Made by a program: the position numbers and the translations under genes
Shown here: piece after piece, positions 1-64,000 of the stretch
How positions within the stretch are numbered: the first letter of the stretch is position 1
How the letters are laid out: every line of letters begins with the position of its first letter
Notes under the pieces: model-generated
The model's database searches: none
What the model saw: the letters and a program-made list of their open reading frames with translations, nothing else
What the model was told of the DNA's origin: nothing
Source: an uncultured Psychroserpens sp.
Lineage (GTDB): Bacteria; Bacteroidota; Bacteroidia; Flavobacteriales; Flavobacteriaceae
Length of the DNA: 64,000 nt
Assembly (NCBI RefSeq): GCF_947500255.1
Contig: NZ_CANMRL010000005.1
Span: 1 to 64,000 of the forward strand
Reading direction: 5' to 3'

Positions 1-3000
1 TTGAGTATGCTGTCGGATCACATGATATTCCAAGAACAGATACTAATGGTTGTCCGTACAAAACGGTATTAACGGTAACAGCTTATCCTGTGACACCAAA
101 CGATGTAGCTTCAGGAGAAGTGTGTGAAGGTGAAACGTTCAACTACGAAGGTATTGAATATGGTGTAGGCTCTTATGATATTGCTCAGACAGATGCTAAT
201 GGTTGTCCGTATATAACGGTATTAACAGTAACGGCTTATCCTGTGACACCAGATGATGCAGCTTCAGGAGAAGTGTGTGAAGGAGAGACGTTTAATTATG
301 AAGGTATTGAGTATGCCGTAGGGTCACATGATATTGCCAAGATAGATGCTAATGGTTGTCCGTATAAAACGGTATTAACAGTAACAGCTTATCCTGTGAC
401 GCCAGATATAGTAGATGTTGTTACAATCTGTGAGGGTGATTCTTATTTGTGGGCGGTAGACGGACAAACATATACTGTGTCCGACTCACCAGTAGAATTA
501 GATTTGATAGATGTGAATGGCTGTCCATATTCAGCAACTTTAACGATCACAGAGGATGATGCACCAGATGCAGGAGAGGATGGAAGTCTAAGGGTTTGTG
601 AAGGTGTGATACCAACAGATGATGAATTGTTTGATGCTCTTGAAGGTACACCAGATTTAGGAGGTCAATGGAGCGGGCCAGTAGATGATGTTTACACTTA
701 TACATTTGCAGCATCAGGTTCATGTCCTGAAGTTTCAGCAACGATAACTGTAAATACTTATCCTGTGACACCAGATGATGCAGCTTCAGGAGAGGTTTGT
801 GAAGGTGAAACGTTTAATTATGAAGGTATTGAGTATGCTGTCGGATCACATGATATTCCAAGAACAGATGCTAATGGTTGTCCATATAAAACGGTATTAA
901 CAGTAACAGCTTATCCAGTAACACTAGACGACGCAGCCTCAGGAGAAGTGTGTGAAGGCGAGACGTTCAATTACGAAGGTATTGAGTATGCTGTCGGATC
1001 ACATGATATTCCAAGAACAGATGCTAATGGATGTCCGTACAAAACAGTATTAACAGTAACGGCTTATCCAGTAACACCAGACGACGCAGCTTCAGGAGAA
1101 GTGTGTGAAGGTGAAACGTTCAACTACGAAGGTATTGAGTATGCCGTAGGATCACATGATATTCCAAGAACAGATACTAATGGTTGTCCATATAAAACGG
1201 TATTAACAGTAACAGCTTATCCAGTCACACCAGATGACGCAGCTTCAGGAGAAGTTTGTGAAGGCGAGACGTTTAATTATGAAGGTATTGAATATGCTGT
1301 CGGATCACATGATATTGCCAAGATAGATACTAATGGTTGTCCGTATATAACGGTATTAACTGTAACGGCTTTTGAGGCCACAGATGATATTGAAGATAAC
1401 GTGACTATATGTAAAGAAGATTCGTATTTATGGTCGGTAAATGGTGAAACCTATACAGCTGCAGATTCACCTGTTATACTAAATCTATTTGATGTTAATG
1501 GTTGTCCTTATACAGCTACATTGATCATAGAAGAAGAAATTGCACAAAACGCAGGCGAAGATGGAGTTCTTGAGGTTTGCGCTGGAGTTGTTCCTACATT
1601 TGTTGAGTTATTTGATGCTTTAGGAGGTACACCTAACGAAGGCGGTATATGGAGTGGTCCAATTGACGGTGTGTATAAGTATATGTTCGAAGCATCAGGT
1701 TCGTGTCCAGAAGTATCAGCAACGGTAACTGTAATTGAATTTGAAGTTACTGAAGATATAGAAGATTCAGTAATGGTTTGTTCGGGAGATTCATATACAT
1801 GGTTAGTGGATGGAGAGATGTATACTGTAGGTGATTCACCAGTAGAGATTGAGCGTGTAGATGCTAATGGATGTACTTATAACGCAACCTTGATTATCAC
1901 AGAACATCCAATAACAGAAAATATTGAAGACGAGGTAAGTGTTTGTGGAGATGAAACATATATATGGTCAGTAGACGGAGAAACCTATACAGCAGCAGAT
2001 TCTCCTATTGTCCTTGACCTGTTTGATTCTAATGGTTGTCCATACACAGCAACCTTAATTATTAATCAAGGAAATGGATCGTATGCTGGAGAGAATGGTA
2101 TTTTGACCGTATGTGCTGGCGAAGTGCCTACATTTGAAGAATTATTTGAGGCATTAGGAGGTAATCCTGATGTAGGTGGTATTTGGACTGGTCCAGTAAA
2201 TGGGGAGTATACATATACATTTGAAGGTTCCCAAGCATGTCCAGGATCTTCAGCTATTGTAAAAGTTTATGAATATGCTAAAACCAAGAATATTAAAGAA
2301 GAAGTTTTTGTTTGTGAAGAAGATGGTTACACTTGGGCAATTGATAATACTATTTATTATGCTGAGGATTCACCAGTAGTACTATATTTAGATGATGAAA
2401 ATGGATGTCCGTACACTGCAACATTAATCATTAACGAATACCCAGTTCCAGATGATATTTATGAAGAAGTACTCATTTGCAAAGGAGAAACATATACTTG
2501 GGATTTTAATGGTATTACATATTCAGCTTTAGACTCTCCAGTGGTTATAGAAGTCGTTGAAGAGAATGGTTGCAAGTATACAGCCACCTTAGTTATTAAT
2601 GACACTTCAACAATGGAAATAAAGCATTTATCATTGGATCCAGTATGTGTTGAAGATGGCTTAGTTCCTTTAAGTGGAGGGTTTCCATCTTATGGGCATT
2701 ATTCTGGAGAAGGAGTAAGTGATGATGGTGATGGCACTTACAGTTTTAATCCTGCCGAATTAGGACCAGGTATTCACCCAATATTTTTTGGTTACAGTAC
2801 ATCTAGTAGCTGTGATTATAATATGCTGATTAAAATTGAAGTATTTGATTGCTGTGAGGATGAAATAGCCTATGCACACTCACCTAATCCGAGTGGAGAT
2901 TTAGAATGGTGTTTCTTTGATTCTAATATGCTCTACAATGCAAATTGGGGCTGGACAAATGGCGAATTGGATTTAGAATCTACTGACGAGTTTGGCAATT

Positions 3001-3731
3001 ATTATACCTATGAATTTGATTTATATGCTGGTTCTGAAGATGATTGTGATCCAACTGATGAAAACTCTCCAGGAATTCTTGTAGGATCTGTTACATTAGA
3101 GCGTGATGGAGACAATATTATAGTTACCTATGAAATAGACGATAATGGAACAAGTCTAAACTATCAGTTAGGAGATGTAAATGTATATGCTGGATGTAAT
3201 CCATATCCATGTAAGAGCGATCCAAGCAGATTGAGTGGTAATGGTAATAGTAACAGACTGTGTGCTTCTACTATCGATGTCGAAGAATATCCGTATTCTG
3301 GTGGTTCTAGTGATGGAAATACAGCAACAATAGTATTTTCTGTAGATGATATACAGATTAAAGATTGTTTAAGTAATTTCTATTTCATTGCTCATGCCGA
3401 TATAGAGATATGCCAAACATTTGGAGAAGAGGAAGAGATTAAGAAGAGAGAGCAAAATGATTTCACGGTCGACTTTAAAGCATATCCAATGCCTTATACT
3501 AAGGAAGTAAATATTGCATGTGAGTTTGATTTTGAAACAGATATATCTATCCAAGTTATGGATATTCGTGGAGTACTACTAAGAAATGTTGTAGTTAAAG
3601 GGTATCATAAAAATACCGAAAGCATCACAACACTTGATCTTTCAGATATCAATGATCAAATTCTATTTGTGAAGCTTACAACCAATAAAGGTAGTGTGAT
3701 AAAGAAAATCATTTCTTCAAACAAGAAATAA
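1..3731 (+). CDS. Giant repeat-containing surface protein with T9SS type A sorting domain (5' truncated)
   Basis: The reading frame is open at the left edge (frame begins at base 3), so only the C-terminal part of about 1240 residues is visible. It is built from Cys-containing beta-rich modules. Six complete 51-residue repeats start at 90, 243, 765, 918, 1071 and 1224, preceded by a partial copy at 1-89. Each has a VCEGETF motif and an NGCPY motif, which suggests one disulfide per module. Related longer modules (GDSYLW, NGCPY, then a GGxWSGP unit) are interspersed from 396 and from 1377 onward. A Cys-rich non-repetitive region at about 2640-3420 follows. The last 90 residues look like a type IX secretion C-terminal sorting domain (AYPMPY start, basic end KKIISSNKK). 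It is probably an exported, cell-surface-anchored adhesin or structural protein. Its ligand cannot be told from the sequence. Confidence 0.85.
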   Translation, partial: EYAVGSHDIPRTDTNGCPYKTVLTVTAYPVTPNDVASGEVCEGETFNYEGIEYGVGSYDIAQTDANGCPYITVLTVTAYPVTPDDAASGEVCEGETFNYEGIEYAVGSHDIAKIDANGCPYKTVLTVTAYPVTPDIVDVVTICEGDSYLWAVDGQTYTVSDSPVELDLIDVNGCPYSATLTITEDDAPDAGEDGSLRVCEGVIPTDDELFDALEGTPDLGGQWSGPVDDVYTYTFAASGSCPEVSATITVNTYPVTPDDAASGEVCEGETFNYEGIEYAVGSHDIPRTDANGCPYKTVLTVTAYPVTLDDAASGEVCEGETFNYEGIEYAVGSHDIPRTDANGCPYKTVLTVTAYPVTPDDAASGEVCEGETFNYEGIEYAVGSHDIPRTDTNGCPYKTVLTVTAYPVTPDDAASGEVCEGETFNYEGIEYAVGSHDIAKIDTNGCPYITVLTVTAFEATDDIEDNVTICKEDSYLWSVNGETYTAADSPVILNLFDVNGCPYTATLIIEEEIAQNAGEDGVLEVCAGVVPTFVELFDALGGTPNEGGIWSGPIDGVYKYMFEASGSCPEVSATVTVIEFEVTEDIEDSVMVCSGDSYTWLVDGEMYTVGDSPVEIERVDANGCTYNATLIITEHPITENIEDEVSVCGDETYIWSVDGETYTAADSPIVLDLFDSNGCPYTATLIINQGNGSYAGENGILTVCAGEVPTFEELFEALGGNPDVGGIWTGPVNGEYTYTFEGSQACPGSSAIVKVYEYAKTKNIKEEVFVCEEDGYTWAIDNTIYYAEDSPVVLYLDDENGCPYTATLIINEYPVPDDIYEEVLICKGETYTWDFNGITYSALDSPVVIEVVEENGCKYTATLVINDTSTMEIKHLSLDPVCVEDGLVPLSGGFPSYGHYSGEGVSDDGDGTYSFNPAELGPGIHPIFFGYSTSSSCDYNMLIKIEVFDCCEDEIAYAHSPNPSGDLEWCFFDSNMLYNANWGWTNGELDLESTDEFGNYYTYEFDLYAGSEDDCDPTDENSPGILVGSVTLERDGDNIIVTYEIDDNGTSLNYQLGDVNVYAGCNPYPCKSDPSRLSGNGNSNRLCASTIDVEEYPYSGGSSDGNTATIVFSVDDIQIKDCLSNFYFIAHADIEICQTFGEEEEIKKREQNDFTVDFKAYPMPYTKEVNIACEFDFETDISIQVMDIRGVLLRNVVVKGYHKNTESITTLDLSDINDQILFVKLTTNKGSVIKKIISSNKK
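90..1376 (+). repeat. Tandem 153-bp coding repeats (51-aa modules)
   Basis: Six full copies of a 153-bp unit begin at 90, 243, 765, 918, 1071 and 1224, with a different 369-bp module inserted at 396-764. The copies differ mainly at synonymous positions (for example gccgta versus gctgtc) and at a few residues (IPRTD versus IAKID, PYKT versus PYIT). Such near-identity implies recent duplication or gene conversion. Copy number could vary between strains, and short-read assemblies may collapse the block. Confidence 0.9.
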
Positions 3732-3776
3732 GGTATAATTGATTTAATAGCAAATAATTAATTATTAATTGAGAAA

Positions 3777-3801
3777 AGCGGCCATTCTATGGCTGCTTTT
3801 T
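3777..3801. terminator. Bidirectional rho-independent terminator
   Basis: An 8-bp stem (AGCGGCCA paired with TGGCTGCT, one G-T pair) with a 5-base loop is followed by a T run. It lies between the convergent repeat-protein gene and the esterase gene. Confidence 0.7.
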
Positions 3802-3805
3802 GATC

Positions 3806-4441
3806 TTATACAAGACTAGAAATAAGTTCTGAGTTCACTTCATGAATACCTTCAAAAGGTATGATATCTAAGTTGCTGCCAAATAATTTTTCGGCTTTAG
3901 ATCGTTCTTGTTGAATGCGTTCCTCATTAAGGAATTCATCATTAGTACCATAGATGAGTTTTGTTTTTCCTGTGAAATAATCGAAATCTGTAGGAACTAA
4001 TTCTATTGGAATTCCGCCAGAATGTAATATCAATTGCGAACATTGCAATTGTCGTTTTGCTAAATATCGCATAGCTACGCTAACACCTTGTGAATAGCCT
4101 AATATGATTAAATTTTTTTCCTCCGGAATGTGTTCATTCTCAAAAATAGAATCAAAATATGTCATAACATTTTTTGTTTCCGCTATAGTGTTTTCTCGAG
4201 TCAACCAACTAGCACCAACATGTTTAAATTTTGGAGGCATATAATATTTACTTTGCGCTTGTGGTGCTATGATATAGTTTTCATTAGCATTTAGTACTTT
4301 GAAATGTTTCAAGAAATAACGACTTAAATAACCCATTCCATGGCATACAAACCATATGTTTTTTGTTGATGATGTTAATTCATTTAACGTAGAATAACTA
4401 TTGGTAATGGTATAAGAAATTTCCTTTTCTGTAGAATTCAT
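3806..4441 (-). CDS. Alpha/beta hydrolase, esterase/phospholipase-like (211 aa)
   Basis: This is a cytoplasmic serine hydrolase by motif, with no signal peptide. The nucleophile elbow is GYSQG in the middle of the protein, a candidate Asp lies in YGTNDEF and the terminal His in GIHEVNS. This gives a Ser-Asp-His order typical of the fold. The length fits the short carboxylesterase/phospholipase family. The gene is divergent from menI-menF, with about 50 bp between the start codons. That position makes it a candidate for the missing MenH step (SHCHC synthase, also an alpha/beta hydrolase with a GYSxG elbow). However, the Gln after the Ser is more usual in carboxylesterases, so a generic esterase is the safer call. 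Confidence 0.7.
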   Translation of the reverse strand: MNSTEKEISYTITNSYSTLNELTSSTKNIWFVCHGMGYLSRYFLKHFKVLNANENYIIAPQAQSKYYMPPKFKHVGASWLTRENTIAETKNVMTYFDSIFENEHIPEEKNLIILGYSQGVSVAMRYLAKRQLQCSQLILHSGGIPIELVPTDFDYFTGKTKLIYGTNDEFLNEERIQQERSKAEKLFGSNLDIIPFEGIHEVNSELISSLV

Positions 4442-4491
4442 TTCGTATTTTTGTTGTTGAATATATTCGACTTTAAAAATACAGTATTTCT

Positions 4492-4917
4492 ATGCAATTA
4501 TCTAAAGAAGACGTGTTAGCTCATGCAAATTCGGTTTGTAAAAACACCTTAATGGAAACCTTAAATATTGAAATGGTAGATTATGGCGAAAATTTCCTAG
4601 TTGCCAGAATGCCTGTAAATTCAAAGGTTTATCAACCAGATGGAGTGTTGCATGGAGGCGCAACTGCAGCTTTAGCAGAAAGTGTAGGTAGTTTTGCATC
4701 ACATATGTTTATGGATATTGAGAATATGTTTGTACGCGGATTAGAAATTACGGCCAATCATTTAAAGAGTGTTTCTGAAGGGCATGTGTATGCCAAAGCT
4801 ACTTTTTTACACAAAGGTAGAACAACACAATTATTAGATATTAGAATCACAGATGACCATGATAACTTGGTTTCTATCTGTAGATTATCTACTATTTCCC
4901 TTCCTAAAAATAAATAG
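4492..4917 (+). CDS. menI: Hotdog-fold thioesterase, probable 1,4-dihydroxy-2-naphthoyl-CoA hydrolase
   Basis: A 141-residue single hotdog domain of the PaaI/YdiI type. The signature is GVLHGGATAALAESVGS, in which the Glu on the central helix is the expected catalytic acid. The C-terminal half carries the usual beta-strand run (GHVYAKATFLHKGRTTQL). The gene is followed 3 bp later by menF, and five further menaquinone genes lie within 20 kb. This context suggests that it releases 1,4-dihydroxy-2-naphthoate from its CoA ester after MenB. Members of the family act on many acyl-CoA substrates, so the specific role is inferred from context. Confidence 0.65.
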   Translation: MQLSKEDVLAHANSVCKNTLMETLNIEMVDYGENFLVARMPVNSKVYQPDGVLHGGATAALAESVGSFASHMFMDIENMFVRGLEITANHLKSVSEGHVYAKATFLHKGRTTQLLDIRITDDHDNLVSICRLSTISLPKNK

Positions 4918-4920
4918 GAA

Positions 4921-6036
4921 ATGGAACCAAGCAAGTTCTTCTCGCATATTGACTCGCATTTTAAATCTCAATTGCCTTTTGTTGTGTATCGAAAACCCAA
5001 TAGTGCGAGTTTAAGTGCAATATTTCAAGAGGACTCTACTTTGCATGTTGTTGGTAATTTTAATGAGAGCGGATTTGTGTTTTCACCTTTTGATTCTCAG
5101 GATGCTACAATTATTTTTCCTTCGGAATTATCGAAGTTAATGACTTTAGATATTATTATAGATTCAAAAACTGAACATCATAATTCAAAAGATTATTTGA
5201 ATGAAACTCATGATAATCGGCATATAGAATTAGTACAAAAAGGAATTGATACCATTCTAACTGATGTGTTACAAAAAATCGTGTTATCCCGAGTTAAAGT
5301 TATTCCTGTTTCAGAAGAAAGTCCTATAGAACTATTTCAAAAGTTGCTCAAAATGTATCGCGAAGCATTTGTATATTTATGGTACCATCCAAAAGTAGGT
5401 CTGTGGTTAGGAGCAACACCAGAAACGCTTTTAAGCACTGAAGGACGACGTTTTAATACCATGTCTTTAGCAGGAACACAATCTTATAAAGACACTGTTG
5501 ATGTAGCTTGGAATAAAAAAAACAAAGACGAACAGCAACTGGTTACTAACTATATAGTAAAAGAATTAGAACCTCATGTTGAACAATTATATGTGTCTGA
5601 TCCCAAGACCATAAAAGCTGGTAGGTTATTACATTTAAAATCTCAAATCTCTGGTGTTCTAAAACCGTCTAACTTGAAAGAGGTGATATTTTCATTACAT
5701 CCAACACCTGCCGTTTGTGGTTTGCCTAAAGCCAAAGCAAAAGATTTTATTCTAAGGAATGAACATTATAATCGCGAATTCTACACTGGTTTTTTAGGAG
5801 AATTAAATATAAAAAAGTCAAAACCTAGGAACACAAATAGGCGTAATGTAGAGAACAATGCATATACAACTATCAAAACTACGAGTCAGTTATTTGTAAA
5901 TTTACGCTGTATGCAAATTAAAGACCAGCAAGCACTTGTTTATGTTGGAGGTGGTATAACTAAAGATTCTAATGCTCAAGAAGAGTGGGAGGAAACCGTT
6001 AAAAAAACACAGACAATGGCATCTGTTTTAGACTAG
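4921..6036 (+). CDS. menF: Isochorismate synthase
   Basis: A chorismate-binding enzyme (371 aa) that converts chorismate to isochorismate, the entry step of menaquinone synthesis. Visible family motifs are KIVLSRVKV, then GATPETLL, SLAGTQ, HPTPAVCGLPK with the following ExYNREFYTGFLG segment, and a C-terminal YVGGGITKDSNAQEEWEET block that supplies Mg-binding acids. The N-terminal third is less conserved, as usual. No glutamine amidotransferase domain is present. The neighbouring men genes argue against a siderophore EntC role. Its 3' end overlaps the convergent GIY-YIG gene by 4 bp. Confidence 0.9.
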   Translation: MEPSKFFSHIDSHFKSQLPFVVYRKPNSASLSAIFQEDSTLHVVGNFNESGFVFSPFDSQDATIIFPSELSKLMTLDIIIDSKTEHHNSKDYLNETHDNRHIELVQKGIDTILTDVLQKIVLSRVKVIPVSEESPIELFQKLLKMYREAFVYLWYHPKVGLWLGATPETLLSTEGRRFNTMSLAGTQSYKDTVDVAWNKKNKDEQQLVTNYIVKELEPHVEQLYVSDPKTIKAGRLLHLKSQISGVLKPSNLKEVIFSLHPTPAVCGLPKAKAKDFILRNEHYNREFYTGFLGELNIKKSKPRNTNRRNVENNAYTTIKTTSQLFVNLRCMQIKDQQALVYVGGGITKDSNAQEEWEETVKKTQTMASVLD

Positions 6037-6383
6037 TTATACCATACGGCATATTTCTGTCTCCTTAACTCTAACGCTAAGGTCTCTTCCATTTTTAAAG
6101 CCTCTGCACGCGTAGCCATAGGTTCAATATGATTGTATAAACTGGGTCTTAAATAGTTACCGTATTTTTCTACAATATTAGAAGAAAGCTTATAACCCTT
6201 CTTATTTCTATAACCAGTTTTGTGCTGCATAAAACGTTCTTTAGGTGTTTTGCTAGTCATACCAACATACAAACATTGTAGTACACCATTAAATTGCGGA
6301 TTAGCTGCTCGAAACTTGGTGTTTTCGGTAAAGACACGTTTAGATAACTCTACAACATATACGCGATATTGAGTTTTGGGCAT
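6033..6383 (-). CDS. GIY-YIG domain protein, stand-alone
   Basis: A small protein of 116 residues. It opens with VYVVEL, in the place of the GIY strand, and then has CLYVGMTSKTPKERFMQHKTG, which matches the YIG strand and following Arg/His helix of the GIY-YIG nuclease fold. A Glu near the C terminus (MEETLALELR) is a plausible metal ligand. No other domain is fused, in contrast to UvrC or homing enzymes. Stand-alone members are common in bacteria and mostly uncharacterised. Nuclease activity is plausible but unproven, since the first motif is degenerate (VYVVEL in place of GIY). The gene is convergent with menF. Confidence 0.65.
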   Translation of the reverse strand: MPKTQYRVYVVELSKRVFTENTKFRAANPQFNGVLQCLYVGMTSKTPKERFMQHKTGYRNKKGYKLSSNIVEKYGNYLRPSLYNHIEPMATRAEALKMEETLALELRRQKYAVWYN

Positions 6384-6411
6384 TCTTACTAAATTAGTTT
6401 AATAGTCATAA

Positions 6412-9400
6412 TTAATCAATCGATTTCAATAACTCTATAACTGCAGCTTCTATTTGTTCATCTTTTCCGTTAGTAATATTATCAAAACCGTTTTTAATTT
6501 GTATATCTGGCATAAGTTCTTTATTCTCTAGAACATCACCTTCAATATCCAACACCTGCATATTAGGTATTCCAAATACAATTCCATTTTGAATGCGTTC
6601 CCACCAAACAAAACTACATGTTCCAGGCACAGGCATCCCTACTAATTTTCCGATTTTTAAATCTTTATAACCAGCTGGTGTACAATGCGCATCCGAATAG
6701 TTAGACTCTCCCATAAGCATGATACTTGGTTTTGTCCAACGTCGTTGAGATTCGATACCAACAATCTTTCCTCCATTTTGAAACTCCATATATTTCTTAC
6801 CACTTAAAAACGTTGTGACATCATCTACCAAATCACCACCACCATTAAAACGTGTATCTACCACTAGTGCTTTTTTATTCACTTCATCTCCCATAACCTC
6901 TTCTAAAAACTCTCTAAAACTTCCATCACTCATACTGCGAATATGCATATAACCTATTTGATTGTTAGATAGTTTATGAACCATTTCACGATTTTTCTTG
7001 ATCCAACGTTGATAGCGTAATTCATTTTCTGCACCAATAGTTATTGGTTTTATGCGCTCTTTCCATCGATCTTTTGTTGATGGGTTATAATAAGAAATAG
7101 TGATAGCATCACCAGCCTTTCGATTTAATAAGCTGTAATGATTAATGTTTTTGGTAATAGGATCACCATTAATGGCTTCAATAATAACTCCAGTCTTAAC
7201 TTTCTTATCACTATTTACCAAAGGACTTCCTTCTATAACTTCTGAAATTTTAAGTCCGTCACCTTTATAACTTTTATCGATAAAAACCCCTAAAGATGCT
7301 GTTTGATCACCTTTGCTATTTGGAGATCTAAAACGAGCTCCCGTATGTGAAGCATTAAGTTCTCCTAATAATTCTCCCAAAATATCTTTAAAATCGTAAT
7401 CATTATTAAGATGAGGTACAAACTTTTTATAGTTTTTAGATAAGGCATCCCAAGGCGCTCCATGTAAATTAGGGTCTAAGAATTTTTTCTTTACTTGACG
7501 AGACACATGATCCATTAAATACAAACGCTCTGCTGATAAATTGAAAGACATCTCATCATTTATAGCAACCGATTTACGCTTACCAGAACCTACATTTACT
7601 TTGGCAATTCGTCCACGACTTAAAATAAATACTTCTTTAGCATCTTTTCCAAATACCATAGAACCACCACGTCCAAACTTCCCTAAAGATTTAATTTCTC
7701 TTGTTCGCAGATCAAGCTTCCATAGATCGGCTTGATTGTCAACGCGCCCCAAGTATAGTAGAGATTTTGAGTCTTTTGTGATTAACATATCAGACAAGCG
7801 TGTAGAAAATAAGGATAACTTTGCTTTACGTTTATGAAGGTTGTCAAACTCTATGACTATTGGTTTTAATTTTGGTTTTTTATCCTTAGCCTCTTCTTTT
7901 TTGTCTTTTTTAGAATCTTTATCGTCTTCTTTTTTATCCTCCTCCTTTTTATCGTCTACTAAAAATGAAAACTCATCTTTATTTAGTTTAAATTTATCAT
8001 ATGCTTTTTGTGTTAAAAACACACCATATACATCTAATTGAGAGGGACCGGTTTTTGCTACACTATGCATTCCGTTTCTGTCAGAAGCCCAATATAAAAT
8101 AGAACCATCTAAAGACCACTTAGGCGTGAAATCGCTAAAACCACTTTTTGACACATTGATGAGGTCTCCAGTTCCGTCTGCTTTTAAAATGCCTATTTCC
8201 CCAAACCAATACTGATTTGGATAAAATGTAATGGCTAGCCATTTCCCATCAGGGCTCCATTCATATTCTTGGTCACCATCGGCATAAGAGAAATGCTTTT
8301 CACCATTGTGAATAACAGTTACTTTTTTACTTTTTAGGTTAATGGTTCTCAATTTTGTACGTTCTTCTAAGTAGGCAATATCTTCACCAGTAGGAGAAAA
8401 CTTTGGCTGAAAACTTTCAGTCTTATCTGCCAATAGCACATCTTCCTTAAGTTCTATTGCATTTAAAAAGTATTTTTCGTCATCATTTGTGATAGTCTGT
8501 GTATAAAGGTTCCAACTATTATTGCGCTCTCCAGCATAAACAATAGTTCTACCATCAGGACTAATATCAATACTACGCTCTTGCTCTGGAGTTTCTGTGA
8601 GACGTCTAGTTAAACTACCATCTGTTGATGTTACGAAAACATCTCCTCTATGAATAAAAATTAGTTCCTTTCCATTTGGAGAAGGTACCATGTCTGTTAC
8701 ATTTCCGTTTACAAAAAGGAGTTCATTGTCCATTAAAGATTGGTCTCCACCAATATTAACCGCAACTTTTTTTGGTGACTCACCTGGATTCTGTGTATAA
8801 ATTGTCCCATTGAAACTATAGGCCAAAACATCATTGTTTGCAATCGAAAGATGTCTTACAGGATGCATTTTGAAATCTGATATTTGCGTGGTTTGTTCTG
8901 GATTAGAAAAACTAGATTTATAGACGTTAAACGTTCCTGACTTTTCTGATAGATAGTAAAATGTATCTCCTGAACCAAACACAGGATTTCGATTCTCACC
9001 TTTATAATTAGATAATTTCGTGTATTGACCAGATTTAGTTTTGATCCAAATATCTCTAGTTACCGAAGATGTATGATGCTTACGCCATTCATCTTCATAA
9101 CCTTTTATCTCTTCAAAAATAAAATCACCTTTACTATTGTTTTTAGCCTCATAAGCTGGAAAACTGGAAAGTTGCTTGGGTGTAGTGGCATCTAAAGCTA
9201 CACTGTATAATTCACCTAATCTGTGAAACAATAATGAGTTTTGATCATCTAATCTTATGCTATTAAACCAAACGGCATCATTTTTTTGAGAGAAGTCTGT
9301 TGGCATATCATCGGCAGAGTGGAAGGTCAATCGTTTCACGTTTGTTCCAGTAGATGACATCACAAACACATCAAAATTACCATGTCTGTTTGAAGCAAAT

Positions 9401-9645
9401 GCAATCTGCTGTCCGTCATGAGACCAAACAGGCTTAGTGTCATAAGCACTATTGGTTGTTAAGCGCGTAGCTTTCCCTCCATTGACAGAGACCACATATA
9501 TATCGGCATTATATGTAAATGCAATTTGACTTCCGTTAGGAGAAATAGAAGTGTGACGCAACCATAGGTTATCATTTTGTTGAGCAGTACTTGTATTCAG
9601 TATAAAAAATGAACTAAGAAGAAAAACGAGGGAATTAATTTTCAT
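6412..9645 (-). CDS. Tricorn-like secreted protease (S41 family, beta-propeller)
   Basis: A 1077-residue exported protein with a cleavable N-terminal signal peptide ending near STAQQ. The first half holds repeated WD40-like/PD40 propeller blades (SPNGSQIAF, SHDGQQIAF, SPDGRTIVY, SPTGEDIAY, SPDGKWLAI). A Lys/Asp/Glu-rich linker lies at about residues 565-597, followed by a second propeller-like region. The C-terminal part contains a tricorn C1-like helix segment, a PDZ domain (about 770-860) and the S41 peptidase core with DTRFNGGGDLV. The nucleophile is Ser984 in GESNYSDAH. By analogy with tricorn it would degrade peptides, here in the periplasm. It is transcribed away from menD and appears monocistronic. 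Confidence 0.9.
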   Translation of the reverse strand: MKINSLVFLLSSFFILNTSTAQQNDNLWLRHTSISPNGSQIAFTYNADIYVVSVNGGKATRLTTNSAYDTKPVWSHDGQQIAFASNRHGNFDVFVMSSTGTNVKRLTFHSADDMPTDFSQKNDAVWFNSIRLDDQNSLLFHRLGELYSVALDATTPKQLSSFPAYEAKNNSKGDFIFEEIKGYEDEWRKHHTSSVTRDIWIKTKSGQYTKLSNYKGENRNPVFGSGDTFYYLSEKSGTFNVYKSSFSNPEQTTQISDFKMHPVRHLSIANNDVLAYSFNGTIYTQNPGESPKKVAVNIGGDQSLMDNELLFVNGNVTDMVPSPNGKELIFIHRGDVFVTSTDGSLTRRLTETPEQERSIDISPDGRTIVYAGERNNSWNLYTQTITNDDEKYFLNAIELKEDVLLADKTESFQPKFSPTGEDIAYLEERTKLRTINLKSKKVTVIHNGEKHFSYADGDQEYEWSPDGKWLAITFYPNQYWFGEIGILKADGTGDLINVSKSGFSDFTPKWSLDGSILYWASDRNGMHSVAKTGPSQLDVYGVFLTQKAYDKFKLNKDEFSFLVDDKKEEDKKEDDKDSKKDKKEEAKDKKPKLKPIVIEFDNLHKRKAKLSLFSTRLSDMLITKDSKSLLYLGRVDNQADLWKLDLRTREIKSLGKFGRGGSMVFGKDAKEVFILSRGRIAKVNVGSGKRKSVAINDEMSFNLSAERLYLMDHVSRQVKKKFLDPNLHGAPWDALSKNYKKFVPHLNNDYDFKDILGELLGELNASHTGARFRSPNSKGDQTASLGVFIDKSYKGDGLKISEVIEGSPLVNSDKKVKTGVIIEAINGDPITKNINHYSLLNRKAGDAITISYYNPSTKDRWKERIKPITIGAENELRYQRWIKKNREMVHKLSNNQIGYMHIRSMSDGSFREFLEEVMGDEVNKKALVVDTRFNGGGDLVDDVTTFLSGKKYMEFQNGGKIVGIESQRRWTKPSIMLMGESNYSDAHCTPAGYKDLKIGKLVGMPVPGTCSFVWWERIQNGIVFGIPNMQVLDIEGDVLENKELMPDIQIKNGFDNITNGKDEQIEAAVIELLKSID

Positions 9646-9726
9646 GTTTATTGATTTGATTATAACGAGGTGAAAGTTAGTAAATTAATTGTTTCGAATC
9701 TTGTTTTTTTTGACACCTAATTTAAA

Positions 9727-9734
9727 TAACTTTG
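9727..9734 (+). promoter_or_regulatory. Candidate -7 box for menD
   Basis: TAACTTTG matches the Bacteroidota -7 consensus TAnnTTTG. It ends only 7 bases before the menD ATG, so a transcript starting there would be nearly leaderless. No clear -33 TTG is present at ideal spacing. Confidence 0.45.
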
Positions 9735-9741
9735 TAATTAG

Positions 9742-11502
9742 ATGAAGTACCCTAAAATTCCGCTTGCACAAACTGTAGTACAGTTGTGTAAACTCAAAAA
9801 TATTAGACATATTGTAATTTCCCCTGGGAGTAGAAATGCGCCATTAACGATTGGTTTTACAAATGATAGTTTTTTCAATTGTTATAGCATTGTTGATGAG
9901 CGATGCGCAGCTTTTTTTGCGTTAGGAATCGCTCAACAACTTCATGAACCTGTAGTAGTCATTTGTACTTCAGGAAGTGCCTTGCTCAATTATTATCCGG
10001 CAATTTCTGAAGCATTTTATAGTGATATTCCTTTAGTTGTGCTGTCTGCAGATCGACCTAAGCATTTAATAGGAATTGGCGATGGTCAAACCATAAATCA
10101 AAAGAATGTTTATGAAAATCATATCTTATATTCGGCAAATTTAAAGTTGGACTTAAAAGCCGAAAATGGATTTGCTACAAAAGAAGAGCTACCAATTTTT
10201 AAAAGTATAGAGAATAAACTCGAACGCTTTTTGGGATTACAACAAGATATCCAATCTTTCAATGAAACTGAACTGAATAAAGCACTTAATCTCACTCGGT
10301 TTAAAAACGGACCTGTGCATATTAATGTGCCTTTTGATGAACCATTATATGAAACGGTAGATGAATTAACAATACAACCTAAGGCCAATGATATTAGTTT
10401 TACGCGTCCTACAATAGACCAAACTGAATTAAAGAATTGTATTGATGACTGGGATGTGTCTACAAAAAAAATGATTTTAGTAGGTGTGTTGCCACCAAAC
10501 CAAATTGAGCAACAGTGGTTAAACAAATTAGCAGATGATAATAGTGTTATTGTATTTACTGAAACGACTTCTAATCTTCATCACACAAAATTTTTCCCAA
10601 GTATAGACAAAATAATTGCACCTTTAGAAAATGCCAATTTTAAAGCGTTGCAACCAGATATATTAATCACTTTAGGTGGTCTTGTGGTGTCTAAGAAGAT
10701 AAAAGCTTTTTTGAGACAGTATCAACCCAAACACCATTGGCATATTGATGTAAAAAAAGCAAACGATACATTTTTTTGCCTAGATAAGCATATAGTTGCG
10801 AAACCTAATGATTTCTTTTCAGCTTTTTTACCAAAGATTAAGCCTGTGATCAAAAGCAATTATTTTGATATTTGGAAGACAGTTAAACTACACCGAAGTA
10901 AAAAACATCTAGAGTATATTAAGCATATTGGCTTTAGTGATTTTACAGTATTTAGCTTGGTATTGAAATCGTTACCAAATAAAACGATCTTGCAATTAGG
11001 TAATAGTTCGACAGTTCGTTATGCACAATTATTTAATTTAAATCCGTCAGTTGAAGTTTATTGTAATAGAGGAACTAGTGGAATAGACGGTAGCACATCT
11101 ACAGCAGTTGGCTGTGCGGCAGTTAGCCAAAAGCAAACGACATTTATTACTGGTGATTTGAGTTTCTTTTATGACAGTAATGCATTGTGGAATAATTATA
11201 TTCCGAATAATTTTAGAATTATCCTTATCAATAATCAAGGAGGTGGTATTTTTAGAATCCTTCCAGGACATAAAGACACTGAGAATTTTGATTATTTCTT
11301 TGAGACTACACATGATCTTACCGCAAAACAATTGTGTGAAATGTACCACATAGATTATACTACGGCTAGTGATGAAATTGAATTAAGAGAAAACCTAAAG
11401 ACGTTTTATGAAAAATCTAATACGCCGCGACTTTTAGAAATATTTACACCAAGAACAGAAAACGATTCTATTTTATTAGATTATTTCAAATATGTAAGGT
11501 AA
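9742..11502 (+). CDS. menD: 2-succinyl-5-enolpyruvyl-6-hydroxy-3-cyclohexene-1-carboxylate synthase
   Basis: A thiamine-diphosphate enzyme of 586 residues that joins isochorismate with 2-oxoglutarate. The N-terminal PYR domain has ISPGSRNAPLTIGF and the conserved DERCAAFFALGIAQ containing the catalytic Glu region, then CTSGSALLNYYPAISEA. The C-terminal PP domain has NRGTSGIDGSTSTAVG and a GDLSFFYDSNALWN block for Mg-ThDP binding, followed by NNQGGGIFRILPG. Length and motif order are typical of MenD. It stands alone between the tricorn-like gene and the DUF2853 gene. Confidence 0.95.
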   Translation: MKYPKIPLAQTVVQLCKLKNIRHIVISPGSRNAPLTIGFTNDSFFNCYSIVDERCAAFFALGIAQQLHEPVVVICTSGSALLNYYPAISEAFYSDIPLVVLSADRPKHLIGIGDGQTINQKNVYENHILYSANLKLDLKAENGFATKEELPIFKSIENKLERFLGLQQDIQSFNETELNKALNLTRFKNGPVHINVPFDEPLYETVDELTIQPKANDISFTRPTIDQTELKNCIDDWDVSTKKMILVGVLPPNQIEQQWLNKLADDNSVIVFTETTSNLHHTKFFPSIDKIIAPLENANFKALQPDILITLGGLVVSKKIKAFLRQYQPKHHWHIDVKKANDTFFCLDKHIVAKPNDFFSAFLPKIKPVIKSNYFDIWKTVKLHRSKKHLEYIKHIGFSDFTVFSLVLKSLPNKTILQLGNSSTVRYAQLFNLNPSVEVYCNRGTSGIDGSTSTAVGCAAVSQKQTTFITGDLSFFYDSNALWNNYIPNNFRIILINNQGGGIFRILPGHKDTENFDYFFETTHDLTAKQLCEMYHIDYTTASDEIELRENLKTFYEKSNTPRLLEIFTPRTENDSILLDYFKYVR

Positions 11503-11534
11503 ATGTGACGTAAGCTCTTTTTATGTGTCTAATA

Positions 11535-11557
11535 ATTGGCTATATTTATAGACCAAT
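11535..11557. promoter_or_regulatory. Imperfect inverted repeat upstream of the DUF2853 gene
   Basis: ATTGG and CCAAT arms flank an AT-rich core (CTATA-TTT-ATAGA) about 30 bp before the start codon. The dyad is a possible operator or promoter-overlapping site. No regulator is known, and it may be chance in AT-rich DNA. Confidence 0.3.
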
Positions 11558-11586
11558 AATTTATTAACCTAAAAAATACAACTAAG

Positions 11587-11925
11587 ATGAGTAAAAGAGA
11601 CGAATTAATTGCAAAGTATGCTGCAGATTTGAAAGATAAATGTGGTATGAATGCAGATATGGATTTGCTAACTAAAGTAACGATTGGTTGCGGACCATCA
11701 ATTTATAATGCTGATGCTGCAACAGTTTCAGGATCTGATGAATCTGAATTAGCTACTGTGAAAAACAACTTCTTAATTAAGAAATTAGGATTAAAAGACA
11801 GCGCAGATTTGGATAAAGGTATTGCTTCTGTTATGGATACATACGGAAAGTCTAACAGAAACAAATACAGAGCTGTTGTATACTACATGTTGACAAAACA
11901 CTTTAAAAAAGAATCGGCTTACTAG
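11587..11925 (+). CDS. DUF2853 family small cytoplasmic protein
   Basis: A 112-residue soluble, mostly helical protein beginning SKRDELIAKYAADLKDKCG and ending in a basic helix (KYRAVVYYMLTKHFKKESAY). I recognise it as the DUF2853 family, whose function is unknown. It has no signal peptide, membrane segment or enzyme motif. Two Cys residues are present, one near residue 19 and one near 37. It is monocistronic, with its own terminator immediately downstream and a dyad upstream. This suggests an independently regulated and perhaps abundant protein. Confidence 0.75.
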   Translation: MSKRDELIAKYAADLKDKCGMNADMDLLTKVTIGCGPSIYNADAATVSGSDESELATVKNNFLIKKLGLKDSADLDKGIASVMDTYGKSNRNKYRAVVYYMLTKHFKKESAY

Positions 11926-11947
11926 TCTTAGATTTTTAAAACATATT

Positions 11948-11988
11948 AAAGCGTTATTATTCTATTAGAATTGTAACGCTTTTTTTAG
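11948..11988 (+). terminator. Rho-independent terminator
   Basis: A 9-bp perfect stem (AAAGCGTTA with TAACGCTTT) closes a 17-base loop and is followed by a T run of seven. It ends the DUF2853 transcript. Confidence 0.8.
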
Positions 11989-12007
11989 TTCTCCATACTA
12001 ATATCTG

Positions 12008-12015
12008 TATCTTTG
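12008..12015 (+). promoter_or_regulatory. Candidate -7 box for cvfB
   Basis: TATCTTTG matches TAnnTTTG and ends 4 bases before the cvfB ATG at 12020. Initiation from this box would give a leaderless mRNA. Confidence 0.4.
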
Positions 12016-12019
12016 ACGC

Positions 12020-12856
12020 ATGATAATAATTGGAGACTATAATACACTTGACATCATTCGAGAAACTGATCAAGGACTATATTTAGCAGATAAAGAAGGT
12101 AATGAAGTATTGCTACCTAATCGTTATGTACCCGAATCCTTTCAAATTTGGGAGGAAATCGAAGTGTTTGTATACTTGGACAATGAAGAACGCCCAGTTG
12201 CTGTAACCGATGAACCTTATATCATTCGTGATGATTTTGCTTTATTACGTTGTAATCAGGTCACATCTCATGGTGCGTTTTTAGATTGGGGAATGGTAAA
12301 AGAATTGTTTTGCCCATTTAAAGAACAAGCCTTTAAAATGAAAGCAGGAGGTTGGTATTTGGTGTATTGTTATCTCGATGAAGAAACAGATAGATTGGTG
12401 GCTTCAAGTAAAACTAACCGTTTCTTAGATAATAAAGATTTGACAGTTCAACAGTTTGATGAAGTTGATTTAATTGTATCTCACCCTTCTGAACTTGGTA
12501 TGAATGTGATTGTTAATAATCAACATTTGGGCTTGATTTTTTCTGAAGATATTTTTAAAGATATCAGTGTAGGTGACCGTTTAAAAGGTTATGTGAAAAA
12601 AGTACGACATGATAATAAACTTGATATTGTTCTTGGTAAAATTGGATATCGTAAGATAGAACCTAATGCCGATATCGTGATGCAACAACTTGAAGATAGT
12701 CGTGATGGATTTTTACCTCTTAACGATAAATCTAATCCAGATGAGATCAAGCGCGAGTTGCAAATGAGTAAAAAAACCTTTAAAAAAGCCATAGGTACTC
12801 TTTACAAACAACGTTTGATTACTATAGAATCTGACGGAATTAGATTAGTTGAGTGA
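12020..12856 (+). CDS. cvfB: CvfB/YitL-type S1 RNA-binding protein
   Basis: A 278-residue cytoplasmic protein with the CvfB layout. It has an N-terminal S1-like OB domain (NTLDIIRETDQGLYLADKEG), a second S1 domain (ALLRCNQVTSHGAFLDWG), a third one (VGDRLKGYVKKVRHDNKLDI), and a C-terminal winged-helix segment (ELQMSKKTFKKAIGTLYKQRLI). Family members bind RNA, and in Staphylococcus CvfB affects virulence-gene expression. The role here is probably general RNA regulation. The 3' end overlaps the convergent STAS-like gene by 12 bp, so the transcripts are antisense at their ends. Confidence 0.85.
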   Translation: MIIIGDYNTLDIIRETDQGLYLADKEGNEVLLPNRYVPESFQIWEEIEVFVYLDNEERPVAVTDEPYIIRDDFALLRCNQVTSHGAFLDWGMVKELFCPFKEQAFKMKAGGWYLVYCYLDEETDRLVASSKTNRFLDNKDLTVQQFDEVDLIVSHPSELGMNVIVNNQHLGLIFSEDIFKDISVGDRLKGYVKKVRHDNKLDIVLGKIGYRKIEPNADIVMQQLEDSRDGFLPLNDKSNPDEIKRELQMSKKTFKKAIGTLYKQRLITIESDGIRLVE

Positions 12857-13276
12857 TAATAAGTTAATTTGCTCAAGAACTCTTCCATAAACAGTATTTA
12901 ATCCTTCATATAGATTGTCGAATACGATATCATAGGTAGAACAAAAATTGTTTTCAATTTCAGCATTCATGCGTCCAGCGTGATTATGACTTACAACACC
13001 ATACGCTACTAAGTTTGGGAAAATAGACTTAACTTCGGGAACATCCATCAATGATATAGAATACGAATTCACTCTATTTGCAACAAAGCCAAAAGGCTTC
13101 TCGTTACCAAAAAATTCAAATACATCATTGATTGTTTTTTTTGCTGTACTCAAATCTATATGTGTGCCTTCATTGAATTCAACAACAGCTATATGATTAA
13201 AAAAATGGAGTGTTCCTACTTCAGACTTAGTTTGCTTCACAACTTGTGAGGCAACATTTGAATTTATAATGTTCAT
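12845..13276 (-). CDS. STAS/SpoIIAA-like protein of unknown function
   Basis: A 143-residue soluble protein with no signal peptide. The pattern of a central strand (HIAVVEFNEGTHIDLSTAK), a helix with two acidic turns, and a segment like PFGFVANRVNSYSISLMDV resembles small STAS/SEC14-like domains seen as stand-alone proteins in flavobacteria. There is no phosphorylatable Ser motif that I can assign with confidence. It has its own upstream region of about 180 bp. It may be a regulator or a small-ligand-binding protein; the function is not known. Confidence 0.55.
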   Translation of the reverse strand: MNIINSNVASQVVKQTKSEVGTLHFFNHIAVVEFNEGTHIDLSTAKKTINDVFEFFGNEKPFGFVANRVNSYSISLMDVPEVKSIFPNLVAYGVVSHNHAGRMNAEIENNFCSTYDIVFDNLYEGLNTVYGRVLEQINLLSLN

Positions 13277-13453
13277 ATCCCTAAATATGTTTATTTGTGA
13301 CTAATTTTTTGACATTTTATATTGATGCCTATAATAAGACACAACTACCTCGAAAAAGTCACATAAAACTGATAACGAATGGGATATACGTATTAGTTTC
13401 AAGTTTTGGATGTCCAAAAACTATAATTTTTTAGTAAAAATTGATTTGGATAC

Positions 13454-14560
13454 TTATTTAATAAGTAATTTAGTTCTTAGACTACTTGGCAACGCATCTT
13501 TATGTACCATTATAGATATGGTTTTCAATTTAAAGTACGCTTCACTCATGTAGATATAGCCATCATTTCCTAAGCCATTTTTTCCCCATGAATTTTTTAC
13601 TTTATAATATGGCGTTCCATTTTGATCTTTTAGCATTCCAGTAATATGCATCAAATGATCGTCTGTAGTATTAAAGTTTTCAAACTCTTGTTGTCTATAT
13701 GTTGCAGTAATATCCTTTTCTGGACTTACTTTTAGTAAAGCACTAGTATCATCATTAGCAGGTACAATGGCTAGGCCATGTTTAGCTGAAAATGTCTTTT
13801 CACTTACATCACAATCTAATTCGATACTAAATCCATTTTGTAATGCATGGTTAGCAGCAGTAACGAGTTCATCTAACGTTACATTATAAAAATCACCATT
13901 AGAAAAATTATCTGGGATGTTTAAAATAAAATTTGAATAGTAAGGCTGGTGTGTGAAAGATGTAATTGTAACATAGTCTTCAGGATTAATAGTTGTCATT
14001 TCTAAAAACGACTGTGGTGTATAGGTTTTACCATCATAAGTGAATGAAGTAACATCATCACCTAAATAGTGATCTAGTGTGTTTTCTATGTCTTTTCTCC
14101 AATTAGTAGGATAGGTTTTGGTATCAGCTAAATAGGTCTTTAGAATAGTTTTTAAAGAATCTACCATTTTAGAATGATTATGACCTTTCTTATCTTCAAT
14201 TAATCCAGAGTAGGCGTCATTTGGTACAATACCATGCTCAGAAATACTATTGATTACATCATGAGCTAAACCACCTTGACTAAATTGTGTTTTTCCTTGA
14301 CGCATAACATAATTCCAAGCCTTTTGCGAATAGGTATGCCTAACAGAGTACATCTCAGATAAGTCAATTTGCTTGCCTGTTAATCGCATCACTTCACTTT
14401 CCAGAAATGAAGATGCTGAAAAACTCCAACAAGTTCCTGTATTACCTTGACTAATAACATCTGTTGCTTCTAAGTCAATGGTTGTTTCAAATTTATACTC
14501 TTGAGAAAAACTAAAAAAACTAGTAAAAAGTAAAATGATAAGTAGACTATTATTTTTCAT
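13454..14560 (-). CDS. Secreted papain-like cysteine peptidase (C1 family, bleomycin-hydrolase type)
   Basis: An exported peptidase of 368 residues. The signal peptide runs to about residue 19 (FSFSQ). The catalytic Cys44 lies in QGNTGTCWSFSASSFLESE. The His is in HLMHITGMLKD and the Asn in YKVKNSWGKNG, so the C-H-N order and spacing fit the C1B group (bleomycin hydrolase/aminopeptidase C). Those enzymes are normally cytosolic, and a secreted version is typical of Bacteroidota. It probably degrades proteins or peptides in the periplasm or outside the cell. It is divergent from menB, with 54 bp between starts. Confidence 0.85.
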   Translation of the reverse strand: MKNNSLLIILLFTSFFSFSQEYKFETTIDLEATDVISQGNTGTCWSFSASSFLESEVMRLTGKQIDLSEMYSVRHTYSQKAWNYVMRQGKTQFSQGGLAHDVINSISEHGIVPNDAYSGLIEDKKGHNHSKMVDSLKTILKTYLADTKTYPTNWRKDIENTLDHYLGDDVTSFTYDGKTYTPQSFLEMTTINPEDYVTITSFTHQPYYSNFILNIPDNFSNGDFYNVTLDELVTAANHALQNGFSIELDCDVSEKTFSAKHGLAIVPANDDTSALLKVSPEKDITATYRQQEFENFNTTDDHLMHITGMLKDQNGTPYYKVKNSWGKNGLGNDGYIYMSEAYFKLKTISIMVHKDALPSSLRTKLLIK

Positions 14561-14590
14561 GGTAATAGGATTCGTTTCTATAAAATGATT

Positions 14591-14598
14591 TATTTTTG
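14591..14598 (+). promoter_or_regulatory. Candidate -7 box for menB-menA
   Basis: TATTTTTG matches the TAnnTTTG consensus and lies 16 bases before the menB start codon. A TTCG at 14571 is the only weak -33 candidate. Confidence 0.45.
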
Positions 14599-14614
14599 AC
14601 TAAAATAATAAATA

Positions 14615-15454
14615 ATGAGTAAAGCGAACTGGATTATTGCTAAAGAATATCAAGATATTACATACAAAAAAAGTAATGGTGTAGCACGAATAGCATTCAA
14701 TCGTCCAAATGTTAGAAATGCGTTTCGTCCAAAAACTACGAGTGAATTATATGATGCATTTTATGACGCAAATGAAGACGTAAATATTGGAGTAATTTTG
14801 TTATCAGCTGAAGGACCGTCTACCAAAGATGGCATTTGGAGTTTTTGTTCAGGAGGAGATCAAAAAGCTAGAGGACATCAAGGATATGTTGGAGATGATG
14901 GCTATCATCGCTTAAATATCCTAGAGGTGCAACGCTTAATTCGTTTTATGCCAAAAGCCGTTATTGCAGTCGTACCAGGATGGGCAGTAGGAGGAGGTCA
15001 TAGTCTTCATGTGGTTTGCGACTTAACTTTGGCTAGTAGGGAGCACGCTATTTTTAAACAAACTGATGCAGATGTCACTAGTTTTGATGGTGGATATGGT
15101 TCTGCTTATTTGGCAAAAATGGTTGGACAAAAAAAGGCACGCGAAATATTTTTCTTAGGAAGAAACTACTCTGCACAAGAGGCTTGCGATATGGGGATGG
15201 TAAATGCAGTGATTCCACACGATGAGTTGGAAGATACAGCCTATGAATGGGCTCAAGAGATATTGGCAAAATCACCAACTTCAATAAAGATGTTGAAATT
15301 TGCTATGAATTTAACAGATGACGGAATGGTTGGTCAGCAAGTGTTTGCTGGTGAAGCCACAAGACTAGCTTATATGACAGAAGAAGCTAAGGAAGGTCGT
15401 GATGCGTTTTTAGAGAAACGTAAACCTAATTTTGATAAAAAATGGATTCCGTAA
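14615..15454 (+). CDS. menB: 1,4-dihydroxy-2-naphthoyl-CoA synthase
   Basis: A crotonase-fold enzyme of 279 residues that closes the second ring of the naphthoquinone. Visible motifs are RIAFNRPNVRNAFRPKT, the oxyanion-hole and substrate loop SFCSGGDQKARGHQGY, then VPGWAVGGGHSLHVVCDLTLAS, and TDADVTSFDGGYGSAYLAKMVGQKKAREIFFLGR. These are the MenB-specific versions of the crotonase signature. It leads an operon with menA 15 bp downstream. Confidence 0.95.
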   Translation: MSKANWIIAKEYQDITYKKSNGVARIAFNRPNVRNAFRPKTTSELYDAFYDANEDVNIGVILLSAEGPSTKDGIWSFCSGGDQKARGHQGYVGDDGYHRLNILEVQRLIRFMPKAVIAVVPGWAVGGGHSLHVVCDLTLASREHAIFKQTDADVTSFDGGYGSAYLAKMVGQKKAREIFFLGRNYSAQEACDMGMVNAVIPHDELEDTAYEWAQEILAKSPTSIKMLKFAMNLTDDGMVGQQVFAGEATRLAYMTEEAKEGRDAFLEKRKPNFDKKWIP

Positions 15455-15469
15455 ATCAAAAGTTTGTTT

Positions 15470-16375
15470 ATGTTTAAAAAATTAAAACCCTGGGTATCAG
15501 CTTTTAGATTACGTACGTTACCACTGTCAGTATCTGGTATTATAATAGGATCTTGTTTTGCACATTACAATGGTTACTTTGATGGTATCATTATGACCTT
15601 CGCTATATTATTGACGATAAGCTTACAAATACTTTCAAACTTAGCTAACGATTATGGTGATGGTGTACGTGGAACAGATAATGATAGTAGAATTGGGCCA
15701 GAGCGTGCTATTCAAAGTGGAGCTATTACACCAGAAGAAATGTTCGATGGGATCAAAATGAATATCCTTGTAGTTATTGTACTCACTGTTGGGCTTATTT
15801 TTGTGTCCTTTGGAAGTAAGTATTTTCTTTATGCCTTACTGTTTTTTTTACTATCTGGTTTGTCGGTCTATGCAGCAATAAATTATACCGTTGGGAGTTC
15901 ACCTTACGGCTACAAAGGCTTAGGAGATGTATTTGTTTTTATATTCTTCGGAATGTTAAGTGTTATTGGTAGTTATTTTCTATATGCCAAACATATTGAC
16001 CATCATGTGTTTTTACCCGCAGTATCACTGGGTCTCTTGAGTATGGGAGTTTTGAACCTTAACAATATGAGAGACATAGATTCGGATAAGGAAGCTGGTA
16101 AAGACACGCTAGCTGTAAAACTTGGAAAAACAAGAGCAAAAAATTATCATATCATACTCATTGTTTTGGCTATAGCTTTCTCATTTGTGTTTTCAATATT
16201 GTACTTCTCAAATTTTTATAATTTCTTGTTTTATATCGCTTATATTCCATTAGTATTGCACATTGTTAAAGTGAATAAAACGGACGCACCAAAAGAGTTT
16301 GATCCGCAATTAAAAGTTCTGGCGTTAACTACTTTTTTGTTTTCAGTACTATTAGGAGTAGGTTATATTTTATAG
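15470..16375 (+). CDS. menA: 1,4-dihydroxy-2-naphthoate polyprenyltransferase
   Basis: An integral membrane UbiA-family prenyltransferase of about 301 residues that attaches the isoprenoid tail to dihydroxynaphthoate. The first Asp-rich motif is NLANDYGDGVRGTD near residue 60, and the second is NLNNMRDIDSDKEAGKDTLA near residue 190. About eight hydrophobic segments separate them. I chose the ATG at 15470 (MFKKLKPWVSAF) over an upstream in-frame TTG at 15464. The gene directly follows menB, and the transcript probably ends at the hairpin at 16487. Confidence 0.93.
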   Translation: MFKKLKPWVSAFRLRTLPLSVSGIIIGSCFAHYNGYFDGIIMTFAILLTISLQILSNLANDYGDGVRGTDNDSRIGPERAIQSGAITPEEMFDGIKMNILVVIVLTVGLIFVSFGSKYFLYALLFFLLSGLSVYAAINYTVGSSPYGYKGLGDVFVFIFFGMLSVIGSYFLYAKHIDHHVFLPAVSLGLLSMGVLNLNNMRDIDSDKEAGKDTLAVKLGKTRAKNYHIILIVLAIAFSFVFSILYFSNFYNFLFYIAYIPLVLHIVKVNKTDAPKEFDPQLKVLALTTFLFSVLLGVGYIL

Positions 16376-16486
16376 ATTTTTTAACATAATTATTTGGTTT
16401 TCAAATAATTAATGCTTATATTTAGTCTGAAATTTTGTAGGTCGGCATTTATTTGCTATTATGTTGGCAATAAAATTTGGGGCTTT

Positions 16487-16525
16487 AAAACTCAGACAAT
16501 TTCTTCAAATCTGTCTGAGTTTTTT
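16487..16525 (+). terminator. Rho-independent terminator after menA
   Basis: A 12-bp stem (AAAACTCAGACA with TGTCTGAGTTTT) with a 13-base loop is followed by T residues. It lies inside the spurious upstream extension of the MBL reading frame, which supports the later ATG for that gene. Confidence 0.8.
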
Positions 16526-16576
16526 CGTATTTTAGTTTCTGTTTTTAAATCCAATCATTTTTTAAGTCAACCAACA

Positions 16577-17254
16577 ATGCAAATTACATTTTATGGTCAT
16601 GCAAGTCTAGGACTAAAAATTGCTGACATCAATATTCTTATTGATCCATTCATTTCAGGAAATCCTAAAGCCTCACATATTAACATTGAATCCCTTGAGG
16701 CCGATTATATATTGGTCACACACGCACATCAAGATCATATTCTAGATGTTGAAGCTATTGCTAAGCGAACTGGTGCTGTGATTGTTTCGAATTTTGAAAT
16801 TGCAACCCATTTTGATAAGCTAGGCTTAGAAAACCATCCTATGAATCATGGTGGTCAATGGGATTTTGAATTTGGTACTGTTAAATATGTTAATGCAATT
16901 CATACATCATCCTTTCCAGATGGTAGTTATGGAGGACAACCTGGAGGGTTCGTAATTGAAGGTGAGCACAAAAACATTTATATTGCTGGTGATACTGCTC
17001 TTACTATGGATATGAAACTCATTCCTCTATTTACTAAATTGGACTTAGCTATTTTACCTATTGGTGATAATTTTACGATGGGAATCGAAGAAGCCATATA
17101 TGCGAGTGACTTTGTTCAATGCGATAAAGTCTTGGGCTATCATTTTGATACCTTTGGTTATATTGAAATTGACCATGAAGCTGCCAAACGCAAATTCTTC
17201 GATAAGAATAAAGACTTAATGCTTTTGGAAATTGGTGAAAGTATTGAACTATAA
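16577..17254 (+). CDS. UPF0173-type metal-dependent hydrolase (MBL fold)
   Basis: A cytoplasmic beta-lactamase-fold hydrolase of 225 residues. It starts at MQITFYGHASL, has the metal motif THAHQDH, a further His in NAIHTSSFPDG, and the AGDTAL strand typical of UPF0173 proteins. The ATG at 16577 is chosen because the frame upstream runs through a transcription terminator and lacks family resemblance. The substrate is unknown. The methyltransferase starts 16 bp downstream, so the two are probably cotranscribed. Confidence 0.85.
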   Translation: MQITFYGHASLGLKIADINILIDPFISGNPKASHINIESLEADYILVTHAHQDHILDVEAIAKRTGAVIVSNFEIATHFDKLGLENHPMNHGGQWDFEFGTVKYVNAIHTSSFPDGSYGGQPGGFVIEGEHKNIYIAGDTALTMDMKLIPLFTKLDLAILPIGDNFTMGIEEAIYASDFVQCDKVLGYHFDTFGYIEIDHEAAKRKFFDKNKDLMLLEIGESIEL

Positions 17255-17270
17255 TATAAGATAATTGACA

Positions 17271-18083
17271 TTGAAAGAACAAGACGCATACATTTTAGGA
17301 ACAGATCAGGAAGAATTACATCGGCTGGGATTACAACATCAAGTTTGGGCTTCCGAAGCACATAAAGGTTGGGAATTAGCAGGTTTTACTGCTGGACAAA
17401 CTATTTTGGATTTGGGTTGCGGACCAGGATTCTGTTCTAAAGAACTTGCCTTTGTGGTTGGTAATTCTGGTAAGGTGATTGGTATAGATCGTTCTGAACA
17501 TTTTATTAATTTTCTAAACCGAATTAATTCGCAATATGCGCTACAGATTAATGCTATTCAAGCTGATTTTAATGATATGAACTTAGAACCTAACAGTCTA
17601 GATGGTATGTACTGCCGTTGGGCAATGGCTTGGGTGCCTAATGTCAAAGAAATTTTAGAAAAAGTAAAGCAAGCGCTTAAACCTGGTGGAAAAATGGTGC
17701 TGCATGAATATTATGATTGGCAGACTCATAGTATAGAACCTCGAAAAGCAGGTATAGAAAAAGCTATTGCTGGTTGTTTACAGAGTTTTAAAGAACAAGA
17801 TGGAGAAATAGATATAGGTAGGGAACTACCAGGAATTTTTGAGGATTTAGGAATGAAGGTGACTAGTAAACGACTAATGTCTAAATTAGCGACACCAGAC
17901 AATTTAGTTTGGCAATGGCCTAAATCATTTTATCACAGTTATTTTCCTAGATTAGTAGATGCTGGCTATTTGTCTCAAGCAGATGTTGAACAGGCTTTAA
18001 GAGATTTTGAAGAGTTAGAACAAAACAAAAACACAACGTTATTTTGTCCGATTTTGATAGAGGTGATTGCTGAAAAAATTTAG
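17271..18083 (+). CDS. Class I SAM-dependent methyltransferase
   Basis: A cytoplasmic Rossmann-fold methyltransferase of about 270 residues. The SAM motif I is ILDLGCGPGFCSKEL, motif II has VIGIDRSEHFINF, and motif IV is MYCRWAMAWVPN, followed by LKPGGKMVLHEYYDW. There is no ATG before the conserved N terminus, so translation must begin at TTG 17271 or at TTG 17265. The former gives MKEQDAYILGTDQEELHRL. The substrate is unknown. It does not carry UbiE/MenG signatures, so I do not assign it the last menaquinone step despite the neighbourhood. Confidence 0.8.
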   Translation: MKEQDAYILGTDQEELHRLGLQHQVWASEAHKGWELAGFTAGQTILDLGCGPGFCSKELAFVVGNSGKVIGIDRSEHFINFLNRINSQYALQINAIQADFNDMNLEPNSLDGMYCRWAMAWVPNVKEILEKVKQALKPGGKMVLHEYYDWQTHSIEPRKAGIEKAIAGCLQSFKEQDGEIDIGRELPGIFEDLGMKVTSKRLMSKLATPDNLVWQWPKSFYHSYFPRLVDAGYLSQADVEQALRDFEELEQNKNTTLFCPILIEVIAEKI

Positions 18084-18084
18084 A

Positions 18085-18876
18085 CTATTTTACTTTGCTT
18101 CTCATCACTAACTTATGAATCAAACGCGGAGATAAGCGTTTTACGTAAACACCAAACTTTTCAAACTTACCGATATAAGCTTCATATTTCTCTTTGCGTA
18201 TGGCCTTGATCATCTTTTTTACAAAGACGTCAACATCTAAACCATTTTCAGTCATGTCATCTTGATAGCCTTGCTTACTTCCGTTTCCAGTTAAGGCGTT
18301 ACGAGCTACATTGGTATTCACAAAACCAGGACAAATCATTGTAACTTTAATGTTGTCTTTATCGTGTTCTAAACGTAACGCATCAAAAAAACCGTGTAGG
18401 GCATGTTTGGCGCCACAATATGCCGATCGATATGCCGAGCTAAATTTCCCCATTAAACTGGATACTACCACATAATGACCTGATTGATTGTCAATAAAAT
18501 GAGGTAATATTGCTTTAGACAAAGCTACAGTTCCTAAATAGTCTATTTCCATCAGTTTTCGGTCTACATCAATAGAAGTATCAATAATTGCCGAGCGCTG
18601 ACTAATTCCACCATTATTAACTAAAACATCAATCCTTCCAAAGGTAGAAATAGCCTCATTTGCTTTAAATTCCATATGATTAATATCAGCCAAATCTAAG
18701 GGAAGTACGTGAACTCTATTTGGTTCATGACAAAGCGACTTGACCTTAGCTAATTCATCAGCCCTTCTTGAGGAAAGTATTAAACTACAGTCGTATTTAG
18801 ATAAAGCAATAGCCAAACTTTTTCCAATACCACTGGAAGCTCCAGTAATCCAAATTGTTTTATCGTTAAACGTCAT
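18085..18876 (-). CDS. Short-chain dehydrogenase/reductase
   Basis: A 263-residue NAD(P)-dependent oxidoreductase of the classical SDR type. The cofactor motif is TGASSGIG at residues 11-18, followed by NNGGIS, VVSSLMGK with the catalytic Ser, and the active-site YCGAK. The C-terminal PGFVNT is typical. An Arg pair after the second strand (SSRRADE) suggests NADP preference. It is the second gene of an operon. The sterol-desaturase gene upstream overlaps it by 11 bp, so both may act on one lipid substrate. Confidence 0.88.
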   Translation of the reverse strand: MTFNDKTIWITGASSGIGKSLAIALSKYDCSLILSSRRADELAKVKSLCHEPNRVHVLPLDLADINHMEFKANEAISTFGRIDVLVNNGGISQRSAIIDTSIDVDRKLMEIDYLGTVALSKAILPHFIDNQSGHYVVVSSLMGKFSSAYRSAYCGAKHALHGFFDALRLEHDKDNIKVTMICPGFVNTNVARNALTGNGSKQGYQDDMTENGLDVDVFVKKMIKAIRKEKYEAYIGKFEKFGVYVKRLSPRLIHKLVMRSKVK

Positions 18877-19774
18877 GTTTCGTATGTTTAGTTAACCATT
18901 CATTTCTAAGATCTTCCGATATTTTACCAGTACCATCATGTTTCCAACCAGGTGGCTTAAGAAGATATAGAATTCTGTTTTTTAGCGATTTCCGACCAGA
19001 AAAAGCATCTTTAAACATATGAATCCATTCAACAAATGCAATTTTTATTGGATTATATGTATGTATATTTTTAACTAAGCCATAGACTACTTTTTCATCT
19101 TCTAATTCGGGTTGAAATGTGCCAAACAATTTATCCCAAATGATCAAAATCCCTGCATGATTTCTATCCAAGTACAATGGGTTTTTGCCATGATGAACAC
19201 GATGATGAGATGGTGTATTAAAAACCGCTTCAAACCAGCGTGGCAATTTATTTATGGTTTCTGTATGTATCCAAAATTGATATAGCAAACTTATTGACAT
19301 CTGTAGGAGTATCATTCCAGGATGAAACCCTAAAAGTGGCAGCCAAAGCCAAAAGACAAAAGAATAAAAACCACCAGACCATGTTTGGCGTAACGCTGTG
19401 CTTAAATTGTAGTGTTGTGATGAATGATGTACGACATGTGATGCCCAAAATAATCGACATTCATGAGATATACGATGAAACCAATAATAGGCCAGATCAT
19501 CAGCAAAGAAAATAAGTATGAAGCTCCACCAAACAATAGGAATGGTAAACAACCTAAAATTTTCATAAATAAAGAAAAAGGCAACCAACACAATGGCTTT
19601 ACTAAAAAAACCTAGAAAAACGTTGCCTAATCCCATAGCAATAGAGGAGAAGGCATCTTTGGTCTCATAGGTTTTAATGTCCTGCTTTATTGTAACATAT
19701 AATTCCAATAGCATAGAGGCTATAAAAAAAGGAATAGCAAATAATATGATATTTGGAAAATTGGGATCTTGCAT
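18866..19774 (-). CDS. Sterol desaturase/fatty acid hydroxylase family membrane enzyme
   Basis: A 302-residue integral membrane di-iron oxygenase. About four or five hydrophobic segments surround the His clusters HRISHECRLFWASHVVHHSS, then HTETIN, and HHRVHHGKN, the canonical eight-His pattern of the family. Members hydroxylate or desaturate lipids such as sterols, fatty acids and carotenoids. The substrate here is unknown. Stop and start overlap with the downstream SDR, which implies translational coupling and perhaps sequential oxidation of the same lipid. Confidence 0.88.
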   Translation of the reverse strand: MQDPNFPNIILFAIPFFIASMLLELYVTIKQDIKTYETKDAFSSIAMGLGNVFLGFFSKAIVLVAFFFIYENFRLFTIPIVWWSFILIFFADDLAYYWFHRISHECRLFWASHVVHHSSQHYNLSTALRQTWSGGFYSFVFWLWLPLLGFHPGMILLQMSISLLYQFWIHTETINKLPRWFEAVFNTPSHHRVHHGKNPLYLDRNHAGILIIWDKLFGTFQPELEDEKVVYGLVKNIHTYNPIKIAFVEWIHMFKDAFSGRKSLKNRILYLLKPPGWKHDGTGKISEDLRNEWLTKHTKHDV

Positions 19775-19888
19775 AAGTCTCTTTCGGTTTTAGCTAAAGT
19801 ACGAAATTGTGAAAAATCTGTATATTTACAGTTTTCAATTTTTAAGCAAAAATTACAGATATTAATTTTGCAATGAAGTTAACAAACT

Positions 19889-20578
19889 ATGAAATTAAAA
19901 CTCACCTTACTTATTATTTTATTCATTTCGGTAAAATCAATCGCTCAAGTAGAATCTGGTAAAACAGGTGCTTGGTATATGTATTTTTTCGATCATCAAT
20001 TTAAAGAAAGTCAATTTGGAATTCAAGGCGATGTTCAATATCGTAATTGGAACTTAGGTGGCGATTTAGAACAATTGCTGCTGCGTTCAGGAGTTACTTA
20101 TAGACCTAAAGGAGTAAATGCAAAATTTACATTGGGTTATGCTCACATCACAACAGGAACATTTGGCGATAGTGATGATACATCAACAGAGAGTAGAATC
20201 TATCAGGAAGCACTCTTGCCTCACAAATTAGGAAATCGTGTATATCTTACGCATCGCTTTAGATATGAACAACGTTTTGTAGAAGATCAAGATTTCAGAA
20301 CTCGATATCGTTATAACTTATTTATGAATGTGCCTTTTAATAAGAGTACTTTAGAAAAAGGAGCTTTATATGCTGCTTTATACAATGAATTATTTGTTAA
20401 TGGTCAGCGTGATATTGGAGATAATAGAGAGGTTGAGTTTTTTGACCGTAATCGTACCTATCTTGGCGTTGGTTATGTGTTGAAACCTGGTATGAAATTT
20501 CAATTGGGTTGGATGAATCAAAAAACAAACGGTGTTGGAAAAGCACAACTACAATTGAGTTTTCATCATAATTTCTAA
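19889..20578 (+). CDS. DUF2490 outer-membrane beta-barrel-like protein
   Basis: A 229-residue protein with a signal peptide (cleavage after SIAQ) and alternating amphipathic strands rich in aromatic residues. It opens with KTGAWYMYFFDHQF and ends in an aromatic LQLSFHHNF strand, typical of outer-membrane barrels. The pattern matches the DUF2490 family, which is common in Bacteroidota and has no defined function. A TAATTTTG box at 19863-19870 could be its -7 element. It precedes menC by 72 bp with no obvious functional link. Confidence 0.75.
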   Translation: MKLKLTLLIILFISVKSIAQVESGKTGAWYMYFFDHQFKESQFGIQGDVQYRNWNLGGDLEQLLLRSGVTYRPKGVNAKFTLGYAHITTGTFGDSDDTSTESRIYQEALLPHKLGNRVYLTHRFRYEQRFVEDQDFRTRYRYNLFMNVPFNKSTLEKGALYAALYNELFVNGQRDIGDNREVEFFDRNRTYLGVGYVLKPGMKFQLGWMNQKTNGVGKAQLQLSFHHNF

Positions 20579-20612
20579 TAAGAATCGTCATACATCTTGC
20601 GCTTAGATTTAG

Positions 20613-20620
20613 TATTTTTG
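20613..20620 (+). promoter_or_regulatory. Candidate -7 box for menC operon
   Basis: TATTTTTG matches TAnnTTTG and lies 30 bases before the menC ATG. Two GAATTC hexamers flank a short loop between it and the start codon. The -33 region has a TTG at 20597, but the spacing is short. Confidence 0.4.
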
Positions 20621-20650
20621 TAGCGAATTCATCTACTGAATTCATAAACT

Positions 20651-21685
20651 ATGATTGCAACTTACAAACCGTATATACTCAATTTTAAAAAAGCCAGTGG
20701 TACTTCTAGAGGGATTTTGAAAACTAAGGAGACTTGGTTCATTGTTCTTAATGATCAGGGTAAAATTGGCATAGGCGAATGTGGTATGTTTAAAGGTTTG
20801 AGCTGCGATGATAAGCCAGATTTTGAATCAAAATTACAATGGGCTTGTGAACATATTGATTTGGGATTGGAAGTATTATTGGATGAGCTTGTTACATTTC
20901 CTAGTATTCAATTTGGATTGGAAATGGCATTCAAGTCCTTGTCAAGTGATTCTGGTTTTGATTTGTTCCCTTCAGAATTCACAAAAGGTCATGCGTCTAT
21001 ACCTATTAATGGCCTCATTTGGATGGGGAGTGAAGGCTTTATGAAAAGTCAAATTACCGAAAAGCTTAATGCTGGTTTCAATTGTATTAAAATGAAAATT
21101 GGAGCTATAGATTTTGAAACCGAATTAAATCTGTTGAAATCTATTAGGAAAGAGTTTTCGGCAAGTGATATTGAGTTACGAGTTGATGCCAATGGAGCTT
21201 TTTCTCCAGATGAAGCGTTAGAAAAGTTAAAGCGATTATCAGAATTTGATTTGCATTCAATCGAACAACCAATTAAACAAGGACAATGGGAAAATATGGC
21301 CCAATTATGTGAGAACACGCCTTTGGATATTGCTTTAGATGAAGAATTGATTGGTGTATTTTCTAATAATAAAAAGAAGAAATTACTTGAAAGTATTAAT
21401 CCACAGTATATCATTTTGAAACCGACTTTAGTTGGAGGTTTTAAAGGAAGTCAAAACTGGATAGATCTCGCAGATCAGCAACAAATTGGTTGGTGGATTA
21501 CAAGTGCCTTAGAAAGTAATATTGGCTTGAATGCCATAGCGCAATGGACATATATGCTTAACAATGATTTGCCACAAGGTCTTGGAACAGGTAGTTTGTT
21601 TACAAATAATTTTGATTCGCCATTAGTAGTAAAAAATGGTACATTGCGTTACGAAAAGCATACATCTTGGAATTTTAATATTTAA
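20651..21685 (+). CDS. menC: o-Succinylbenzoate synthase
   Basis: An enolase-superfamily enzyme of 344 residues that dehydrates SHCHC to o-succinylbenzoate. It has the KMKIG strand carrying the catalytic Lys, the metal-binding VDANGAF, then SIEQPI and LDEEL with the acidic ligands. The second catalytic Lys is in YIILKPTLVGG, and ITSALESNIGL follows near the end. Motif order and length match MenC. It starts an operon with the CPBP protease (2 bp spacing) and menE. Confidence 0.93.
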   Translation: MIATYKPYILNFKKASGTSRGILKTKETWFIVLNDQGKIGIGECGMFKGLSCDDKPDFESKLQWACEHIDLGLEVLLDELVTFPSIQFGLEMAFKSLSSDSGFDLFPSEFTKGHASIPINGLIWMGSEGFMKSQITEKLNAGFNCIKMKIGAIDFETELNLLKSIRKEFSASDIELRVDANGAFSPDEALEKLKRLSEFDLHSIEQPIKQGQWENMAQLCENTPLDIALDEELIGVFSNNKKKKLLESINPQYIILKPTLVGGFKGSQNWIDLADQQQIGWWITSALESNIGLNAIAQWTYMLNNDLPQGLGTGSLFTNNFDSPLVVKNGTLRYEKHTSWNFNI

Positions 21686-21687
21686 CT

Positions 21688-22632
21688 ATGAATTATTTAC
21701 AACAAGCGTACAAAGGAGAAAATGAAGGATGGAAAGTGATTTTGACAGTTTTAATTGTATCTGGTCTCTTTATATTTAATCTAATTTTTTTAATATTTTT
21801 TGGTGATGGTTTTGATGTTATAGAAGAGCAAAAAAAAATGTTAGAGTTAGTGCCAAGTAAAAACTTTTGGTTGGCCATTAATTTGTTGCCTTTTGCAGTG
21901 CTATTGCTACTTTTATTTTTATTGGTTAAATTTTTGCACAAACGAAGCATTAAGTCGTTAACTACAGCACGAAACAAAATAGACTGGAAGCGTGCTTTCT
22001 TTTCATTCTCACTAATTGTTGTCATCACACTTGGGTTATTTGCATTTAGTTACTTTTCAGACCCTTCTTTCGTTGAGTTTCAATTGGACCCTGTAAAATT
22101 TACCATATTGGTTATTGTGAGTTTACTTTTATTTCCTCTTCAAATTGGTTTGGAAGAGTACTTATTTAGAGGTTATTTAATGCAGCAGCTTGCTGTTGTA
22201 GTAAAAAACAGATGGTTTCCTTTGATATTGACTTCAGTACTATTTGGAGTGCTTCATGGTGGAAACCCTGAAGTAGATGAAATGGGACCGATTATTATGA
22301 TATTTTACATTGGAACAGGTTTAATGCTAGGTATTATGACATTAATGGATGATGGCTTAGAATTGGCTTTAGGCTTTCATTTAGGAAATAATTTGTTGGC
22401 TGCTTTATTAGTAACTTCAGATTGGTCTGCTTTGCAAACAGATGCTGTTTTTAGATATACTGCTGAAGAGGCTACCAATCAAGTTTCTGAGATTTTGATT
22501 CCTATTTTAGTAATATACCCAATTATTCTATTCATATTCGCCAAAAAATATAAATGGCGTAATTGGAAAGCCAATTTATTTGGTAGAGTTATAGAACCTG
22601 CTCAAGAAGACTACAAAATTATAGGCGAATAG
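21688..22632 (+). CDS. CPBP family intramembrane metalloprotease
   Basis: A polytopic membrane protein of 314 residues with about eight hydrophobic segments. The CAAX-protease/bacteriocin-processing (Abi) motifs are all present: EEYLFRGYLMQ (EExxxR), FGVLHGG (FxxxH), and FHLGNNLLAAL (HxxxN). These Glu and His residues are the expected zinc or catalytic ligands. Its substrate is unknown. It is wedged between menC and menE (2 and 14 bp spacing), so it is coexpressed with them, though it has no evident place in the pathway. Confidence 0.85.
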   Translation: MNYLQQAYKGENEGWKVILTVLIVSGLFIFNLIFLIFFGDGFDVIEEQKKMLELVPSKNFWLAINLLPFAVLLLLLFLLVKFLHKRSIKSLTTARNKIDWKRAFFSFSLIVVITLGLFAFSYFSDPSFVEFQLDPVKFTILVIVSLLLFPLQIGLEEYLFRGYLMQQLAVVVKNRWFPLILTSVLFGVLHGGNPEVDEMGPIIMIFYIGTGLMLGIMTLMDDGLELALGFHLGNNLLAALLVTSDWSALQTDAVFRYTAEEATNQVSEILIPILVIYPIILFIFAKKYKWRNWKANLFGRVIEPAQEDYKIIGE

Positions 22633-22646
22633 CATTCCATAATTTT

Positions 22647-23708
22647 ATGACACCTACATTTGATAAAATACATTTAAGATTTAAGCTAAATGGTATCCAT
22701 TACAACCATGAAGAACTTAAAGAGATAGCCTACAGTTTAGTTAAGGAAGGTGACGACTATGAGCAAGTAATTGGCAATTTTCTATTAGATTGGATAGATG
22801 ATAAAGACCATGTTTTGGTGAATACTTCTGGTTCGACAGGATTGCCAAAAACGATAATGCTTAAAAAACAAGCCATGGTTAATTCGGCAATAATGACAGG
22901 CGATTTTTTTGGATTACTACCAGGAGATAAGGCGTTGCATTGTTTGCCAAGTCAGTATATAGCAGGTAAAATGATGCTTGTTAGAGCTATGATACTAGGA
23001 CTTGAATTGGATTTGGTGTCTCCTTCTACGATACCAGCTTATGATAATTTAAAGCACTACGATTTCTGTGCGATGATTCCGTTACAACTTAAAAACTCAT
23101 TACAGCGTTTAACGAATATTAAAACGCTAATAGTTGGAGGAGCCTCAGTGTCTAAAGCGCTAAAATCAACACTACAGAATGTAAAAGCAAAAGTCTTTGA
23201 AACCTATGGAATGACTGAAACGGTTAGCCACATTGCAGTGAGACAACTTAATAAAAATTCTGATAATGCATATTTTCAAGTGTTACGTGATATCCAAATA
23301 TCTACAGATGATAGAAGCTGTTTAATAATAGATGCTAAAAAACTGTCTGATGAGAAAATAATCACAAATGATATTATAGAGATAGTATCATCAACAGAAT
23401 TTAATATTATTGGTCGTTTTGATAATATGATTAATTCTGGTGGTGTGAAATTATTTCCTGAATTAATAGAGGCAAAGCTTCAAGATAAAATCAAAACACG
23501 TTTTTTTATTACTTCAGAAGCTGACAAAGACCTTGGGCGAAAAGTTGTTCTTGTATTAGAAAGTGACTCAAATGTGTTAGAACCTTTAGTGTTTCAAGAT
23601 TTAAAAAAGTTTGAGGTACCCAAATCAGTATACCATATTTCAAAGTTTATCCAAACTGAAACAGGAAAGCTGCAACGACAAAAGACTTTGGAAGCAGCAA
23701 TTAATTAA
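22647..23708 (+). CDS. menE: o-Succinylbenzoate-CoA ligase (AMP-binding)
   Basis: An adenylate-forming enzyme of 353 residues, short for the superfamily but usual for flavobacterial MenE. The P-loop is NTSGSTGLPKTIML, followed by VGGASVSKAL, the FETYGMTETVSHIA adenylate motif, GRFDNMINSGGVKLFP, and a C-terminal catalytic Lys in TETGKLQRQK. It activates o-succinylbenzoate for MenB. It ends directly against the stop codon of the convergent MFS gene, with no spacer. Confidence 0.92.
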   Translation: MTPTFDKIHLRFKLNGIHYNHEELKEIAYSLVKEGDDYEQVIGNFLLDWIDDKDHVLVNTSGSTGLPKTIMLKKQAMVNSAIMTGDFFGLLPGDKALHCLPSQYIAGKMMLVRAMILGLELDLVSPSTIPAYDNLKHYDFCAMIPLQLKNSLQRLTNIKTLIVGGASVSKALKSTLQNVKAKVFETYGMTETVSHIAVRQLNKNSDNAYFQVLRDIQISTDDRSCLIIDAKKLSDEKIITNDIIEIVSSTEFNIIGRFDNMINSGGVKLFPELIEAKLQDKIKTRFFITSEADKDLGRKVVLVLESDSNVLEPLVFQDLKKFEVPKSVYHISKFIQTETGKLQRQKTLEAAIN

Positions 23709-24977
23709 CTATTTTTTTGTGTGTTTATATAACATAAAAGAAGCGATACATCCAACTACAGCAAATGCAGCCATGATACCAAATACAATCTGGTGTCCAG
23801 TTTCCAGACCTTTATATGCATCTAAAAAATAACCATACAAAAGACCAGCAAAAATATCTGGTGTATAACCAACAATAGATATAAACCCTACAGCTGTACC
23901 TGTAATTGCTAATGGAATCTTTGCCTCTTCCAACGTTGCAAAGTAGAGTACTCTTGCCGAATAAACGCCTAAGGCCATAGTTCCTATAGATAATACAAAT
24001 AATAATGTCGAGCTATCACTAATAATACCTGAAGCAAAAATAAGGCTAGTAATTGTCATTAATAAAAATCCAATGATAATCCATAAAGAGGCTCGCGTAC
24101 GATCAGCTAATAAACCAATGACAACTCCAATAACAGGTCTCATATATAGAAGATATGTACCAATAGTTGCAGCTTCAATCTTATTATAGAGCATAACTTC
24201 TTCGGCATATAGACTAAAAAGATCTGTCATTTTATAACCGTAATAAGCGCATAATATAATGATCATGAGCAACCAAACAGATTTGTACTTTATGACAAGT
24301 TTAAAATTGTCTAAAGTGATGGTCTTTTTTGCAGGTTCTGTTTTTGCAGTATCATTGGTTTTAAACCTCAAAAAGAAAAATACTAAAAGTGCAATCCCCA
24401 TTACCGCAAAAGAGGTGTAAGTAATGACATGTTTAAACGCTTCTCGACGTTCAGCTACAGAGGTGAGTTCAATATCTTTTGTAATGAACAACGAAAAGAT
24501 TAATACACCAGCAGATCCAAATATAGCAGCAACTAAACCACGACCACCATCTAAAAACCCAAAGGCAATTCCTTGTTTATTAGATCCTCCCCAAATTCTA
24601 GTCGCTTTGATCATAGCTGCCCAAAACAAGAAAATAGTAGTAAATCCCCAAAAACCATAGAGTATATGTAGATTGGCAAGTGATGGATATGTTGCAAGAT
24701 ATAAGCCACCAAGTGCAGTAAGCATTAAGGCTACAGACATAAGTATATGAGGTCGAAACTTATCTGCTAATGGACCACCAAATAAATAAGAAAAAAGTGC
24801 AACGGTTCCGTAAGCAGAAAAACAACTTCCTATTTCAAATTGACTTATACCAAAAGACTCGAGAAAAGTAGTTCTAAAAATACGCACTAAAACAAAGGGT
24901 AAAATAAAAACAGCCTCAGCCGCTAATATTAATAATATTATAACATAGGTGGGCTGTTTGTTTGTAGTTTGCTGCAT
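23709..24977 (-). CDS. MFS transporter
   Basis: A 422-residue inner-membrane transporter with twelve predicted helices. The loop between helices 2 and 3 has GGPLADKFRPH, a degenerate form of the MFS signature, and the half-way loop is charged and cytoplasmic (RFKTNDTAKTEPAKK). The substrate is not deducible. It follows the acyl-CoA carboxylase beta gene with 1 bp between them, so it could move a branched-chain or organic acid handled by that enzyme. This is inference only. Confidence 0.8.
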   Translation of the reverse strand: MQQTTNKQPTYVIILLILAAEAVFILPFVLVRIFRTTFLESFGISQFEIGSCFSAYGTVALFSYLFGGPLADKFRPHILMSVALMLTALGGLYLATYPSLANLHILYGFWGFTTIFLFWAAMIKATRIWGGSNKQGIAFGFLDGGRGLVAAIFGSAGVLIFSLFITKDIELTSVAERREAFKHVITYTSFAVMGIALLVFFFLRFKTNDTAKTEPAKKTITLDNFKLVIKYKSVWLLMIIILCAYYGYKMTDLFSLYAEEVMLYNKIEAATIGTYLLYMRPVIGVVIGLLADRTRASLWIIIGFLLMTITSLIFASGIISDSSTLLFVLSIGTMALGVYSARVLYFATLEEAKIPLAITGTAVGFISIVGYTPDIFAGLLYGYFLDAYKGLETGHQIVFGIMAAFAVVGCIASFMLYKHTKK

Positions 24978-24978
24978 C

Positions 24979-26607
24979 TTATACTTGCAACACTCCCATA
25001 TTAAAAGGTCTTTCGATAGGAGCGTGGTTAGCAGCTTCTATTCCCATACTAATCCAGGTTCTAGTATCTAACGGATTAATAACTGCATCAGTCCAAATAC
25101 GTGCAGCCGCATAATATGGCGATACTTGATTGTCATATCTGTTTTTAATTTTATCAAAAAGTTCTTTTTCTTTTTCAGGTGTAATTTTTTCACCTTGTTT
25201 TTCCAGTGAAGCTTTTTCTATTTGTAATAGTACTTTTGCTGCACTATTTCCACTCATTACTGCTAATTCGGCACTAGGCCAAGCTACAATTAATCTTGGA
25301 TCATAGGCTTTTCCACACATGGCATAATTTCCAGCTCCGTAACTATTTCCTATCACAATGGTAAATTTGGGAACCACAGAATTACTTACAGCATTTACCA
25401 TCTTAGCACCATCTTTAATGATTCCACCATGCTCAGATTTACTGCCAACCATAAATCCAGTTACGTCTTGCAAAAAGACCAACGGAATTTTCTTTTGGTT
25501 GCAATTCGCAATAAAACGTGTTGCCTTATCAGCACTGTCATTATAGATCACACCACCAAATTGCATTTCACCTTTTTTAGTTTTTACGAGCTTACGCTGA
25601 TTGGCCACAATACCTACAGCCCAGCCATCAATTCGCGCATAAGCAGTGATAATAGTTTGACCATAGCCTTCTTTGTATTCATCAAATTCAGATGTATCAA
25701 CTAAACGTTTGATAATCTCTCTCATATCATATTGATCTGCTCTTGAACGTGGCAATATACCAAAGATGTCTTCAGGTTTTTCACTAGGTTTTTTTGCGGT
25801 AACACGGTTAAAACCAGCTTTATCATAATCGCCAATTTTATCCATTAAACGCTGGATGGTTTCTAGAGCGTCTTTATCATCTTTTGCCTTATAATCTGTA
25901 ACTCCTGAAATTTCGCAATGGGTTGTCGCACCTCCTAATGTCTCATTATCGATGGTTTCTCCTATAGCGGCTTTCACTAGATAACTTCCTGCTAAGAAAA
26001 TACTTCCCGTTTTATCTACTATTAGAGCTTCATCACTCATAATAGGTAAATACGCACCACCAGCAACACAACTTCCCATAACAGCAGCAATTTGTGTAAT
26101 TCCCATGCTGCTCATCACGGCATTGTTTCTAAATATGCGTCCGAAATGTTCTTTATCGGGAAAAATCTCATCTTGCATTGGTAAATACACACCAGCCGAA
26201 TCCACCAGATATATTATTGGAAGTCTATTTTCAATTGCAATTTCTTGAGCTCTTAAATTCTTTTTACCTGTAATTGGAAACCAAGCTCCAGCCTTTACTG
26301 TAGCATCATTGGCAACAACTATACATTGTTTTCCTTTTACATAACCTATTTTAACGACCACACCACCAGATGGACAACCACCATGTTCTTTATACATGTC
26401 GTCTCCAGCAAAAGCACCAATTTCTACAGAAGATGCTTTTGCATCAAGAAGATAATCGATACGTTCTCTTGCTGTCATTTTACCTTTGGAGTGATGCTTT
26501 TCTATACGTTTTTCACCACCACCAAGTTTAACCCGAGCTAAGCGTTTTTTTAAATCTGAAAGGAGTAATTTATTATGATCTTCGTTTTTATTGAAGTTTA
26601 AATCCAT
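24979..26607 (-). CDS. Acyl-CoA carboxylase, carboxyltransferase (beta) subunit
   Basis: A 542-residue biotin-dependent carboxyltransferase. The N-terminal half contains GGGEKRIEKHHSKGKMTARERI, then GGCPSGGVVVKIG and MGSCVAGGAYLP. The C-terminal half has the carboxybiotin and acyl-CoA sites (LVFLQDVTGFMVG, IGNSYGAGNYAMCGKAYDPR). The sequence most resembles methylcrotonoyl-CoA carboxylase beta, an enzyme of leucine breakdown, though propionyl-CoA or geranyl-CoA carboxylase cannot be excluded. No alpha (biotin) subunit is in the window, so it must be encoded elsewhere. Confidence 0.85.
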   Translation of the reverse strand: MDLNFNKNEDHNKLLLSDLKKRLARVKLGGGEKRIEKHHSKGKMTARERIDYLLDAKASSVEIGAFAGDDMYKEHGGCPSGGVVVKIGYVKGKQCIVVANDATVKAGAWFPITGKKNLRAQEIAIENRLPIIYLVDSAGVYLPMQDEIFPDKEHFGRIFRNNAVMSSMGITQIAAVMGSCVAGGAYLPIMSDEALIVDKTGSIFLAGSYLVKAAIGETIDNETLGGATTHCEISGVTDYKAKDDKDALETIQRLMDKIGDYDKAGFNRVTAKKPSEKPEDIFGILPRSRADQYDMREIIKRLVDTSEFDEYKEGYGQTIITAYARIDGWAVGIVANQRKLVKTKKGEMQFGGVIYNDSADKATRFIANCNQKKIPLVFLQDVTGFMVGSKSEHGGIIKDGAKMVNAVSNSVVPKFTIVIGNSYGAGNYAMCGKAYDPRLIVAWPSAELAVMSGNSAAKVLLQIEKASLEKQGEKITPEKEKELFDKIKNRYDNQVSPYYAAARIWTDAVINPLDTRTWISMGIEAANHAPIERPFNMGVLQV

Positions 26608-26693
26608 AGTGTATTTTATTTCCTACGAATTTACGAAACCCATAACGGATTAAAAAGTGAATAATTTGTTAAAATTAATAACATGGAAATAGT

Positions 26694-26703
26694 TTCCTAG
26701 GAA
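26694..26703. promoter_or_regulatory. Palindromic operator candidate (MarR-type) upstream of the FMN reductase operon
   Basis: TTCCTAGGAA is a perfect 10-bp palindrome, preceded by an overlapping inverted repeat GGAAATAGTTTCC at 26685-26697. It lies just upstream of the -7 box at 26722 and would cover the -33 region. The same core (TTTCC, 2 bases, GGAA) recurs before the pirin gene at 28037. The regulator is inferred to be the MarR gene of this operon. Confidence 0.5.
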
Positions 26704-26721
26704 TATATAATTTTTTTATTG

Positions 26722-26729
26722 TATATTTG
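26722..26729 (+). promoter_or_regulatory. Candidate -7 box of the FMN reductase operon
   Basis: TATATTTG fits TAnnTTTG exactly and is followed after 21 bases by the ATG. The palindrome at 26694-26703 occupies the place of the -33 element. Confidence 0.5.
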
Positions 26730-26750
26730 TACCATCAAACAATAAGACCT

Positions 26751-27281
26751 ATGAAAAAAATAATAACATTTGCAGGAAGCAATAGTAAAAAATCAATTAA
26801 CAAAGAACTAGCAATTTATGCGACAACTCTGGTTGAAGATACTGAAGTAGACGTTTTAGATTTGAATGATTTTGAATTACCTTTATACGGAATTGATTAT
26901 GAGATAGAACATGGTATTCCAGAAAATGCGTATAAATTTTTAGAGCATATTAAATCTTCCAACGGTATTGTTTTATCATTGGCTGAACATAATGGTGCTT
27001 ATGCAACAGTTTTTAAAAACATTTTTGATTGGATGTCACGTATTGATGGTAAATTATGGAGTGATAAACCAATGCTATTAATGGCTACATCACCTGGAGG
27101 TAGAGGAGGTGCTACAGTTTTAGAAATTGCCAAAGGACGTTTCCCTTATATGGGAGGAAATATAGTAGGAACTTTTTCTTTACCTTCTTTTGGCACAAAC
27201 TTTCAAGACGGAACAATAATCAATCAAGAATTGAATGCGCAATTGACTGAAGAAATTAAACAATTTCAAAACAGTTTATAA
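26751..27281 (+). CDS. NADPH-dependent FMN reductase family protein
   Basis: A 176-residue flavodoxin-like reductase. The FMN phosphate loop is FAGSNSKKSINKELA, with further flavin contacts in AEHNGAYATVFKNIFDWMSR and TSPGGRGGATV. Family members (ChrR/azoreductase-like) reduce quinones, azo dyes or metals with NAD(P)H. The ATG at 26751 is chosen over a TTG eight codons upstream, because that TTG lies in the -7 box. It leads an operon with a GNAT protein (3 bp gap) and a MarR regulator. This suggests induction by electrophiles or oxidants. Confidence 0.85.
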   Translation: MKKIITFAGSNSKKSINKELAIYATTLVEDTEVDVLDLNDFELPLYGIDYEIEHGIPENAYKFLEHIKSSNGIVLSLAEHNGAYATVFKNIFDWMSRIDGKLWSDKPMLLMATSPGGRGGATVLEIAKGRFPYMGGNIVGTFSLPSFGTNFQDGTIINQELNAQLTEEIKQFQNSL

Positions 27282-27284
27282 GTT

Positions 27285-27566
27285 ATGGATATAAAACACA
27301 CAGATACAGGAAATAAAGGTCGATTTTATTATGAAGTTGATAGTGTTGAAAAAGGATTAATGACCTATAGTCACGCTGGAGCAGATAAGATCATTATTGA
27401 TCATACCGAAGTTGATCCATCTTTAAAAGGTCAAGGTATTGGCTATAGATTAGTTGAAGCCTCTGTTAACTATGCAAGGGAACAACAAATTAAAATTTTG
27501 CCTTTATGTCCTTTTGCTGCAGCAGTATTCAAAAAGAGAACTGAATATAGTGACGTTTTATTTTAA
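27285..27566 (+). CDS. Small GNAT-fold N-acetyltransferase (YjdJ type)
   Basis: A minimal GNAT of 93 residues, like the stand-alone YjdJ family. The acetyl-CoA site is VDPSLKGQGIGYRLVEASVNYAR, followed by ILPLCPFAAAVFKKR, the diagnostic PxCPF...F motif near the C terminus. It could acetylate a small metabolite or peptide; the substrate is unknown. It lies between the FMN reductase and the MarR gene with 3- and 7-bp spacers, so all three are cotranscribed. Confidence 0.8.
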   Translation: MDIKHTDTGNKGRFYYEVDSVEKGLMTYSHAGADKIIIDHTEVDPSLKGQGIGYRLVEASVNYAREQQIKILPLCPFAAAVFKKRTEYSDVLF

Positions 27567-27573
27567 AATTTAA

Positions 27574-28014
27574 ATGATGGGAGATTTAGCAAAAGATATC
27601 AATTCTAAGTTTGAAAATAATAGGGTGAAAGCCATGCTTAATATTATTTATACAGCTAATTGGATTACAAGTTGTCAAAATGAATTTTTTAAAGACTATG
27701 GCATTTCTCCACAACAGTATAATATTTTAAGAATTTTGAAAGGAGCTGGAGAACCATTAAACGTTCAGATTATTAAAGACCGAATGCTAGAACGCTCACC
27801 TAATGCAACACGCTTGATGGATAAACTTTGCGCGAAGGATTATATAGAACGATTGCCTTCAGCACATGATAGACGTGTAGTTAAGATAGCAATAACTAAA
27901 GAAGGTATTGCTTTATTAGAATCTATTCCAATGAATTTCAATAAGGACCTTCTTAAAAATTTAAATGAAAAAGAAGCAGAACAATTAAGTGATTTGCTAG
28001 ATAAAATGCGATGA
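27574..28014 (+). CDS. MarR family transcriptional regulator
   Basis: A winged-helix regulator of 146 residues. The DNA-recognition region is ISPQQYNILRILKGAGEPLNVQIIKDRM...SPNATRLMDKL, and the wing is LPSAHDRRVVKIAITKEG with the conserved DRR. An N-terminal Cys (near residue 29, SCQNE) and another at CAKDY could sense oxidants. This is speculation. The gene is third in the FMN reductase operon. The two near-identical palindromes at 26694 and 28037 are plausible binding sites, which would make it an autorepressor that also controls the pirin genes. Confidence 0.88.
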   Translation: MMGDLAKDINSKFENNRVKAMLNIIYTANWITSCQNEFFKDYGISPQQYNILRILKGAGEPLNVQIIKDRMLERSPNATRLMDKLCAKDYIERLPSAHDRRVVKIAITKEGIALLESIPMNFNKDLLKNLNEKEAEQLSDLLDKMR

Positions 28015-28036
28015 TCGTATTTTTTTAATCAAATAT

Positions 28037-28048
28037 TTTCCATGGAAA
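28037..28048. promoter_or_regulatory. Palindromic operator candidate upstream of the pirin genes
   Basis: TTTCCATGGAAA is a perfect 12-bp palindrome in the 58-bp spacer between the MarR gene and the first pirin gene. It shares the TTTCC-N2-GGAA core with the site at 26694. Confidence 0.5.
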
Positions 28049-28072
28049 CTATTACAATGAAAGGATATAAAA

Positions 28073-28945
28073 ATGAAATTAAATACAATAAAAAGGGCAG
28101 GTAAGAGCCATTTCGTAAATATGGGGCCTATTAGGCTGCGACAACCATTTCCAACACAAGCTATTGAAATGATAGATCCATTTATATTGTTACATCACTA
28201 TGGGCCTTATGAAATTTCAAAAGCAAATAATCCGTTTGATCTTGGCCCACACCCTCACAGAGGGTTTGAACCCGTTACGTTTTTAGTACAAGGTGAACAA
28301 TTACATCGTGATTCGTTAGGCCATCAAAGTGTTGTAAAAGCTGGCGACGTACAATGGACAACTGCTGGACGTGGTATTATACATGCTGAAGGTCCAACAA
28401 AAGAACTAGTTGAAACGGGAGGGATAATCGAAGGAATTCAATTATGGTTAAATCTTCCTGCAGAGAAAAAAATGATGCAAGCTAATTATCAGCATGCTAA
28501 GCATGAAGAGTTTAATGTGATTATTTCCGAAGATAAGAATGTAGAAACCAGAATTATTGCTGGAGAATTGCAAAACTCTTTTGGTAAAATAGCAACGCAA
28601 ACAGCTGTAAATGCCTTCATGATTGATGCTAAAGCTGGAGGAGAACAAACAATCACCTATTCTAATAAACATCATGGTATGTTGTATCTCCTTCACGGAA
28701 AAGTAACTGTAAATGATGTTGAATCTATTGAATTGGATAAAAACCAATTAATGGAGTTTCATCAGGATGGAGATGGTTTTTCTATCAAGGCAGAAAGAGA
28801 TAGTAAATTGTTGTTCTTATCAGGAGAACCAATTAAAGAGCAAGTTGCAACGTACGGACCTTACGTTATGAATTCACAAACAGAATTATTGGAAGCCATG
28901 CGAGATTACCAAATGGGTAAGATGGGATTTCTTCCAGCTAATTAA
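28073..28945 (+). CDS. Pirin family protein (290 aa)
   Basis: A cytoplasmic bicupin. The metal site is in GPHPHRGFEPVTFLVQGEQLHRDSLGH, matching the pirin HxH...H pattern. The second cupin follows with HHGMLYLLHGKVTV and a typical LLFLSGEPIKE segment containing the pirin GEP motif, ending with QMGKMG. Pirins bind iron, and some have quercetinase or redox-sensing activity. It lies downstream of a palindromic operator and 15 bp before a second pirin gene, so it is probably part of the same MarR regulon. Confidence 0.88.
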   Translation: MKLNTIKRAGKSHFVNMGPIRLRQPFPTQAIEMIDPFILLHHYGPYEISKANNPFDLGPHPHRGFEPVTFLVQGEQLHRDSLGHQSVVKAGDVQWTTAGRGIIHAEGPTKELVETGGIIEGIQLWLNLPAEKKMMQANYQHAKHEEFNVIISEDKNVETRIIAGELQNSFGKIATQTAVNAFMIDAKAGGEQTITYSNKHHGMLYLLHGKVTVNDVESIELDKNQLMEFHQDGDGFSIKAERDSKLLFLSGEPIKEQVATYGPYVMNSQTELLEAMRDYQMGKMGFLPAN

Positions 28946-28960
28946 TAAAAAATAAAGATT

Positions 28961-29677
28961 ATGAAAACAATAGTTCACAAAGCAGATACTAGGGGATTTG
29001 CAGACCATGGATGGTTAAAATCGCATCATACTTTTAGTTTTGCGAGTTATCAAAATCAAGAACGAATGAATTTTGGAGCACTTCGTGTTTTGAATGATGA
29101 TGTGGTTAAACCAAAAATGGGATTTGGAACACATCCGCATCAAAACATGGAAATCATTTCCATTCCATTAAAAGGTGCCTTATCGCATAAAGATAGTATG
29201 GGAAATAAACGCGCCATCGAAGTCGGTGAAGTTCAAGTCATGAGTGCTGGAACTGGATTAACACATTCTGAATTTAATGACAGCAAAACAGACGAGGTTA
29301 ATTTTCTTCAGTTATGGATTATCCCAGAGCAAATGAGCGTTGCCCCAAATTATGAGCAACGTGTTTTTCCTTCCGAAGAAAAGAAAAATAAGCTTCAAAC
29401 AGTAGTGGCGCCTAAAGATAAATTGGTAGGTCAGGCGTTACCAATTAGTCAACAAGCTTATATCTACAGAACAAATCTTGATGCACAAAAGAGTATTGAT
29501 TTACAAGTGAAATCTGGTCAAAACGGATTTTATGTATTTGTGGTTGATGGCGAAATTGAAATTGCTAATAATACGCTTGTCAATAGAGATGCTATTGGTA
29601 TTTCTGAAACAGAAAATCTTGACATTAAAGCGACTAAAGATTCCGAATTGATTATCGTTGAGGTTCCTATGAACTAA
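28961..29677 (+). CDS. Pirin family protein, YhaK-like (238 aa)
   Basis: A second, shorter pirin of the YhaK type. The N-terminal cupin has FASYQNQERMNFGALRVLNDD and the metal motif GTHPHQNMEIISIPLKGALSHKDSMGN, followed by EVQVMSAGTGLTHSEFN. The C-terminal cupin is degenerate. YhaK proteins in enterobacteria are redox-responsive. The pairing of a long and a short pirin under one promoter implies a shared stress role, possibly quinone or flavonoid oxidation. It is followed by a strong terminator. Confidence 0.88.
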   Translation: MKTIVHKADTRGFADHGWLKSHHTFSFASYQNQERMNFGALRVLNDDVVKPKMGFGTHPHQNMEIISIPLKGALSHKDSMGNKRAIEVGEVQVMSAGTGLTHSEFNDSKTDEVNFLQLWIIPEQMSVAPNYEQRVFPSEEKKNKLQTVVAPKDKLVGQALPISQQAYIYRTNLDAQKSIDLQVKSGQNGFYVFVVDGEIEIANNTLVNRDAIGISETENLDIKATKDSELIIVEVPMN

Positions 29678-29700
29678 TCCACTATAATTGGTTAGTAGCG

Positions 29701-29735
29701 AAAAAAAGCATTCTGTCACAGAATGCTTTTTTTTA
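29701..29735. terminator. Strong terminator after the pirin operon
   Basis: A 15-bp stem (7 A, GCATTCTG) with a TCA loop pairs with CAGAATGC and eight T residues. It works in both directions in principle. Confidence 0.85.
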
Positions 29736-29789
29736 GTTTAAAATCACGATATTTGTGTTTAGACTAACTATCTAAAATTAAGAAAAAAT

Positions 29790-29972
29790 ATGGCTATGAA
29801 TAAAAATACTGTGCTGGCATGGGCCACCACAATTATGGTAATAGTAGGATTAGGTTTAATAGCATTAGGTGCCTTTCGATATGATGAAGTTGCTGGTTGG
29901 GGATTTGCAGCCGTTGGTATTGGATTTTTTGCTATTGCTTGGGTGTTTAACGCTTTAAAAGGAAGAGTATAA
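29790..29972 (+). CDS. Small two-helix membrane protein (CAL67264-like)
   Basis: A 60-residue inner-membrane protein with two hydrophobic helices (about residues 8-27 and 35-55) joined by a short polar turn FRYDEVAGWG, and a basic C terminus. I recall a flavobacterial family named after CAL67264 with this look, but could not check it. Its stop codon overlaps the ettA start in TAATG, so the two are translationally coupled. The function is unknown. Confidence 0.75.
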   Translation: MAMNKNTVLAWATTIMVIVGLGLIALGAFRYDEVAGWGFAAVGIGFFAIAWVFNALKGRV

Positions 29973-31663
29973 TGAGTGACGATAAAAAGGTAATCTTCTC
30001 AATGTCTGGTGTTACAAAGACATTTCAATCTGCAAATACACCAGTACTTAAAAATATTTATTTAAGCTTCTTCTACGGAGCTAAGATTGGAATCTTAGGA
30101 CTTAATGGTTCCGGTAAATCAACATTGCTTAAAATTATTGCTGGTGTAGATAAGAACTATCAAGGAGACGTTGTGTTTTCACAAGATTATTCTGTTGGAT
30201 ACTTAGAACAAGAACCAAAACTTGATGACGAAAAAACAGTGATGGATGTGGTTCGTGAAGGTGCTGCCGAAACTGTAGCTATTCTTGATGAGTATAATAG
30301 TATTAATGACCAATTTGGTTTGGAGGAAGTCTATAGTGATCCAGATAAAATGGAAAAACTGATGAACCGTCAAGCCGAACTTCAAGATCAAATAGACGCG
30401 GCTAATGCCTGGGAATTAGATACCAAGCTGGAAATTGCTATGGATGCATTACGAACTCCAGATGGTGACAAGAAAATTGCTGTACTATCTGGTGGTGAAC
30501 GTCGACGTGTTGCATTATGTCGTTTATTATTACAAGAACCAGATGTATTGTTATTAGACGAGCCTACCAACCATTTAGATGCAGAGTCTGTACATTGGTT
30601 AGAGCATCATTTAGCACAATATAAAGGGACTGTTATTGCGGTAACTCACGATAGATATTTCTTAGATAATGTTGCTGGATGGATTTTAGAGTTGGATAGA
30701 GGCGAAGGTATTCCATGGAAAGGTAACTATTCGTCTTGGTTAGATCAAAAATCCAAACGTATGGCTCAGGAAAGTAAAACTGCATCTAAGCGCCAAAAAA
30801 CCTTAGAGCGTGAGTTAGAATGGGTGCGACAAGGTGCTAAAGGTCGACAGACCAAGCAAAAAGCACGTTTAAAGAATTATGATAAACTCATGAGTCAAGA
30901 TCAAAAACAACTTGATGAGAAATTAGAGATTTATATTCCAAACGGACCACGATTAGGTACAAATGTTATTGAGGCTAAAGGTGTAAGTAAAGGTTATGAT
31001 GATAAGCTATTATATGAAGATCTAAACTTTAATTTACCTCAAGCTGGAATAGTTGGTGTTATTGGACCAAATGGTGCTGGTAAAACCACTATTTTTAGAA
31101 TGATAATGGGTGAAGAAACACCAGATAAAGGAGCGTTTCAGGTTGGAGAAACAGCAAAAATTGCTTACGTTGATCAATCGCACTCTAATATTGATCCAGA
31201 AAAAACAATTTGGCAAAACTTTAGCGATGAGCAGGAATTGGTTATGATGGGCGGAAAACAGGTAAATTCAAGGGCGTATTTAAGTCGTTTTAATTTCTCA
31301 GGTAGCGAGCAAAATAAGAAAGTAAGTTTGTTGTCAGGAGGAGAACGTAACCGCTTGCATTTGGCAATGACGCTTAAAGAAGAAGGCAATGTATTGCTTT
31401 TAGATGAGCCTACTAACGATCTTGATGTCAATACATTAAGAGCATTGGAGGAAGGTTTAGAAAACTTTGCAGGATGTGCTGTGGTGATTTCTCACGACAG
31501 ATGGTTCTTAGATCGTATCTGTACACATATATTAGCTTTTGAAGGGGATAGTCAAGTTTATTTCTTTGAAGGAAGTTTCTCAGATTATGAAGAGAATAAA
31601 AAGAAACGTTTAGGAGGTGATTTAATGCCTAAGCGTATCAAGTATAAAAAATTAGTAAGATAA
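29972..31663 (+). CDS. ettA: Energy-dependent translational throttle protein EttA (ABC-F)
   Basis: A cytoplasmic ABC-F ATPase of 563 residues that acts on the ribosomal E site. It has two nucleotide-binding domains with Walker A GLNGSGKST and GPNGAGKTT, signature motifs LSGGERRRVAL and LSGGERNRLHL, and Walker B LLLDEPTNHLD and LLLDEPTNDLD. The charged inter-domain linker has the EttA signature (RGEGIPWKGNYSSWLDQKSKR). The first domain contains the inserted arm region around VREGAAETVAILDEYNSI. Length and motifs match EttA better than Uup or YheS. A perfect palindromic terminator follows. Confidence 0.95.
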   Translation: MSDDKKVIFSMSGVTKTFQSANTPVLKNIYLSFFYGAKIGILGLNGSGKSTLLKIIAGVDKNYQGDVVFSQDYSVGYLEQEPKLDDEKTVMDVVREGAAETVAILDEYNSINDQFGLEEVYSDPDKMEKLMNRQAELQDQIDAANAWELDTKLEIAMDALRTPDGDKKIAVLSGGERRRVALCRLLLQEPDVLLLDEPTNHLDAESVHWLEHHLAQYKGTVIAVTHDRYFLDNVAGWILELDRGEGIPWKGNYSSWLDQKSKRMAQESKTASKRQKTLERELEWVRQGAKGRQTKQKARLKNYDKLMSQDQKQLDEKLEIYIPNGPRLGTNVIEAKGVSKGYDDKLLYEDLNFNLPQAGIVGVIGPNGAGKTTIFRMIMGEETPDKGAFQVGETAKIAYVDQSHSNIDPEKTIWQNFSDEQELVMMGGKQVNSRAYLSRFNFSGSEQNKKVSLLSGGERNRLHLAMTLKEEGNVLLLDEPTNDLDVNTLRALEEGLENFAGCAVVISHDRWFLDRICTHILAFEGDSQVYFFEGSFSDYEENKKKRLGGDLMPKRIKYKKLVR

Positions 31664-31682
31664 GTGTATATCTTATAAAACT

Positions 31683-31709
31683 AAAAAGCCAGCAATTGCT
31701 GGCTTTTTT
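31683..31709. terminator. Palindromic bidirectional terminator
   Basis: A perfect palindrome (AAAAAGCCAGCA with TGCTGGCTTTTT around a short AATT centre) is flanked by T and A runs. It ends ettA on one strand, and its edge forms the stop region of the small minus-strand gene. Confidence 0.85.
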
Positions 31710-31851
31710 ATTGTTCTTTTATTTGTTTTTTGAGTTTTTCATTTTCCTTTTTTAATGAATAAACTTTAACTAGGTTTATAATTAATAATCCTAGTATGGT
31801 AACTATAGCTATGGATAATATTGTAGTAATTTTTGAAAGATTGGTATCCAT
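31708..31851 (-). CDS. Micro membrane protein with charged C-terminal helix (47 aa)
   Basis: A complete short frame of 48 codons from ATG to TAA. The product starts MDTNLSKITT, has one hydrophobic helix at residues 8-30, and ends in a Lys/Glu-rich amphipathic tail (SLKKENEKLKKQIKEQ) that looks like a short coiled coil. Its start lies 3 bp after the stop of the upstream gene at 31855. That gene encodes a protein with the same design (helix followed by YKLKAENKRL), so the two look like a duplicated pair. No known family comes to mind. Support is the architecture, the tight spacing and the terminator at its end. Confidence 0.55.
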   Translation of the reverse strand: MDTNLSKITTILSIAIVTILGLLIINLVKVYSLKKENEKLKKQIKEQ

Positions 31852-31854
31852 CTT

Positions 31855-32091
31855 CTAGCTGTTGTTATTATTATCATATAAGTGGCCCTCAGTGAAATCT
31901 TGATAGCTTTTATCTATTTCAGATTTATAAAAACTGCTATCTGTTAATCTTTTGTTTTCTGCCTTTAGCTTATACATTTTTATAATAGCTATGGCAATGA
32001 AAATTAAAAAAATAGAAGCAGTCACGATAAGAACTATGGTAAGTTGCATCGTGCTTACAAGGGAAATATTTGAAGTATAAGTAGTTAGCAT
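31855..32091 (-). CDS. Small single-helix membrane protein (64-78 aa)
   Basis: A 78-codon frame with an internal Met at residue 15 that could be the true start (MQLTIVLIVTASIFL, 64 aa). One transmembrane helix is followed by KMYKLKAENKRLTDSSFYKSEID and an Asn-rich end. The upstream region carries a good Bacteroidota promoter (TATATTTG box at 32120-32127), which supports expression and would put the ATG at 32091 about 20 bases inside the transcript. It forms a two-gene unit with the 47-aa gene downstream. The function is unknown. Confidence 0.6.
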   Translation of the reverse strand: MLTTYTSNISLVSTMQLTIVLIVTASIFLIFIAIAIIKMYKLKAENKRLTDSSFYKSEIDKSYQDFTEGHLYDNNNNS

Positions 32092-32119
32092 TAAACTAAG
32101 TTTGTCTTGATTTGGTGTT

Positions 32120-32147
32120 CAAATATACAATAATATTTAAAAAACAA
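32120..32147 (-). promoter_or_regulatory. Bacteroidota-type promoter for the two micro membrane proteins
   Basis: On the minus strand a TTG (32147-32145), 17 bases, then TATATTTG (32127-32120). This fits the TTG/TAnnTTTG pattern and sits 28 bases before the ATG at 32091. Confidence 0.55.
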
Positions 32148-32195
32148 GTTATTTATCTATAAAAAGTTACACTTAATCGATAAAATTGATGTGTG

Positions 32196-32993
32196 TTAAT
32201 TATACCAATCCAATTGCACAACGTCTATATCCTCATCGCCTTGATTGATTAAAGTCTTAAATTTTGAGACATCGCTCATACCATCTTTTCCACGATAATG
32301 GTAAGGATAAACGGCTTTTGGTTTGAATTCTAATACGGCTTCTGCAGCTTTATCAACCGTCATTGTCCAAGGAAGATTCATACATACAAAGGCTTTGTCA
32401 ATATTTTCGAGAGCTCTCATTTCAGCAATATCCTCAGTATCTCCCGAAATATATATACGTTCATTCCCAATTGTTAACACATAACCATTACCTCTTCCTT
32501 TAGTGTGGAACTGTAAAGCTTCTTCTCTTAAATTGTACATAGGTATAGCTTCAACATCAAAACCATTTAAAGTTGCCGAGTCACCATTATTTATAGTCAT
32601 TAGTACCTTAGCTTTTAAATCTTCAGGTAATTTACCCATAACGGTTTTTGGACCAATAATCGTGGCATTAGATAAATCTAAGGCTTTTAATGTTTCTAAA
32701 TTGAGATGATCACCATGTATATCGGTAATTAAAACAAAATCTGGCTTAGAGAATGAAGCAAAGGCTTTCGCTCCTCCTGTAGGATCAACATAAATATCAA
32801 TATCTCCATAGGATAATACCATGGTGGCATGAGAAATAGGATGTATGTCTAATACCTTTTCTTTGTCAGAATTTTCAGCAACAAGTTCACTGTTATCGGC
32901 TTCTGAAGTTTGATTATTGCTTTCTTTTGAGTCTGTTTTACATGAAAAAACAGAGAAACAAGTCACAATTAATAAAAGATTCAAATATTTCAT
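32196..32993 (-). CDS. MBL-fold metallo-hydrolase lipoprotein
   Basis: A 265-residue protein with a lipoprotein signal (hydrophobic segment, then VFSC at about residue 18), so it is probably anchored in the cell envelope. The MBL motif reads TDIHGDHL, that is Asp-x-His-x-Asp-His, with Asp in place of the usual first His. ISGDTED and YPYHYRGKDG follow the typical order. The tail is close to the UlaG/UPF0173-like branch. It may hydrolyse a phosphodiester or lactone; the substrate is unknown. It is unlinked to its neighbours, with about 170 bp separating it from the divergent coiled-coil gene. Confidence 0.8.
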   Translation of the reverse strand: MKYLNLLLIVTCFSVFSCKTDSKESNNQTSEADNSELVAENSDKEKVLDIHPISHATMVLSYGDIDIYVDPTGGAKAFASFSKPDFVLITDIHGDHLNLETLKALDLSNATIIGPKTVMGKLPEDLKAKVLMTINNGDSATLNGFDVEAIPMYNLREEALQFHTKGRGNGYVLTIGNERIYISGDTEDIAEMRALENIDKAFVCMNLPWTMTVDKAAEAVLEFKPKAVYPYHYRGKDGMSDVSKFKTLINQGDEDIDVVQLDWYN

Positions 32994-33165
32994 AGGATAT
33001 CATTTTTGAAAACTTAAAGATAATTACAAATCGAATGCGAATAAAGTTTGTAACAAAATATTATGTTTTACTACTCATATTTTAGGCAGATTAAGTTTTT
33101 AAAATCATATTTTTTAACGAAATTGCTTGTCCTAAATATTGTTCAACTTTAATACACAACATAAT

Positions 33166-34506
33166 ATGTCTGATGATTTTGATTTATTAGAAACGAATTC
33201 CAACGAAAAAACTGAGAAAGTAGATGTTAATTGGGGAAAAGCCATAGACCAAATGAAGTCTAAATTGGCGCAGGAAGATGATCCAGAGAGTCGTCAGAAG
33301 ATTCTAAATGCGACGTTAGATAATGTTGTAGATATGGCCGAAAAAGATAGGTCTACATTATTAGATGCTATTAAAGACCTTACCGATTATCAAGATGAGG
33401 TTGGTATTATGTTCGAAGGCTTTTCTGCGTTAAATGCTGCAGAGCAAAAAATTATAGATGATGCTATCAAACGTTTAGAACGTGCTAAGGTAGAATTAGA
33501 AGACGCAAAAAACACACCTGATACTTGGTGGAATAACCTTTGGGGACGAAAAAGTAAGATCAAAAAAGCAGAAGACGAATTGGCATTAGCTCAAAAAGAA
33601 CGTGATGCTTCAGATAATAAAGCGAAAGCATTATTCCAACAGCGTATAGAAAGTGCCGATGTGCAAACGTTGTTAAATGAATTGTCATTTAAAAGTCAGG
33701 CAGCCATCAAGCGTTTAAAAGATAGAGAACTCGAAATCAAAGAAGTTGAAGAGAGTTTAAAAACCGCTATTGTTGAAGCTAGTAATAATCATACTAAAGC
33801 TTTGGAAAAGAAAAAGCAAGTAGAAGCACAGCTTGAAGAACAATACGCCCTTTTAAAGCAAGCACGTCAGGCTTTAGAAGAAGTGGCAGATAAACAATCT
33901 ACTGAGTACTCTGAAGCGCTTGAAAAAGTAACACAGCTTGAACAAAAAGTAGAAGAACTTGAAGGACTTAAAAATGCTTACACAACTTTAGCAGCTTCTA
34001 AAGATAGTTTTGTACATAAGCATAACTTAACTATAAAAGTATTAACCTCTTTGCGTAGTAATTTACAAACGCATCGTGCAAAACTAAAGAGTGATACAGA
34101 TGAGCGTTTAAAATATTATGATGGATATGTAGTGGCCTTAAAAGCGCGTACAGATCAAGAATTTGCTGCAATTTTAGAGCATTTAGGTGTAAAGACCGAT
34201 GAACATATTGGAGAAACTTTAGCAGCAATGCATACAGCAAGTGCTAAAGCACGTCAAGAGATGATGGATAATATTCCAGTTCATGAAAAAGTAATGCAAG
34301 GTGTGTATGGTAGTTATGCAGAAGCATTAAAAGAAATAAGAACAAAAGACTCTGAAATCCAGAAAAACTTTGCTGATCGTTATGGTATTGATATGAAAGA
34401 AATTTTCGATGAATACTATAAGGCAGATCCAAATGCACCAGCAGATGGAGGTGAACCAGAAGGTGATCCAAAACCAGAATCTAACGACGACGATTTGTTG
34501 TCTTAA
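33166..34506 (+). CDS. Long coiled-coil protein heading the AAA+ cluster
   Basis: A 446-residue, highly charged, mostly helical cytoplasmic protein with no signal peptide. Heptad-like coiled coil runs from about residue 85 to 300 (for example RLERAKVELEDAK, KKKQVEAQLEEQYALLKQARQALEEV, TQLEQKVEELEGL). A more globular helical C-terminal part carries LQTHRAKLKSDTDERLKYYDGYV and EHLGVKTDEHIGETL. The tail is acidic and Pro-rich (PADGGEPEGDPKPESNDDDLLS). The ATG at 33166 (MSDDFDLLE) is preferred to a TTG nine codons earlier. Related proteins have, as I recall, been labelled microtubule-binding in databases, which is only a coiled-coil artefact. It probably serves as scaffold or substrate of the AAA+ ATPase encoded downstream. 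Confidence 0.75.
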   Translation: MSDDFDLLETNSNEKTEKVDVNWGKAIDQMKSKLAQEDDPESRQKILNATLDNVVDMAEKDRSTLLDAIKDLTDYQDEVGIMFEGFSALNAAEQKIIDDAIKRLERAKVELEDAKNTPDTWWNNLWGRKSKIKKAEDELALAQKERDASDNKAKALFQQRIESADVQTLLNELSFKSQAAIKRLKDRELEIKEVEESLKTAIVEASNNHTKALEKKKQVEAQLEEQYALLKQARQALEEVADKQSTEYSEALEKVTQLEQKVEELEGLKNAYTTLAASKDSFVHKHNLTIKVLTSLRSNLQTHRAKLKSDTDERLKYYDGYVVALKARTDQEFAAILEHLGVKTDEHIGETLAAMHTASAKARQEMMDNIPVHEKVMQGVYGSYAEALKEIRTKDSEIQKNFADRYGIDMKEIFDEYYKADPNAPADGGEPEGDPKPESNDDDLLS

Positions 34507-34516
34507 AATAATGATG

Positions 34517-34609
34517 GCGTTACCCTCTTCCGCTAAAAAGCTACAGAGGGTCAGGCTATCGCAAGTCGCTCTCTACGAGGAGCTCCAACAGGTGCTCCAT
34601 CCTTAACGC
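34517..34609. repeat. REP-like structured intergenic element
   Basis: A GC-richer block of 93 bp bounded by the inverted ends GCGTTA and TAACGC. It has internal dyads CCCTC...GAGGG and GGAGC...GCTCC, and contains GGGTCAGGCTATCGC. It resembles the palindromic elements that I recall recurring in flavobacterial genomes next to TAACGC ends. There is only one copy in this window. It could fold as an mRNA structure between two cotranscribed genes. Confidence 0.5.
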
Positions 34610-34619
34610 GAATACAATT

Positions 34620-34799
34620 ATGAAAAAATATTTTTTAGCCTCTCTCGCAGTAGTAGTTGTTTGTGCAGGTGTTATATCATTCATCTATTTTTCCAATGAT
34701 CATTCAGAGTGTGAATTGGCAACTGAGATTACTTTCAATGAAAATGGCGAAAAGGTAACAACCGAAACACACATTTGTAAAGAGAAATTCAATTTATAA
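34620..34799 (+). CDS. Micro protein with N-terminal membrane/signal helix (59 aa)
   Basis: A complete 60-codon frame from ATG to TAA. It begins MKKYFLASLAVVVVCAGVIS, a basic start followed by a hydrophobic helix (about 4-24). A polar 34-residue tail with Cys31 and Cys53 follows, which could form a disulfide outside the cytoplasm. It lies in the same direction between the coiled-coil gene and the 347-aa gene, 23 bp before the latter. There is no recognised family. Codon use and the Lys-Lys start are normal for this genome, so I consider it a probable real gene. Confidence 0.55.
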   Translation: MKKYFLASLAVVVVCAGVISFIYFSNDHSECELATEITFNENGEKVTTETHICKEKFNL

Positions 34800-34822
34800 A
34801 TCATAGAATGTATATCTAAAAT

Positions 34823-35866
34823 ATGATTGTAACTCCATTAGATTCAGCAATATTAGACTCTAAAGAGCAGTATGTCTTCTATCATAAAATGATAGACTTT
34901 ACGCTTAAAGAGCTAATCGTTGCGGTACAACAAAAGCAGATACTTACTGAGCAAGAAGTACTCTTGTTTAAACAGTATTGTGATTTGCTATTGTATTCAA
35001 TCGAAGCCATGCGTGTGAAATATATGTATGACGATGAGGAAAACATGAAGGTAGATTTAACAGATTCTGGTTTTCCAAACTATTTAGAGTTTCGTTATTT
35101 ATTTAATGACCTTGGTTTGCGTGAAGATTATTTAGGCAAGCTTACTAATATAGATGTATTAAAAGAAGAATTTCTAGACACGCTATTGAGAAAAAAAGAA
35201 CCAATAGCTCAGCGAAAGTTATTTCAAGCATCTTCTATAGTGTATTACACGTCTGCTAAAAAAGAGTATATTTTTAACCGTTTTGTTCAAGGCAAGATTA
35301 TAGAAGCGCCTCAAGGTTCACCAGGACAATATTTAGTAAGCTGGAGTTTTTATGAAGTATCACATAACAGACCGTTTATTTGCTATATGTATTTTGATTA
35401 CGATGGCAGTAATCCTCTTAAAGACAGAGACGAAATTTACTATGCTTTAAAAACAGTAGCAGATCGCGAATTGGCTATGGATATGATGGCTTATGCTATT
35501 GATAAACGTTTACCAAAAGTATTGCCTAAGCTAGTGAAGCGTGTTGATCTTGGACCAATACATAACGTTTTCGCAAAAGATGAGAATGAAATTACACATG
35601 CCATTCTCGATGGAATAGCGAAAAAGACGATTCCTTTAGAATCGTATGCCATCTCATTTAAAATTGACGAAGTTAGTTCTAAGAGCGAATTTAAAGAAGG
35701 TAGTTTCTTTAGTAAACAAACCTTTCAAAACTGGGATGCTGTGTTTAGACAACGCTATGTGTTTGCACCACACCGAATCATACAGTTATTATATAACAAA
35801 ACACCTGAGATTATGAACAAGTTAGCAAAGGCGCCAATTCAGATCGCAGATTTAAAAATGAAATAA
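34823..35866 (+). CDS. Conserved-looking protein of unknown function (347 aa), AAA+ cluster
   Basis: A soluble mixed alpha/beta protein with no signal peptide, membrane segment or known enzyme motif. Notable parts are a helical N terminus (KMIDFTLKELIVAVQQKQIL), an aromatic-rich middle (YLVSWSFYEVSHNRPFICYMYFDYDG), and a C-terminal segment with FAPHRIIQLLYNKTPEIM. It is followed 14 bp later by the AAA+ ATPase gene and must be coexpressed with it. It could be an adaptor or regulatory partner of the ATPase. I do not recognise the family. Confidence 0.7.
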   Translation: MIVTPLDSAILDSKEQYVFYHKMIDFTLKELIVAVQQKQILTEQEVLLFKQYCDLLLYSIEAMRVKYMYDDEENMKVDLTDSGFPNYLEFRYLFNDLGLREDYLGKLTNIDVLKEEFLDTLLRKKEPIAQRKLFQASSIVYYTSAKKEYIFNRFVQGKIIEAPQGSPGQYLVSWSFYEVSHNRPFICYMYFDYDGSNPLKDRDEIYYALKTVADRELAMDMMAYAIDKRLPKVLPKLVKRVDLGPIHNVFAKDENEITHAILDGIAKKTIPLESYAISFKIDEVSSKSEFKEGSFFSKQTFQNWDAVFRQRYVFAPHRIIQLLYNKTPEIMNKLAKAPIQIADLKMK

Positions 35867-35880
35867 ATTTTACCCATCAT

Positions 35881-37839
35881 ATGGAACACAATTCAACATT
35901 TCCTATAAAACAAAATGAACTCGATATGCTTCGTGATGAAGCAACATCCTACATTAAAAGTATTCAGTGGGAACAAGGGCAACGTGCAAAAAATAAAGAT
36001 AAAGACGCTAAAGATGAGTCGATATTATTGTATTTGTCACGAGCTAAGGGAAATGGTGGAGCCGAAATAACGTCTGTATCCAAAACCATATTAGAACTAA
36101 AAAAAAGACTGTTGCCTGAGTCGATTGCTATTCCATTGCATCTTAACCAAACACTATATGCCGTTCAAGAAGGAATAACATTGGGGATTTGGATCAAAGA
36201 CAGTTATTATGACGCTTCCGGATTGTCAAGTTTAGCAGAGAACAAATCGGCTTTGGATAATTCTGGTCGACGTGAGTATGAAAGTAAAATGCAAACTGGT
36301 ACAGCGTTTATGTTATTTGCCACTGCCTACAAGATTTTACATGATTTAAAAACAGTTGCTTCCGACGATCTCAGTGTGATGAAGAATAAATTTGCAGGGA
36401 TTCCAGAGGTGTCTATTATGTCACCATTAAAAGGCATATCATGTGCGTTATTTTACTATGATAAATATTTAGGGCATCCAGAAATCATTAAATCTGATAA
36501 AGATGTCATCGATTTTACAGTGGTTTATTTTGAAGCTTTAATTGCAGAGATTCAAATGCGTAAAAGTAGCTTGGAGTATACCGAAACAGTTACGGATAGA
36601 ACCTATAAACTTGAGAAGTCAGATTTTGCAGTATCAGGTTGGGATAATGTATTTCAAGGTGCGGCAAAAAGTGTCGAATTTAATAAAATTCAATTCGAAC
36701 AAATTGTAGGTAATAGAGACGCAAAACATTTCGCACGTCGTTTAACAGAGCGCATGCTGAGCTACGATTTTGATGCTAAGAAAAATCCGTTCCAAGAATT
36801 GGGTGGTTTTATGCCAGTATTTATGGGCTATGGAATTCCTGGGACAGGTAAAAGTATGTTGATTGCAGCTATCGCAACACGACTAAAAGAACATTGTGAT
36901 AATTTAGACATCCCGTTTTTATTTCACCCAATGCCAGATACACTTATTTCGACCTTCCAAGGTGGATCAGCTGAAAAAATGGTAGAATGGATGAAGCCAT
37001 TACAAGATCCTTCAAAATTAATATTTGCACCAATTGATGATGCCGAAAATAACTTACAAGAACGTACAGCTCAAGGAGTCTCTGCTGGTGTAAAAGAGGT
37101 GATTGGTGTATTTCTAAGATATACAGAAGGTGCTTATGCGGTAAACTACGGAAATAGCTCAATTGGCTTGTTTACCAACTTACCAGAAATGTTAGATAAG
37201 GCTGTTATTTCTCGTGTTCAAGGCCGTTTTAAAATAGATGGTGCTCGTACCGAACATGACTTTTTAGATCAAGATCATTTGTGGTGGAGAAAATTAGATA
37301 CAACAATGCCAGATTTTGTAAATATGCAAGGGCCTAATGATTATAAATATCTTCAAGATCAAGGTTTGGCAAAAAATATGGGAGAAATCTTAAAAGTATC
37401 CGACAAGCCTACAGAAGAACGCGTATTAGAGGCTTATGATAAAGTTGAAAAACAATTTAAATCAACTGAACATTTGTTCTATGCTAATCTGTATAAAGAG
37501 ATTCAGAAATTATTTCCATTTTTCTCATCTCGTGATGTGCGTAATATACAAAGTGCAGTGTCGTTACGCTTAACCGACTTTGACTTGGAAAAAGATTGGT
37601 TTGAGAATCCAGAGATCTACTTTCAAAAAGACTATGAAACAAAGTTCAATATGCTTCAGGAATTAATGCGAGCGAATATGAAAGGTTTAGATTTCTCTGA
37701 AATTCGTCGCCAGGAAGTGGTGCGATATTTAGATAATGTGGCAACTATTGCAGACACAGACTTTAAGCGAAAAGTAGATGCGAGAATTAATCAGTTGAAT
37801 ATTGAAACGGAAGCTAGAGAGCAGTTTGGGAAAATATAA
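35881..37839 (+). CDS. AAA+ family ATPase (652 aa), core of uncharacterised cluster
   Basis: A cytoplasmic ATPase with one AAA+ module in the middle. Walker A is GIPGTGKS at about residues 318-325. The Walker B position reads KLIFAPIDDAENN, with Asp-Asp instead of Asp-Glu. A pore-loop-like STFQGGSAEK lies between them. A sensor-1/arginine-finger region follows (GLFTNLPEMLDKAVISRVQGRF). The N-terminal 300 residues and C-terminal 150 residues are helical and match no family that I know. It has 14 bp to the gene before it and 5 bp to the gene after. The likely role is ATP-driven remodelling of a partner protein, perhaps the coiled-coil or membrane proteins of the cluster. Confidence 0.85.
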   Translation: MEHNSTFPIKQNELDMLRDEATSYIKSIQWEQGQRAKNKDKDAKDESILLYLSRAKGNGGAEITSVSKTILELKKRLLPESIAIPLHLNQTLYAVQEGITLGIWIKDSYYDASGLSSLAENKSALDNSGRREYESKMQTGTAFMLFATAYKILHDLKTVASDDLSVMKNKFAGIPEVSIMSPLKGISCALFYYDKYLGHPEIIKSDKDVIDFTVVYFEALIAEIQMRKSSLEYTETVTDRTYKLEKSDFAVSGWDNVFQGAAKSVEFNKIQFEQIVGNRDAKHFARRLTERMLSYDFDAKKNPFQELGGFMPVFMGYGIPGTGKSMLIAAIATRLKEHCDNLDIPFLFHPMPDTLISTFQGGSAEKMVEWMKPLQDPSKLIFAPIDDAENNLQERTAQGVSAGVKEVIGVFLRYTEGAYAVNYGNSSIGLFTNLPEMLDKAVISRVQGRFKIDGARTEHDFLDQDHLWWRKLDTTMPDFVNMQGPNDYKYLQDQGLAKNMGEILKVSDKPTEERVLEAYDKVEKQFKSTEHLFYANLYKEIQKLFPFFSSRDVRNIQSAVSLRLTDFDLEKDWFENPEIYFQKDYETKFNMLQELMRANMKGLDFSEIRRQEVVRYLDNVATIADTDFKRKVDARINQLNIETEAREQFGKI

Positions 37840-37844
37840 GTGTC

Positions 37845-39080
37845 ATGAACAAGCTAAAAGCAGCAAATCTATATCGAAGTGAACTCATTCCAATATCTGG
37901 AAAGCTGGTAGAGCGTTATAATAAATGCTTACTAAAACTCGGCTTTACAGAAACTACGCTTACCCATTTTCATGTGGATGGTATTGGTTGGAGTCCTGAA
38001 GTAGCTGAAGAAAAAAACGACGAGAATTACTTGTGTAATGGCGAGTCTAATCCGCATGGTATTATCATTTCCCCTTTACAAAATAAAAAACCGGTCTATT
38101 TGCCATACCATACCTTCGACAGAGATATGATGGTGCAAGTGTTTAAAACACATGGTGATAAGATTAATGATATTACACGTGACTCGGCAATTTGTATAGA
38201 TTTCGATCAAAATATTGATGCATTTTATGAACCATTAGATGTGTTGAGATATGAAACTGTTACTATTAGATTCCACTTAATTGACAACCTCGATTATGTA
38301 AGAGAGGAACAATTGCAGCTCATTGAAAAATTTAAGCATGGCAATAACTTTATCGATGAGGATATTCACAATCAGCTTCTTGAATCGGCTAATAAATATG
38401 GCGATTTAAGAGAGCGTGATCTCAATTTGGAGGATATTAAATTTAAAACAGATTCGTTTTACACTAAATCTTTTGGAGGTGTTTATGTATTAAGAGATTT
38501 TATTTCTCCCATTGTTGTTTTCGAAAACAAAAAATGGTACAAAGAAGCTATTAAGGATACTGTGCAAGAAGTGATTATTTTTCATATCAAACAACCGCAA
38601 TTGATGGAAAAACTTAGAGATCACATCATCATTGCCTATGATTTAGAAGATATTGTCAATACCAAACGTTATGAGCGCATCAAAAAATTTGAATTTGCTC
38701 AATATTTAAAGGATACTAAGCACCCAATTAAAGATATTTTAAACGACCAATTACTATTTAAAAGTTATTTAAATAAGGTCGATATTAAAACGAGAAAGAA
38801 AGTAATGAGCGTAGAACGTTACTTGGAGAAACTCGAAAAAAGTAACGAGTATAAAATTTCAGATATTGTTGATAATGATTTATTTGAGGCGATGCATGAA
38901 CCACACTCAAGTTTACACCCAAAACATCAAGACCTTATTTGGAAACTTCTCATCAATATAGCACCAAAGGATGTCCTGTTTATGTATTGGTACGATAAGC
39001 AAGAGTTTTACAAGCAGTATGGCACTTGGGAAGAGTCATTACAAGACTGGGTTATTGAAACGATTAGTAACAATATTTAA
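37845..39080 (+). CDS. Protein of unknown function (411 aa), AAA+ cluster
   Basis: A soluble protein with no signal peptide or membrane helix. The N-terminal half contains FHVDGIGWSPEVAEEKND and GIIISPLQNKKPVYLPYHTFDRDMM. The middle is helical and charged, and the end is aromatic (FMYWYDKQEFYKQYGTWEESLQDWV). No catalytic motif is evident and I do not recognise the family. It starts 5 bp after the ATPase gene, the tightest spacing in the cluster. This suggests a stoichiometric partner of the ATPase. Confidence 0.7.
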   Translation: MNKLKAANLYRSELIPISGKLVERYNKCLLKLGFTETTLTHFHVDGIGWSPEVAEEKNDENYLCNGESNPHGIIISPLQNKKPVYLPYHTFDRDMMVQVFKTHGDKINDITRDSAICIDFDQNIDAFYEPLDVLRYETVTIRFHLIDNLDYVREEQLQLIEKFKHGNNFIDEDIHNQLLESANKYGDLRERDLNLEDIKFKTDSFYTKSFGGVYVLRDFISPIVVFENKKWYKEAIKDTVQEVIIFHIKQPQLMEKLRDHIIIAYDLEDIVNTKRYERIKKFEFAQYLKDTKHPIKDILNDQLLFKSYLNKVDIKTRKKVMSVERYLEKLEKSNEYKISDIVDNDLFEAMHEPHSSLHPKHQDLIWKLLINIAPKDVLFMYWYDKQEFYKQYGTWEESLQDWVIETISNNI

Positions 39081-39124
39081 GAAATTTAGACTAACTTTAT
39101 AAAGCATCAACTAAAACTACAACT

Positions 39125-39667
39125 ATGGGAACTGATATTATCATATTTATCGTAGCCGTTCTATTCGGAATTTTTATCTATTGGAGAGAATCTAATGGTA
39201 ATGGTGCGTATCGCTTTATTAATAAAATAGTCAATAGTAAAGAATTACAAATGAGTGCCGATAATCCAAAAGGATTTGTATATAAACAAGCATTCATCCC
39301 ACGACTAATTTTTATTGTAAGCATTGTTTTGATTGCTGCATTAATTCTCGAGTTTTTAACACCTATTTCGGTCTTTGCAAGTTATTATGGTGTGTCGGCA
39401 TTTGCATCTTTCGCCTCAGGCTCTCTATTAGGAACATATTTGGCTAATATAGTTATTAAATCAAGCAAAGTTATTGAAGAGCAAAGTGAATCTCTAGAAG
39501 ATAAGTTTGAAAATGTAGTTGAAAAAGGAAAGGAATTTATTGACGACCTAAAAACTAGAGACGCTAAAGTAGTCGAAGATACAAGTGAGGATATACAAAC
39601 TGAACCTGAACCTAAAGTGAATGAAAAGTCGGCTCGCGACCGATTGAAAGATAAGGGGCTAATGTAG
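39125..39667 (+). CDS. Membrane protein with cytoplasmic acidic tail (180 aa), AAA+ cluster
   Basis: One helix at residues 4-20, then a basic loop, and two more helices at about 57-77 and 80-108. A charged amphipathic helix follows (SESLEDKFENVVEKGKEFIDDLKTRD) with a tail ending ARDRLKDKGLM. There are no enzymatic motifs. It probably anchors a complex to the inner membrane. It lies 44 bp after the 411-aa gene and 45 bp before the next membrane protein. Confidence 0.7.
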   Translation: MGTDIIIFIVAVLFGIFIYWRESNGNGAYRFINKIVNSKELQMSADNPKGFVYKQAFIPRLIFIVSIVLIAALILEFLTPISVFASYYGVSAFASFASGSLLGTYLANIVIKSSKVIEEQSESLEDKFENVVEKGKEFIDDLKTRDAKVVEDTSEDIQTEPEPKVNEKSARDRLKDKGLM

Positions 39668-39712
39668 TTAGTTATTCCAAAATTGATGTAGAGTCCTTAC
39701 GAATTATAAATA

Positions 39713-41461
39713 ATGCTGCTCACAAAGCAGAATGTCAAAACTTATCAAATGATTAAATCTTACTGGAATAAAGGAAAGAAGCAAAAAACCATAACAATTA
39801 TAGTTGGTATTATCTTGCTCATTGCATTGTTTGTGCTTCGTGATGATTATCAACCGGCATTATTGTTTTTTAGAAAATTCATATTTATCATCATACTGAG
39901 TTTGGTTGTGCTATATTTTGGTTTAAGAAAATTTCGAAAAACTGCAAGCACAGGAAAACGCCTTGGAATTTTAGGATTACTTGCTGCATTTTTCGCTCTT
40001 CTTTATCTCGCTGGTTGGCATTTAGGCTTATATGATTATATGAAAACCTATAATGTATTCAATGATTTAAATAAAGTAGAAATCAACGAATTGCCATTAA
40101 CTCAAAATGAGCGCATTCAACCCTTACGAAATATCTTTTCGATGGCCAACGAAAGTGTAGGTGAGACCAAAGATGTATCCTTACCTCATTTGGTGCGTGT
40201 TGACAATGAAAATAAATGGACAATGGCTATTCAACCTTCTGAAAAATATATCATGCAGCGTATTAGCGATAATACCGAAGAAGTATTTGCAGTATCTAGT
40301 ACGACGCCTTTTCCGCGTTTTTCTGCCGAAAACCGTATTCCAGTAACATTTTCTATTGGAGAATCCTTAAAATTCAGCCGAAACACCTACAATGCTGTAG
40401 TACAACGTTTCAATCCATGGATGTTATTTAATTATGAGCCTAGCGATACATTTTATATTAAGAACGATTCAGGAGAATGGGTTCAAGTGGTAAGTTTGAT
40501 TAAATGGAAAGGTTTTTTCTTTCCTTATCCAACATTTGGAGGCGTGATGGTTATAGAAAGTGGAGAGCACGATTTTAATGATTACTTAGAACGTATTGCT
40601 ATTGGAAAGGGTACATTTATCGTTCCAGATGAGATGAAGAATTATCCGTATCTCACCAAACAAAATACGCTTGCCGAAAAAGTATCACGATTGCAAGCAG
40701 AATCGTTGAAATTTCTGGGTGGATTTAGTGATCCCTTACCATGGAATATGGAAACTGCGGTGAAAATTCCAATAATGCCAGAAGACCAAAATCAACAGCC
40801 TTTTGTTACCGATTTTGATTTTGCAGACTCTGAAAGTGATGCGTATAGCGGATTATATCATTGGTTTGGATTAGAACCTGTTGGTCTAGAGCGTACAAGT
40901 TTGAGTTATAGCGTATTTGTTCCTGCCGATGGTACAGATAAATTGTATTACTATGATCATGCGGCAAAAAAACAAGGGTATGCAGGTGTATCTGCCATGC
41001 CTTTAAAGATGATAGAATCTCGAAAAGAATTTGATTGGGATGCCAATAAGCCTGTAGAATTTAGACCTTATATTAAAGATATTGCTGGTCGTAAGCGTTT
41101 ATTCTTTTTAGGAACTGTTTCTGCAATAAATAAAGAAGGTCAATTTGATGGATCGGCTACACCAGATTTAGCACTCGTCGATAGTGAGTATCGTGATGTG
41201 ATTTGGATTGATGTAAAGCATCCAAGTACATGGGACAAAACTATTTACGAACAATTAGGTGAGGCGTGGCGCTCTAGTGAAGGTATTGGCTATTATTTTC
41301 AAGAAGACAAAACAGATGTTGATATTCTACAAGAGCAGATTCAAGAAAAATTTAAAGCCATTGACACCAGTGCTCATAATGAGGGAATTGATAAGAATAA
41401 AGCTGAAATTGAACGTCTCAAAAGAAAATTAGATTCATTGCAGGCTTTGGATGGGAATTAA
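39713..41461 (+). CDS. Large membrane-anchored protein of unknown function (582 aa), AAA+ cluster
   Basis: Three hydrophobic helices near the N terminus (about 26-42, 52-70 and 84-102) are followed by a soluble domain of about 450 residues, rich in aromatic beta-strand-like segments (GFFFPYPTFGGVMVIESGEHD, LYHWFGLEPVGLERTSLSYSVF). It ends with a short C-terminal coiled coil (NKAEIERLKRKLDSLQAL). An alternative start is the ATG at 39749 (MIKSYWNKG). The orientation of the large domain is uncertain; with three helices and a basic N terminus it could face the periplasm. It may be the membrane or envelope end of the AAA+ machine. Confidence 0.7.
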   Translation: MLLTKQNVKTYQMIKSYWNKGKKQKTITIIVGIILLIALFVLRDDYQPALLFFRKFIFIIILSLVVLYFGLRKFRKTASTGKRLGILGLLAAFFALLYLAGWHLGLYDYMKTYNVFNDLNKVEINELPLTQNERIQPLRNIFSMANESVGETKDVSLPHLVRVDNENKWTMAIQPSEKYIMQRISDNTEEVFAVSSTTPFPRFSAENRIPVTFSIGESLKFSRNTYNAVVQRFNPWMLFNYEPSDTFYIKNDSGEWVQVVSLIKWKGFFFPYPTFGGVMVIESGEHDFNDYLERIAIGKGTFIVPDEMKNYPYLTKQNTLAEKVSRLQAESLKFLGGFSDPLPWNMETAVKIPIMPEDQNQQPFVTDFDFADSESDAYSGLYHWFGLEPVGLERTSLSYSVFVPADGTDKLYYYDHAAKKQGYAGVSAMPLKMIESRKEFDWDANKPVEFRPYIKDIAGRKRLFFLGTVSAINKEGQFDGSATPDLALVDSEYRDVIWIDVKHPSTWDKTIYEQLGEAWRSSEGIGYYFQEDKTDVDILQEQIQEKFKAIDTSAHNEGIDKNKAEIERLKRKLDSLQALDGN

Positions 41462-41596
41462 TCTTCATTCTACTTTCAACTCAGAATAATATAACACGAC
41501 TAACATTTCTTACTTGATTGATAGGTGTTCTTCGCATATATATTAATAAAGATGTAACAAACCCTCCGGTTTTCAGACCTATATATAAAGTCTATT

Positions 41597-42091
41597 ATGG
41601 GCGGTTACATGGGATTTGGAATGGCGAAGTGGATTTACACACAGCGTCCGCAGAAAGCTTTTTCTAAAAAGAAATGCAAGCCTACATGCAATACATTGCC
41701 TACTTATAGTCGTCAATTTAAACTTCAACCTTCTAAACAAACAGGTCATTTTTATATCGTCATAAGCTTACTTCTTCTTGGATTGATATTTTCTGGATTT
41801 TATTTTAAAGCACCAGATTTTGTCGAACACTCCAATAAGATAAGTGTACAAAAGCTAGCCTATAATAAAAGTAGAGATAAAGAGGCATTTCAATTTTTAG
41901 TATCGTCTGGAACTAAAAGGTTGAAAAGAAATAATTTAAAGGCCGCATATTCAGAGTTTAAGTTGGCCTATGTTATTTATCCTGAAAATGAGCATTTGCA
42001 TCAGCTACTAGTTGAAACTCTCAGTGCTTTGTGTAAGGATGGAAATACCTATTGTGCTGATTTGGACAAAATATTAAGTCATTCACTTTAG
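41597..42091 (+). CDS. Single-pass membrane protein with TPR-like C-terminus (164 aa)
   Basis: The protein starts with a distinctive GGYMGFGMAKWIYTQRPQKAF segment, followed by a basic region with two Cys (KKKCKPTCNT) and one transmembrane helix at about residues 52-71. The C-terminal 60 residues look like a pair of TPR-type helices (FQFLVSSGTKRLKRNNLKAAYSEFKLAYVIYPENEHLHQLL). It lies 135 bp after the 582-aa gene, so it may or may not share its transcript. The end overlaps the convergent MarR-GNAT gene by 9 bp. The role is unknown; a docking protein of the same envelope complex is possible. Confidence 0.65.
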   Translation: MGGYMGFGMAKWIYTQRPQKAFSKKKCKPTCNTLPTYSRQFKLQPSKQTGHFYIVISLLLLGLIFSGFYFKAPDFVEHSNKISVQKLAYNKSRDKEAFQFLVSSGTKRLKRNNLKAAYSEFKLAYVIYPENEHLHQLLVETLSALCKDGNTYCADLDKILSHSL

Positions 42092-43036
42092 TCTCAATTC
42101 CATTTTAATATTGCTGCGCTCATAAGGGCTATCCTTTTCCAACTCTAGCTCTATAAACCCATATTTCTTATAAATATATATTGCATTTTCCAATATTGTG
42201 TTAGAGTAGAGCATAAGCGCTTTATGATTATTTGCTTTTGCAAAATCAATACAATGTTGCATTAAGTGCTGCCCGATTTTTTGCCCGCGTTGATTAGGTA
42301 AAACAGCCATTTTTGTCAATTCAAAAATCAAAGGCGTTTCTGTTGGCATTAAAGCCACAGTACCTAAAATAGTATCACCACGTTTGGCAAAAAAGATATG
42401 CCCTCCTTTGTTGATAATGTATGTGTCGGGTTTGCTCAAGACTTCCTCATCAAAAGACTCTACGTAGAAGTAGGTTTTAAGCCATTCTATATTTAGGTCA
42501 TAAAAGCTTTGAGCATATTGAACATCATAATTAATAATCTCAAAATTGTTGGAGACTTCCTTTTTTGCCATATTAATAATGGCTTCACTTAAGCTTTTAT
42601 GTTGCAATTTATCTTCCATCTTGTTGAGATGTTCTGTTAGCGAATTGGACGAATGTAAGGTATAATATTTGACAACTATGTCAATAGCTCTCCATAGAGG
42701 TTTCATACGAACGACCAGAGTTTCTCCTTTTTTTGACAAGGTTAATATCTTTTTTCTTTTATCTAATTTATCATTTTCTAGTTTGAGCAGGTCTTTAGAT
42801 ATAAGCTTATTTACTGCCTGAGTTATTGCTGGTTGTGACAGTTTTAAAGCTTTTTTGATTTCCACATTTGTCACTCCCTTTTTGTTTTGAATTATTTTTA
42901 TAACAGGAAATAAGTAAGGGTCAAAATCGATATTAAAATGATCGTAAGTATATTGAACCTCTTTCATAATGAAATCACTTAATCTCTTTAATCGGGATCC
43001 CAAAGCTAACTCGCTAAAACCTCTTAATGCATCCAT
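42083..43036 (-). CDS. Bifunctional MarR regulator fused to GNAT acetyltransferase
   Basis: A 317-residue two-domain protein. Residues 1-145 are a MarR-type winged helix (VTNVEIKKALKLSQPAITQAVNKLISKDLL, then a KRKKILTLSKKG wing). Residues 165-317 are a GNAT domain with the acetyl-CoA loop MAVLPNQRGQKIGQHLMQHC and NAIYIYKKYGF. Such fusions occur across bacteria, and the acetyltransferase is thought to modify a metabolite or protein under the same control. It lies 53 bp downstream of hutG in the same direction, which suggests a link to histidine or glutamate metabolism. Confidence 0.85.
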   Translation of the reverse strand: MDALRGFSELALGSRLKRLSDFIMKEVQYTYDHFNIDFDPYLFPVIKIIQNKKGVTNVEIKKALKLSQPAITQAVNKLISKDLLKLENDKLDKRKKILTLSKKGETLVVRMKPLWRAIDIVVKYYTLHSSNSLTEHLNKMEDKLQHKSLSEAIINMAKKEVSNNFEIINYDVQYAQSFYDLNIEWLKTYFYVESFDEEVLSKPDTYIINKGGHIFFAKRGDTILGTVALMPTETPLIFELTKMAVLPNQRGQKIGQHLMQHCIDFAKANNHKALMLYSNTILENAIYIYKKYGFIELELEKDSPYERSNIKMELRLK

Positions 43037-43089
43037 TGTATATATATTTATATAAGTACTTATGCAAATGTATAAAATATTTAATACAA

Positions 43090-44112
43090 TTAAAAGGATT
43101 CCCGCGCTCTGATAAAGTCAGTAATTAAATAGGAGATAAGTTTACCAACTTGAGTGGGCTGTTCTTGAGTAGGAGCAGCTTCACATATATGAAGATACGA
43201 CACCAGTTCCTGCTTTCCGAAGTAATGCACAAAAGCTCTGGCTTTATTTGTAGAAAAACCACTTGGAGTCATAGCGCTACTAGGTATATTCTGTATGGCA
43301 TCACAATCAATTTCTAAACCAAATGGCTTATCAGAGACATGATTTGAAGCGTTTTCCATTTCGGTATCAAAGTTAGTATCTCGCCTAATCATCATGCTTT
43401 CAAATGTGCTATATTGTATTTGCTTCAGTTTTTTTAAGGTTTTAAAACTAGTTTCAGATGTATAATTTTCGTGCAAACCAAAAACAAAGTAATTTTTCAA
43501 GAAACCTTCAGCATAAGCATAACTAAATCCGTTACCACTATGTCGACCTTCTTCAGCTCTAAAATCATGATGTGCATCAAAGTTTACAGCATTTATCGCC
43601 TTTTTAAGCGCCAATGAAGTGCCTTTAATATTTCCATAAGCATTATTATGACCACCACCAATAATAATTGGAATCTTACCTGCACTTACAATTTGCGAAA
43701 CGAGATAAGCCACAGATTCATCTATTTTTGATACTTTTTTCCGAGCTTTTTGAATGTCTTTTTTCTTGTTCTGATCTAACTTTTTTAGCTTTTCTTGATA
43801 AGAATCAAATTCCAAATGACCCAAAACCACTACTTTTTTTGCATGCGTATACGCATTACTTTGCACGTTTAACAAAATATTAATTGCAGCGTCCCAAGCC
43901 TTGGAAGTCCCAGTATTGCCGTAATTGGCGAAAACTCCAACGTCTTCTTTTATACCAAAAATGACATAGGTGACATCTAATTTTGATAGTTGTTCGTATA
44001 TATTGGAGAAGTCTGGAAACAACAAGACGTGTTCTCCAAATTTGGTCTCTTTAGGACGTTTGTTCAGAATATTATTTAATTCTGAATTCGTAAAAGGTTT
44101 TAAGTGTTCCAT
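43090..44112 (-). CDS. hutG: Formimidoylglutamase (arginase/ureohydrolase family)
   Basis: A 340-residue di-manganese ureohydrolase. Metal motifs are GGGHNNAYG, NFDAHHDFR and EIDCDAIQ, in the order expected for arginase-type enzymes. The third motif has Glu-Ile in place of the usual Ser-Leu. Together with hutI 1.6 kb away, the most likely role is hydrolysis of N-formimino-glutamate to glutamate and formamide, the last step of histidine breakdown. Agmatinase or arginase activity cannot be fully ruled out. The hutH and hutU genes are not in the window. Confidence 0.82.
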   Translation of the reverse strand: MEHLKPFTNSELNNILNKRPKETKFGEHVLLFPDFSNIYEQLSKLDVTYVIFGIKEDVGVFANYGNTGTSKAWDAAINILLNVQSNAYTHAKKVVVLGHLEFDSYQEKLKKLDQNKKKDIQKARKKVSKIDESVAYLVSQIVSAGKIPIIIGGGHNNAYGNIKGTSLALKKAINAVNFDAHHDFRAEEGRHSGNGFSYAYAEGFLKNYFVFGLHENYTSETSFKTLKKLKQIQYSTFESMMIRRDTNFDTEMENASNHVSDKPFGLEIDCDAIQNIPSSAMTPSGFSTNKARAFVHYFGKQELVSYLHICEAAPTQEQPTQVGKLISYLITDFIRARESF

Positions 44113-44223
44113 TTACAAAATTGATTAATTTTGATGTATTAAAAGTACAGTTTTTTTATTTTCGGCTTCAAATAAAATTGAAAGAATTAACTTTAAAATA
44201 ACTAGTAAACAAAACGTAAACTT

Positions 44224-45105
44224 ATGGACAATTCAAACAGTAAGAGTACAGGATTAAAAATTGCTTTAGGAATCCTTTTAGCATTATTTTTAGGTACAGG
44301 TTTTTATACATCAAAACTGTACAATGAGAAAAAAGAAAACGAGGCGACATTAACACGCGAAAAAGAGCAGGTAATGGCCGATTTAAGTACAATGGCAAAA
44401 CAGTATGATGTTGCTATTGGTGAAAACGAAGTTGCTAACGAGAAATTGTTAGGTGCTAGAGAACGTATTCAAGGCTTAATGGATTCTTTAAAAATATCTC
44501 AAAATAGTGTGAACAGCTTATGGAGATATAAAAAGAAATTTTTAGCACTACAGGACGAAATGGATGTTCTTATGGCTGAAAACGATAAGCTTAAGGTAGA
44601 GAACTCATTATTAGCATCTACATTAGATAGTACAAATGTGCAATTAGCTGAGCGTACTGTATTCACAGATTCACTTTTAGTGCAAAACACACAGTTGGCC
44701 GAAGTTGTAGAAAATGCAGCAGTATTGCAAACAACAGATCTTAAAGGATTTGGTGTGATTGAGAGAAGTTCTGGGAAATTGATTCCTACAGAAAGAGCAA
44801 GACGTAGTGATAAAATTAGAGTATGTTATACAGTGGCTAAGAACAGATTGGTTGGAGCAGGAGATAAAGAATTGTATGTTCAAGTGTTGGATCCAAAAAA
44901 CAATGTTTTAGGTGCTAATGAGCAAATTCAATTTGATGATACAGTATTGAATTACAGTTTGATTAGCAAGTTTAACTACGAAAATAGAAATTTAAATATT
45001 TGCGAGTTTGTGGCTCCAAATGAAGAGTTTGAGAAGGGACGATATGTCGTTAACGTTTTCAACAATAAAGAACTAGTATCTTCTTCAGAATTCACACTGA
45101 AGTAA
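44224..45105 (+). CDS. Membrane-anchored coiled-coil protein of unknown function (293 aa)
   Basis: A single N-terminal helix (residues 11-28, LKIALGILLALFLGTGFY) is followed by a periplasmic coiled coil (about 35-160, with EKKENEATLTREKEQVMADL and MDVLMAENDKLKVENSLLAS). A C-terminal beta domain of about 120 residues follows (KIRVCYTVAKNRLV, then ELYVQVLDPKNNVLG and RYVVNVFNNKELV). I recall similar conserved hypotheticals in flavobacteria but no function. It is transcribed alone between the two hut loci and has its own terminator at 45131. Confidence 0.7.
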   Translation: MDNSNSKSTGLKIALGILLALFLGTGFYTSKLYNEKKENEATLTREKEQVMADLSTMAKQYDVAIGENEVANEKLLGARERIQGLMDSLKISQNSVNSLWRYKKKFLALQDEMDVLMAENDKLKVENSLLASTLDSTNVQLAERTVFTDSLLVQNTQLAEVVENAAVLQTTDLKGFGVIERSSGKLIPTERARRSDKIRVCYTVAKNRLVGAGDKELYVQVLDPKNNVLGANEQIQFDDTVLNYSLISKFNYENRNLNICEFVAPNEEFEKGRYVVNVFNNKELVSSSEFTLK

Positions 45106-45130
45106 AAGAAACAATGGTTTAGGTTAGTTA

Positions 45131-45163
45131 AAATCCGGAGAGCTTTAGGTCTCCGGATTTTTT
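45131..45163. terminator. Terminator between convergent genes
   Basis: A perfect stem (AAATCCGGAGA with TCTCCGGATTT) and 8-base loop followed by T residues. The stem is GC-rich for this genome. Confidence 0.85.
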
Positions 45164-45168
45164 ATGTC

Positions 45169-45732
45169 TTATTCTGAAATCGCTAAGATACAGGCCTCTC
45201 TTATTTTCCACAATTGATTAAAACTAATTCGTAAATTTTCATTCTTAATCCATGTCTTTAAAAAGGATTTGTGGAAATCGACCTTGTAATCACCTATTTG
45301 TTCTGGTTCAATAGCAACCTCATATAGCAAAGTATTCTCAAAACTTGGTGTATAATCATTATTGAAGGTAATATCTAAAATCTCACCATTAAGCTTTAAA
45401 TAACAATGGGCTTCGGGAATATAATCTAATTTGTACTCCTTAAGCACAGTCTTAATTTTTGGTGTGTTTCTAGCGTTCATCTCAAAAACACCTAAGTAGA
45501 GCTGAATATCGTCTATGCCATTTTCTATGGCAATAGCTTTTAGTAAAGCGTGTTTTGTTGAGCAAGTACCTTTAAGTTCTTTTAGAACTTGCCTATAATC
45601 ACTTCGGTTGGTTGTTCTACCATAAGGTAGTTGTTTTACATAATTAAATACCGATTTAAAATCGGTGAGTCCTCGGTCTAAGCATACTTTTGAAAGTGGC
45701 TGACGTCCAGATAAATTAAAAGATTTCTCCAT
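45169..45732 (-). CDS. Transglutaminase-like cysteine protease-fold protein (187 aa)
   Basis: A soluble protein with a transglutaminase-like pattern: Cys in GTCSTKHALLKAIAIENG, His in EAHCYLKLNGE and Asp in ILDITFNND. The order and context (G-x-C-S-x-K/R on a helix, A-H, D-x-T/F) are typical of that superfamily. Activity may be hydrolysis or acyl transfer on an amide; the substrate is unknown. Its start codon overlaps the end of hutI by 17 bp, so it is translated from the same mRNA and may have a role in amino-acid handling. Confidence 0.7.
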   Translation of the reverse strand: MEKSFNLSGRQPLSKVCLDRGLTDFKSVFNYVKQLPYGRTTNRSDYRQVLKELKGTCSTKHALLKAIAIENGIDDIQLYLGVFEMNARNTPKIKTVLKEYKLDYIPEAHCYLKLNGEILDITFNNDYTPSFENTLLYEVAIEPEQIGDYKVDFHKSFLKTWIKNENLRISFNQLWKIREACILAISE

Positions 45733-46951
45733 TGATAATGACTTTATCTATGAGGTCATCTCCAAAGGCATAAGGTATATAGTAGTAGTTGGGAATGTCC
45801 TTGGTTAATATTAAATTCGCTTTTTTTCCTCTGCAGATGCTTCCGTAACTATTAGAAACACCCATGGCGTAGGCACCATTTATTGTTGCTGCATTGATAG
45901 CTTCTTCTGGCGTAAGTTTCATTTTAATACACGCAGTAGATACTACAAAGTTCATATTTCCGCTAGGTGTTGACCCAGGATTATAGTCGCTCGCTAATGC
46001 TAACGGTAAACCTGCATCAATAATTGTGCGACCAGGTGTATATGGAATACTTAAAAAGTAAGAACATGATGGTAAAGCCACGGGAATGGTCGTTGTATCT
46101 TGTAATACTGAAACATCCTCCGGATTTAATTCTTCTAAATGATCCACAGATAAGGCGTTATATTTAACGCCAAGTGCAACACCTCCAAAGGCATTAAATT
46201 GATTTACATGTATTTTCGGAATTAAATGATGTGCTTCTGCTGCTTTTAACACGCGCTCAGTATCTTCTAAATCGAAATACCCTTTTTCACAAAACACATC
46301 GATGTATTCGGCTAAATGTTCATTGGCCACAGCCGGAATCATCTCATTGACCACCAAATCTATAAACCCTTTTTTATTGTCTTTATAGTCTTTTGGAATA
46401 GCGTGTGCTGCCAATAAGGTAGGCTTAACCTTGATAGGGAACTCTTTTTTTAAACGTTTAATTACCCGAAGCATTTTTAATTCGGCTTCAACCGTTAAAC
46501 CATAACCAGATTTTATCTCAATAGCTCCAGTTCCTGATTTAATAACCTGAGTGAGTCGGTTAGCTGCTTGTTCGTATAAATCGTCCTCTGAAGTGTTTTG
46601 TAGTTTTTCTGCTGAATTCAAAATACCACCTCCACGATTGGCGATATCTTCATAGGATAAACCGTTGATGCGATCTACAAATTCTTGAGTGCGATCTCCA
46701 GCATAAACAATATGTGTATGCGAATCACACCAGGTTGGTAACACAATTTTTCCTGTAGCGTCAATAATTTCATCGGCCTCAATATCATCAAAATCATCCA
46801 TGCTACCATACTCTACAATGGTATCGTGTTCAATTAAAACATAAGCATTTTTCAATACTGGCAACACTTTCATGTCATCACCTTTTACAATGGTAACATT
46901 GTGTTCTCTTACCTGAAGTAGTTCTTTAATATTTGTAATGAGCAGAGTCAT
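45716..46951 (-). CDS. hutI: Imidazolonepropionase
   Basis: An amidohydrolase of 411 residues that opens the imidazolone ring in histidine breakdown. The metal motif is TWCDSHTHIVYAGDRTQEF, with HxH, then GAIEIKSGYGL, PTLLAAHAIP with the next His, KIHVNQFNAFG, SVDHLEEL, and ASDYNPGSTPSGNM, which includes the catalytic Asp. The pattern is specific for HutI. It heads a two-gene unit with the transglutaminase-like gene. A strong terminator for the next operon lies just beyond its start. Confidence 0.93.
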   Translation of the reverse strand: MTLLITNIKELLQVREHNVTIVKGDDMKVLPVLKNAYVLIEHDTIVEYGSMDDFDDIEADEIIDATGKIVLPTWCDSHTHIVYAGDRTQEFVDRINGLSYEDIANRGGGILNSAEKLQNTSEDDLYEQAANRLTQVIKSGTGAIEIKSGYGLTVEAELKMLRVIKRLKKEFPIKVKPTLLAAHAIPKDYKDNKKGFIDLVVNEMIPAVANEHLAEYIDVFCEKGYFDLEDTERVLKAAEAHHLIPKIHVNQFNAFGGVALGVKYNALSVDHLEELNPEDVSVLQDTTTIPVALPSCSYFLSIPYTPGRTIIDAGLPLALASDYNPGSTPSGNMNFVVSTACIKMKLTPEEAINAATINGAYAMGVSNSYGSICRGKKANLILTKDIPNYYYIPYAFGDDLIDKVIINGEIF

Positions 46952-47000
46952 TTAGATGATATAATGATTGACGATATAAATATATAAATCTTTAGCATAA

Positions 47001-47038
47001 AAAAAGCTGCCTCAAGTCATGAAAAGGCAGCTTTTTTA
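47001..47038 (-). terminator. Terminator of the FG-GAP protein gene
   Basis: A 12-bp stem (AAAAAGCTGCCT with AGGCAGCTTTTT) with a 12-base loop and T runs. It lies 18 bp past the stop at 47056, downstream in the minus-strand direction. Confidence 0.85.
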
Positions 47039-47055
47039 TTTTGTCGGCTAGTTGG

Positions 47056-48483
47056 TTAGTTTTTTACAAACTTATAGCTAGTGGTATTGTCATTTAATTT
47101 AATGATATAAACACCAGTTTTTAATTGAGAAATATCTACACGTTCGTCATTCATTACCTTGGCATTTATCACTTCTTGACCTAAAGTATTAAAAATAGTC
47201 ATGTCTAGTGTCTCGTTAAAATTACCTTTTAAAGCAATATGAGTTTGTGCTGGATTTGGGTATAAGATTAATTCGTTATTTTCAGATTCAGAAACACCTA
47301 GTGTAATCAGTTCATTTTCATACCAAAACACAGTATCATTTGAAAAGCCTACAGATGCAATATCGTTATCACCATCACCATCATAATCATCAACAGTGAA
47401 GTCATACATTTGGAAATTGTTATCAGCAACTAATTGTGGTGTTGCACTCGGAGCTGCATTGTCAGCACCTTGAAACCATATAATAGCATCATCTATAGAG
47501 CCTCCATCGGTTAGAAGCACATCATTTTCTCCATCATTATTGATGTCTGCTACAACTGCAACAGCTGGTCTATCAATAATACTATCATCAGAAATAGCAT
47601 TAGCTGTAGAGGTTCCATTTTTAACTTTGTCATACCAGACCACATCACCTGAAAAGTTATCTACCATGACAATATTCAGGTTACCATCGTTATTCACGTC
47701 TCCAGTAATCACATTAAATATAAAATTTGTTGCTGTTGATCCACTATCTACAGTAACGGTATCTTTAATCCATGTCACAGCAGTAGAACCGCTTTCAATA
47801 TATTGATTGTAATAGATTTCAATAGATTGGTTGCCATAATAAGTAACTACAGCATCTAAATCTGTATCACCATCTAAATCTGCGAGATTAATATATAGTG
47901 TAGAGTTTCCTGTGCCATTCTCAATATCTGCTTCAGCAGTAAAGTTTCCAGTACCATCACCAGAATACCATTGTGTTCTACTATTTGAGAATGATATGGT
48001 TGCAATATCTGTATGGCCATCTAAGTTAATATCACCAGCTACAACTTCACCAGGTCCTATAAGAGCACCATCTATAACGACTTCTGAACCAAAACCACCC
48101 ATGCCATCACTAAGAAAATACACTAATTTATCCTGATTAGCCGATGTAGCAATAATATCTAATCCAAATTGACCATCAATATTAGCAACGGTAAGTCCGT
48201 CAACATACTGTATGGTTGTAGATACTTCAGTTTCAACTGTAAAGTTTCCACTACCATCATTTTTGTACCATTTAATATAATCTTGAGCTGGAGTTCCTCC
48301 ATTAAAATCGTACGTTGCCATAACTAAGTCTATATCACCATCACCATCAAGATCGCCTGATGCAAATTCATAAGGGTCAGTTCCAGTATTTGGATCTATG
48401 GTTTGCACAGCAGCAAAAGGTTGGGCAAACATAAGTGAGCTAAAAAAAGTTAAGCAAATAACGCAGAGTAAAGTTTTCTTCAT
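47056..48483 (-). CDS. Secreted FG-GAP/VCBS repeat protein with T9SS sorting domain
   Basis: An exported surface protein of 475 residues from ATG at 48483 (MKKTLLCVICLTFFSSLMFAQ signal). The longer frame begins at a poorly supported upstream codon. At least six Asp-rich blades of integrin-like FG-GAP type are visible (DLDGDGDIDLVM, DINLDGHTDIAT, DLDGDTDLDAVV, DVNNDGNLNIVM, DINNDGENDVLL, DYDGDGDNDIAS), likely Ca-binding. The C terminus carries a type IX sorting domain (LILYPNPAQTHIAL ... GVYIIKLNDNTTSYKFVKN). It is possibly an adhesin or polysaccharide-binding protein. Confidence 0.88.
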   Translation of the reverse strand: MKKTLLCVICLTFFSSLMFAQPFAAVQTIDPNTGTDPYEFASGDLDGDGDIDLVMATYDFNGGTPAQDYIKWYKNDGSGNFTVETEVSTTIQYVDGLTVANIDGQFGLDIIATSANQDKLVYFLSDGMGGFGSEVVIDGALIGPGEVVAGDINLDGHTDIATISFSNSRTQWYSGDGTGNFTAEADIENGTGNSTLYINLADLDGDTDLDAVVTYYGNQSIEIYYNQYIESGSTAVTWIKDTVTVDSGSTATNFIFNVITGDVNNDGNLNIVMVDNFSGDVVWYDKVKNGTSTANAISDDSIIDRPAVAVVADINNDGENDVLLTDGGSIDDAIIWFQGADNAAPSATPQLVADNNFQMYDFTVDDYDGDGDNDIASVGFSNDTVFWYENELITLGVSESENNELILYPNPAQTHIALKGNFNETLDMTIFNTLGQEVINAKVMNDERVDISQLKTGVYIIKLNDNTTSYKFVKN

Positions 48484-48514
48484 AATTGTTTTGTTTGTGC
48501 AGGCTAATATATAT

Positions 48515-48552
48515 AAAAACACCGACAAATTGGTTTTTTGTCGATGTTTTTA
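48515..48552 (-). terminator. Terminator of fumC
   Basis: A stem of AAACACCGACAAA with TTTGTCGATGTTT (one mismatch) and a short loop. It lies 12 bp past the fumC stop in the minus direction and has flanking T residues. Confidence 0.75.
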
Positions 48553-48564
48553 TACGTTTTATCG

Positions 48565-49962
48565 TTATTTTAAATTACCGGTCATATCTTCTGGTTTTAC
48601 CCAAGCGTCATATTCTTCGGCAGTAACATAACCAAGATTTATAGCTTCTTCTTTTAAAGTAGTACCATTTTTATGAGCCGTGTTCGCAATTTCGGCTGCT
48701 TTGTAATATCCAATTTTTGTATTTAAAGCAGTGACCAACATTAAGGAGTTATTTAATAATTCTTTAATTACATGGTGGTTAGGTTCGATACCAGAAGCAC
48801 AATGCTCTTCGAAGCTTACACAAGCATCACCAATCAATTGTGCAGATTGTAAGACATTGGCAGCCATCATAGGTTTAAAGACGTTGAGCTCATAATGCCC
48901 TTGCGTACCTCCAACGGTTACAGCTACATCATTGCCCATCACTTGAGCACAAACCATTGTTAAAGCCTCACATTGAGTTGGGTTTACTTTTCCAGGCATA
49001 ATAGAACTACCTGGTTCATTTGCCGGAATTATAATTTCACCAATACCACTTCTTGGACCAGAAGCCATCATACGAATATCATTAGCGATTTTATTTAACG
49101 ATACTGCAATTTGTTTTAAAGCACCATGTGTCTCGACAAGTGCATCATGGGCAGCTAAGGCTTCAAATTTATTCTCTGCCGTAACAAATGGTAACCCTGT
49201 GAATTTCGCAATATAGTCTGCTACAAGCTCACTATAGCCTTCAGGTGTGTTAAGTCCAGTTCCAACGGCTGTTCCACCAAGTGCTAATTCGGCAAGGTGA
49301 GGTAAGGTATTCTCTAAGGCCTTTAAACCATGATCGAGTTGTGATACATAACCCGAAAATTCTTGCCCGAGTGTCAAAGGCGTTGCATCCATTAAATGCG
49401 TACGACCAATTTTTACCACCTCAGTAAAAGCAATCGATTTTTCATGAAGTGTATTTCTTAATTTGATGATTCCAGAAATCGTTGTTTCTACTACTTTTTT
49501 GTAAATGGCAATATGCATTCCAGTAGGAAAGGTGTCATTAGACGATTGCGATTTGTTTACATCGTCATTTGGCTGAATGGTTTTTTCACCTTCACCAATT
49601 ACTTTTCCAGCTATTTGATGTGCTCTATTAGCAATAACTTCATTCACATTCATATTACTCTGAGTTCCAGAACCGGTTTGCCAGATTACCAATGGAAACT
49701 GCTCGTCATGTTTACCTTCTAAAATTTCATCACAAACCTGAGCGATAAGGTCACGCTTGTTATCGTCTAGAACATCCAATTCAGCATTCGTATAAGCAGC
49801 CGCTTTCTTAAGGTAAGCAAAGCCATAAACAATTTCAAGTGGCATTGATCCTGCTGGACCAATTTTAAAGTTGTTTCGAGAGCGTTCAGTTTGTGCGCCC
49901 CACAATTTATCTGCAGGCACATTAACGTTGCCCATTGTGTCTTTTTCTATTCTAAATTCCAT
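48565..49962 (-). CDS. fumC: Class II fumarate hydratase
   Basis: A 465-residue fumarase that interconverts fumarate and malate in the TCA cycle. The signature is [11 protein letters not shown]. Substrate contacts include [28 protein letters not shown], and [17 protein letters not shown] with catalytic His. The ATG at 49962 ([16 protein letters not shown]) is chosen instead of a TTG ten codons upstream. A TAACTTTG box just before it is the likely -7 element. Monocistronic. Confidence 0.96.
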
Positions 49963-49989
49963 ATGTGGTTGTGTGTGTTTATCGTACTG

Positions 49990-49997
49990 CAAAGTTA
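49990..49997 (-). promoter_or_regulatory. Candidate -7 box for fumC
   Basis: TAACTTTG on the minus strand fits TAnnTTTG and ends 27 bases before the fumC ATG. No convincing -33 box. Confidence 0.4.
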
Positions 49998-50171
49998 CGA
50001 TTTTTGATACGTTTTTTCGAATGGTTTTTGGTTTTATTCCTTAGGAAATATTAGCTAATTTCTAATTTGTGTTTATAGTATACACTTGATTGCAAATCAG
50101 GTATTTCTACCTTAAAATAGTTGAAGCATAGCTATTAGTTTTACAACATATAAATTTTAAATGTGCTTATT

Positions 50172-51539
50172 ATGAAATCCGTTTATCTTTTTGCCCTTTG
50201 TTTGTTTTGTTTTATGTCATTTAGTTGTAAAGATGATAAGAAAACACCTGAACCAAATATTGACAAGCCCAATATAGAAGAAGATATAACATCAAGCTTA
50301 TTTAAAACCGCTAACTTTCTAACGTTGTCTGATGTGCATCTCGATAAGTCACAGAAGAATGTACCTTATGGTGATATCAATAGTACAGGTATCGATACAT
50401 GGAATAGAACGATTACAGAGATCAATACGGTCGCAACAACTGTACAACCAAAATTTATGGTATACTTGGGTGATGTGCCAAATTATTTTGATAATACAAC
50501 AGGTAATATTAGCAAAGTACTTAAAGACCTAAGAACTTTAAAAGGGGATTATCCCATTTTATTCTTACCAGGAAATAATGATACTATGGAAGGTGATTAC
50601 CATTCGTTTCAAGATGCACCTAACCCTGATGGAGACAATGTTTTTTCATTGGACAAAAGTGCAACAGATCCTTGGCCAATTATCAATAGGAATTCGACGA
50701 CAACCAAAGTGAACAATTTGGATTTCAGCAAGCAGTTTGGGTTTTATGCTGTCGATTTAACCATTGGTACTGAAACACTACATGTGATAGCACTCAACTC
50801 GGTGATTTTTTGTGAACCTACAAGTACTCATCAATATATAGATGACGATAACGTAACGCAACAAAAAGCTGCACAAAAGCAATTTTCATGGTTTGAAAAG
50901 AAACTGGATAGTTATGGAGCTAAAGATCATGTGATGATTGTGATGCATATTCCACCAGGATATGATGGTTATGGTCATGGAAAAATGTGGAATGATAATT
51001 TGTATGTTAAAAATAAGGACTCGGTAAGTTATCGTGTTCAAAACAACTTTTTAAGAGTGTTGAGCAATAACAAATCAAAACTAAAAGGTGTGCTGACCAG
51101 TCATACTCATTTAGATGGCTTACGACGCTTGTATGCCGATGATACCTTTTATAAAAAAGATATGGTGGCTTTGAGTATATCGACACCTGGAATTTCGGTA
51201 TATCACAGTAATAATCCTGGATTTAAATCCTTTAGCTATGACATAAGCAATTTTGATTTGATAGATTTTACGACTTATTATGCCGAGCCAACTGCAAAAT
51301 CTGGAAATCATCATTATGAGGACCAAGACTTTAAATACCAGTCAAAATCATATACGTTTAAAGAGACTTATGATATTAAGGATCCAAAGATGACTATCTT
51401 TTCTGCGATTAATGGGATGCAGCATCGTCATATTATTAATGCGTATACCAAGCAGATTTTATATGTAAATTCTAATGATAAGCGTCCAACCGAAAAATTT
51501 GATTTTGACCTGGCTTTGGATGTGGTATTCCAGAAATAA
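50172..51539 (+). CDS. Metallophosphoesterase lipoprotein (sphingomyelinase-like)
   Basis: A 455-residue envelope lipoprotein with lipobox-like MSFSC at about residue 20. The ATG at 50172 is preferred to the GTG at 50163. All calcineurin-like phosphoesterase motifs are present: SDVHLD, VYLGDVPN, LPGNND, VMHIPPG and TSHTHLD. The arrangement, with a long C-terminal region, resembles acid-sphingomyelinase-like phosphodiesterases. The substrate could be a phospholipid head group or extracellular nucleotide. A HEAGH protein gene follows 6 bp later in the same operon. Confidence 0.85.
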   Translation: MKSVYLFALCLFCFMSFSCKDDKKTPEPNIDKPNIEEDITSSLFKTANFLTLSDVHLDKSQKNVPYGDINSTGIDTWNRTITEINTVATTVQPKFMVYLGDVPNYFDNTTGNISKVLKDLRTLKGDYPILFLPGNNDTMEGDYHSFQDAPNPDGDNVFSLDKSATDPWPIINRNSTTTKVNNLDFSKQFGFYAVDLTIGTETLHVIALNSVIFCEPTSTHQYIDDDNVTQQKAAQKQFSWFEKKLDSYGAKDHVMIVMHIPPGYDGYGHGKMWNDNLYVKNKDSVSYRVQNNFLRVLSNNKSKLKGVLTSHTHLDGLRRLYADDTFYKKDMVALSISTPGISVYHSNNPGFKSFSYDISNFDLIDFTTYYAEPTAKSGNHHYEDQDFKYQSKSYTFKETYDIKDPKMTIFSAINGMQHRHIINAYTKQILYVNSNDKRPTEKFDFDLALDVVFQK

Positions 51540-51545
51540 GAATAT

Positions 51546-52013
51546 ATGACAGAGGGACTTGTAGAGCACATTACTGGATTTTTAGAATCTATAGATATTA
51601 AGGTCATCAAGACCAACTTAGATGACGACACTTTTTTACCAGGCATACAGTTGCAAGGGCAATGCATTTTAATAGATGAAACCAAACTCAAATATCCTGG
51701 AGACCTGCTGCATGAAGCAGGACATATAGCTGTAACTGAAGCCAAGCTGCGACCATATATTGGTACAGATAAGATGGAAGTAGACTGGCCGACACAAGGT
51801 GACGAGATCGTCGCCATTTTATGGTCTTATGCGGCATTACAGCATTTACAACTCGACCCAAGTATTATCTTTCATGAGCATGGTTATAAAAAAGCCTCGC
51901 CTTGGTTTATCGAGCAATTTACGAGCGGAACCTACATGGGATTGCCTTTGTTAAGTTGGATGGGACTTTGCGAGGAGGCAGAGTTTCCTAAGATGCGGAA
52001 ATGGTTGCGATAA
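51546..52013 (+). CDS. Small HEAGH zincin-like protein (155 aa)
   Basis: A soluble protein without a signal peptide. It contains LLHEAGHIAV at residues 54-63, an HExxH metal motif (His56, Glu57, His60), and a helix with GDEIVAILWSYAAL whose Glu87 could be a third ligand. This is the arrangement in ImmA/IrrE-like minimal metalloproteases. A metallopeptidase or metal-binding role is plausible but I know no characterised family. It is co-transcribed with the phosphoesterase gene (6 bp). Confidence 0.65.
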   Translation: MTEGLVEHITGFLESIDIKVIKTNLDDDTFLPGIQLQGQCILIDETKLKYPGDLLHEAGHIAVTEAKLRPYIGTDKMEVDWPTQGDEIVAILWSYAALQHLQLDPSIIFHEHGYKKASPWFIEQFTSGTYMGLPLLSWMGLCEEAEFPKMRKWLR

Positions 52014-52110
52014 TATAATTAGGACTACGTATAGATAATAGTATGTAAAGGTTTAGAATTGCAATACAGAACTTTTCTTCACAACCTGTTAATAAATCTC
52101 AAATTTACTA

Positions 52111-52141
52111 TTGCAAAACAATTGGCTTTATTATATCTTTG
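52111..52141 (+). promoter_or_regulatory. Bacteroidota-type promoter
   Basis: A TTG at 52111-52113, 20 bases, then TATCTTTG at 52134-52141. It lies about 20 bases before the ATG at 52162. Confidence 0.6.
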
Positions 52142-52161
52142 TGCCAACAAAAAAAAACCAC

Positions 52162-52338
52162 ATGTTTGAATTTGACCAATATTTAGGATTTTTAGCATTT
52201 TTAACCATCTTAACGATAGGATTCTGGTTAATGATATTTTTATTAACGTTTGTTATTCCTTACTGGATTGGTGGTTCGCTTATTGAGCGTTTAAATGAGA
52301 TTAAAGAAGAAAAGAAAGCAAAGCGAGCAGCACACTAA
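52162..52338 (+). CDS. Small single-helix membrane protein (58 aa)
   Basis: The ATG at 52162 (MFEFDQYLGFLAFLTIL) is chosen, because the frame upstream of it coincides with the promoter. One long hydrophobic segment (about 8-37, perhaps two short helices with an IPYWIGG turn) is followed by a Lys/Glu/Arg-rich cytoplasmic helix (LNEIKEEKKAKRAAH). The function is unknown. It has its own promoter and terminator, which supports a genuine small gene. Confidence 0.7.
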   Translation: MFEFDQYLGFLAFLTILTIGFWLMIFLLTFVIPYWIGGSLIERLNEIKEEKKAKRAAH

Positions 52339-52358
52339 GCTCTTTGCTATTAAAATAT

Positions 52359-52388
52359 AAAAGGAAACCAATTTGGTTTCCTTTTTTT
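52359..52388. terminator. Bidirectional terminator
   Basis: A 12-bp stem (AAAAGGAAACCA with TGGTTTCCTTTT), an ATT loop and further T residues. It separates the micro membrane gene from the convergent TonB-receptor gene. Confidence 0.85.
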
Positions 52389-52411
52389 ATGTCTTATAGT
52401 TTTGACTTAGC

Positions 52412-54838
52412 CTAGCCGCTAAAATCAAAATCATCGCCACCACCATTACGTCCGCCATTTTGTTGTTGACGCTGTTTCTGTTGGTTAAAGCGGTAGGTAA
52501 AGGTGAGGTTAAAACTACGTTGTCTAAATTGAAATTCACCATCAGCAATAAACGTAGGTGTTGTCGATGTAAATTTTCGTTTTCTTGAGTTAAATACGTC
52601 ACTCACATTCACTGCTAAAGATGCTTTGTCTTTAAGCAAATCTTTACTAAATGCTAGATCCATAGAAAATATACCTTCACGAACGGTTTGTGCATCTTCA
52701 CTTGGTCCACGATAAAAGAGTCGCGTTTGCCAATCGATACTTCCAGGTAAGGTATATTTATTATTAATTCTTGCAAACCAGCTAAAGTTCTCTGCACCAA
52801 AATCTGTGCCTTCAAAAAAGCCTTCTGTGACCGATTTGAATAAATTTAGGTTTCCGTTTACATTCCATTTTTTTGATGGTCTATAGGTTAAGGTAAATTC
52901 AAATCCGTAACGATCGTTAGTTGCTAAGTTAATTGGTGAACGTCTAATAATAGGTACTTCTGTTCCGCCAACGATAGCTGTGTCACCTGTATCCAAACTC
53001 ACAAAGGTAAAGACGTCTGTAGCCCTTGTATAGTAGATCGATGAGTTGAGTGTCATCTTTCCGAAGCGATTCAAATAGCCTAAGTCTACAGTATTTGAGT
53101 AACTCGGATCTAAATCTGGATTTCCTTGGAATAGGTTAGTGGCACTACTTCGTGAAGGGAAAGTATTGATAAAACGAGATCGCGGACGACGAATTCGTCG
53201 GTTGTACCCTAAAGTGATACTTTGCTTCTCAGAAATCTCATACCCCAAATTTACAGTAGGGAAGAGGCCTGTATAATTTTTACGATCTAAACTTCCAGAA
53301 GTGACCTGATCAATTGTGATACGTGTACTTTCCATACGAAGCCCTAATAAATAAGAAAATTTATCTTTAATCTTGCTTCCAAATTGCGAGTATACAGCAT
53401 TTACATATTGACGAAATATCAAGTTATTGCTTTGATCAGTATCGAGCACAAACGTACCATTCTCATTAAATTCTAAGGTGTAATCGGTATCTAACTCTTC
53501 GAAAGTTCCGCGATAACCAAATTCAAAATTACTTTGTTCACCAATCGGTCTGGTGTAATCCATTTGTAATAAGACTTCATCCTGAGTTTCAGCAGTACGC
53601 ACACGTTCGGCAGCATCACCATCTTGTGCAATAAGTGATTGTTCAACCTCGCCATTATCTTCATACTGAAAATCGAAAGTCAAACGATGCTGACTATCAC
53701 CTCCAAATTGCTTATCGTAGTTAAAAGAATACTGTCTAGTAATATCGGTTTCTTCTTCTGGATCTAAACGAATGGACTCATTAATCAAATTTCTATTACT
53801 GTCAAATTCTCTAATTACATTAGAATTGTCATTGTTTTGATCACTATCGCGATATAAAAAAGAAGCAGTGATTGAAGACGTTTCATTGACATACCATTCA
53901 ACACCAAGATTGGTGTTAAAACCTTTACTTTTTCTATCAAATGTTCTAAACTCATTAAAAAAGGTGTTAGGATCATCATCATTGAAGAATTCGGTTTTTG
54001 TGGTTGCATTTCCTGGTGATTCTCTATAACGATAGCCAGACGTATTAAAAAAATTAAAGTCTCCAGTTCTGTAGTTGATATTTCCTGAAGCACCTGCTTG
54101 CGTTGGATCTCCAGCATTAAGGGTAACTGCACCATTAAGACCTTGAAGTTTACTACGCCTTAAAATAATGTTTAGAATTCCAGCAGTTCCTTCAGCGTCA
54201 TAGCGAGCAGAAGGAGAGGTAATCACTTCAACTCGTTCTATCGATTCGGCTGGCAACTGACGCAAGGCATCAGTAGAATTTAAACCTACCAATCCAGATG
54301 GTTTTCCATTAATAAGGATTCTAACATTCTCATTACCTCGTAAAGCTACATTTCCTTCCACATCAACAGATACTGAAGGTACATTATCTAGAACATCACT
54401 TACTGTTCCGCCTCTAACAGTAAGATCGCGACCTACGTTATAAATCTTTTTGTCAAGCTTTATTTCGACAGTCGTTTTTTCTGCAACAACTTCAACAGCA
54501 TCTAAAGCTTCCAAATTGAGAGCTAGAGAGACGGTTCCTAAATTCATATCGGAAGATAGTGTTCGGTCTTCGTAAGTTTTGGTTTTGTAGGATAAGTATT
54601 CAACAGACACGTTATAAGTTCCTGAAGGGACTTCGATTTTAAAGACACCTTTATTATCGGTTATACCACCAGTTATAATCTTGTTTTCTGCTTTACTAAA
54701 AAATGAAACTGTTGCATATTCCAATGGCGCTTTGTCTTCTGCATCAATAACAGTTCCTGAGATGGTCACCTCATTTTGGGCCATAGCGATTATACTCATA
54801 AAGAGCATATATACTAGTAAAAGTAATTTTAATTTCAT
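52412..54838 (-). CDS. TonB-dependent receptor-like outer-membrane beta-barrel protein
   Basis: An 808-residue outer-membrane protein with signal peptide (cleavage near AMAQ). The N-terminal domain is a carboxypeptidase-D regulatory-like fold (ISGTVIDAEDKAPLEYATV). The plug domain follows (VSDVLDNVPSVSVDVEGNVALRGN ... INGKPSGLVG). A barrel of about 500 residues with many aromatic strands then follows. The tail after the last strand is Gln/Gly-rich and ends GGGDDFDFSG. This is the OMP-beta-barrel-3 type with unknown ligand, distinct from SusC. It is monocistronic. Confidence 0.88.
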   Translation of the reverse strand: MKLKLLLLVYMLFMSIIAMAQNEVTISGTVIDAEDKAPLEYATVSFFSKAENKIITGGITDNKGVFKIEVPSGTYNVSVEYLSYKTKTYEDRTLSSDMNLGTVSLALNLEALDAVEVVAEKTTVEIKLDKKIYNVGRDLTVRGGTVSDVLDNVPSVSVDVEGNVALRGNENVRILINGKPSGLVGLNSTDALRQLPAESIERVEVITSPSARYDAEGTAGILNIILRRSKLQGLNGAVTLNAGDPTQAGASGNINYRTGDFNFFNTSGYRYRESPGNATTKTEFFNDDDPNTFFNEFRTFDRKSKGFNTNLGVEWYVNETSSITASFLYRDSDQNNDNSNVIREFDSNRNLINESIRLDPEEETDITRQYSFNYDKQFGGDSQHRLTFDFQYEDNGEVEQSLIAQDGDAAERVRTAETQDEVLLQMDYTRPIGEQSNFEFGYRGTFEELDTDYTLEFNENGTFVLDTDQSNNLIFRQYVNAVYSQFGSKIKDKFSYLLGLRMESTRITIDQVTSGSLDRKNYTGLFPTVNLGYEISEKQSITLGYNRRIRRPRSRFINTFPSRSSATNLFQGNPDLDPSYSNTVDLGYLNRFGKMTLNSSIYYTRATDVFTFVSLDTGDTAIVGGTEVPIIRRSPINLATNDRYGFEFTLTYRPSKKWNVNGNLNLFKSVTEGFFEGTDFGAENFSWFARINNKYTLPGSIDWQTRLFYRGPSEDAQTVREGIFSMDLAFSKDLLKDKASLAVNVSDVFNSRKRKFTSTTPTFIADGEFQFRQRSFNLTFTYRFNQQKQRQQQNGGRNGGGDDFDFSG

Positions 54839-54921
54839 CTGATGGTTTTATCTTGTTTTAGTCTTTAGATGACCAAAATTAAAATTCCTTGCACTAGGAT
54901 TTGGTTAATCTTGTGTTAAAT

Positions 54922-54961
54922 AAAAATGGCTCAAAATCTTCTGAAAAGAGTTTGAGCCATT
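54922..54961 (-). terminator. Terminator of the prfB operon
   Basis: A stem of AATGGCTCAAA with TTTGAGCCATT and a 15-base loop. On the minus strand it is followed by a T-rich run. It lies 12 bp past the last gene at 54974. Confidence 0.75.
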
Positions 54962-54973
54962 ATTATAGTACTT

Positions 54974-55435
54974 CTAGTTGTTGTCTTTATCTTTCTTTCT
55001 TTTTTTCTTCTTCTTTTTCTTTTTCTCTTCTTTTTGATCCCATTTCCCTTTTAAGGCATCCATGATCTTACCCATGACTTCTTCAGAAACCATAGCTTTT
55101 ACATCTCTAAAATGAATCTTGTCTAGACGTTCTATTTCTGTCTCTCTTTCAAATTTCTTTAAGCCAAGCTTATTGATCTTTGTGAGTTCGTCAAAATAGC
55201 TATACATTGTTTGATAGATGATCTCTTTTTGAAAATCATCAACATTAAGTGTAGCAATAAGATCATTAATATAGGCTACTTTCTTTTCTTCGACCTTTGC
55301 TTCGTACTTCTCTTTTTCCTTTTCTTCGTTTACAACTCTTGGTGCTTGTCGTTGTTGTCTCCGGTTTCTGATTTGTGCATCAGAAAAGCTTACAAATAAG
55401 CTAAACATCATTAAGGTTAAAAAAATCTTTTTCAT
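54974..55435 (-). CDS. Exported Lys-rich small protein of unknown function (153 aa)
   Basis: It has a signal peptide to about residue 20 (SFSDAQ), an Arg/Gln-rich stretch (IRNRRQQRQAPR), and a helical core (AYINDLIATLNVDDFQKEIIYQTMYSYFDEL). It ends in a tail of about 20 residues that is almost all Lys and Glu/Asp. It could bind nucleic acid or acidic polymer in the periplasm. It is the last gene of the prfB operon (1 bp after the arsC-like gene). No family assigned. Confidence 0.65.
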   Translation of the reverse strand: MKKIFLTLMMFSLFVSFSDAQIRNRRQQRQAPRVVNEEKEKEKYEAKVEEKKVAYINDLIATLNVDDFQKEIIYQTMYSYFDELTKINKLGLKKFERETEIERLDKIHFRDVKAMVSEEVMGKIMDALKGKWDQKEEKKKKKKKKRKKDKDNN

Positions 55436-55436
55436 G

Positions 55437-55778
55437 TTAAATAATATCTAGTATGATGGATGGTGGTCTGCCAATTACTGCTTTTTTCCCATTAATCACG
55501 ATAGGACGCTCGATCAATTTTGGATGTTTGGTCATTGCTTCGATTACTTCATCATCTGTTAGTTCTTTTGTTTTAAAATCTGATTTCCAGATTGCTTCGC
55601 CTTTACGTACCAAATCTATGGGTTTTATTCCAAGAAGCGAAATAATCTCTTTTAATTTTGCTTCGGAAACTGGCTCGTCAAGATACTTTATAACCTCAAA
55701 ATCTTTGCCAGAATTTTCCAAAAGTGAAAATCCTTCTCTTGATTTGCTACATCTTGGGTTGTGGTATATTTTAATCAT
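55437..55778 (-). CDS. Arsenate reductase family protein (thioredoxin-fold, ArsC/YfgD-like)
   Basis: A cytoplasmic protein of 113 residues. The catalytic Cys is in YHNPRCSKSREG (Cys10), and the second half has the substrate-binding ERPIVINGKKAVIGRPP Arg-rich strand. The lengths and motifs match the glutaredoxin-coupled ArsC/YfgD group. It may reduce arsenate, but YfgD-type proteins often have unclear roles and there is no ars operon around. The start codon overlaps the upstream gene end by 8 bp. Confidence 0.82.
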   Translation of the reverse strand: MIKIYHNPRCSKSREGFSLLENSGKDFEVIKYLDEPVSEAKLKEIISLLGIKPIDLVRKGEAIWKSDFKTKELTDDEVIEAMTKHPKLIERPIVINGKKAVIGRPPSIILDII

Positions 55779-56448
55779 AATAATAAATCTTTCTTTTTAA
55801 TTCGTAATACATCTTTCCATCTTCATTAAAATAGATTTGATTGATAACATTGCCAACAGAATCTTTTATGGATTCAACAGTTAGTACTCTATTACTTTTT
55901 TTGACATTTTCAACTACATGAATCTCAAAAAGTTCATCATCCTTATACTCATATGACATAGTAAGATCAGCTAATTTTATATTACTACTGTCATAGACAA
56001 CATAAGTGTGTTGGGTTATGTTTTTGTCAATCATAAAAATGTTCATCGTGGTTGAATAACCATCAGATGTTTTTGTTTTGATGAGATATTCTCCTTTTTT
56101 AACTGTTTGATAAAAACCAGTTACGACTGTGTCATTTTTTTCAAGATCATATCTTGAGAAGTATCTTCTATCAGAATCATTTTTATAATATAAAATATGA
56201 CTTAAGCTAACCGAATCGTCTTCAACATAATAATCATTGTATTCTGATACCGTTTTTAAGAAACCATCTCGATCAAAGTTTAAAATTTTTTTTAATGGTG
56301 AACTCGCAGGATTATGATAACTTTCATTTTCAATCACTCGTCTTACTTTGCCTTTGAGTTCCTTTAATTCCCAATCGTTAGGTAAACTTTGTTGGCCTAA
56401 ACAAAATGAAAGAGAAAATAGTAAACACGGTAATATCAATAGTTTCAT
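55771..56448 (-). CDS. Exported protein of unknown function with YD-repeat-like region (225 aa)
   Basis: The N-terminal signal peptide is MKLLILPCLLFSLSFCLGQQ; the ATG at 56448 is preferred to a GTG one codon upstream. The rest is beta-rich with repeating hydrophobic-acidic patterns such as KILNFDRDGFLKTVSEYNDYY and NQIYFNEDGKMYYELKRKIYYYD, similar to degenerate RHS/YD strands. No enzyme motif. It lies 4 bp after prfB and overlaps the arsC-like gene by 8 bp. Confidence 0.65.
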   Translation of the reverse strand: MKLLILPCLLFSLSFCLGQQSLPNDWELKELKGKVRRVIENESYHNPASSPLKKILNFDRDGFLKTVSEYNDYYVEDDSVSLSHILYYKNDSDRRYFSRYDLEKNDTVVTGFYQTVKKGEYLIKTKTSDGYSTTMNIFMIDKNITQHTYVVYDSSNIKLADLTMSYEYKDDELFEIHVVENVKKSNRVLTVESIKDSVGNVINQIYFNEDGKMYYELKRKIYYYD

Positions 56449-56452
56449 CACA

Positions 56453-57563
56453 TTATAACTCGTTAGGATTATCTTCTTTTTGTCCCATCATCATTAAATA
56501 TGACTTTAGGAAAGGTTCTATGTCACCATCCATCACAGCATCTACATTACCAGTTTCATGACTTGAACGTACATCTTTTACCAATTTGTAGGGATGCATC
56601 ACATAGTTTCTAATTTGACTTCCCCATTCAATTTTCATCTTACCAGCTTCAATATCATCACGTTGAGCCATTTGTTTCTGCAATTCTATTTCATAGAGTT
56701 GTGATTTAAGCATTTGCATAGCTCGAGCTCTATTGTCATGTTGCGAGCGGGTTTCAGAACAAGAAATTTGAATACCAGTAGGTTTGTGGGTCAATTGAAC
56801 TTTGGTCTCTACCTTATTAACGTTTTGTCCACCAGCACCACTAGAGCGCGCTGTTGTGATTTCTATATCGGCAGGATTGATATCAATTTCGATAGTATCA
56901 TCAACCAGAGGATACACATATACCGAAGCAAAGCTAGTATGACGTTTGGCATTACTATCAAAAGGTGAGATGCGCACCAAACGATGTACACCATTTTCGC
57001 CTTTAAGCCAACCAAAAGCGTAATCACCTTCAATCTCTAAAGTTACAGTTTTGATACCAGCCACATCACCTTCTTGAAAGTTGAGTTCTTTTACTTTGAA
57101 TCCGTTTTTTTCGGCATACATTAAGTACATACGCATAAGCATGCTTGCCCAATCACAAGATTCGGTACCACCAGCGCCAGCCGTAATTTGGAGTACAGCA
57201 CTTAGCGAGTCACCTTCTTCAGATAGCATGTTTTTGAATTCTAATTTTTCAATAAGGAGTAATGCCTTGTCATATCTATTTTGAACATCTTCTACAGAAG
57301 CTTCTTCTTCCTTGAAAAATTCGTAGATCACTTCAAGATCTTCAACTAAGGTTTTAGAAGTATTGTAATCCTGTACCCAACTTTTTTTCTCTCGAAGCGA
57401 TTTCATTACGATTTCAGCTTGCTTAGAATCGTTCCAGAAATTTGGATCAAATGTTTGCTCTTCTTCGTTTGAAATTTCGATCAGTTTGGCATCTATGTCA
57501 AAGGTAGTGCCTTAGTTTGTCAAGGCGTGTATTTAGATCTTTAATTTGATCTGATGTAATCAT
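56453..57563 (-). CDS. prfB: Peptide chain release factor 2 with programmed +1 frameshift
   Basis: A GGQ release factor that terminates translation at UGA and UAA. The first frame runs from ATG 57563 for 21 codons ([21 protein letters not shown]) to an in-frame TGA at 57500-57498. The second frame continues from 57499 ([15 protein letters not shown]) and gives 348 further residues, about 369 in total, the normal RF2 size. The slippery site reads CTT TGA C, identical to the conserved RF2 autoregulatory site. In the body, [15 protein letters not shown] is the catalytic GGQ, with [11 protein letters not shown] after it. It heads an operon of four genes. Confidence 0.93.
57497..57503 (-). promoter_or_regulatory. 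RF2 programmed frameshift site (CTTTGAC)
   Basis: The minus-strand heptamer CTTTGAC holds codon 21 (CTT), the in-frame TGA stop and the next base. When RF2 is scarce, ribosomes slip +1 and make full-length RF2. A weak AAGG lies 6 bases upstream of CTT. The canonical strong SD at 3-base spacing is absent. Confidence 0.9.
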
Positions 57564-57618
57564 GGCAAAAAGTTTTCAGCGAAATTAACATATATATTCG
57601 TTAGACAAAATAAAAACC

Positions 57619-58167
57619 TTAGGATGTTTGTAGGTTTGTTGCTGAAGCTAAATTTAAATAACTGTATTCTAGTTTTGTAGTCATAGGAACAAAGGATACT
57701 TTTCTATAAAACAAGAACCATTTTTCTTGTCGAGTAATGTAGGGTCTAAATCCGTTTCGATGAAACCCTTTTAAACTCGGAATGTTGTTTTCATCTACAA
57801 AAACTATGACTCTATTTATACCTTTATATTGATCTTGGATCAACGTCTTGTAAACAGCATTTGGCATTACACGTAACCCTCTGTAATCAGGATGTGTAAA
57901 TACACCTTCAATAAGGGCTTCGTCTTCTTTTAGACTTGGAAATATATTACCAAAATAATTGGCAACTTGATTGTTTTGTTGGTGCTTAAATAACCATTGT
58001 CTGTATATGGTTGTATTGTCTTTTGTGACAGCCACATAACAGTCGGGAATATTTTCCTGTACAAGTCTGGCGTGGCGCATACCTTCATCAAGAGCATTAA
58101 CATCTGAGTCTTCAAATAATCTAATAGATAAATCAACTTTTGAATCCACTGAGTTCAAATCTTTCAA
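57619..58167 (-). CDS. GNAT-like acyltransferase; start codon unclear, frame open upstream
   Basis: From a TTG at 58167 the product is 182 residues and looks like a GNAT domain (EALIEGVFTHPDYRGLRVMPNAVYKTL, INRVIVFVDENNIPSLKGFHRNGF). However, the frame stays open upstream to 58347 and encodes credible protein (about KDGNFKPILDGISTRLYSK) that resembles the helical N terminus of GNAT proteins in exopolysaccharide loci. There is no in-frame ATG, GTG or TTG in those 60 codons. An ATG lies one base out of frame at 58304. The start codon has therefore been lost, or is non-standard, or a frameshift separates it. Function unknown. Confidence 0.6.
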   Translation of the reverse strand: MKDLNSVDSKVDLSIRLFEDSDVNALDEGMRHARLVQENIPDCYVAVTKDNTTIYRQWLFKHQQNNQVANYFGNIFPSLKEDEALIEGVFTHPDYRGLRVMPNAVYKTLIQDQYKGINRVIVFVDENNIPSLKGFHRNGFRPYITRQEKWFLFYRKVSFVPMTTKLEYSYLNLASATNLQTS

Positions 58168-58431
58168 ATTGACCTCAAGGCCATAGGAATTTACTTTAGA
58201 ATATAAGCGTGTTGAAATACCATCAAGAATGGGTTTGAAGTTTCCATCTTTAATGAGTATGAGGATTATTTTTAATCTGTCAACTAGGGCTTTCAGTATA
58301 ACATTTATTATTATAGAGACAAACTCACATCTGCAACTATAAGTTTTTCAATAATAAGACACCATTTCTATCAGGAAGTCACAAATATTATTTGAACGAA
58401 ATTACGTAGTTTTATAGGATAATTAAACATT

Positions 58432-60858
58432 ATGAAACAAATCAACTTCTATGTTATGCTTTTTTGCTGCGTAACATTCTCATATTCACAGGTTTTAGAC
58501 AAAAAGGACTTAAAAAAGCAAACTGGCTTTTTTGATTTTCATTATGATGAATCTAAAGATAAAATATATTTAGAAGTCAAAGATCTGAATAAAGATTTTC
58601 TATATGTAAATTCACTAGCTACAGGTATCGGTTCAAATGATATTGGTTTAGATAGAGGGCAATTAGGGCAAGAGCGTCTAGTGAAATTTGAAAAAGCGGG
58701 TAACAAGTTGTTATTGGTTCAACCCAATTTGAGCTATCGAGCAATTACCGATAATGAACTAGAGAAGAAAAGTATTGAACAAGCGTTTGCGAAGTCAGTG
58801 CTATACGGATTTAAAATTTTAGAACATAAGGAAGGCACTTATGTTATTGATTTAACACCTTTCTTGATGCTTGATGCACACGGTGTAGCCAACCGATTAA
58901 AATCTGAAGGTGCTTATAAAGTAGATCTTACAAAGAGCGCATTGTCATTAGATAGAACGAAAGCCTTTCCTAAAAATGTAGAATTTGAAGCCTTACTCAC
59001 ATTTAAAGGGCAGCCCAAAGGTCGAAATATTAGAAGTGTGACTCCAACGTCTTCCTTAGTGAGTGTGATCCAACACCATAGTTTTATCGAATTACCTGAC
59101 GACGGTTATAAGATGAGAGCATTTGATGTACGCAGTGGTGCTATTTCTATGTCATATTTAGATTATGCAACACCAATCCAAGAGCCTATAAGAAAGCGCT
59201 ATATTATTCGTCATCGTTTGGAGAAAAAGAATCCCAATGCAACAATGAGTGAAGCGAAAGACCCCATCATTTATTATCTAGATCCAGGAACACCAGAACC
59301 AGTACGTTCGGCATTGTTGGAAGGTGCACGTTGGTGGAATCAAGCTTATGAATCTATTGGGTTTAAAGATGCATTTCAAGTAAAAATGTTGCCTGCAGAT
59401 GTCGATCCTATGGATTGCCGTTATAATGTCATTCAATGGGTACATCGCTCCACTCGTGGATGGAGTTATGGAGGCAGTGTTGTCGACCCGAGAACAGGAG
59501 AAATTATAAAAGGCCATGTAAGCTTAGGAAGTTTACGTATCAGGCAAGATTTTATGATAGCCCAAGCTTTGATGAATAAACCATTTGCTGAACGTGATGA
59601 TAATTACCAACCTATGCTTGAAATGGCATTGGCAAGGATTCGTCAGTTAAGTGCGCACGAAGTTGGTCATACGATTGGTTTTGCACATAATTTTGCTGCG
59701 AGTACCAACGGAAGAGCCTCTGTGATGGATTATCCGCACCCAACGATTACCATAAAAAATGGAAGTATCGATTTTAGTGACGCTTATGCTGTTGGTATAG
59801 GTGAGTGGGATAAAGTTACTGTGGCTTATAGTTATTCTGAATTTGATACGAATACTGATGAAAAACAAGCATTGAATTCTGTTTTAGATGCTGCAAAAAA
59901 TAAAGGTTTACGTTTTATAACCGACGCTGATGCCAGAGCGCAAGGGGGCGCTCATGCTTTAGCACATCTTTGGGATAATGGTAAAAGCGCTTCAGAAGAA
60001 TTAGATAATGTATTGAAAGTAAGAGCCAAAGCAATATCAAATTTTTCAAAAGATAATATTCGTCAAGGAGAGCCTTATTCAGTATTAGAAGATGTATTTG
60101 TACCATTGTATTTTTTCCATCGTTATCAAACAGAAGCGGCGACAAAAGTGATTGGCGGTTTAGATTATAACTATGCAGTAAAAGGAGATGATCAGAATGT
60201 AGTAGAGCCAATTGATGCAAAGACGCAAGAAGACGCGCTGAAAACAATTTTAAACACAATTTCTGCGGAAGCTTTAGCGATTCCAAAGGAAAAATTAGAG
60301 CTTTTTCCACCTAGGGCATTTGCCTATGGTAGAGGTCGTGAGTCTTTTTCTGGAAAAGTAGGTGTTGCTTTTGATCCTATGAGTGCAGCAGTTACTGCTA
60401 GTGACATGACCTTGAAATTATTGTTGCATCCACAGCGTGTGAATAGAATGATTCAGCAGAAAAGCTTAGATGATAGTCAGCTAGGTTTTGATGAGCTATT
60501 GAAGCAGCTTTTAGATAATTCCTTCGGAAAGCAACATAAAGACAACTACATGAATGAGGTTCAACAATTAATAAATGAACGTGTTTTAGTGCATTTGATG
60601 AACCTAGCGGTAAATAATCAATCGTTTTTTCAAGTTAAGGCAAAAGTGAATGAGGCGATACTTAAATTACAACTTGAACTTACTATTAATAAAAAACTTC
60701 CAAAACATTGGGCTAAACATTCTAGCTATGTTGAGCAATATAAAATGATGATCAAAGAATTTAGAGAGCATCCAGAAAAATTTAAAATAGAGAATACTCC
60801 AAAAATACCAGATGGCTCTCCAATTGGAAGCGATTATTGTAATTACAACCAAAACTAA
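58432..60858 (+). CDS. Secreted zinc metalloprotease (DUF5117/DUF4953-like)
   Basis: An exported enzyme of 808 residues with signal peptide (cleavage after SYSQ). The centre holds the metzincin-like HEVGHTIGFAHNFAAS (HExxHxxGFxH) followed by SVMDYPHP, which is the Met-turn. The N-terminal third is the DUF5117-type propeptide-like domain (TGFFDFHYDESKDKIYLEV, then YDATPIQEPIRKRYIIRHRL). The C-terminal part is helical. This protease type is common in Bacteroidota and acts in the periplasm or extracellularly. It is followed 3 bp later by the threonine aldolase gene. Confidence 0.88.
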   Translation: MKQINFYVMLFCCVTFSYSQVLDKKDLKKQTGFFDFHYDESKDKIYLEVKDLNKDFLYVNSLATGIGSNDIGLDRGQLGQERLVKFEKAGNKLLLVQPNLSYRAITDNELEKKSIEQAFAKSVLYGFKILEHKEGTYVIDLTPFLMLDAHGVANRLKSEGAYKVDLTKSALSLDRTKAFPKNVEFEALLTFKGQPKGRNIRSVTPTSSLVSVIQHHSFIELPDDGYKMRAFDVRSGAISMSYLDYATPIQEPIRKRYIIRHRLEKKNPNATMSEAKDPIIYYLDPGTPEPVRSALLEGARWWNQAYESIGFKDAFQVKMLPADVDPMDCRYNVIQWVHRSTRGWSYGGSVVDPRTGEIIKGHVSLGSLRIRQDFMIAQALMNKPFAERDDNYQPMLEMALARIRQLSAHEVGHTIGFAHNFAASTNGRASVMDYPHPTITIKNGSIDFSDAYAVGIGEWDKVTVAYSYSEFDTNTDEKQALNSVLDAAKNKGLRFITDADARAQGGAHALAHLWDNGKSASEELDNVLKVRAKAISNFSKDNIRQGEPYSVLEDVFVPLYFFHRYQTEAATKVIGGLDYNYAVKGDDQNVVEPIDAKTQEDALKTILNTISAEALAIPKEKLELFPPRAFAYGRGRESFSGKVGVAFDPMSAAVTASDMTLKLLLHPQRVNRMIQQKSLDDSQLGFDELLKQLLDNSFGKQHKDNYMNEVQQLINERVLVHLMNLAVNNQSFFQVKAKVNEAILKLQLELTINKKLPKHWAKHSSYVEQYKMMIKEFREHPEKFKIENTPKIPDGSPIGSDYCNYNQN

Positions 60859-60861
60859 CAT

Positions 60862-61881
60862 ATGATTATAGATTTAAGAAGCGATACGGTTACCAAGCCA
60901 ACCAAGGGCATGTTAGACGCCATGATGACAGCTAATGTTGGTGATGATGTCTATAAAGAAGATCCTACAGTGAATGCTCTGGAGCGTCGTTTGGCCAATA
61001 TGTTTGGAAAAGATCAAGCTTTGTTTTTTCCTACAGGAAGTATGGCCAACCAAACGGCTTTAAAATTGCACACCAATCCTGGCGAGCAAGTTATTTGCGA
61101 TAAATACTCGCATATATACAATTATGAAGGTGGAGGCGCATCATTTAATAGTGGAATTTCTTGTAAACTGATAGATGGAAACAGAGGCATGTTTAATGCA
61201 GCACAGGTTGCAGAATCTATAAATCCGCCCGATTTTTATCACAGTCCGTTAACCACTCTGGTCGAAGTTGAAAACACGACTAATAAAGGAGGAGGAGCTT
61301 GTTGGGATTTTGAAGAATTAAAACGTATCAAAGCTGTTTGTGATCATCATAACTTAGGATATCACTTAGACGGTGCACGATTATGGAATGCATTAGCAAA
61401 TACTAATGAAACGGCTCAAGATTATGGGCAATTATTCGATACAATTTCTGTTTGCTTAAGTAAAGGTCTGGGTTGTCCAATGGGATCTGTGCTTATTGGA
61501 AATAAAGATCTCATGCAAGGCGCTATACGAGTACGAAAAATATTAGGCGGAGGCATGCGTCAAGTAGGATACGTTGCTGCTGCTGGTTTGTATGCGCTTG
61601 ATCACCATTTGGATCGGCTAGGAGAAGATCATAAAAAAGCCAAAGATATTGGAGAGGTTCTAGAAGACTTATCAATAATTAAAAAGGTTGAGACTATAGA
61701 AACGAATATTGTCATTTTTGAACTAGAATCTCATGTTGATGAAAGTGAGTTTTTAAAGCAATTGTCAGATCAAAATATTCACATTATTGGAATGGGAAGT
61801 AATAAATTGCGAATGGTCACACATTTGGATTATACCAATGCGATGCATGAGCGTCTTTTAGAAATTTTGAATAATTTTTAA
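60862..61881 (+). CDS. ltaE: Low-specificity L-threonine aldolase
   Basis: A PLP-dependent fold-type I enzyme of 339 residues. The N terminus is IDLRSDTVTKPTKGML with GDDVYKEDPTVNALE, then the PTGSMANQTAL substrate loop, HLDGARLWNA, and the PLP lysine in SVCLSKGLGCPMGS. It cleaves threonine to glycine and acetaldehyde. It is translated directly after the metalloprotease (3 bp), an unusual pairing with no evident biochemical link. Confidence 0.93.
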   Translation: MIIDLRSDTVTKPTKGMLDAMMTANVGDDVYKEDPTVNALERRLANMFGKDQALFFPTGSMANQTALKLHTNPGEQVICDKYSHIYNYEGGGASFNSGISCKLIDGNRGMFNAAQVAESINPPDFYHSPLTTLVEVENTTNKGGGACWDFEELKRIKAVCDHHNLGYHLDGARLWNALANTNETAQDYGQLFDTISVCLSKGLGCPMGSVLIGNKDLMQGAIRVRKILGGGMRQVGYVAAAGLYALDHHLDRLGEDHKKAKDIGEVLEDLSIIKKVETIETNIVIFELESHVDESEFLKQLSDQNIHIIGMGSNKLRMVTHLDYTNAMHERLLEILNNF

Positions 61882-61884
61882 AAC

Positions 61885-62208
61885 CTACTTAAACATATCC
61901 ATACCAGGAATATTTGGCATGCCTTCTTTTGCAACAGCAGCAACTTCAGTTTCATGAACTGTTGTAGCACGAGCAATTGCCTTATTAATTGTAAGAATGA
62001 GATAATCTTCTAGCATGTCCTTATCATGGAGTAATTCATCATCTATATCAATAGACTTAATTGTTCTATTTGCGGTAATAGTGACTTTCAACTTTTCGTC
62101 ATGACTATTCATATCAATCAGAACAGTATGCAAGCGCTCTTTAGTCGCTTCAACTTTCTTTTGGGTTTCTTTAAGTTTACCCATCATTCCCATCATATCT
62201 CCAAACAT
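61885..62208 (-). CDS. YbaB/EbfC family nucleoid-associated protein
   Basis: A small DNA-binding protein of 107 residues from ATG 62208 ([20 protein letters not shown]). The Met-rich start followed by two alpha helices around a beta-sheet ([24 protein letters not shown]) is the YbaB fold. YbaB proteins bind DNA as dimers and may act in recombination with RecR. No recR or dnaX is adjacent here, unlike the usual context. It converges with the threonine aldolase gene, leaving only 3 bp between stops. Confidence 0.85.
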
Positions 62209-62300
62209 ATTGTTAAGTATTAAAATTATGAAAAGCAAAATTACTAAATTGCCACACTTTTAAAAAGAAAAAAGCAAAGCTTATTTCCGAAGAATACTAT

Positions 62301-64000
62301 ATGAAGACGACCATTGAAGCTCCTATTGCTAGAAAAATTCCTAAAGAATTAGAAAAACACAACGATATAAGAATTGATAACTACTTTTGGTTAAATCAAC
62401 GTGACGACCAAAATGTATTGGATTATCTCAATGCTGAAAACGAATTTTATCAACAGGAAACGGCACATACTAAAGATTTTGAAAAATCGCTTTTTGAAGA
62501 AATGAAATCTAGAATTAAGGAAGATGATTCGTCTGTTCCTTATAAATACAATGGCTATTGGTATATTGTTCGTTATGAGAAAGGGAAGGATTATCCTATA
62601 TATACTCGAAAAAAAGAAACCTTAGACGCCACAGAAGAATTGTTATTTGATGGTAATCTGATGGCTGAAGGTCATGGCTACTTTAGATTGGTTGGGTTGA
62701 GTGTGAGTCCAGATAATACAATGATGGCTTTTGGAGTTGATACTATTGGTAGACGACAGTATACATTGCAGATTAAAAACCTAATTACAAATGAGGTGTT
62801 TTCTGATACTATTGAAAATACAACTGGCTCCTCAACTTGGGCTAATGATAACTCGACCTTATTCTATACAAAGAAAGACGAACTAACGCTTAGGTCTAAT
62901 AAAATTTACAAACACAAAATTGGAGACATTAAAGAGAAGGATACACTTATCTTTACCGAAGAGGATGATACCTTTGGCGCTGCTGTATTTAAGTCGAAAT
63001 CAAGAAAATATATAATCATTGCATGTTACAGTACACTCACAAATGAGTTTCATATCTTAAATGCAAATACACCAGATGCTGACTTTACGTTATTTCAACC
63101 ACGTATTCGCGGATTAGAGTACAGTATTTCGCACTTTGAAGATCATTTTTATATATTGACCAATCATAATAATGCGACCAATTTTAAACTCATGAAAACT
63201 CCTGAGCATCATACAAGATTAGAGCATTGGGTTGAGGTCATGGCGCATCGAGATAATGTACTATTGGAGGATATTGACATATTCAAGGGCTATTTAGTTA
63301 TAAGTGAACGTACTAACGGGCTCAACCAAATTAGAATCAAACGCTGGGATGGTCAAGACGATTATTACTTACCATTTGATAACGAAACCTATACAGCCAA
63401 TACGGGAAATAATGTAGATTTTGATACTGAAACTTTGCGCTACAGTTATAATTCTTTAACAAATCCGTCTTCTGTGATTGATTTCAATATGAAAACAAAA
63501 CAAAAGGATATAAAAAAAGAGCAAGCCGTTTTAGATCCTAATTTCGATAAAATAAATTATACATCCGAACGTATTTGGGCTACTGCTCAGGATGGTACTA
63601 AGATTCCAATGTCTTTAGTAAGACGACGAGATACAAAATTAGACGGTAATGCTCCTGTTTTGCAATATGCTTACGGAAGTTATGGGTCTACCATTGATCC
63701 CTATTTTTCTACAATTAGATTAAGCCTGTTAGACCGTGGTTTTATCTATGTTATTACTCATGTAAGAGGAGGAGAGTACTTGGGAAGACAATGGTATGAA
63801 AATGGAAAATTACTGAATAAAAAACATAGTTTTACCGATTTTATTGATTGCTCGAAGCATTTAATTGCTGAAAATTATACATCGCCTAAGCATTTGTATG
63901 CTATGGGAGGAAGTGCAGGTGGTTTATTAATGGGTGTTATTGCCAATGAGGCACCAGAACTTTATAATGGCATCATCGCAGCAGTACCTTTTGTTGATGT
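62301..64000 (+). CDS. ptrB: Prolyl oligopeptidase family (S9A, oligopeptidase B-like), 3' truncated
   Basis: The frame opens at ATG 62301 and runs past the right edge, giving 566 residues. The N-terminal half is a beta-propeller (YWYIVRYEKGKDYPIYTRKKE, LVGLSVSPDNTMMAFGVDTIGRRQYTL). The peptidase domain starts with VLQYAYGSYG, then VITHVRGGEYLGRQWYENGK, and the nucleophile Ser538 in YAMGGSAGG. The catalytic Asp and His lie beyond the window. No signal peptide is visible, so a cytoplasmic oligopeptidase that cleaves short peptides, probably after basic residues, is likely. Confidence 0.9.
   Translation, partial: MKTTIEAPIARKIPKELEKHNDIRIDNYFWLNQRDDQNVLDYLNAENEFYQQETAHTKDFEKSLFEEMKSRIKEDDSSVPYKYNGYWYIVRYEKGKDYPIYTRKKETLDATEELLFDGNLMAEGHGYFRLVGLSVSPDNTMMAFGVDTIGRRQYTLQIKNLITNEVFSDTIENTTGSSTWANDNSTLFYTKKDELTLRSNKIYKHKIGDIKEKDTLIFTEEDDTFGAAVFKSKSRKYIIIACYSTLTNEFHILNANTPDADFTLFQPRIRGLEYSISHFEDHFYILTNHNNATNFKLMKTPEHHTRLEHWVEVMAHRDNVLLEDIDIFKGYLVISERTNGLNQIRIKRWDGQDDYYLPFDNETYTANTGNNVDFDTETLRYSYNSLTNPSSVIDFNMKTKQKDIKKEQAVLDPNFDKINYTSERIWATAQDGTKIPMSLVRRRDTKLDGNAPVLQYAYGSYGSTIDPYFSTIRLSLLDRGFIYVITHVRGGEYLGRQWYENGKLLNKKHSFTDFIDCSKHLIAENYTSPKHLYAMGGSAGGLLMGVIANEAPELYNGIIAAVPFVD

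Follow-up and report, generated by a model that had tools for sequence, protein, structure and literature searches.

Among the described systems, Vps4 and ESCRT-III (the archaeal Cdv and the eukaryotic ESCRT systems) would appear to be the appropriate counterparts for the gene cluster reported here. As in those systems, there is an ATPase with a single classical AAA domain, close to Vps4 and VCP, which contains an aromatic pore loop and is linked to a helical partner, the C terminus of which (in this case in Bacteroidota) carries a short conserved motif. In contrast to Vps4/ESCRT-III, the ATPase had no Pfam match to the MIT and Vps4 C-terminal domains at E values up to 0.5 and carries an Asp-Asp Walker B motif, the partner was without a match to Snf7 or PspA (Snf7 being compared by Pfam only), and two additional genes, u347 and a DUF6638 gene, are linked. 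The nearest PDB sequences of the AAA core, with single ATPase sequences as queries, were VCP-like proteins and Vps4. Among solved AAA domains, those of VCP/Cdc48-like and FtsH/i-AAA proteins rank with the nearest in sequence; these proteins differ from the ATPase described here, which possesses one AAA domain, unrelated N- and C-terminal regions and no Pfam match to the M41 peptidase. The resemblance to IetAS defence systems is restricted, since the IetA match covered the AAA core only; a peptidase domain, which an IetS-like subtilisin partner would be expected to possess, was absent from the matches listed for the eight block proteins, and the FtsH-family match is situated on the AAA core.

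Bacterial PspA/Snf7 neighbourhoods with AAA+ ATPases, for which membrane remodelling was proposed, have been described (mSystems 2024, PMC11237479). A coiled-coil protein adjoins an AAA ATPase there as well, whereas their proteins are PspA/Snf7 and their ATPases partly contain two AAA domains, and here one AAA domain and a coiled-coil protein which is not detectably PspA are found. The hcp3 type VI secretion locus of P. fluorescens MFE01 contains DUF2333, Nudix and amidase genes (PMC5256989); similarly, a DUF2333 gene comes after DUF6638 in S. meliloti and Shinella, and a Nudix gene is present inside many Flavobacteriaceae clusters, but no AAA, DUF6638 or coiled-coil gene is mentioned in the available excerpts of that paper. 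A tie between the two loci is regarded as a lead only.

The cluster is contained in the window, i.e., the whole stretch of 64,000 nucleotides of DNA from an uncultured Psychroserpens sp. which was analysed. An earlier note, made from the letters of this DNA, had reported eight open reading frames on one strand for 446, 59, 347, 652, 411, 180, 582 and 164 amino acids, with spacers of 14, 5, 44 and 45 bp from the 347-aa to the 582-aa gene; lengths, the common strand (+) and spacers (calculated from ORF coordinates) were found to be correct. The 582-aa frame exists, but its likely start is 39749 (570 aa), because the conserved part in the alignment of relatives begins with MIKSYW; position 39713 is the alternative start. 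For cc446, a TTG upstream of 33166 would give an alternative product of 455 aa. The conserved order is cc446, u347, the AAA ATPase (652 aa), DUF6638 (411 aa), m180 and m582 (about 570 aa). Counts in the following list refer to 80 close loci, which are biased to near relatives, since they were chosen as the best 80 of 301, and to 109 homologues of the ATPase.

33166..34506, + strand: cc446, coiled-coil protein of 446 aa, N-terminal FDLL, C-terminal DDLLS after a Pro/Asp-rich tail (79 of 80 loci)
34620..34799, + strand: membrane ORF of 59 aa inside the block, non-conserved (10 of 80 loci)
34823..35866, + strand: u347, soluble protein of a family without a name (79 of 80 loci)
35881..37839, + strand: AAA ATPase of 652 aa, single AAA domain at about residues 265-455 (Pfam AAA, E 1e-8)
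36826..36855, + strand: Walker A, GYGIPGTGKS, residues 316-325 (G.PGTGK[ST] in 109 of 109 homologues)
36949..36963, + strand: pore-loop-like STFQG (aromatic-Q-G), residues 357-361 (S.[FY]QG in 109 of 109)
37033..37041, + strand: Walker B, I-D-D, residues 385-387 (IDD in 109 of 109)
37845..39080, + strand: d411, DUF6638 family (PF20343, E 4e-32; 80 of 80 loci)
39125..39667, + strand: m180, membrane protein, two strong TM segments by TM scan, charged tail ending in RLKDKG (77 of 80 loci)
39749..41461, + strand: m582, three TM segments at the N terminus followed by a large domain (TM scan; alignment of relatives)
41597..42091, + strand: membrane ORF of 164 aa adjoining the block, non-conserved (23 of 80 loci)

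Two of the eight proteins could be assigned to families: the 652-aa protein to Pfam AAA (36 bits, curated cut-off 21.2), as were its homologues from locus L143, Vibrio and Sinorhizobium, which also scored above the cut-off, and the 411-aa protein to DUF6638 (112 bits, cut-off 27). AAA and DUF6638 are named families; the notion of a conserved, uncharacterised machine around the ATPase and the coiled-coil protein was retained. The other six proteins were without a Pfam or NCBIfam family over the curated cut-off, the nearest match below it being that of the TM region of the 582-aa protein to DUF4199 (E 2e-4), and matches of the block proteins to PADLOC and PHROGs, listed without cut-offs, were weak only. 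A naming paper for DUF6638 (PF20343) was not found in the open-licence literature of PubMed Central. Profiles of u347, DUF6638, the coiled-coil protein, m582 and the Flavobacteriaceae ATPase yielded no solved structure by sequence at the limits used. Homology of u347 to DUF6638 was unsupported (hhalign < 1%), as was that of m582 to DUF2333 (hhalign < 1%, with two DUF2333 sequences only).

All six conserved genes were present in order in 77 of the 80 close loci, the contigs of the other three ending early, and whichever genes were present had the same strand and order in all 80. More diverged loci of the family showed the complete set in 17 of 20 cases and the same order in 20 of 20. Joint occurrence of five or more of the genes in distant genomes had been set beforehand as a test of a common machine; in four loci which belong to three further families of the class, HMM searches detected all six genes in three and five in the fourth (L144), where the m180 slot is filled by position only, with an ORF missed by the HMM which has a similar tail and is hydrophobic in three segments. 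Recurrence of the six-gene order in distant genomes puts the cluster beyond chance, and conserved order together with co-occurrence rules out independent genes. The single machine of eight genes in the earlier note was reduced to six which are conserved together, since those for 59 and 164 aa are of local occurrence, and an eight-gene unit is ruled out. The six genes clearly form one conserved system, consisting of a soluble core of four genes and two membrane partners in Bacteroidota.

Of 149 family genomes, 48 contained the ATPase; m582 was present in 47 of these 48 and in none of the remaining genomes. ATPase and u347 occurred in the same 5 of 395 genomes of the phylum. The distribution is patchy (in one genus 2 of 9 genomes, or 2 of 6 near-complete ones), and the set is split in genomes G087 and G122, with m582 kept although moved from the cluster. 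Searches with single sequences or family-only profiles showed the system inside the family only; loci beyond it were obtained with a wider ATPase profile and by plasmid tblastn. The order-wide search covered one genome around G575 and nine around G544. Flavobacteriaceae alignments were shallow. Mean pairwise differences were lowest for the ATPase and the coiled-coil protein (0.125 and 0.129; the others of five proteins 0.27-0.37), and inter-locus distances of the ATPase and its partners were moderately correlated (Spearman 0.26-0.48).

ATPase and DUF6638 were detected in the same 10 of 72,556 plasmid records, and the loci of 5 of these 10 were fetched. All five, from Vibrio and rhizobia, contained the four soluble genes in order. 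Homologues of u347 were present in each of the five (E 2e-23 to 3e-29, computed at Z=100000), and cc446 matched the Vibrio and rhizobial coiled-coil proteins with 35-54 bits and an hhalign probability of 98.5%; as controls, reversed sequences scored -5 to -14 and the best of 250 shuffles 4.9. The m180/m582 pair, seen in Bacteroidota only, was not found in these loci. In S. meliloti and Shinella DUF2333 is located after DUF6638; in Vibrio and R. leguminosarum no evident membrane protein was present among the same-strand neighbours checked, and an envelope role may therefore not be general. An AAA-driven system which includes several families without names is ordered, in its soluble core, across two phyla and occurs in about one third of the sampled family genomes.

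In the Walker B segment of the ATPase, LIFAPIDDAENN, the pair D386-D387 replaces the D-E of VCP-like AAA proteins. This unusual motif had been pointed out before and proved to be invariant, Asp standing for the usual catalytic Glu in 109 of 109 homologues, all of which also possess a sensor 1 of the type F[TS]N. The invariance of Asp-Asp in Walker B points to hydrolysis of ATP that is slow or switch-like.

Homologues of cc446 from Bacteroidota contained FDLL in 101 of 101 cases and ended in D[LM][LM]x in 99 of 101. Five coiled-coil homologues had no Pfam match to Snf7, PspA_IM30 or TelA, and homology to PspA was unsupported by hhalign (< 1% against 9 PspA sequences; from 20 loci over the cut-off, 9 passed the length filter and 11 were dropped). 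TelA (toxic anion resistance) proteins are long, helical and cytosolic, as is cc446. TelA had been suspected from the helical pattern, but hhalign gave < 1% against 3 TelA sequences (4 were fetched full-length). In these comparisons neither PspA nor TelA kinship of the family was detectable. The structure model of cc446 was poor (pLDDT 66); its fold search gave helical matches of the ClyA, BAR and dynamin-like types (best Z 13.4, rmsd 6.0, 282 residues), which according to a warning of the search tool may reflect a common arrangement only, and PspA or ESCRT-III chains were absent among the matches listed. A PspA_IM30 match was not detected in the source genome, and the count in family genomes was 0 of 6, a sample too small for judging anticorrelation.

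TM segments were absent from the four core proteins and present in m180 and m582. The large domain of m582 is probably periplasmic. A PepSY-like fold was considered for this domain; the fold search with the m582 model gave weak matches only, e.g., to YpeB (Z 5.3, rmsd 2.9, 67 residues) and YpmB (Z 4.9, rmsd 5.7, 120 residues), both below the tool's meaningful level.

The system could remodel its coiled-coil partner at the expense of ATP, in a way similar to that of Vps4/ESCRT-III, and be anchored to the membrane in Bacteroidota, a tentative reading which is held with somewhat less than even confidence. That the ATPase remodels the coiled-coil protein is plausible, since the pore loop is invariant and the genes are linked. 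The AAA protein would form a ring, the aromatic pore loop of which would exert a pull on the coiled-coil protein or unfold it and thereby free it from an assembly, with u347 and DUF6638 perhaps serving as adaptors or loading factors. FDLL and DDLLS of the coiled-coil protein (in Bacteroidota) and the tail motif of m180 may be docking peptides, and m180 and m582 could anchor the machine in the inner membrane and provide its link to the periplasm, the probable task in Bacteroidota being to maintain or remodel the cell envelope. This mechanism is inferred from motifs, gene linkage, the nearness of the AAA domain to VCP-like proteins and Vps4, and the slow change of ATPase and coiled-coil protein; to our knowledge, no interaction, ATPase activity or phenotype has been reported for the system. 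Moderate distance correlations, patchiness, the break-up in G087 and G122 and the poor coiled-coil model, the fold matches of which are generic helical bundles, count against a remodeller. With respect to ESCRT-III, a similar way of working without demonstrated kinship is the best reading. A more specific version, in which a slow Asp-Asp AAA ATPase with two adaptors would disassemble a coiled-coil polymer, the engine being common to Bacteroidota and Proteobacteria, the membrane receptors lineage-specific and the whole unrelated in sequence to ESCRT-III/PspA, is rather doubtful. If a remodeller is present, bacteria would gain a coiled-coil-moving machine which is not recognisably related to ESCRT-III.

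The exchange of the catalytic Glu for Asp, found in every homologue, could also mean little hydrolysis, and thus a switch or scaffold: an Asp-Asp AAA ring would bind ATP so as to bring coiled-coil protein and adaptors together in a complex for signalling or positioning, and would rarely hydrolyse it. DnaA is a slow ATP hydrolyser with an Asp-Asp Walker B motif, which would fit; yet the aromatic-Q-G pore loop, Walker A and sensor 1, dispensable for a pure scaffold, are kept in 109 of 109 homologues, and this explanation appears unlikely. Should the motif be a slow switch, the family would offer a natural test of the contribution of the catalytic glutamate in classical AAA proteins.

That m582 occurs only together with the ATPase, is retained away from the cluster in G087 and G122, and occupies a slot which differs between the phyla could be explained by an assembly or quality-control chaperone for m582 (or DUF2333 in some rhizobia), the core folding, delivering or extracting the membrane partner. 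The core of Vibrio and R. leguminosarum, without such a partner evident beside it on the same strand, and the far stronger conservation of the coiled-coil protein than of m180 make this quite improbable. A patchily carried defence or conflict system, to which the distribution and the weak PADLOC matches (AAA core to IetA, E 4e-5; coiled coil to LmuB/JetC, E 4e-4 and 1e-3) would point, is the most improbable of these explanations and is hardly expected: the matches are confined to AAA core or coiled coil, ATPase and coiled-coil protein change slowly, and the cluster has a fixed site, since in 66 of the 80 loci it lies downstream of an ABC-F gene at a distance of no more than 5 kb. Homologues were absent from phages (with the Vibrio ATPase as query), and none of 73 pattern matches in viral contigs was confirmed, which also argues against a phage origin.

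Within positions 31000-43000, Rfam searches gave nothing at the gathering threshold. A terminator scan of positions 31600-42300 detected 8 candidates, with 5.3 expected; one + strand match within the ATPase gene is read as chance, and a stem-loop found on both strands is located after the ABC-F gene (31683-31708).

All eight open reading frames of the cluster reported in the earlier note, with their sizes and spacers, were borne out on the sequence of the window: a coiled-coil protein (446 aa), a 59-aa ORF, a 347-aa protein (u347), an ATPase (652 aa), a 411-aa protein, two membrane proteins (m180 and m582) and a 164-aa ORF. The region is arranged as follows.

31683-31708, both strands: terminator-like stem-loop separating the ABC-F gene from those upstream of the cluster
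33166-42091, plus strand: the cluster
39749, plus strand: start of the conserved region (570 aa) of the 582-aa protein
43090-46951, minus strand: downstream ORFs which, as recognised from sequence, we take to resemble histidine-utilisation genes (formimidoylglutamase-like, HutI-like)

Two proteins matched Pfam families, that of 652 aa AAA (36 bits) and that of 411 aa DUF6638 (112 bits); the remaining six had zero Pfam or NCBIfam matches over the curated cut-offs, the closest being a below-cut-off match to DUF4199 in the transmembrane region of the 582-aa protein. PADLOC and PHROGs matches, listed without cut-offs, were weak: the AAA core to IetA, DnaC-like proteins and others, the coiled coil to LmuB/JetC, and the 59-aa ORF to an Rz-like spanin (E 0.03). 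Closest named relatives of the window genome are Psychroserpens (Flavobacteriaceae, the family referred to below), and the ATPase is 100% identical in P. luteolus.

Pattern matching on one-genome-per-species contigs gave 319 matches; an ATPase relative is encoded at 301, and the best 80 of these 301 were used as close loci. By tblastn, the genes for the coiled-coil protein, u347, ATPase, DUF6638, m180 and m582 were all present in 77 of these best 80, and the genes present kept a single strand and a single order in 80/80. Two incomplete loci (L040, L077) are contigs ending within the cluster, and in the third (L087) the contig stops about 1.1 kb beyond DUF6638. The 59-aa and 164-aa genes, which occurred in 10 and 23, respectively, of the best 80 of 301, are bystanders; the proposed eight-gene block is reduced to six genes conserved as a unit. 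Among 20 more diverged family loci (ATPase 72–85% identical) the order was unchanged in all and the six genes were complete in 17. Locus L118 has the coiled-coil, u347 and ATPase genes alone, L131 showed no coiled-coil or u347 gene in the 2 kb examined upstream of the ATPase, and the membrane pair is missing at L132. In G087, the genome of L118 and L179, m582 lies elsewhere, with none of the other five genes around it and adjoining an ORF that looks like recQ; in G122, the genome of L132, it is on a different contig. The gene order can be broken with m582 retained.

Of 149 family genomes, 48 have the ATPase; m582 occurs in 47 of these 48 and in no other, and the lone exception (G147) is 73% complete and its ATPase match is partial. 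ATPase and u347 occurred in an identical five of 395 phylum genomes, and DUF6638 in 4/296, all four among those five, and in none of 14 well-known control genomes. These family, phylum and control searches located the system only within the family. A profile built from the diverged ATPases, run on 247 class genomes, gave full-length matches in five: that of the window itself and four belonging to three other families. The latter loci (L143-L146) have the same gene order, mostly tightly packed or overlapping, at identities of 42–45% (ATPase) and 27–29% (coiled-coil protein). The earlier note had looked to at least five of the genes occurring together in distant genomes, and this was found: L143, L145 and L146 contain all six by HMM, and L144 five, plus m180 by position, missed by HMM, its slot holding an ORF of 170 aa that has three hydrophobic segments and whose tail is similar. 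An additional 208-aa ORF separates u347 from the ATPase in L145. One of these genera carries the system in 2/9 genomes (2/6 near-complete ones), and the distribution is therefore patchy.

A tblastn search of 72,556 plasmid records detected the ATPase in ten (four Vibrio, four Sinorhizobium, one Rhizobium, one Shinella); the same ten were recovered with the Sinorhizobium ATPase and with its DUF6638 as queries. Five of the ten neighbourhoods were examined, and in all five the coiled-coil, u347, ATPase and DUF6638 genes follow in this order on one strand, with E values (Z=100000) of 5e-8 to 8e-14, 2e-23 to 3e-29, 5e-63 to 9e-87 and 1e-29 to 3e-55, respectively. In S. meliloti Ak57 (L149:10491-12236) the ATPase and DUF6638 genes are parted by an ISRm16 transposase gene and by a gene with an endonuclease domain. 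As coiled coils yield false matches, reversed and shuffled sequences were scored as controls: real sequences reached 35 to 54 bits, reversed ones -5 to -14, and none of 250 shuffles exceeded 4.9; a profile-profile comparison of the coiled-coil families gave 98.5%. Next after DUF6638 is mfd in Vibrio (L148:12136-15597, large secondary replicon), with a 3-TM DUF3592 gene past it on the opposite strand, and in R. leguminosarum an ORF without TM segments, presumably rpoD. A 279-aa Vibrio gene of no known family and without a TM segment lies upstream of the core (L148:5383-6222). In S. meliloti a DUF2333 gene comes next, and in Shinella a gene whose product shares 70% identity with the S. meliloti protein; both proteins have two hydrophobic segments. 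Because the four genes are kept in 5/5 plasmid loci and the downstream genes differ, the shared core consists of the four soluble proteins, and the membrane part is variable. The one paper on DUF2333 found in the open-licence PubMed Central literature places it next to a Nudix gene at a T6SS locus (PMC5256989).

None of the four core proteins has a predicted TM segment in the window, L143, Vibrio or Sinorhizobium; m180 has two, and m582 three ahead of its large domain. Positive charges on the N-terminus and second loop of m582 suggest that this domain is periplasmic. Differences between 76 loci (m582 left out) were least for the ATPase (0.125) and coiled-coil protein (0.129) and larger for u347 (0.27), DUF6638 (0.28) and m180 (0.37); distances of the ATPase and its partners correlated only moderately (0.26–0.48). 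The coiled-coil protein has FDLL near its N-terminal start in 101/101 and ends in D[LM][LM]x in 99/101 Bacteroidota sequences; neither motif was present in the proteobacterial ones inspected.

The system is conserved and co-inherited, and the motor motifs of its AAA ATPase are intact bar a Glu-to-Asp change: Walker A, aromatic-Q-G, F[TS]N and the Asp-Asp Walker B occur in 109/109 homologues (80 close, 20 family, 4 from other families, 5 proteobacterial), the Asp pair aligning to D-E of VCP-like ATPases. The solved sequences nearest to the ATPase, with alignments spanning the AAA region, come from VCP-like, Vps4, i-AAA, Spastin, Cdc48 and Rpt4 proteins. It is a real, widely kept, unnamed machine, whose mechanism we infer. 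The ATPase would assemble as a ring and pull on the coiled-coil protein through its pore, u347 and DUF6638 might be adaptors, the end motifs could be docking peptides, and m180 and m582 would attach the system to the membrane. We rate this remodeller reading slightly below even. An Asp in place of the Walker B Glu usually slows hydrolysis, and therefore a switch-like ATPase cycle instead of a remodeller motor is a serious rival. The machine envisaged in the earlier note has thus lost two genes and is more coherent and widespread than could be seen from sequence alone, its mode of action staying conjectural.

In outline the remodeller would resemble Vps4/ESCRT-III. However, Vps4 has MIT and Vps4_C domains, neither found by Pfam in this ATPase, and a Walker B Glu where this ATPase has Asp; the coiled-coil protein, unlike ESCRT-III/PspA, has no Snf7 or PspA match in Pfam. 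PspA_IM30 gave no match in the window genome and five other family genomes (0/6); for comparison, it matched in 22/61 phylum genomes. AAA ATPases occurring with PspA or Snf7 are described in a published survey of PSP systems, whose passages covered here contain no gene set like this one (PMC11237479). Titles and abstract openings in open-licence PubMed Central yielded nothing recognised as this system, and no paper mentioning DUF6638 (PF20343) was found in that literature.

Some loci carry further genes. In 54 of the best 80 of 301 close loci and 2/20 more diverged ones, and not in the window, a gene lying between those for the ATPase and DUF6638 (e.g., L059:11030) encodes a YffH/AdpP-family Nudix hydrolase that is near NudK (226 bits versus the NudK cut-off of 234) and might serve as an optional partner enzyme. 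Small genes in the gaps of L021-L100, for four-helix-bundle (TIGR02436) and GIY-YIG-like proteins (for the latter, the library match is a sub-cut-off intron endonuclease model), occupy a gap that differs by locus, as if inserted independently.
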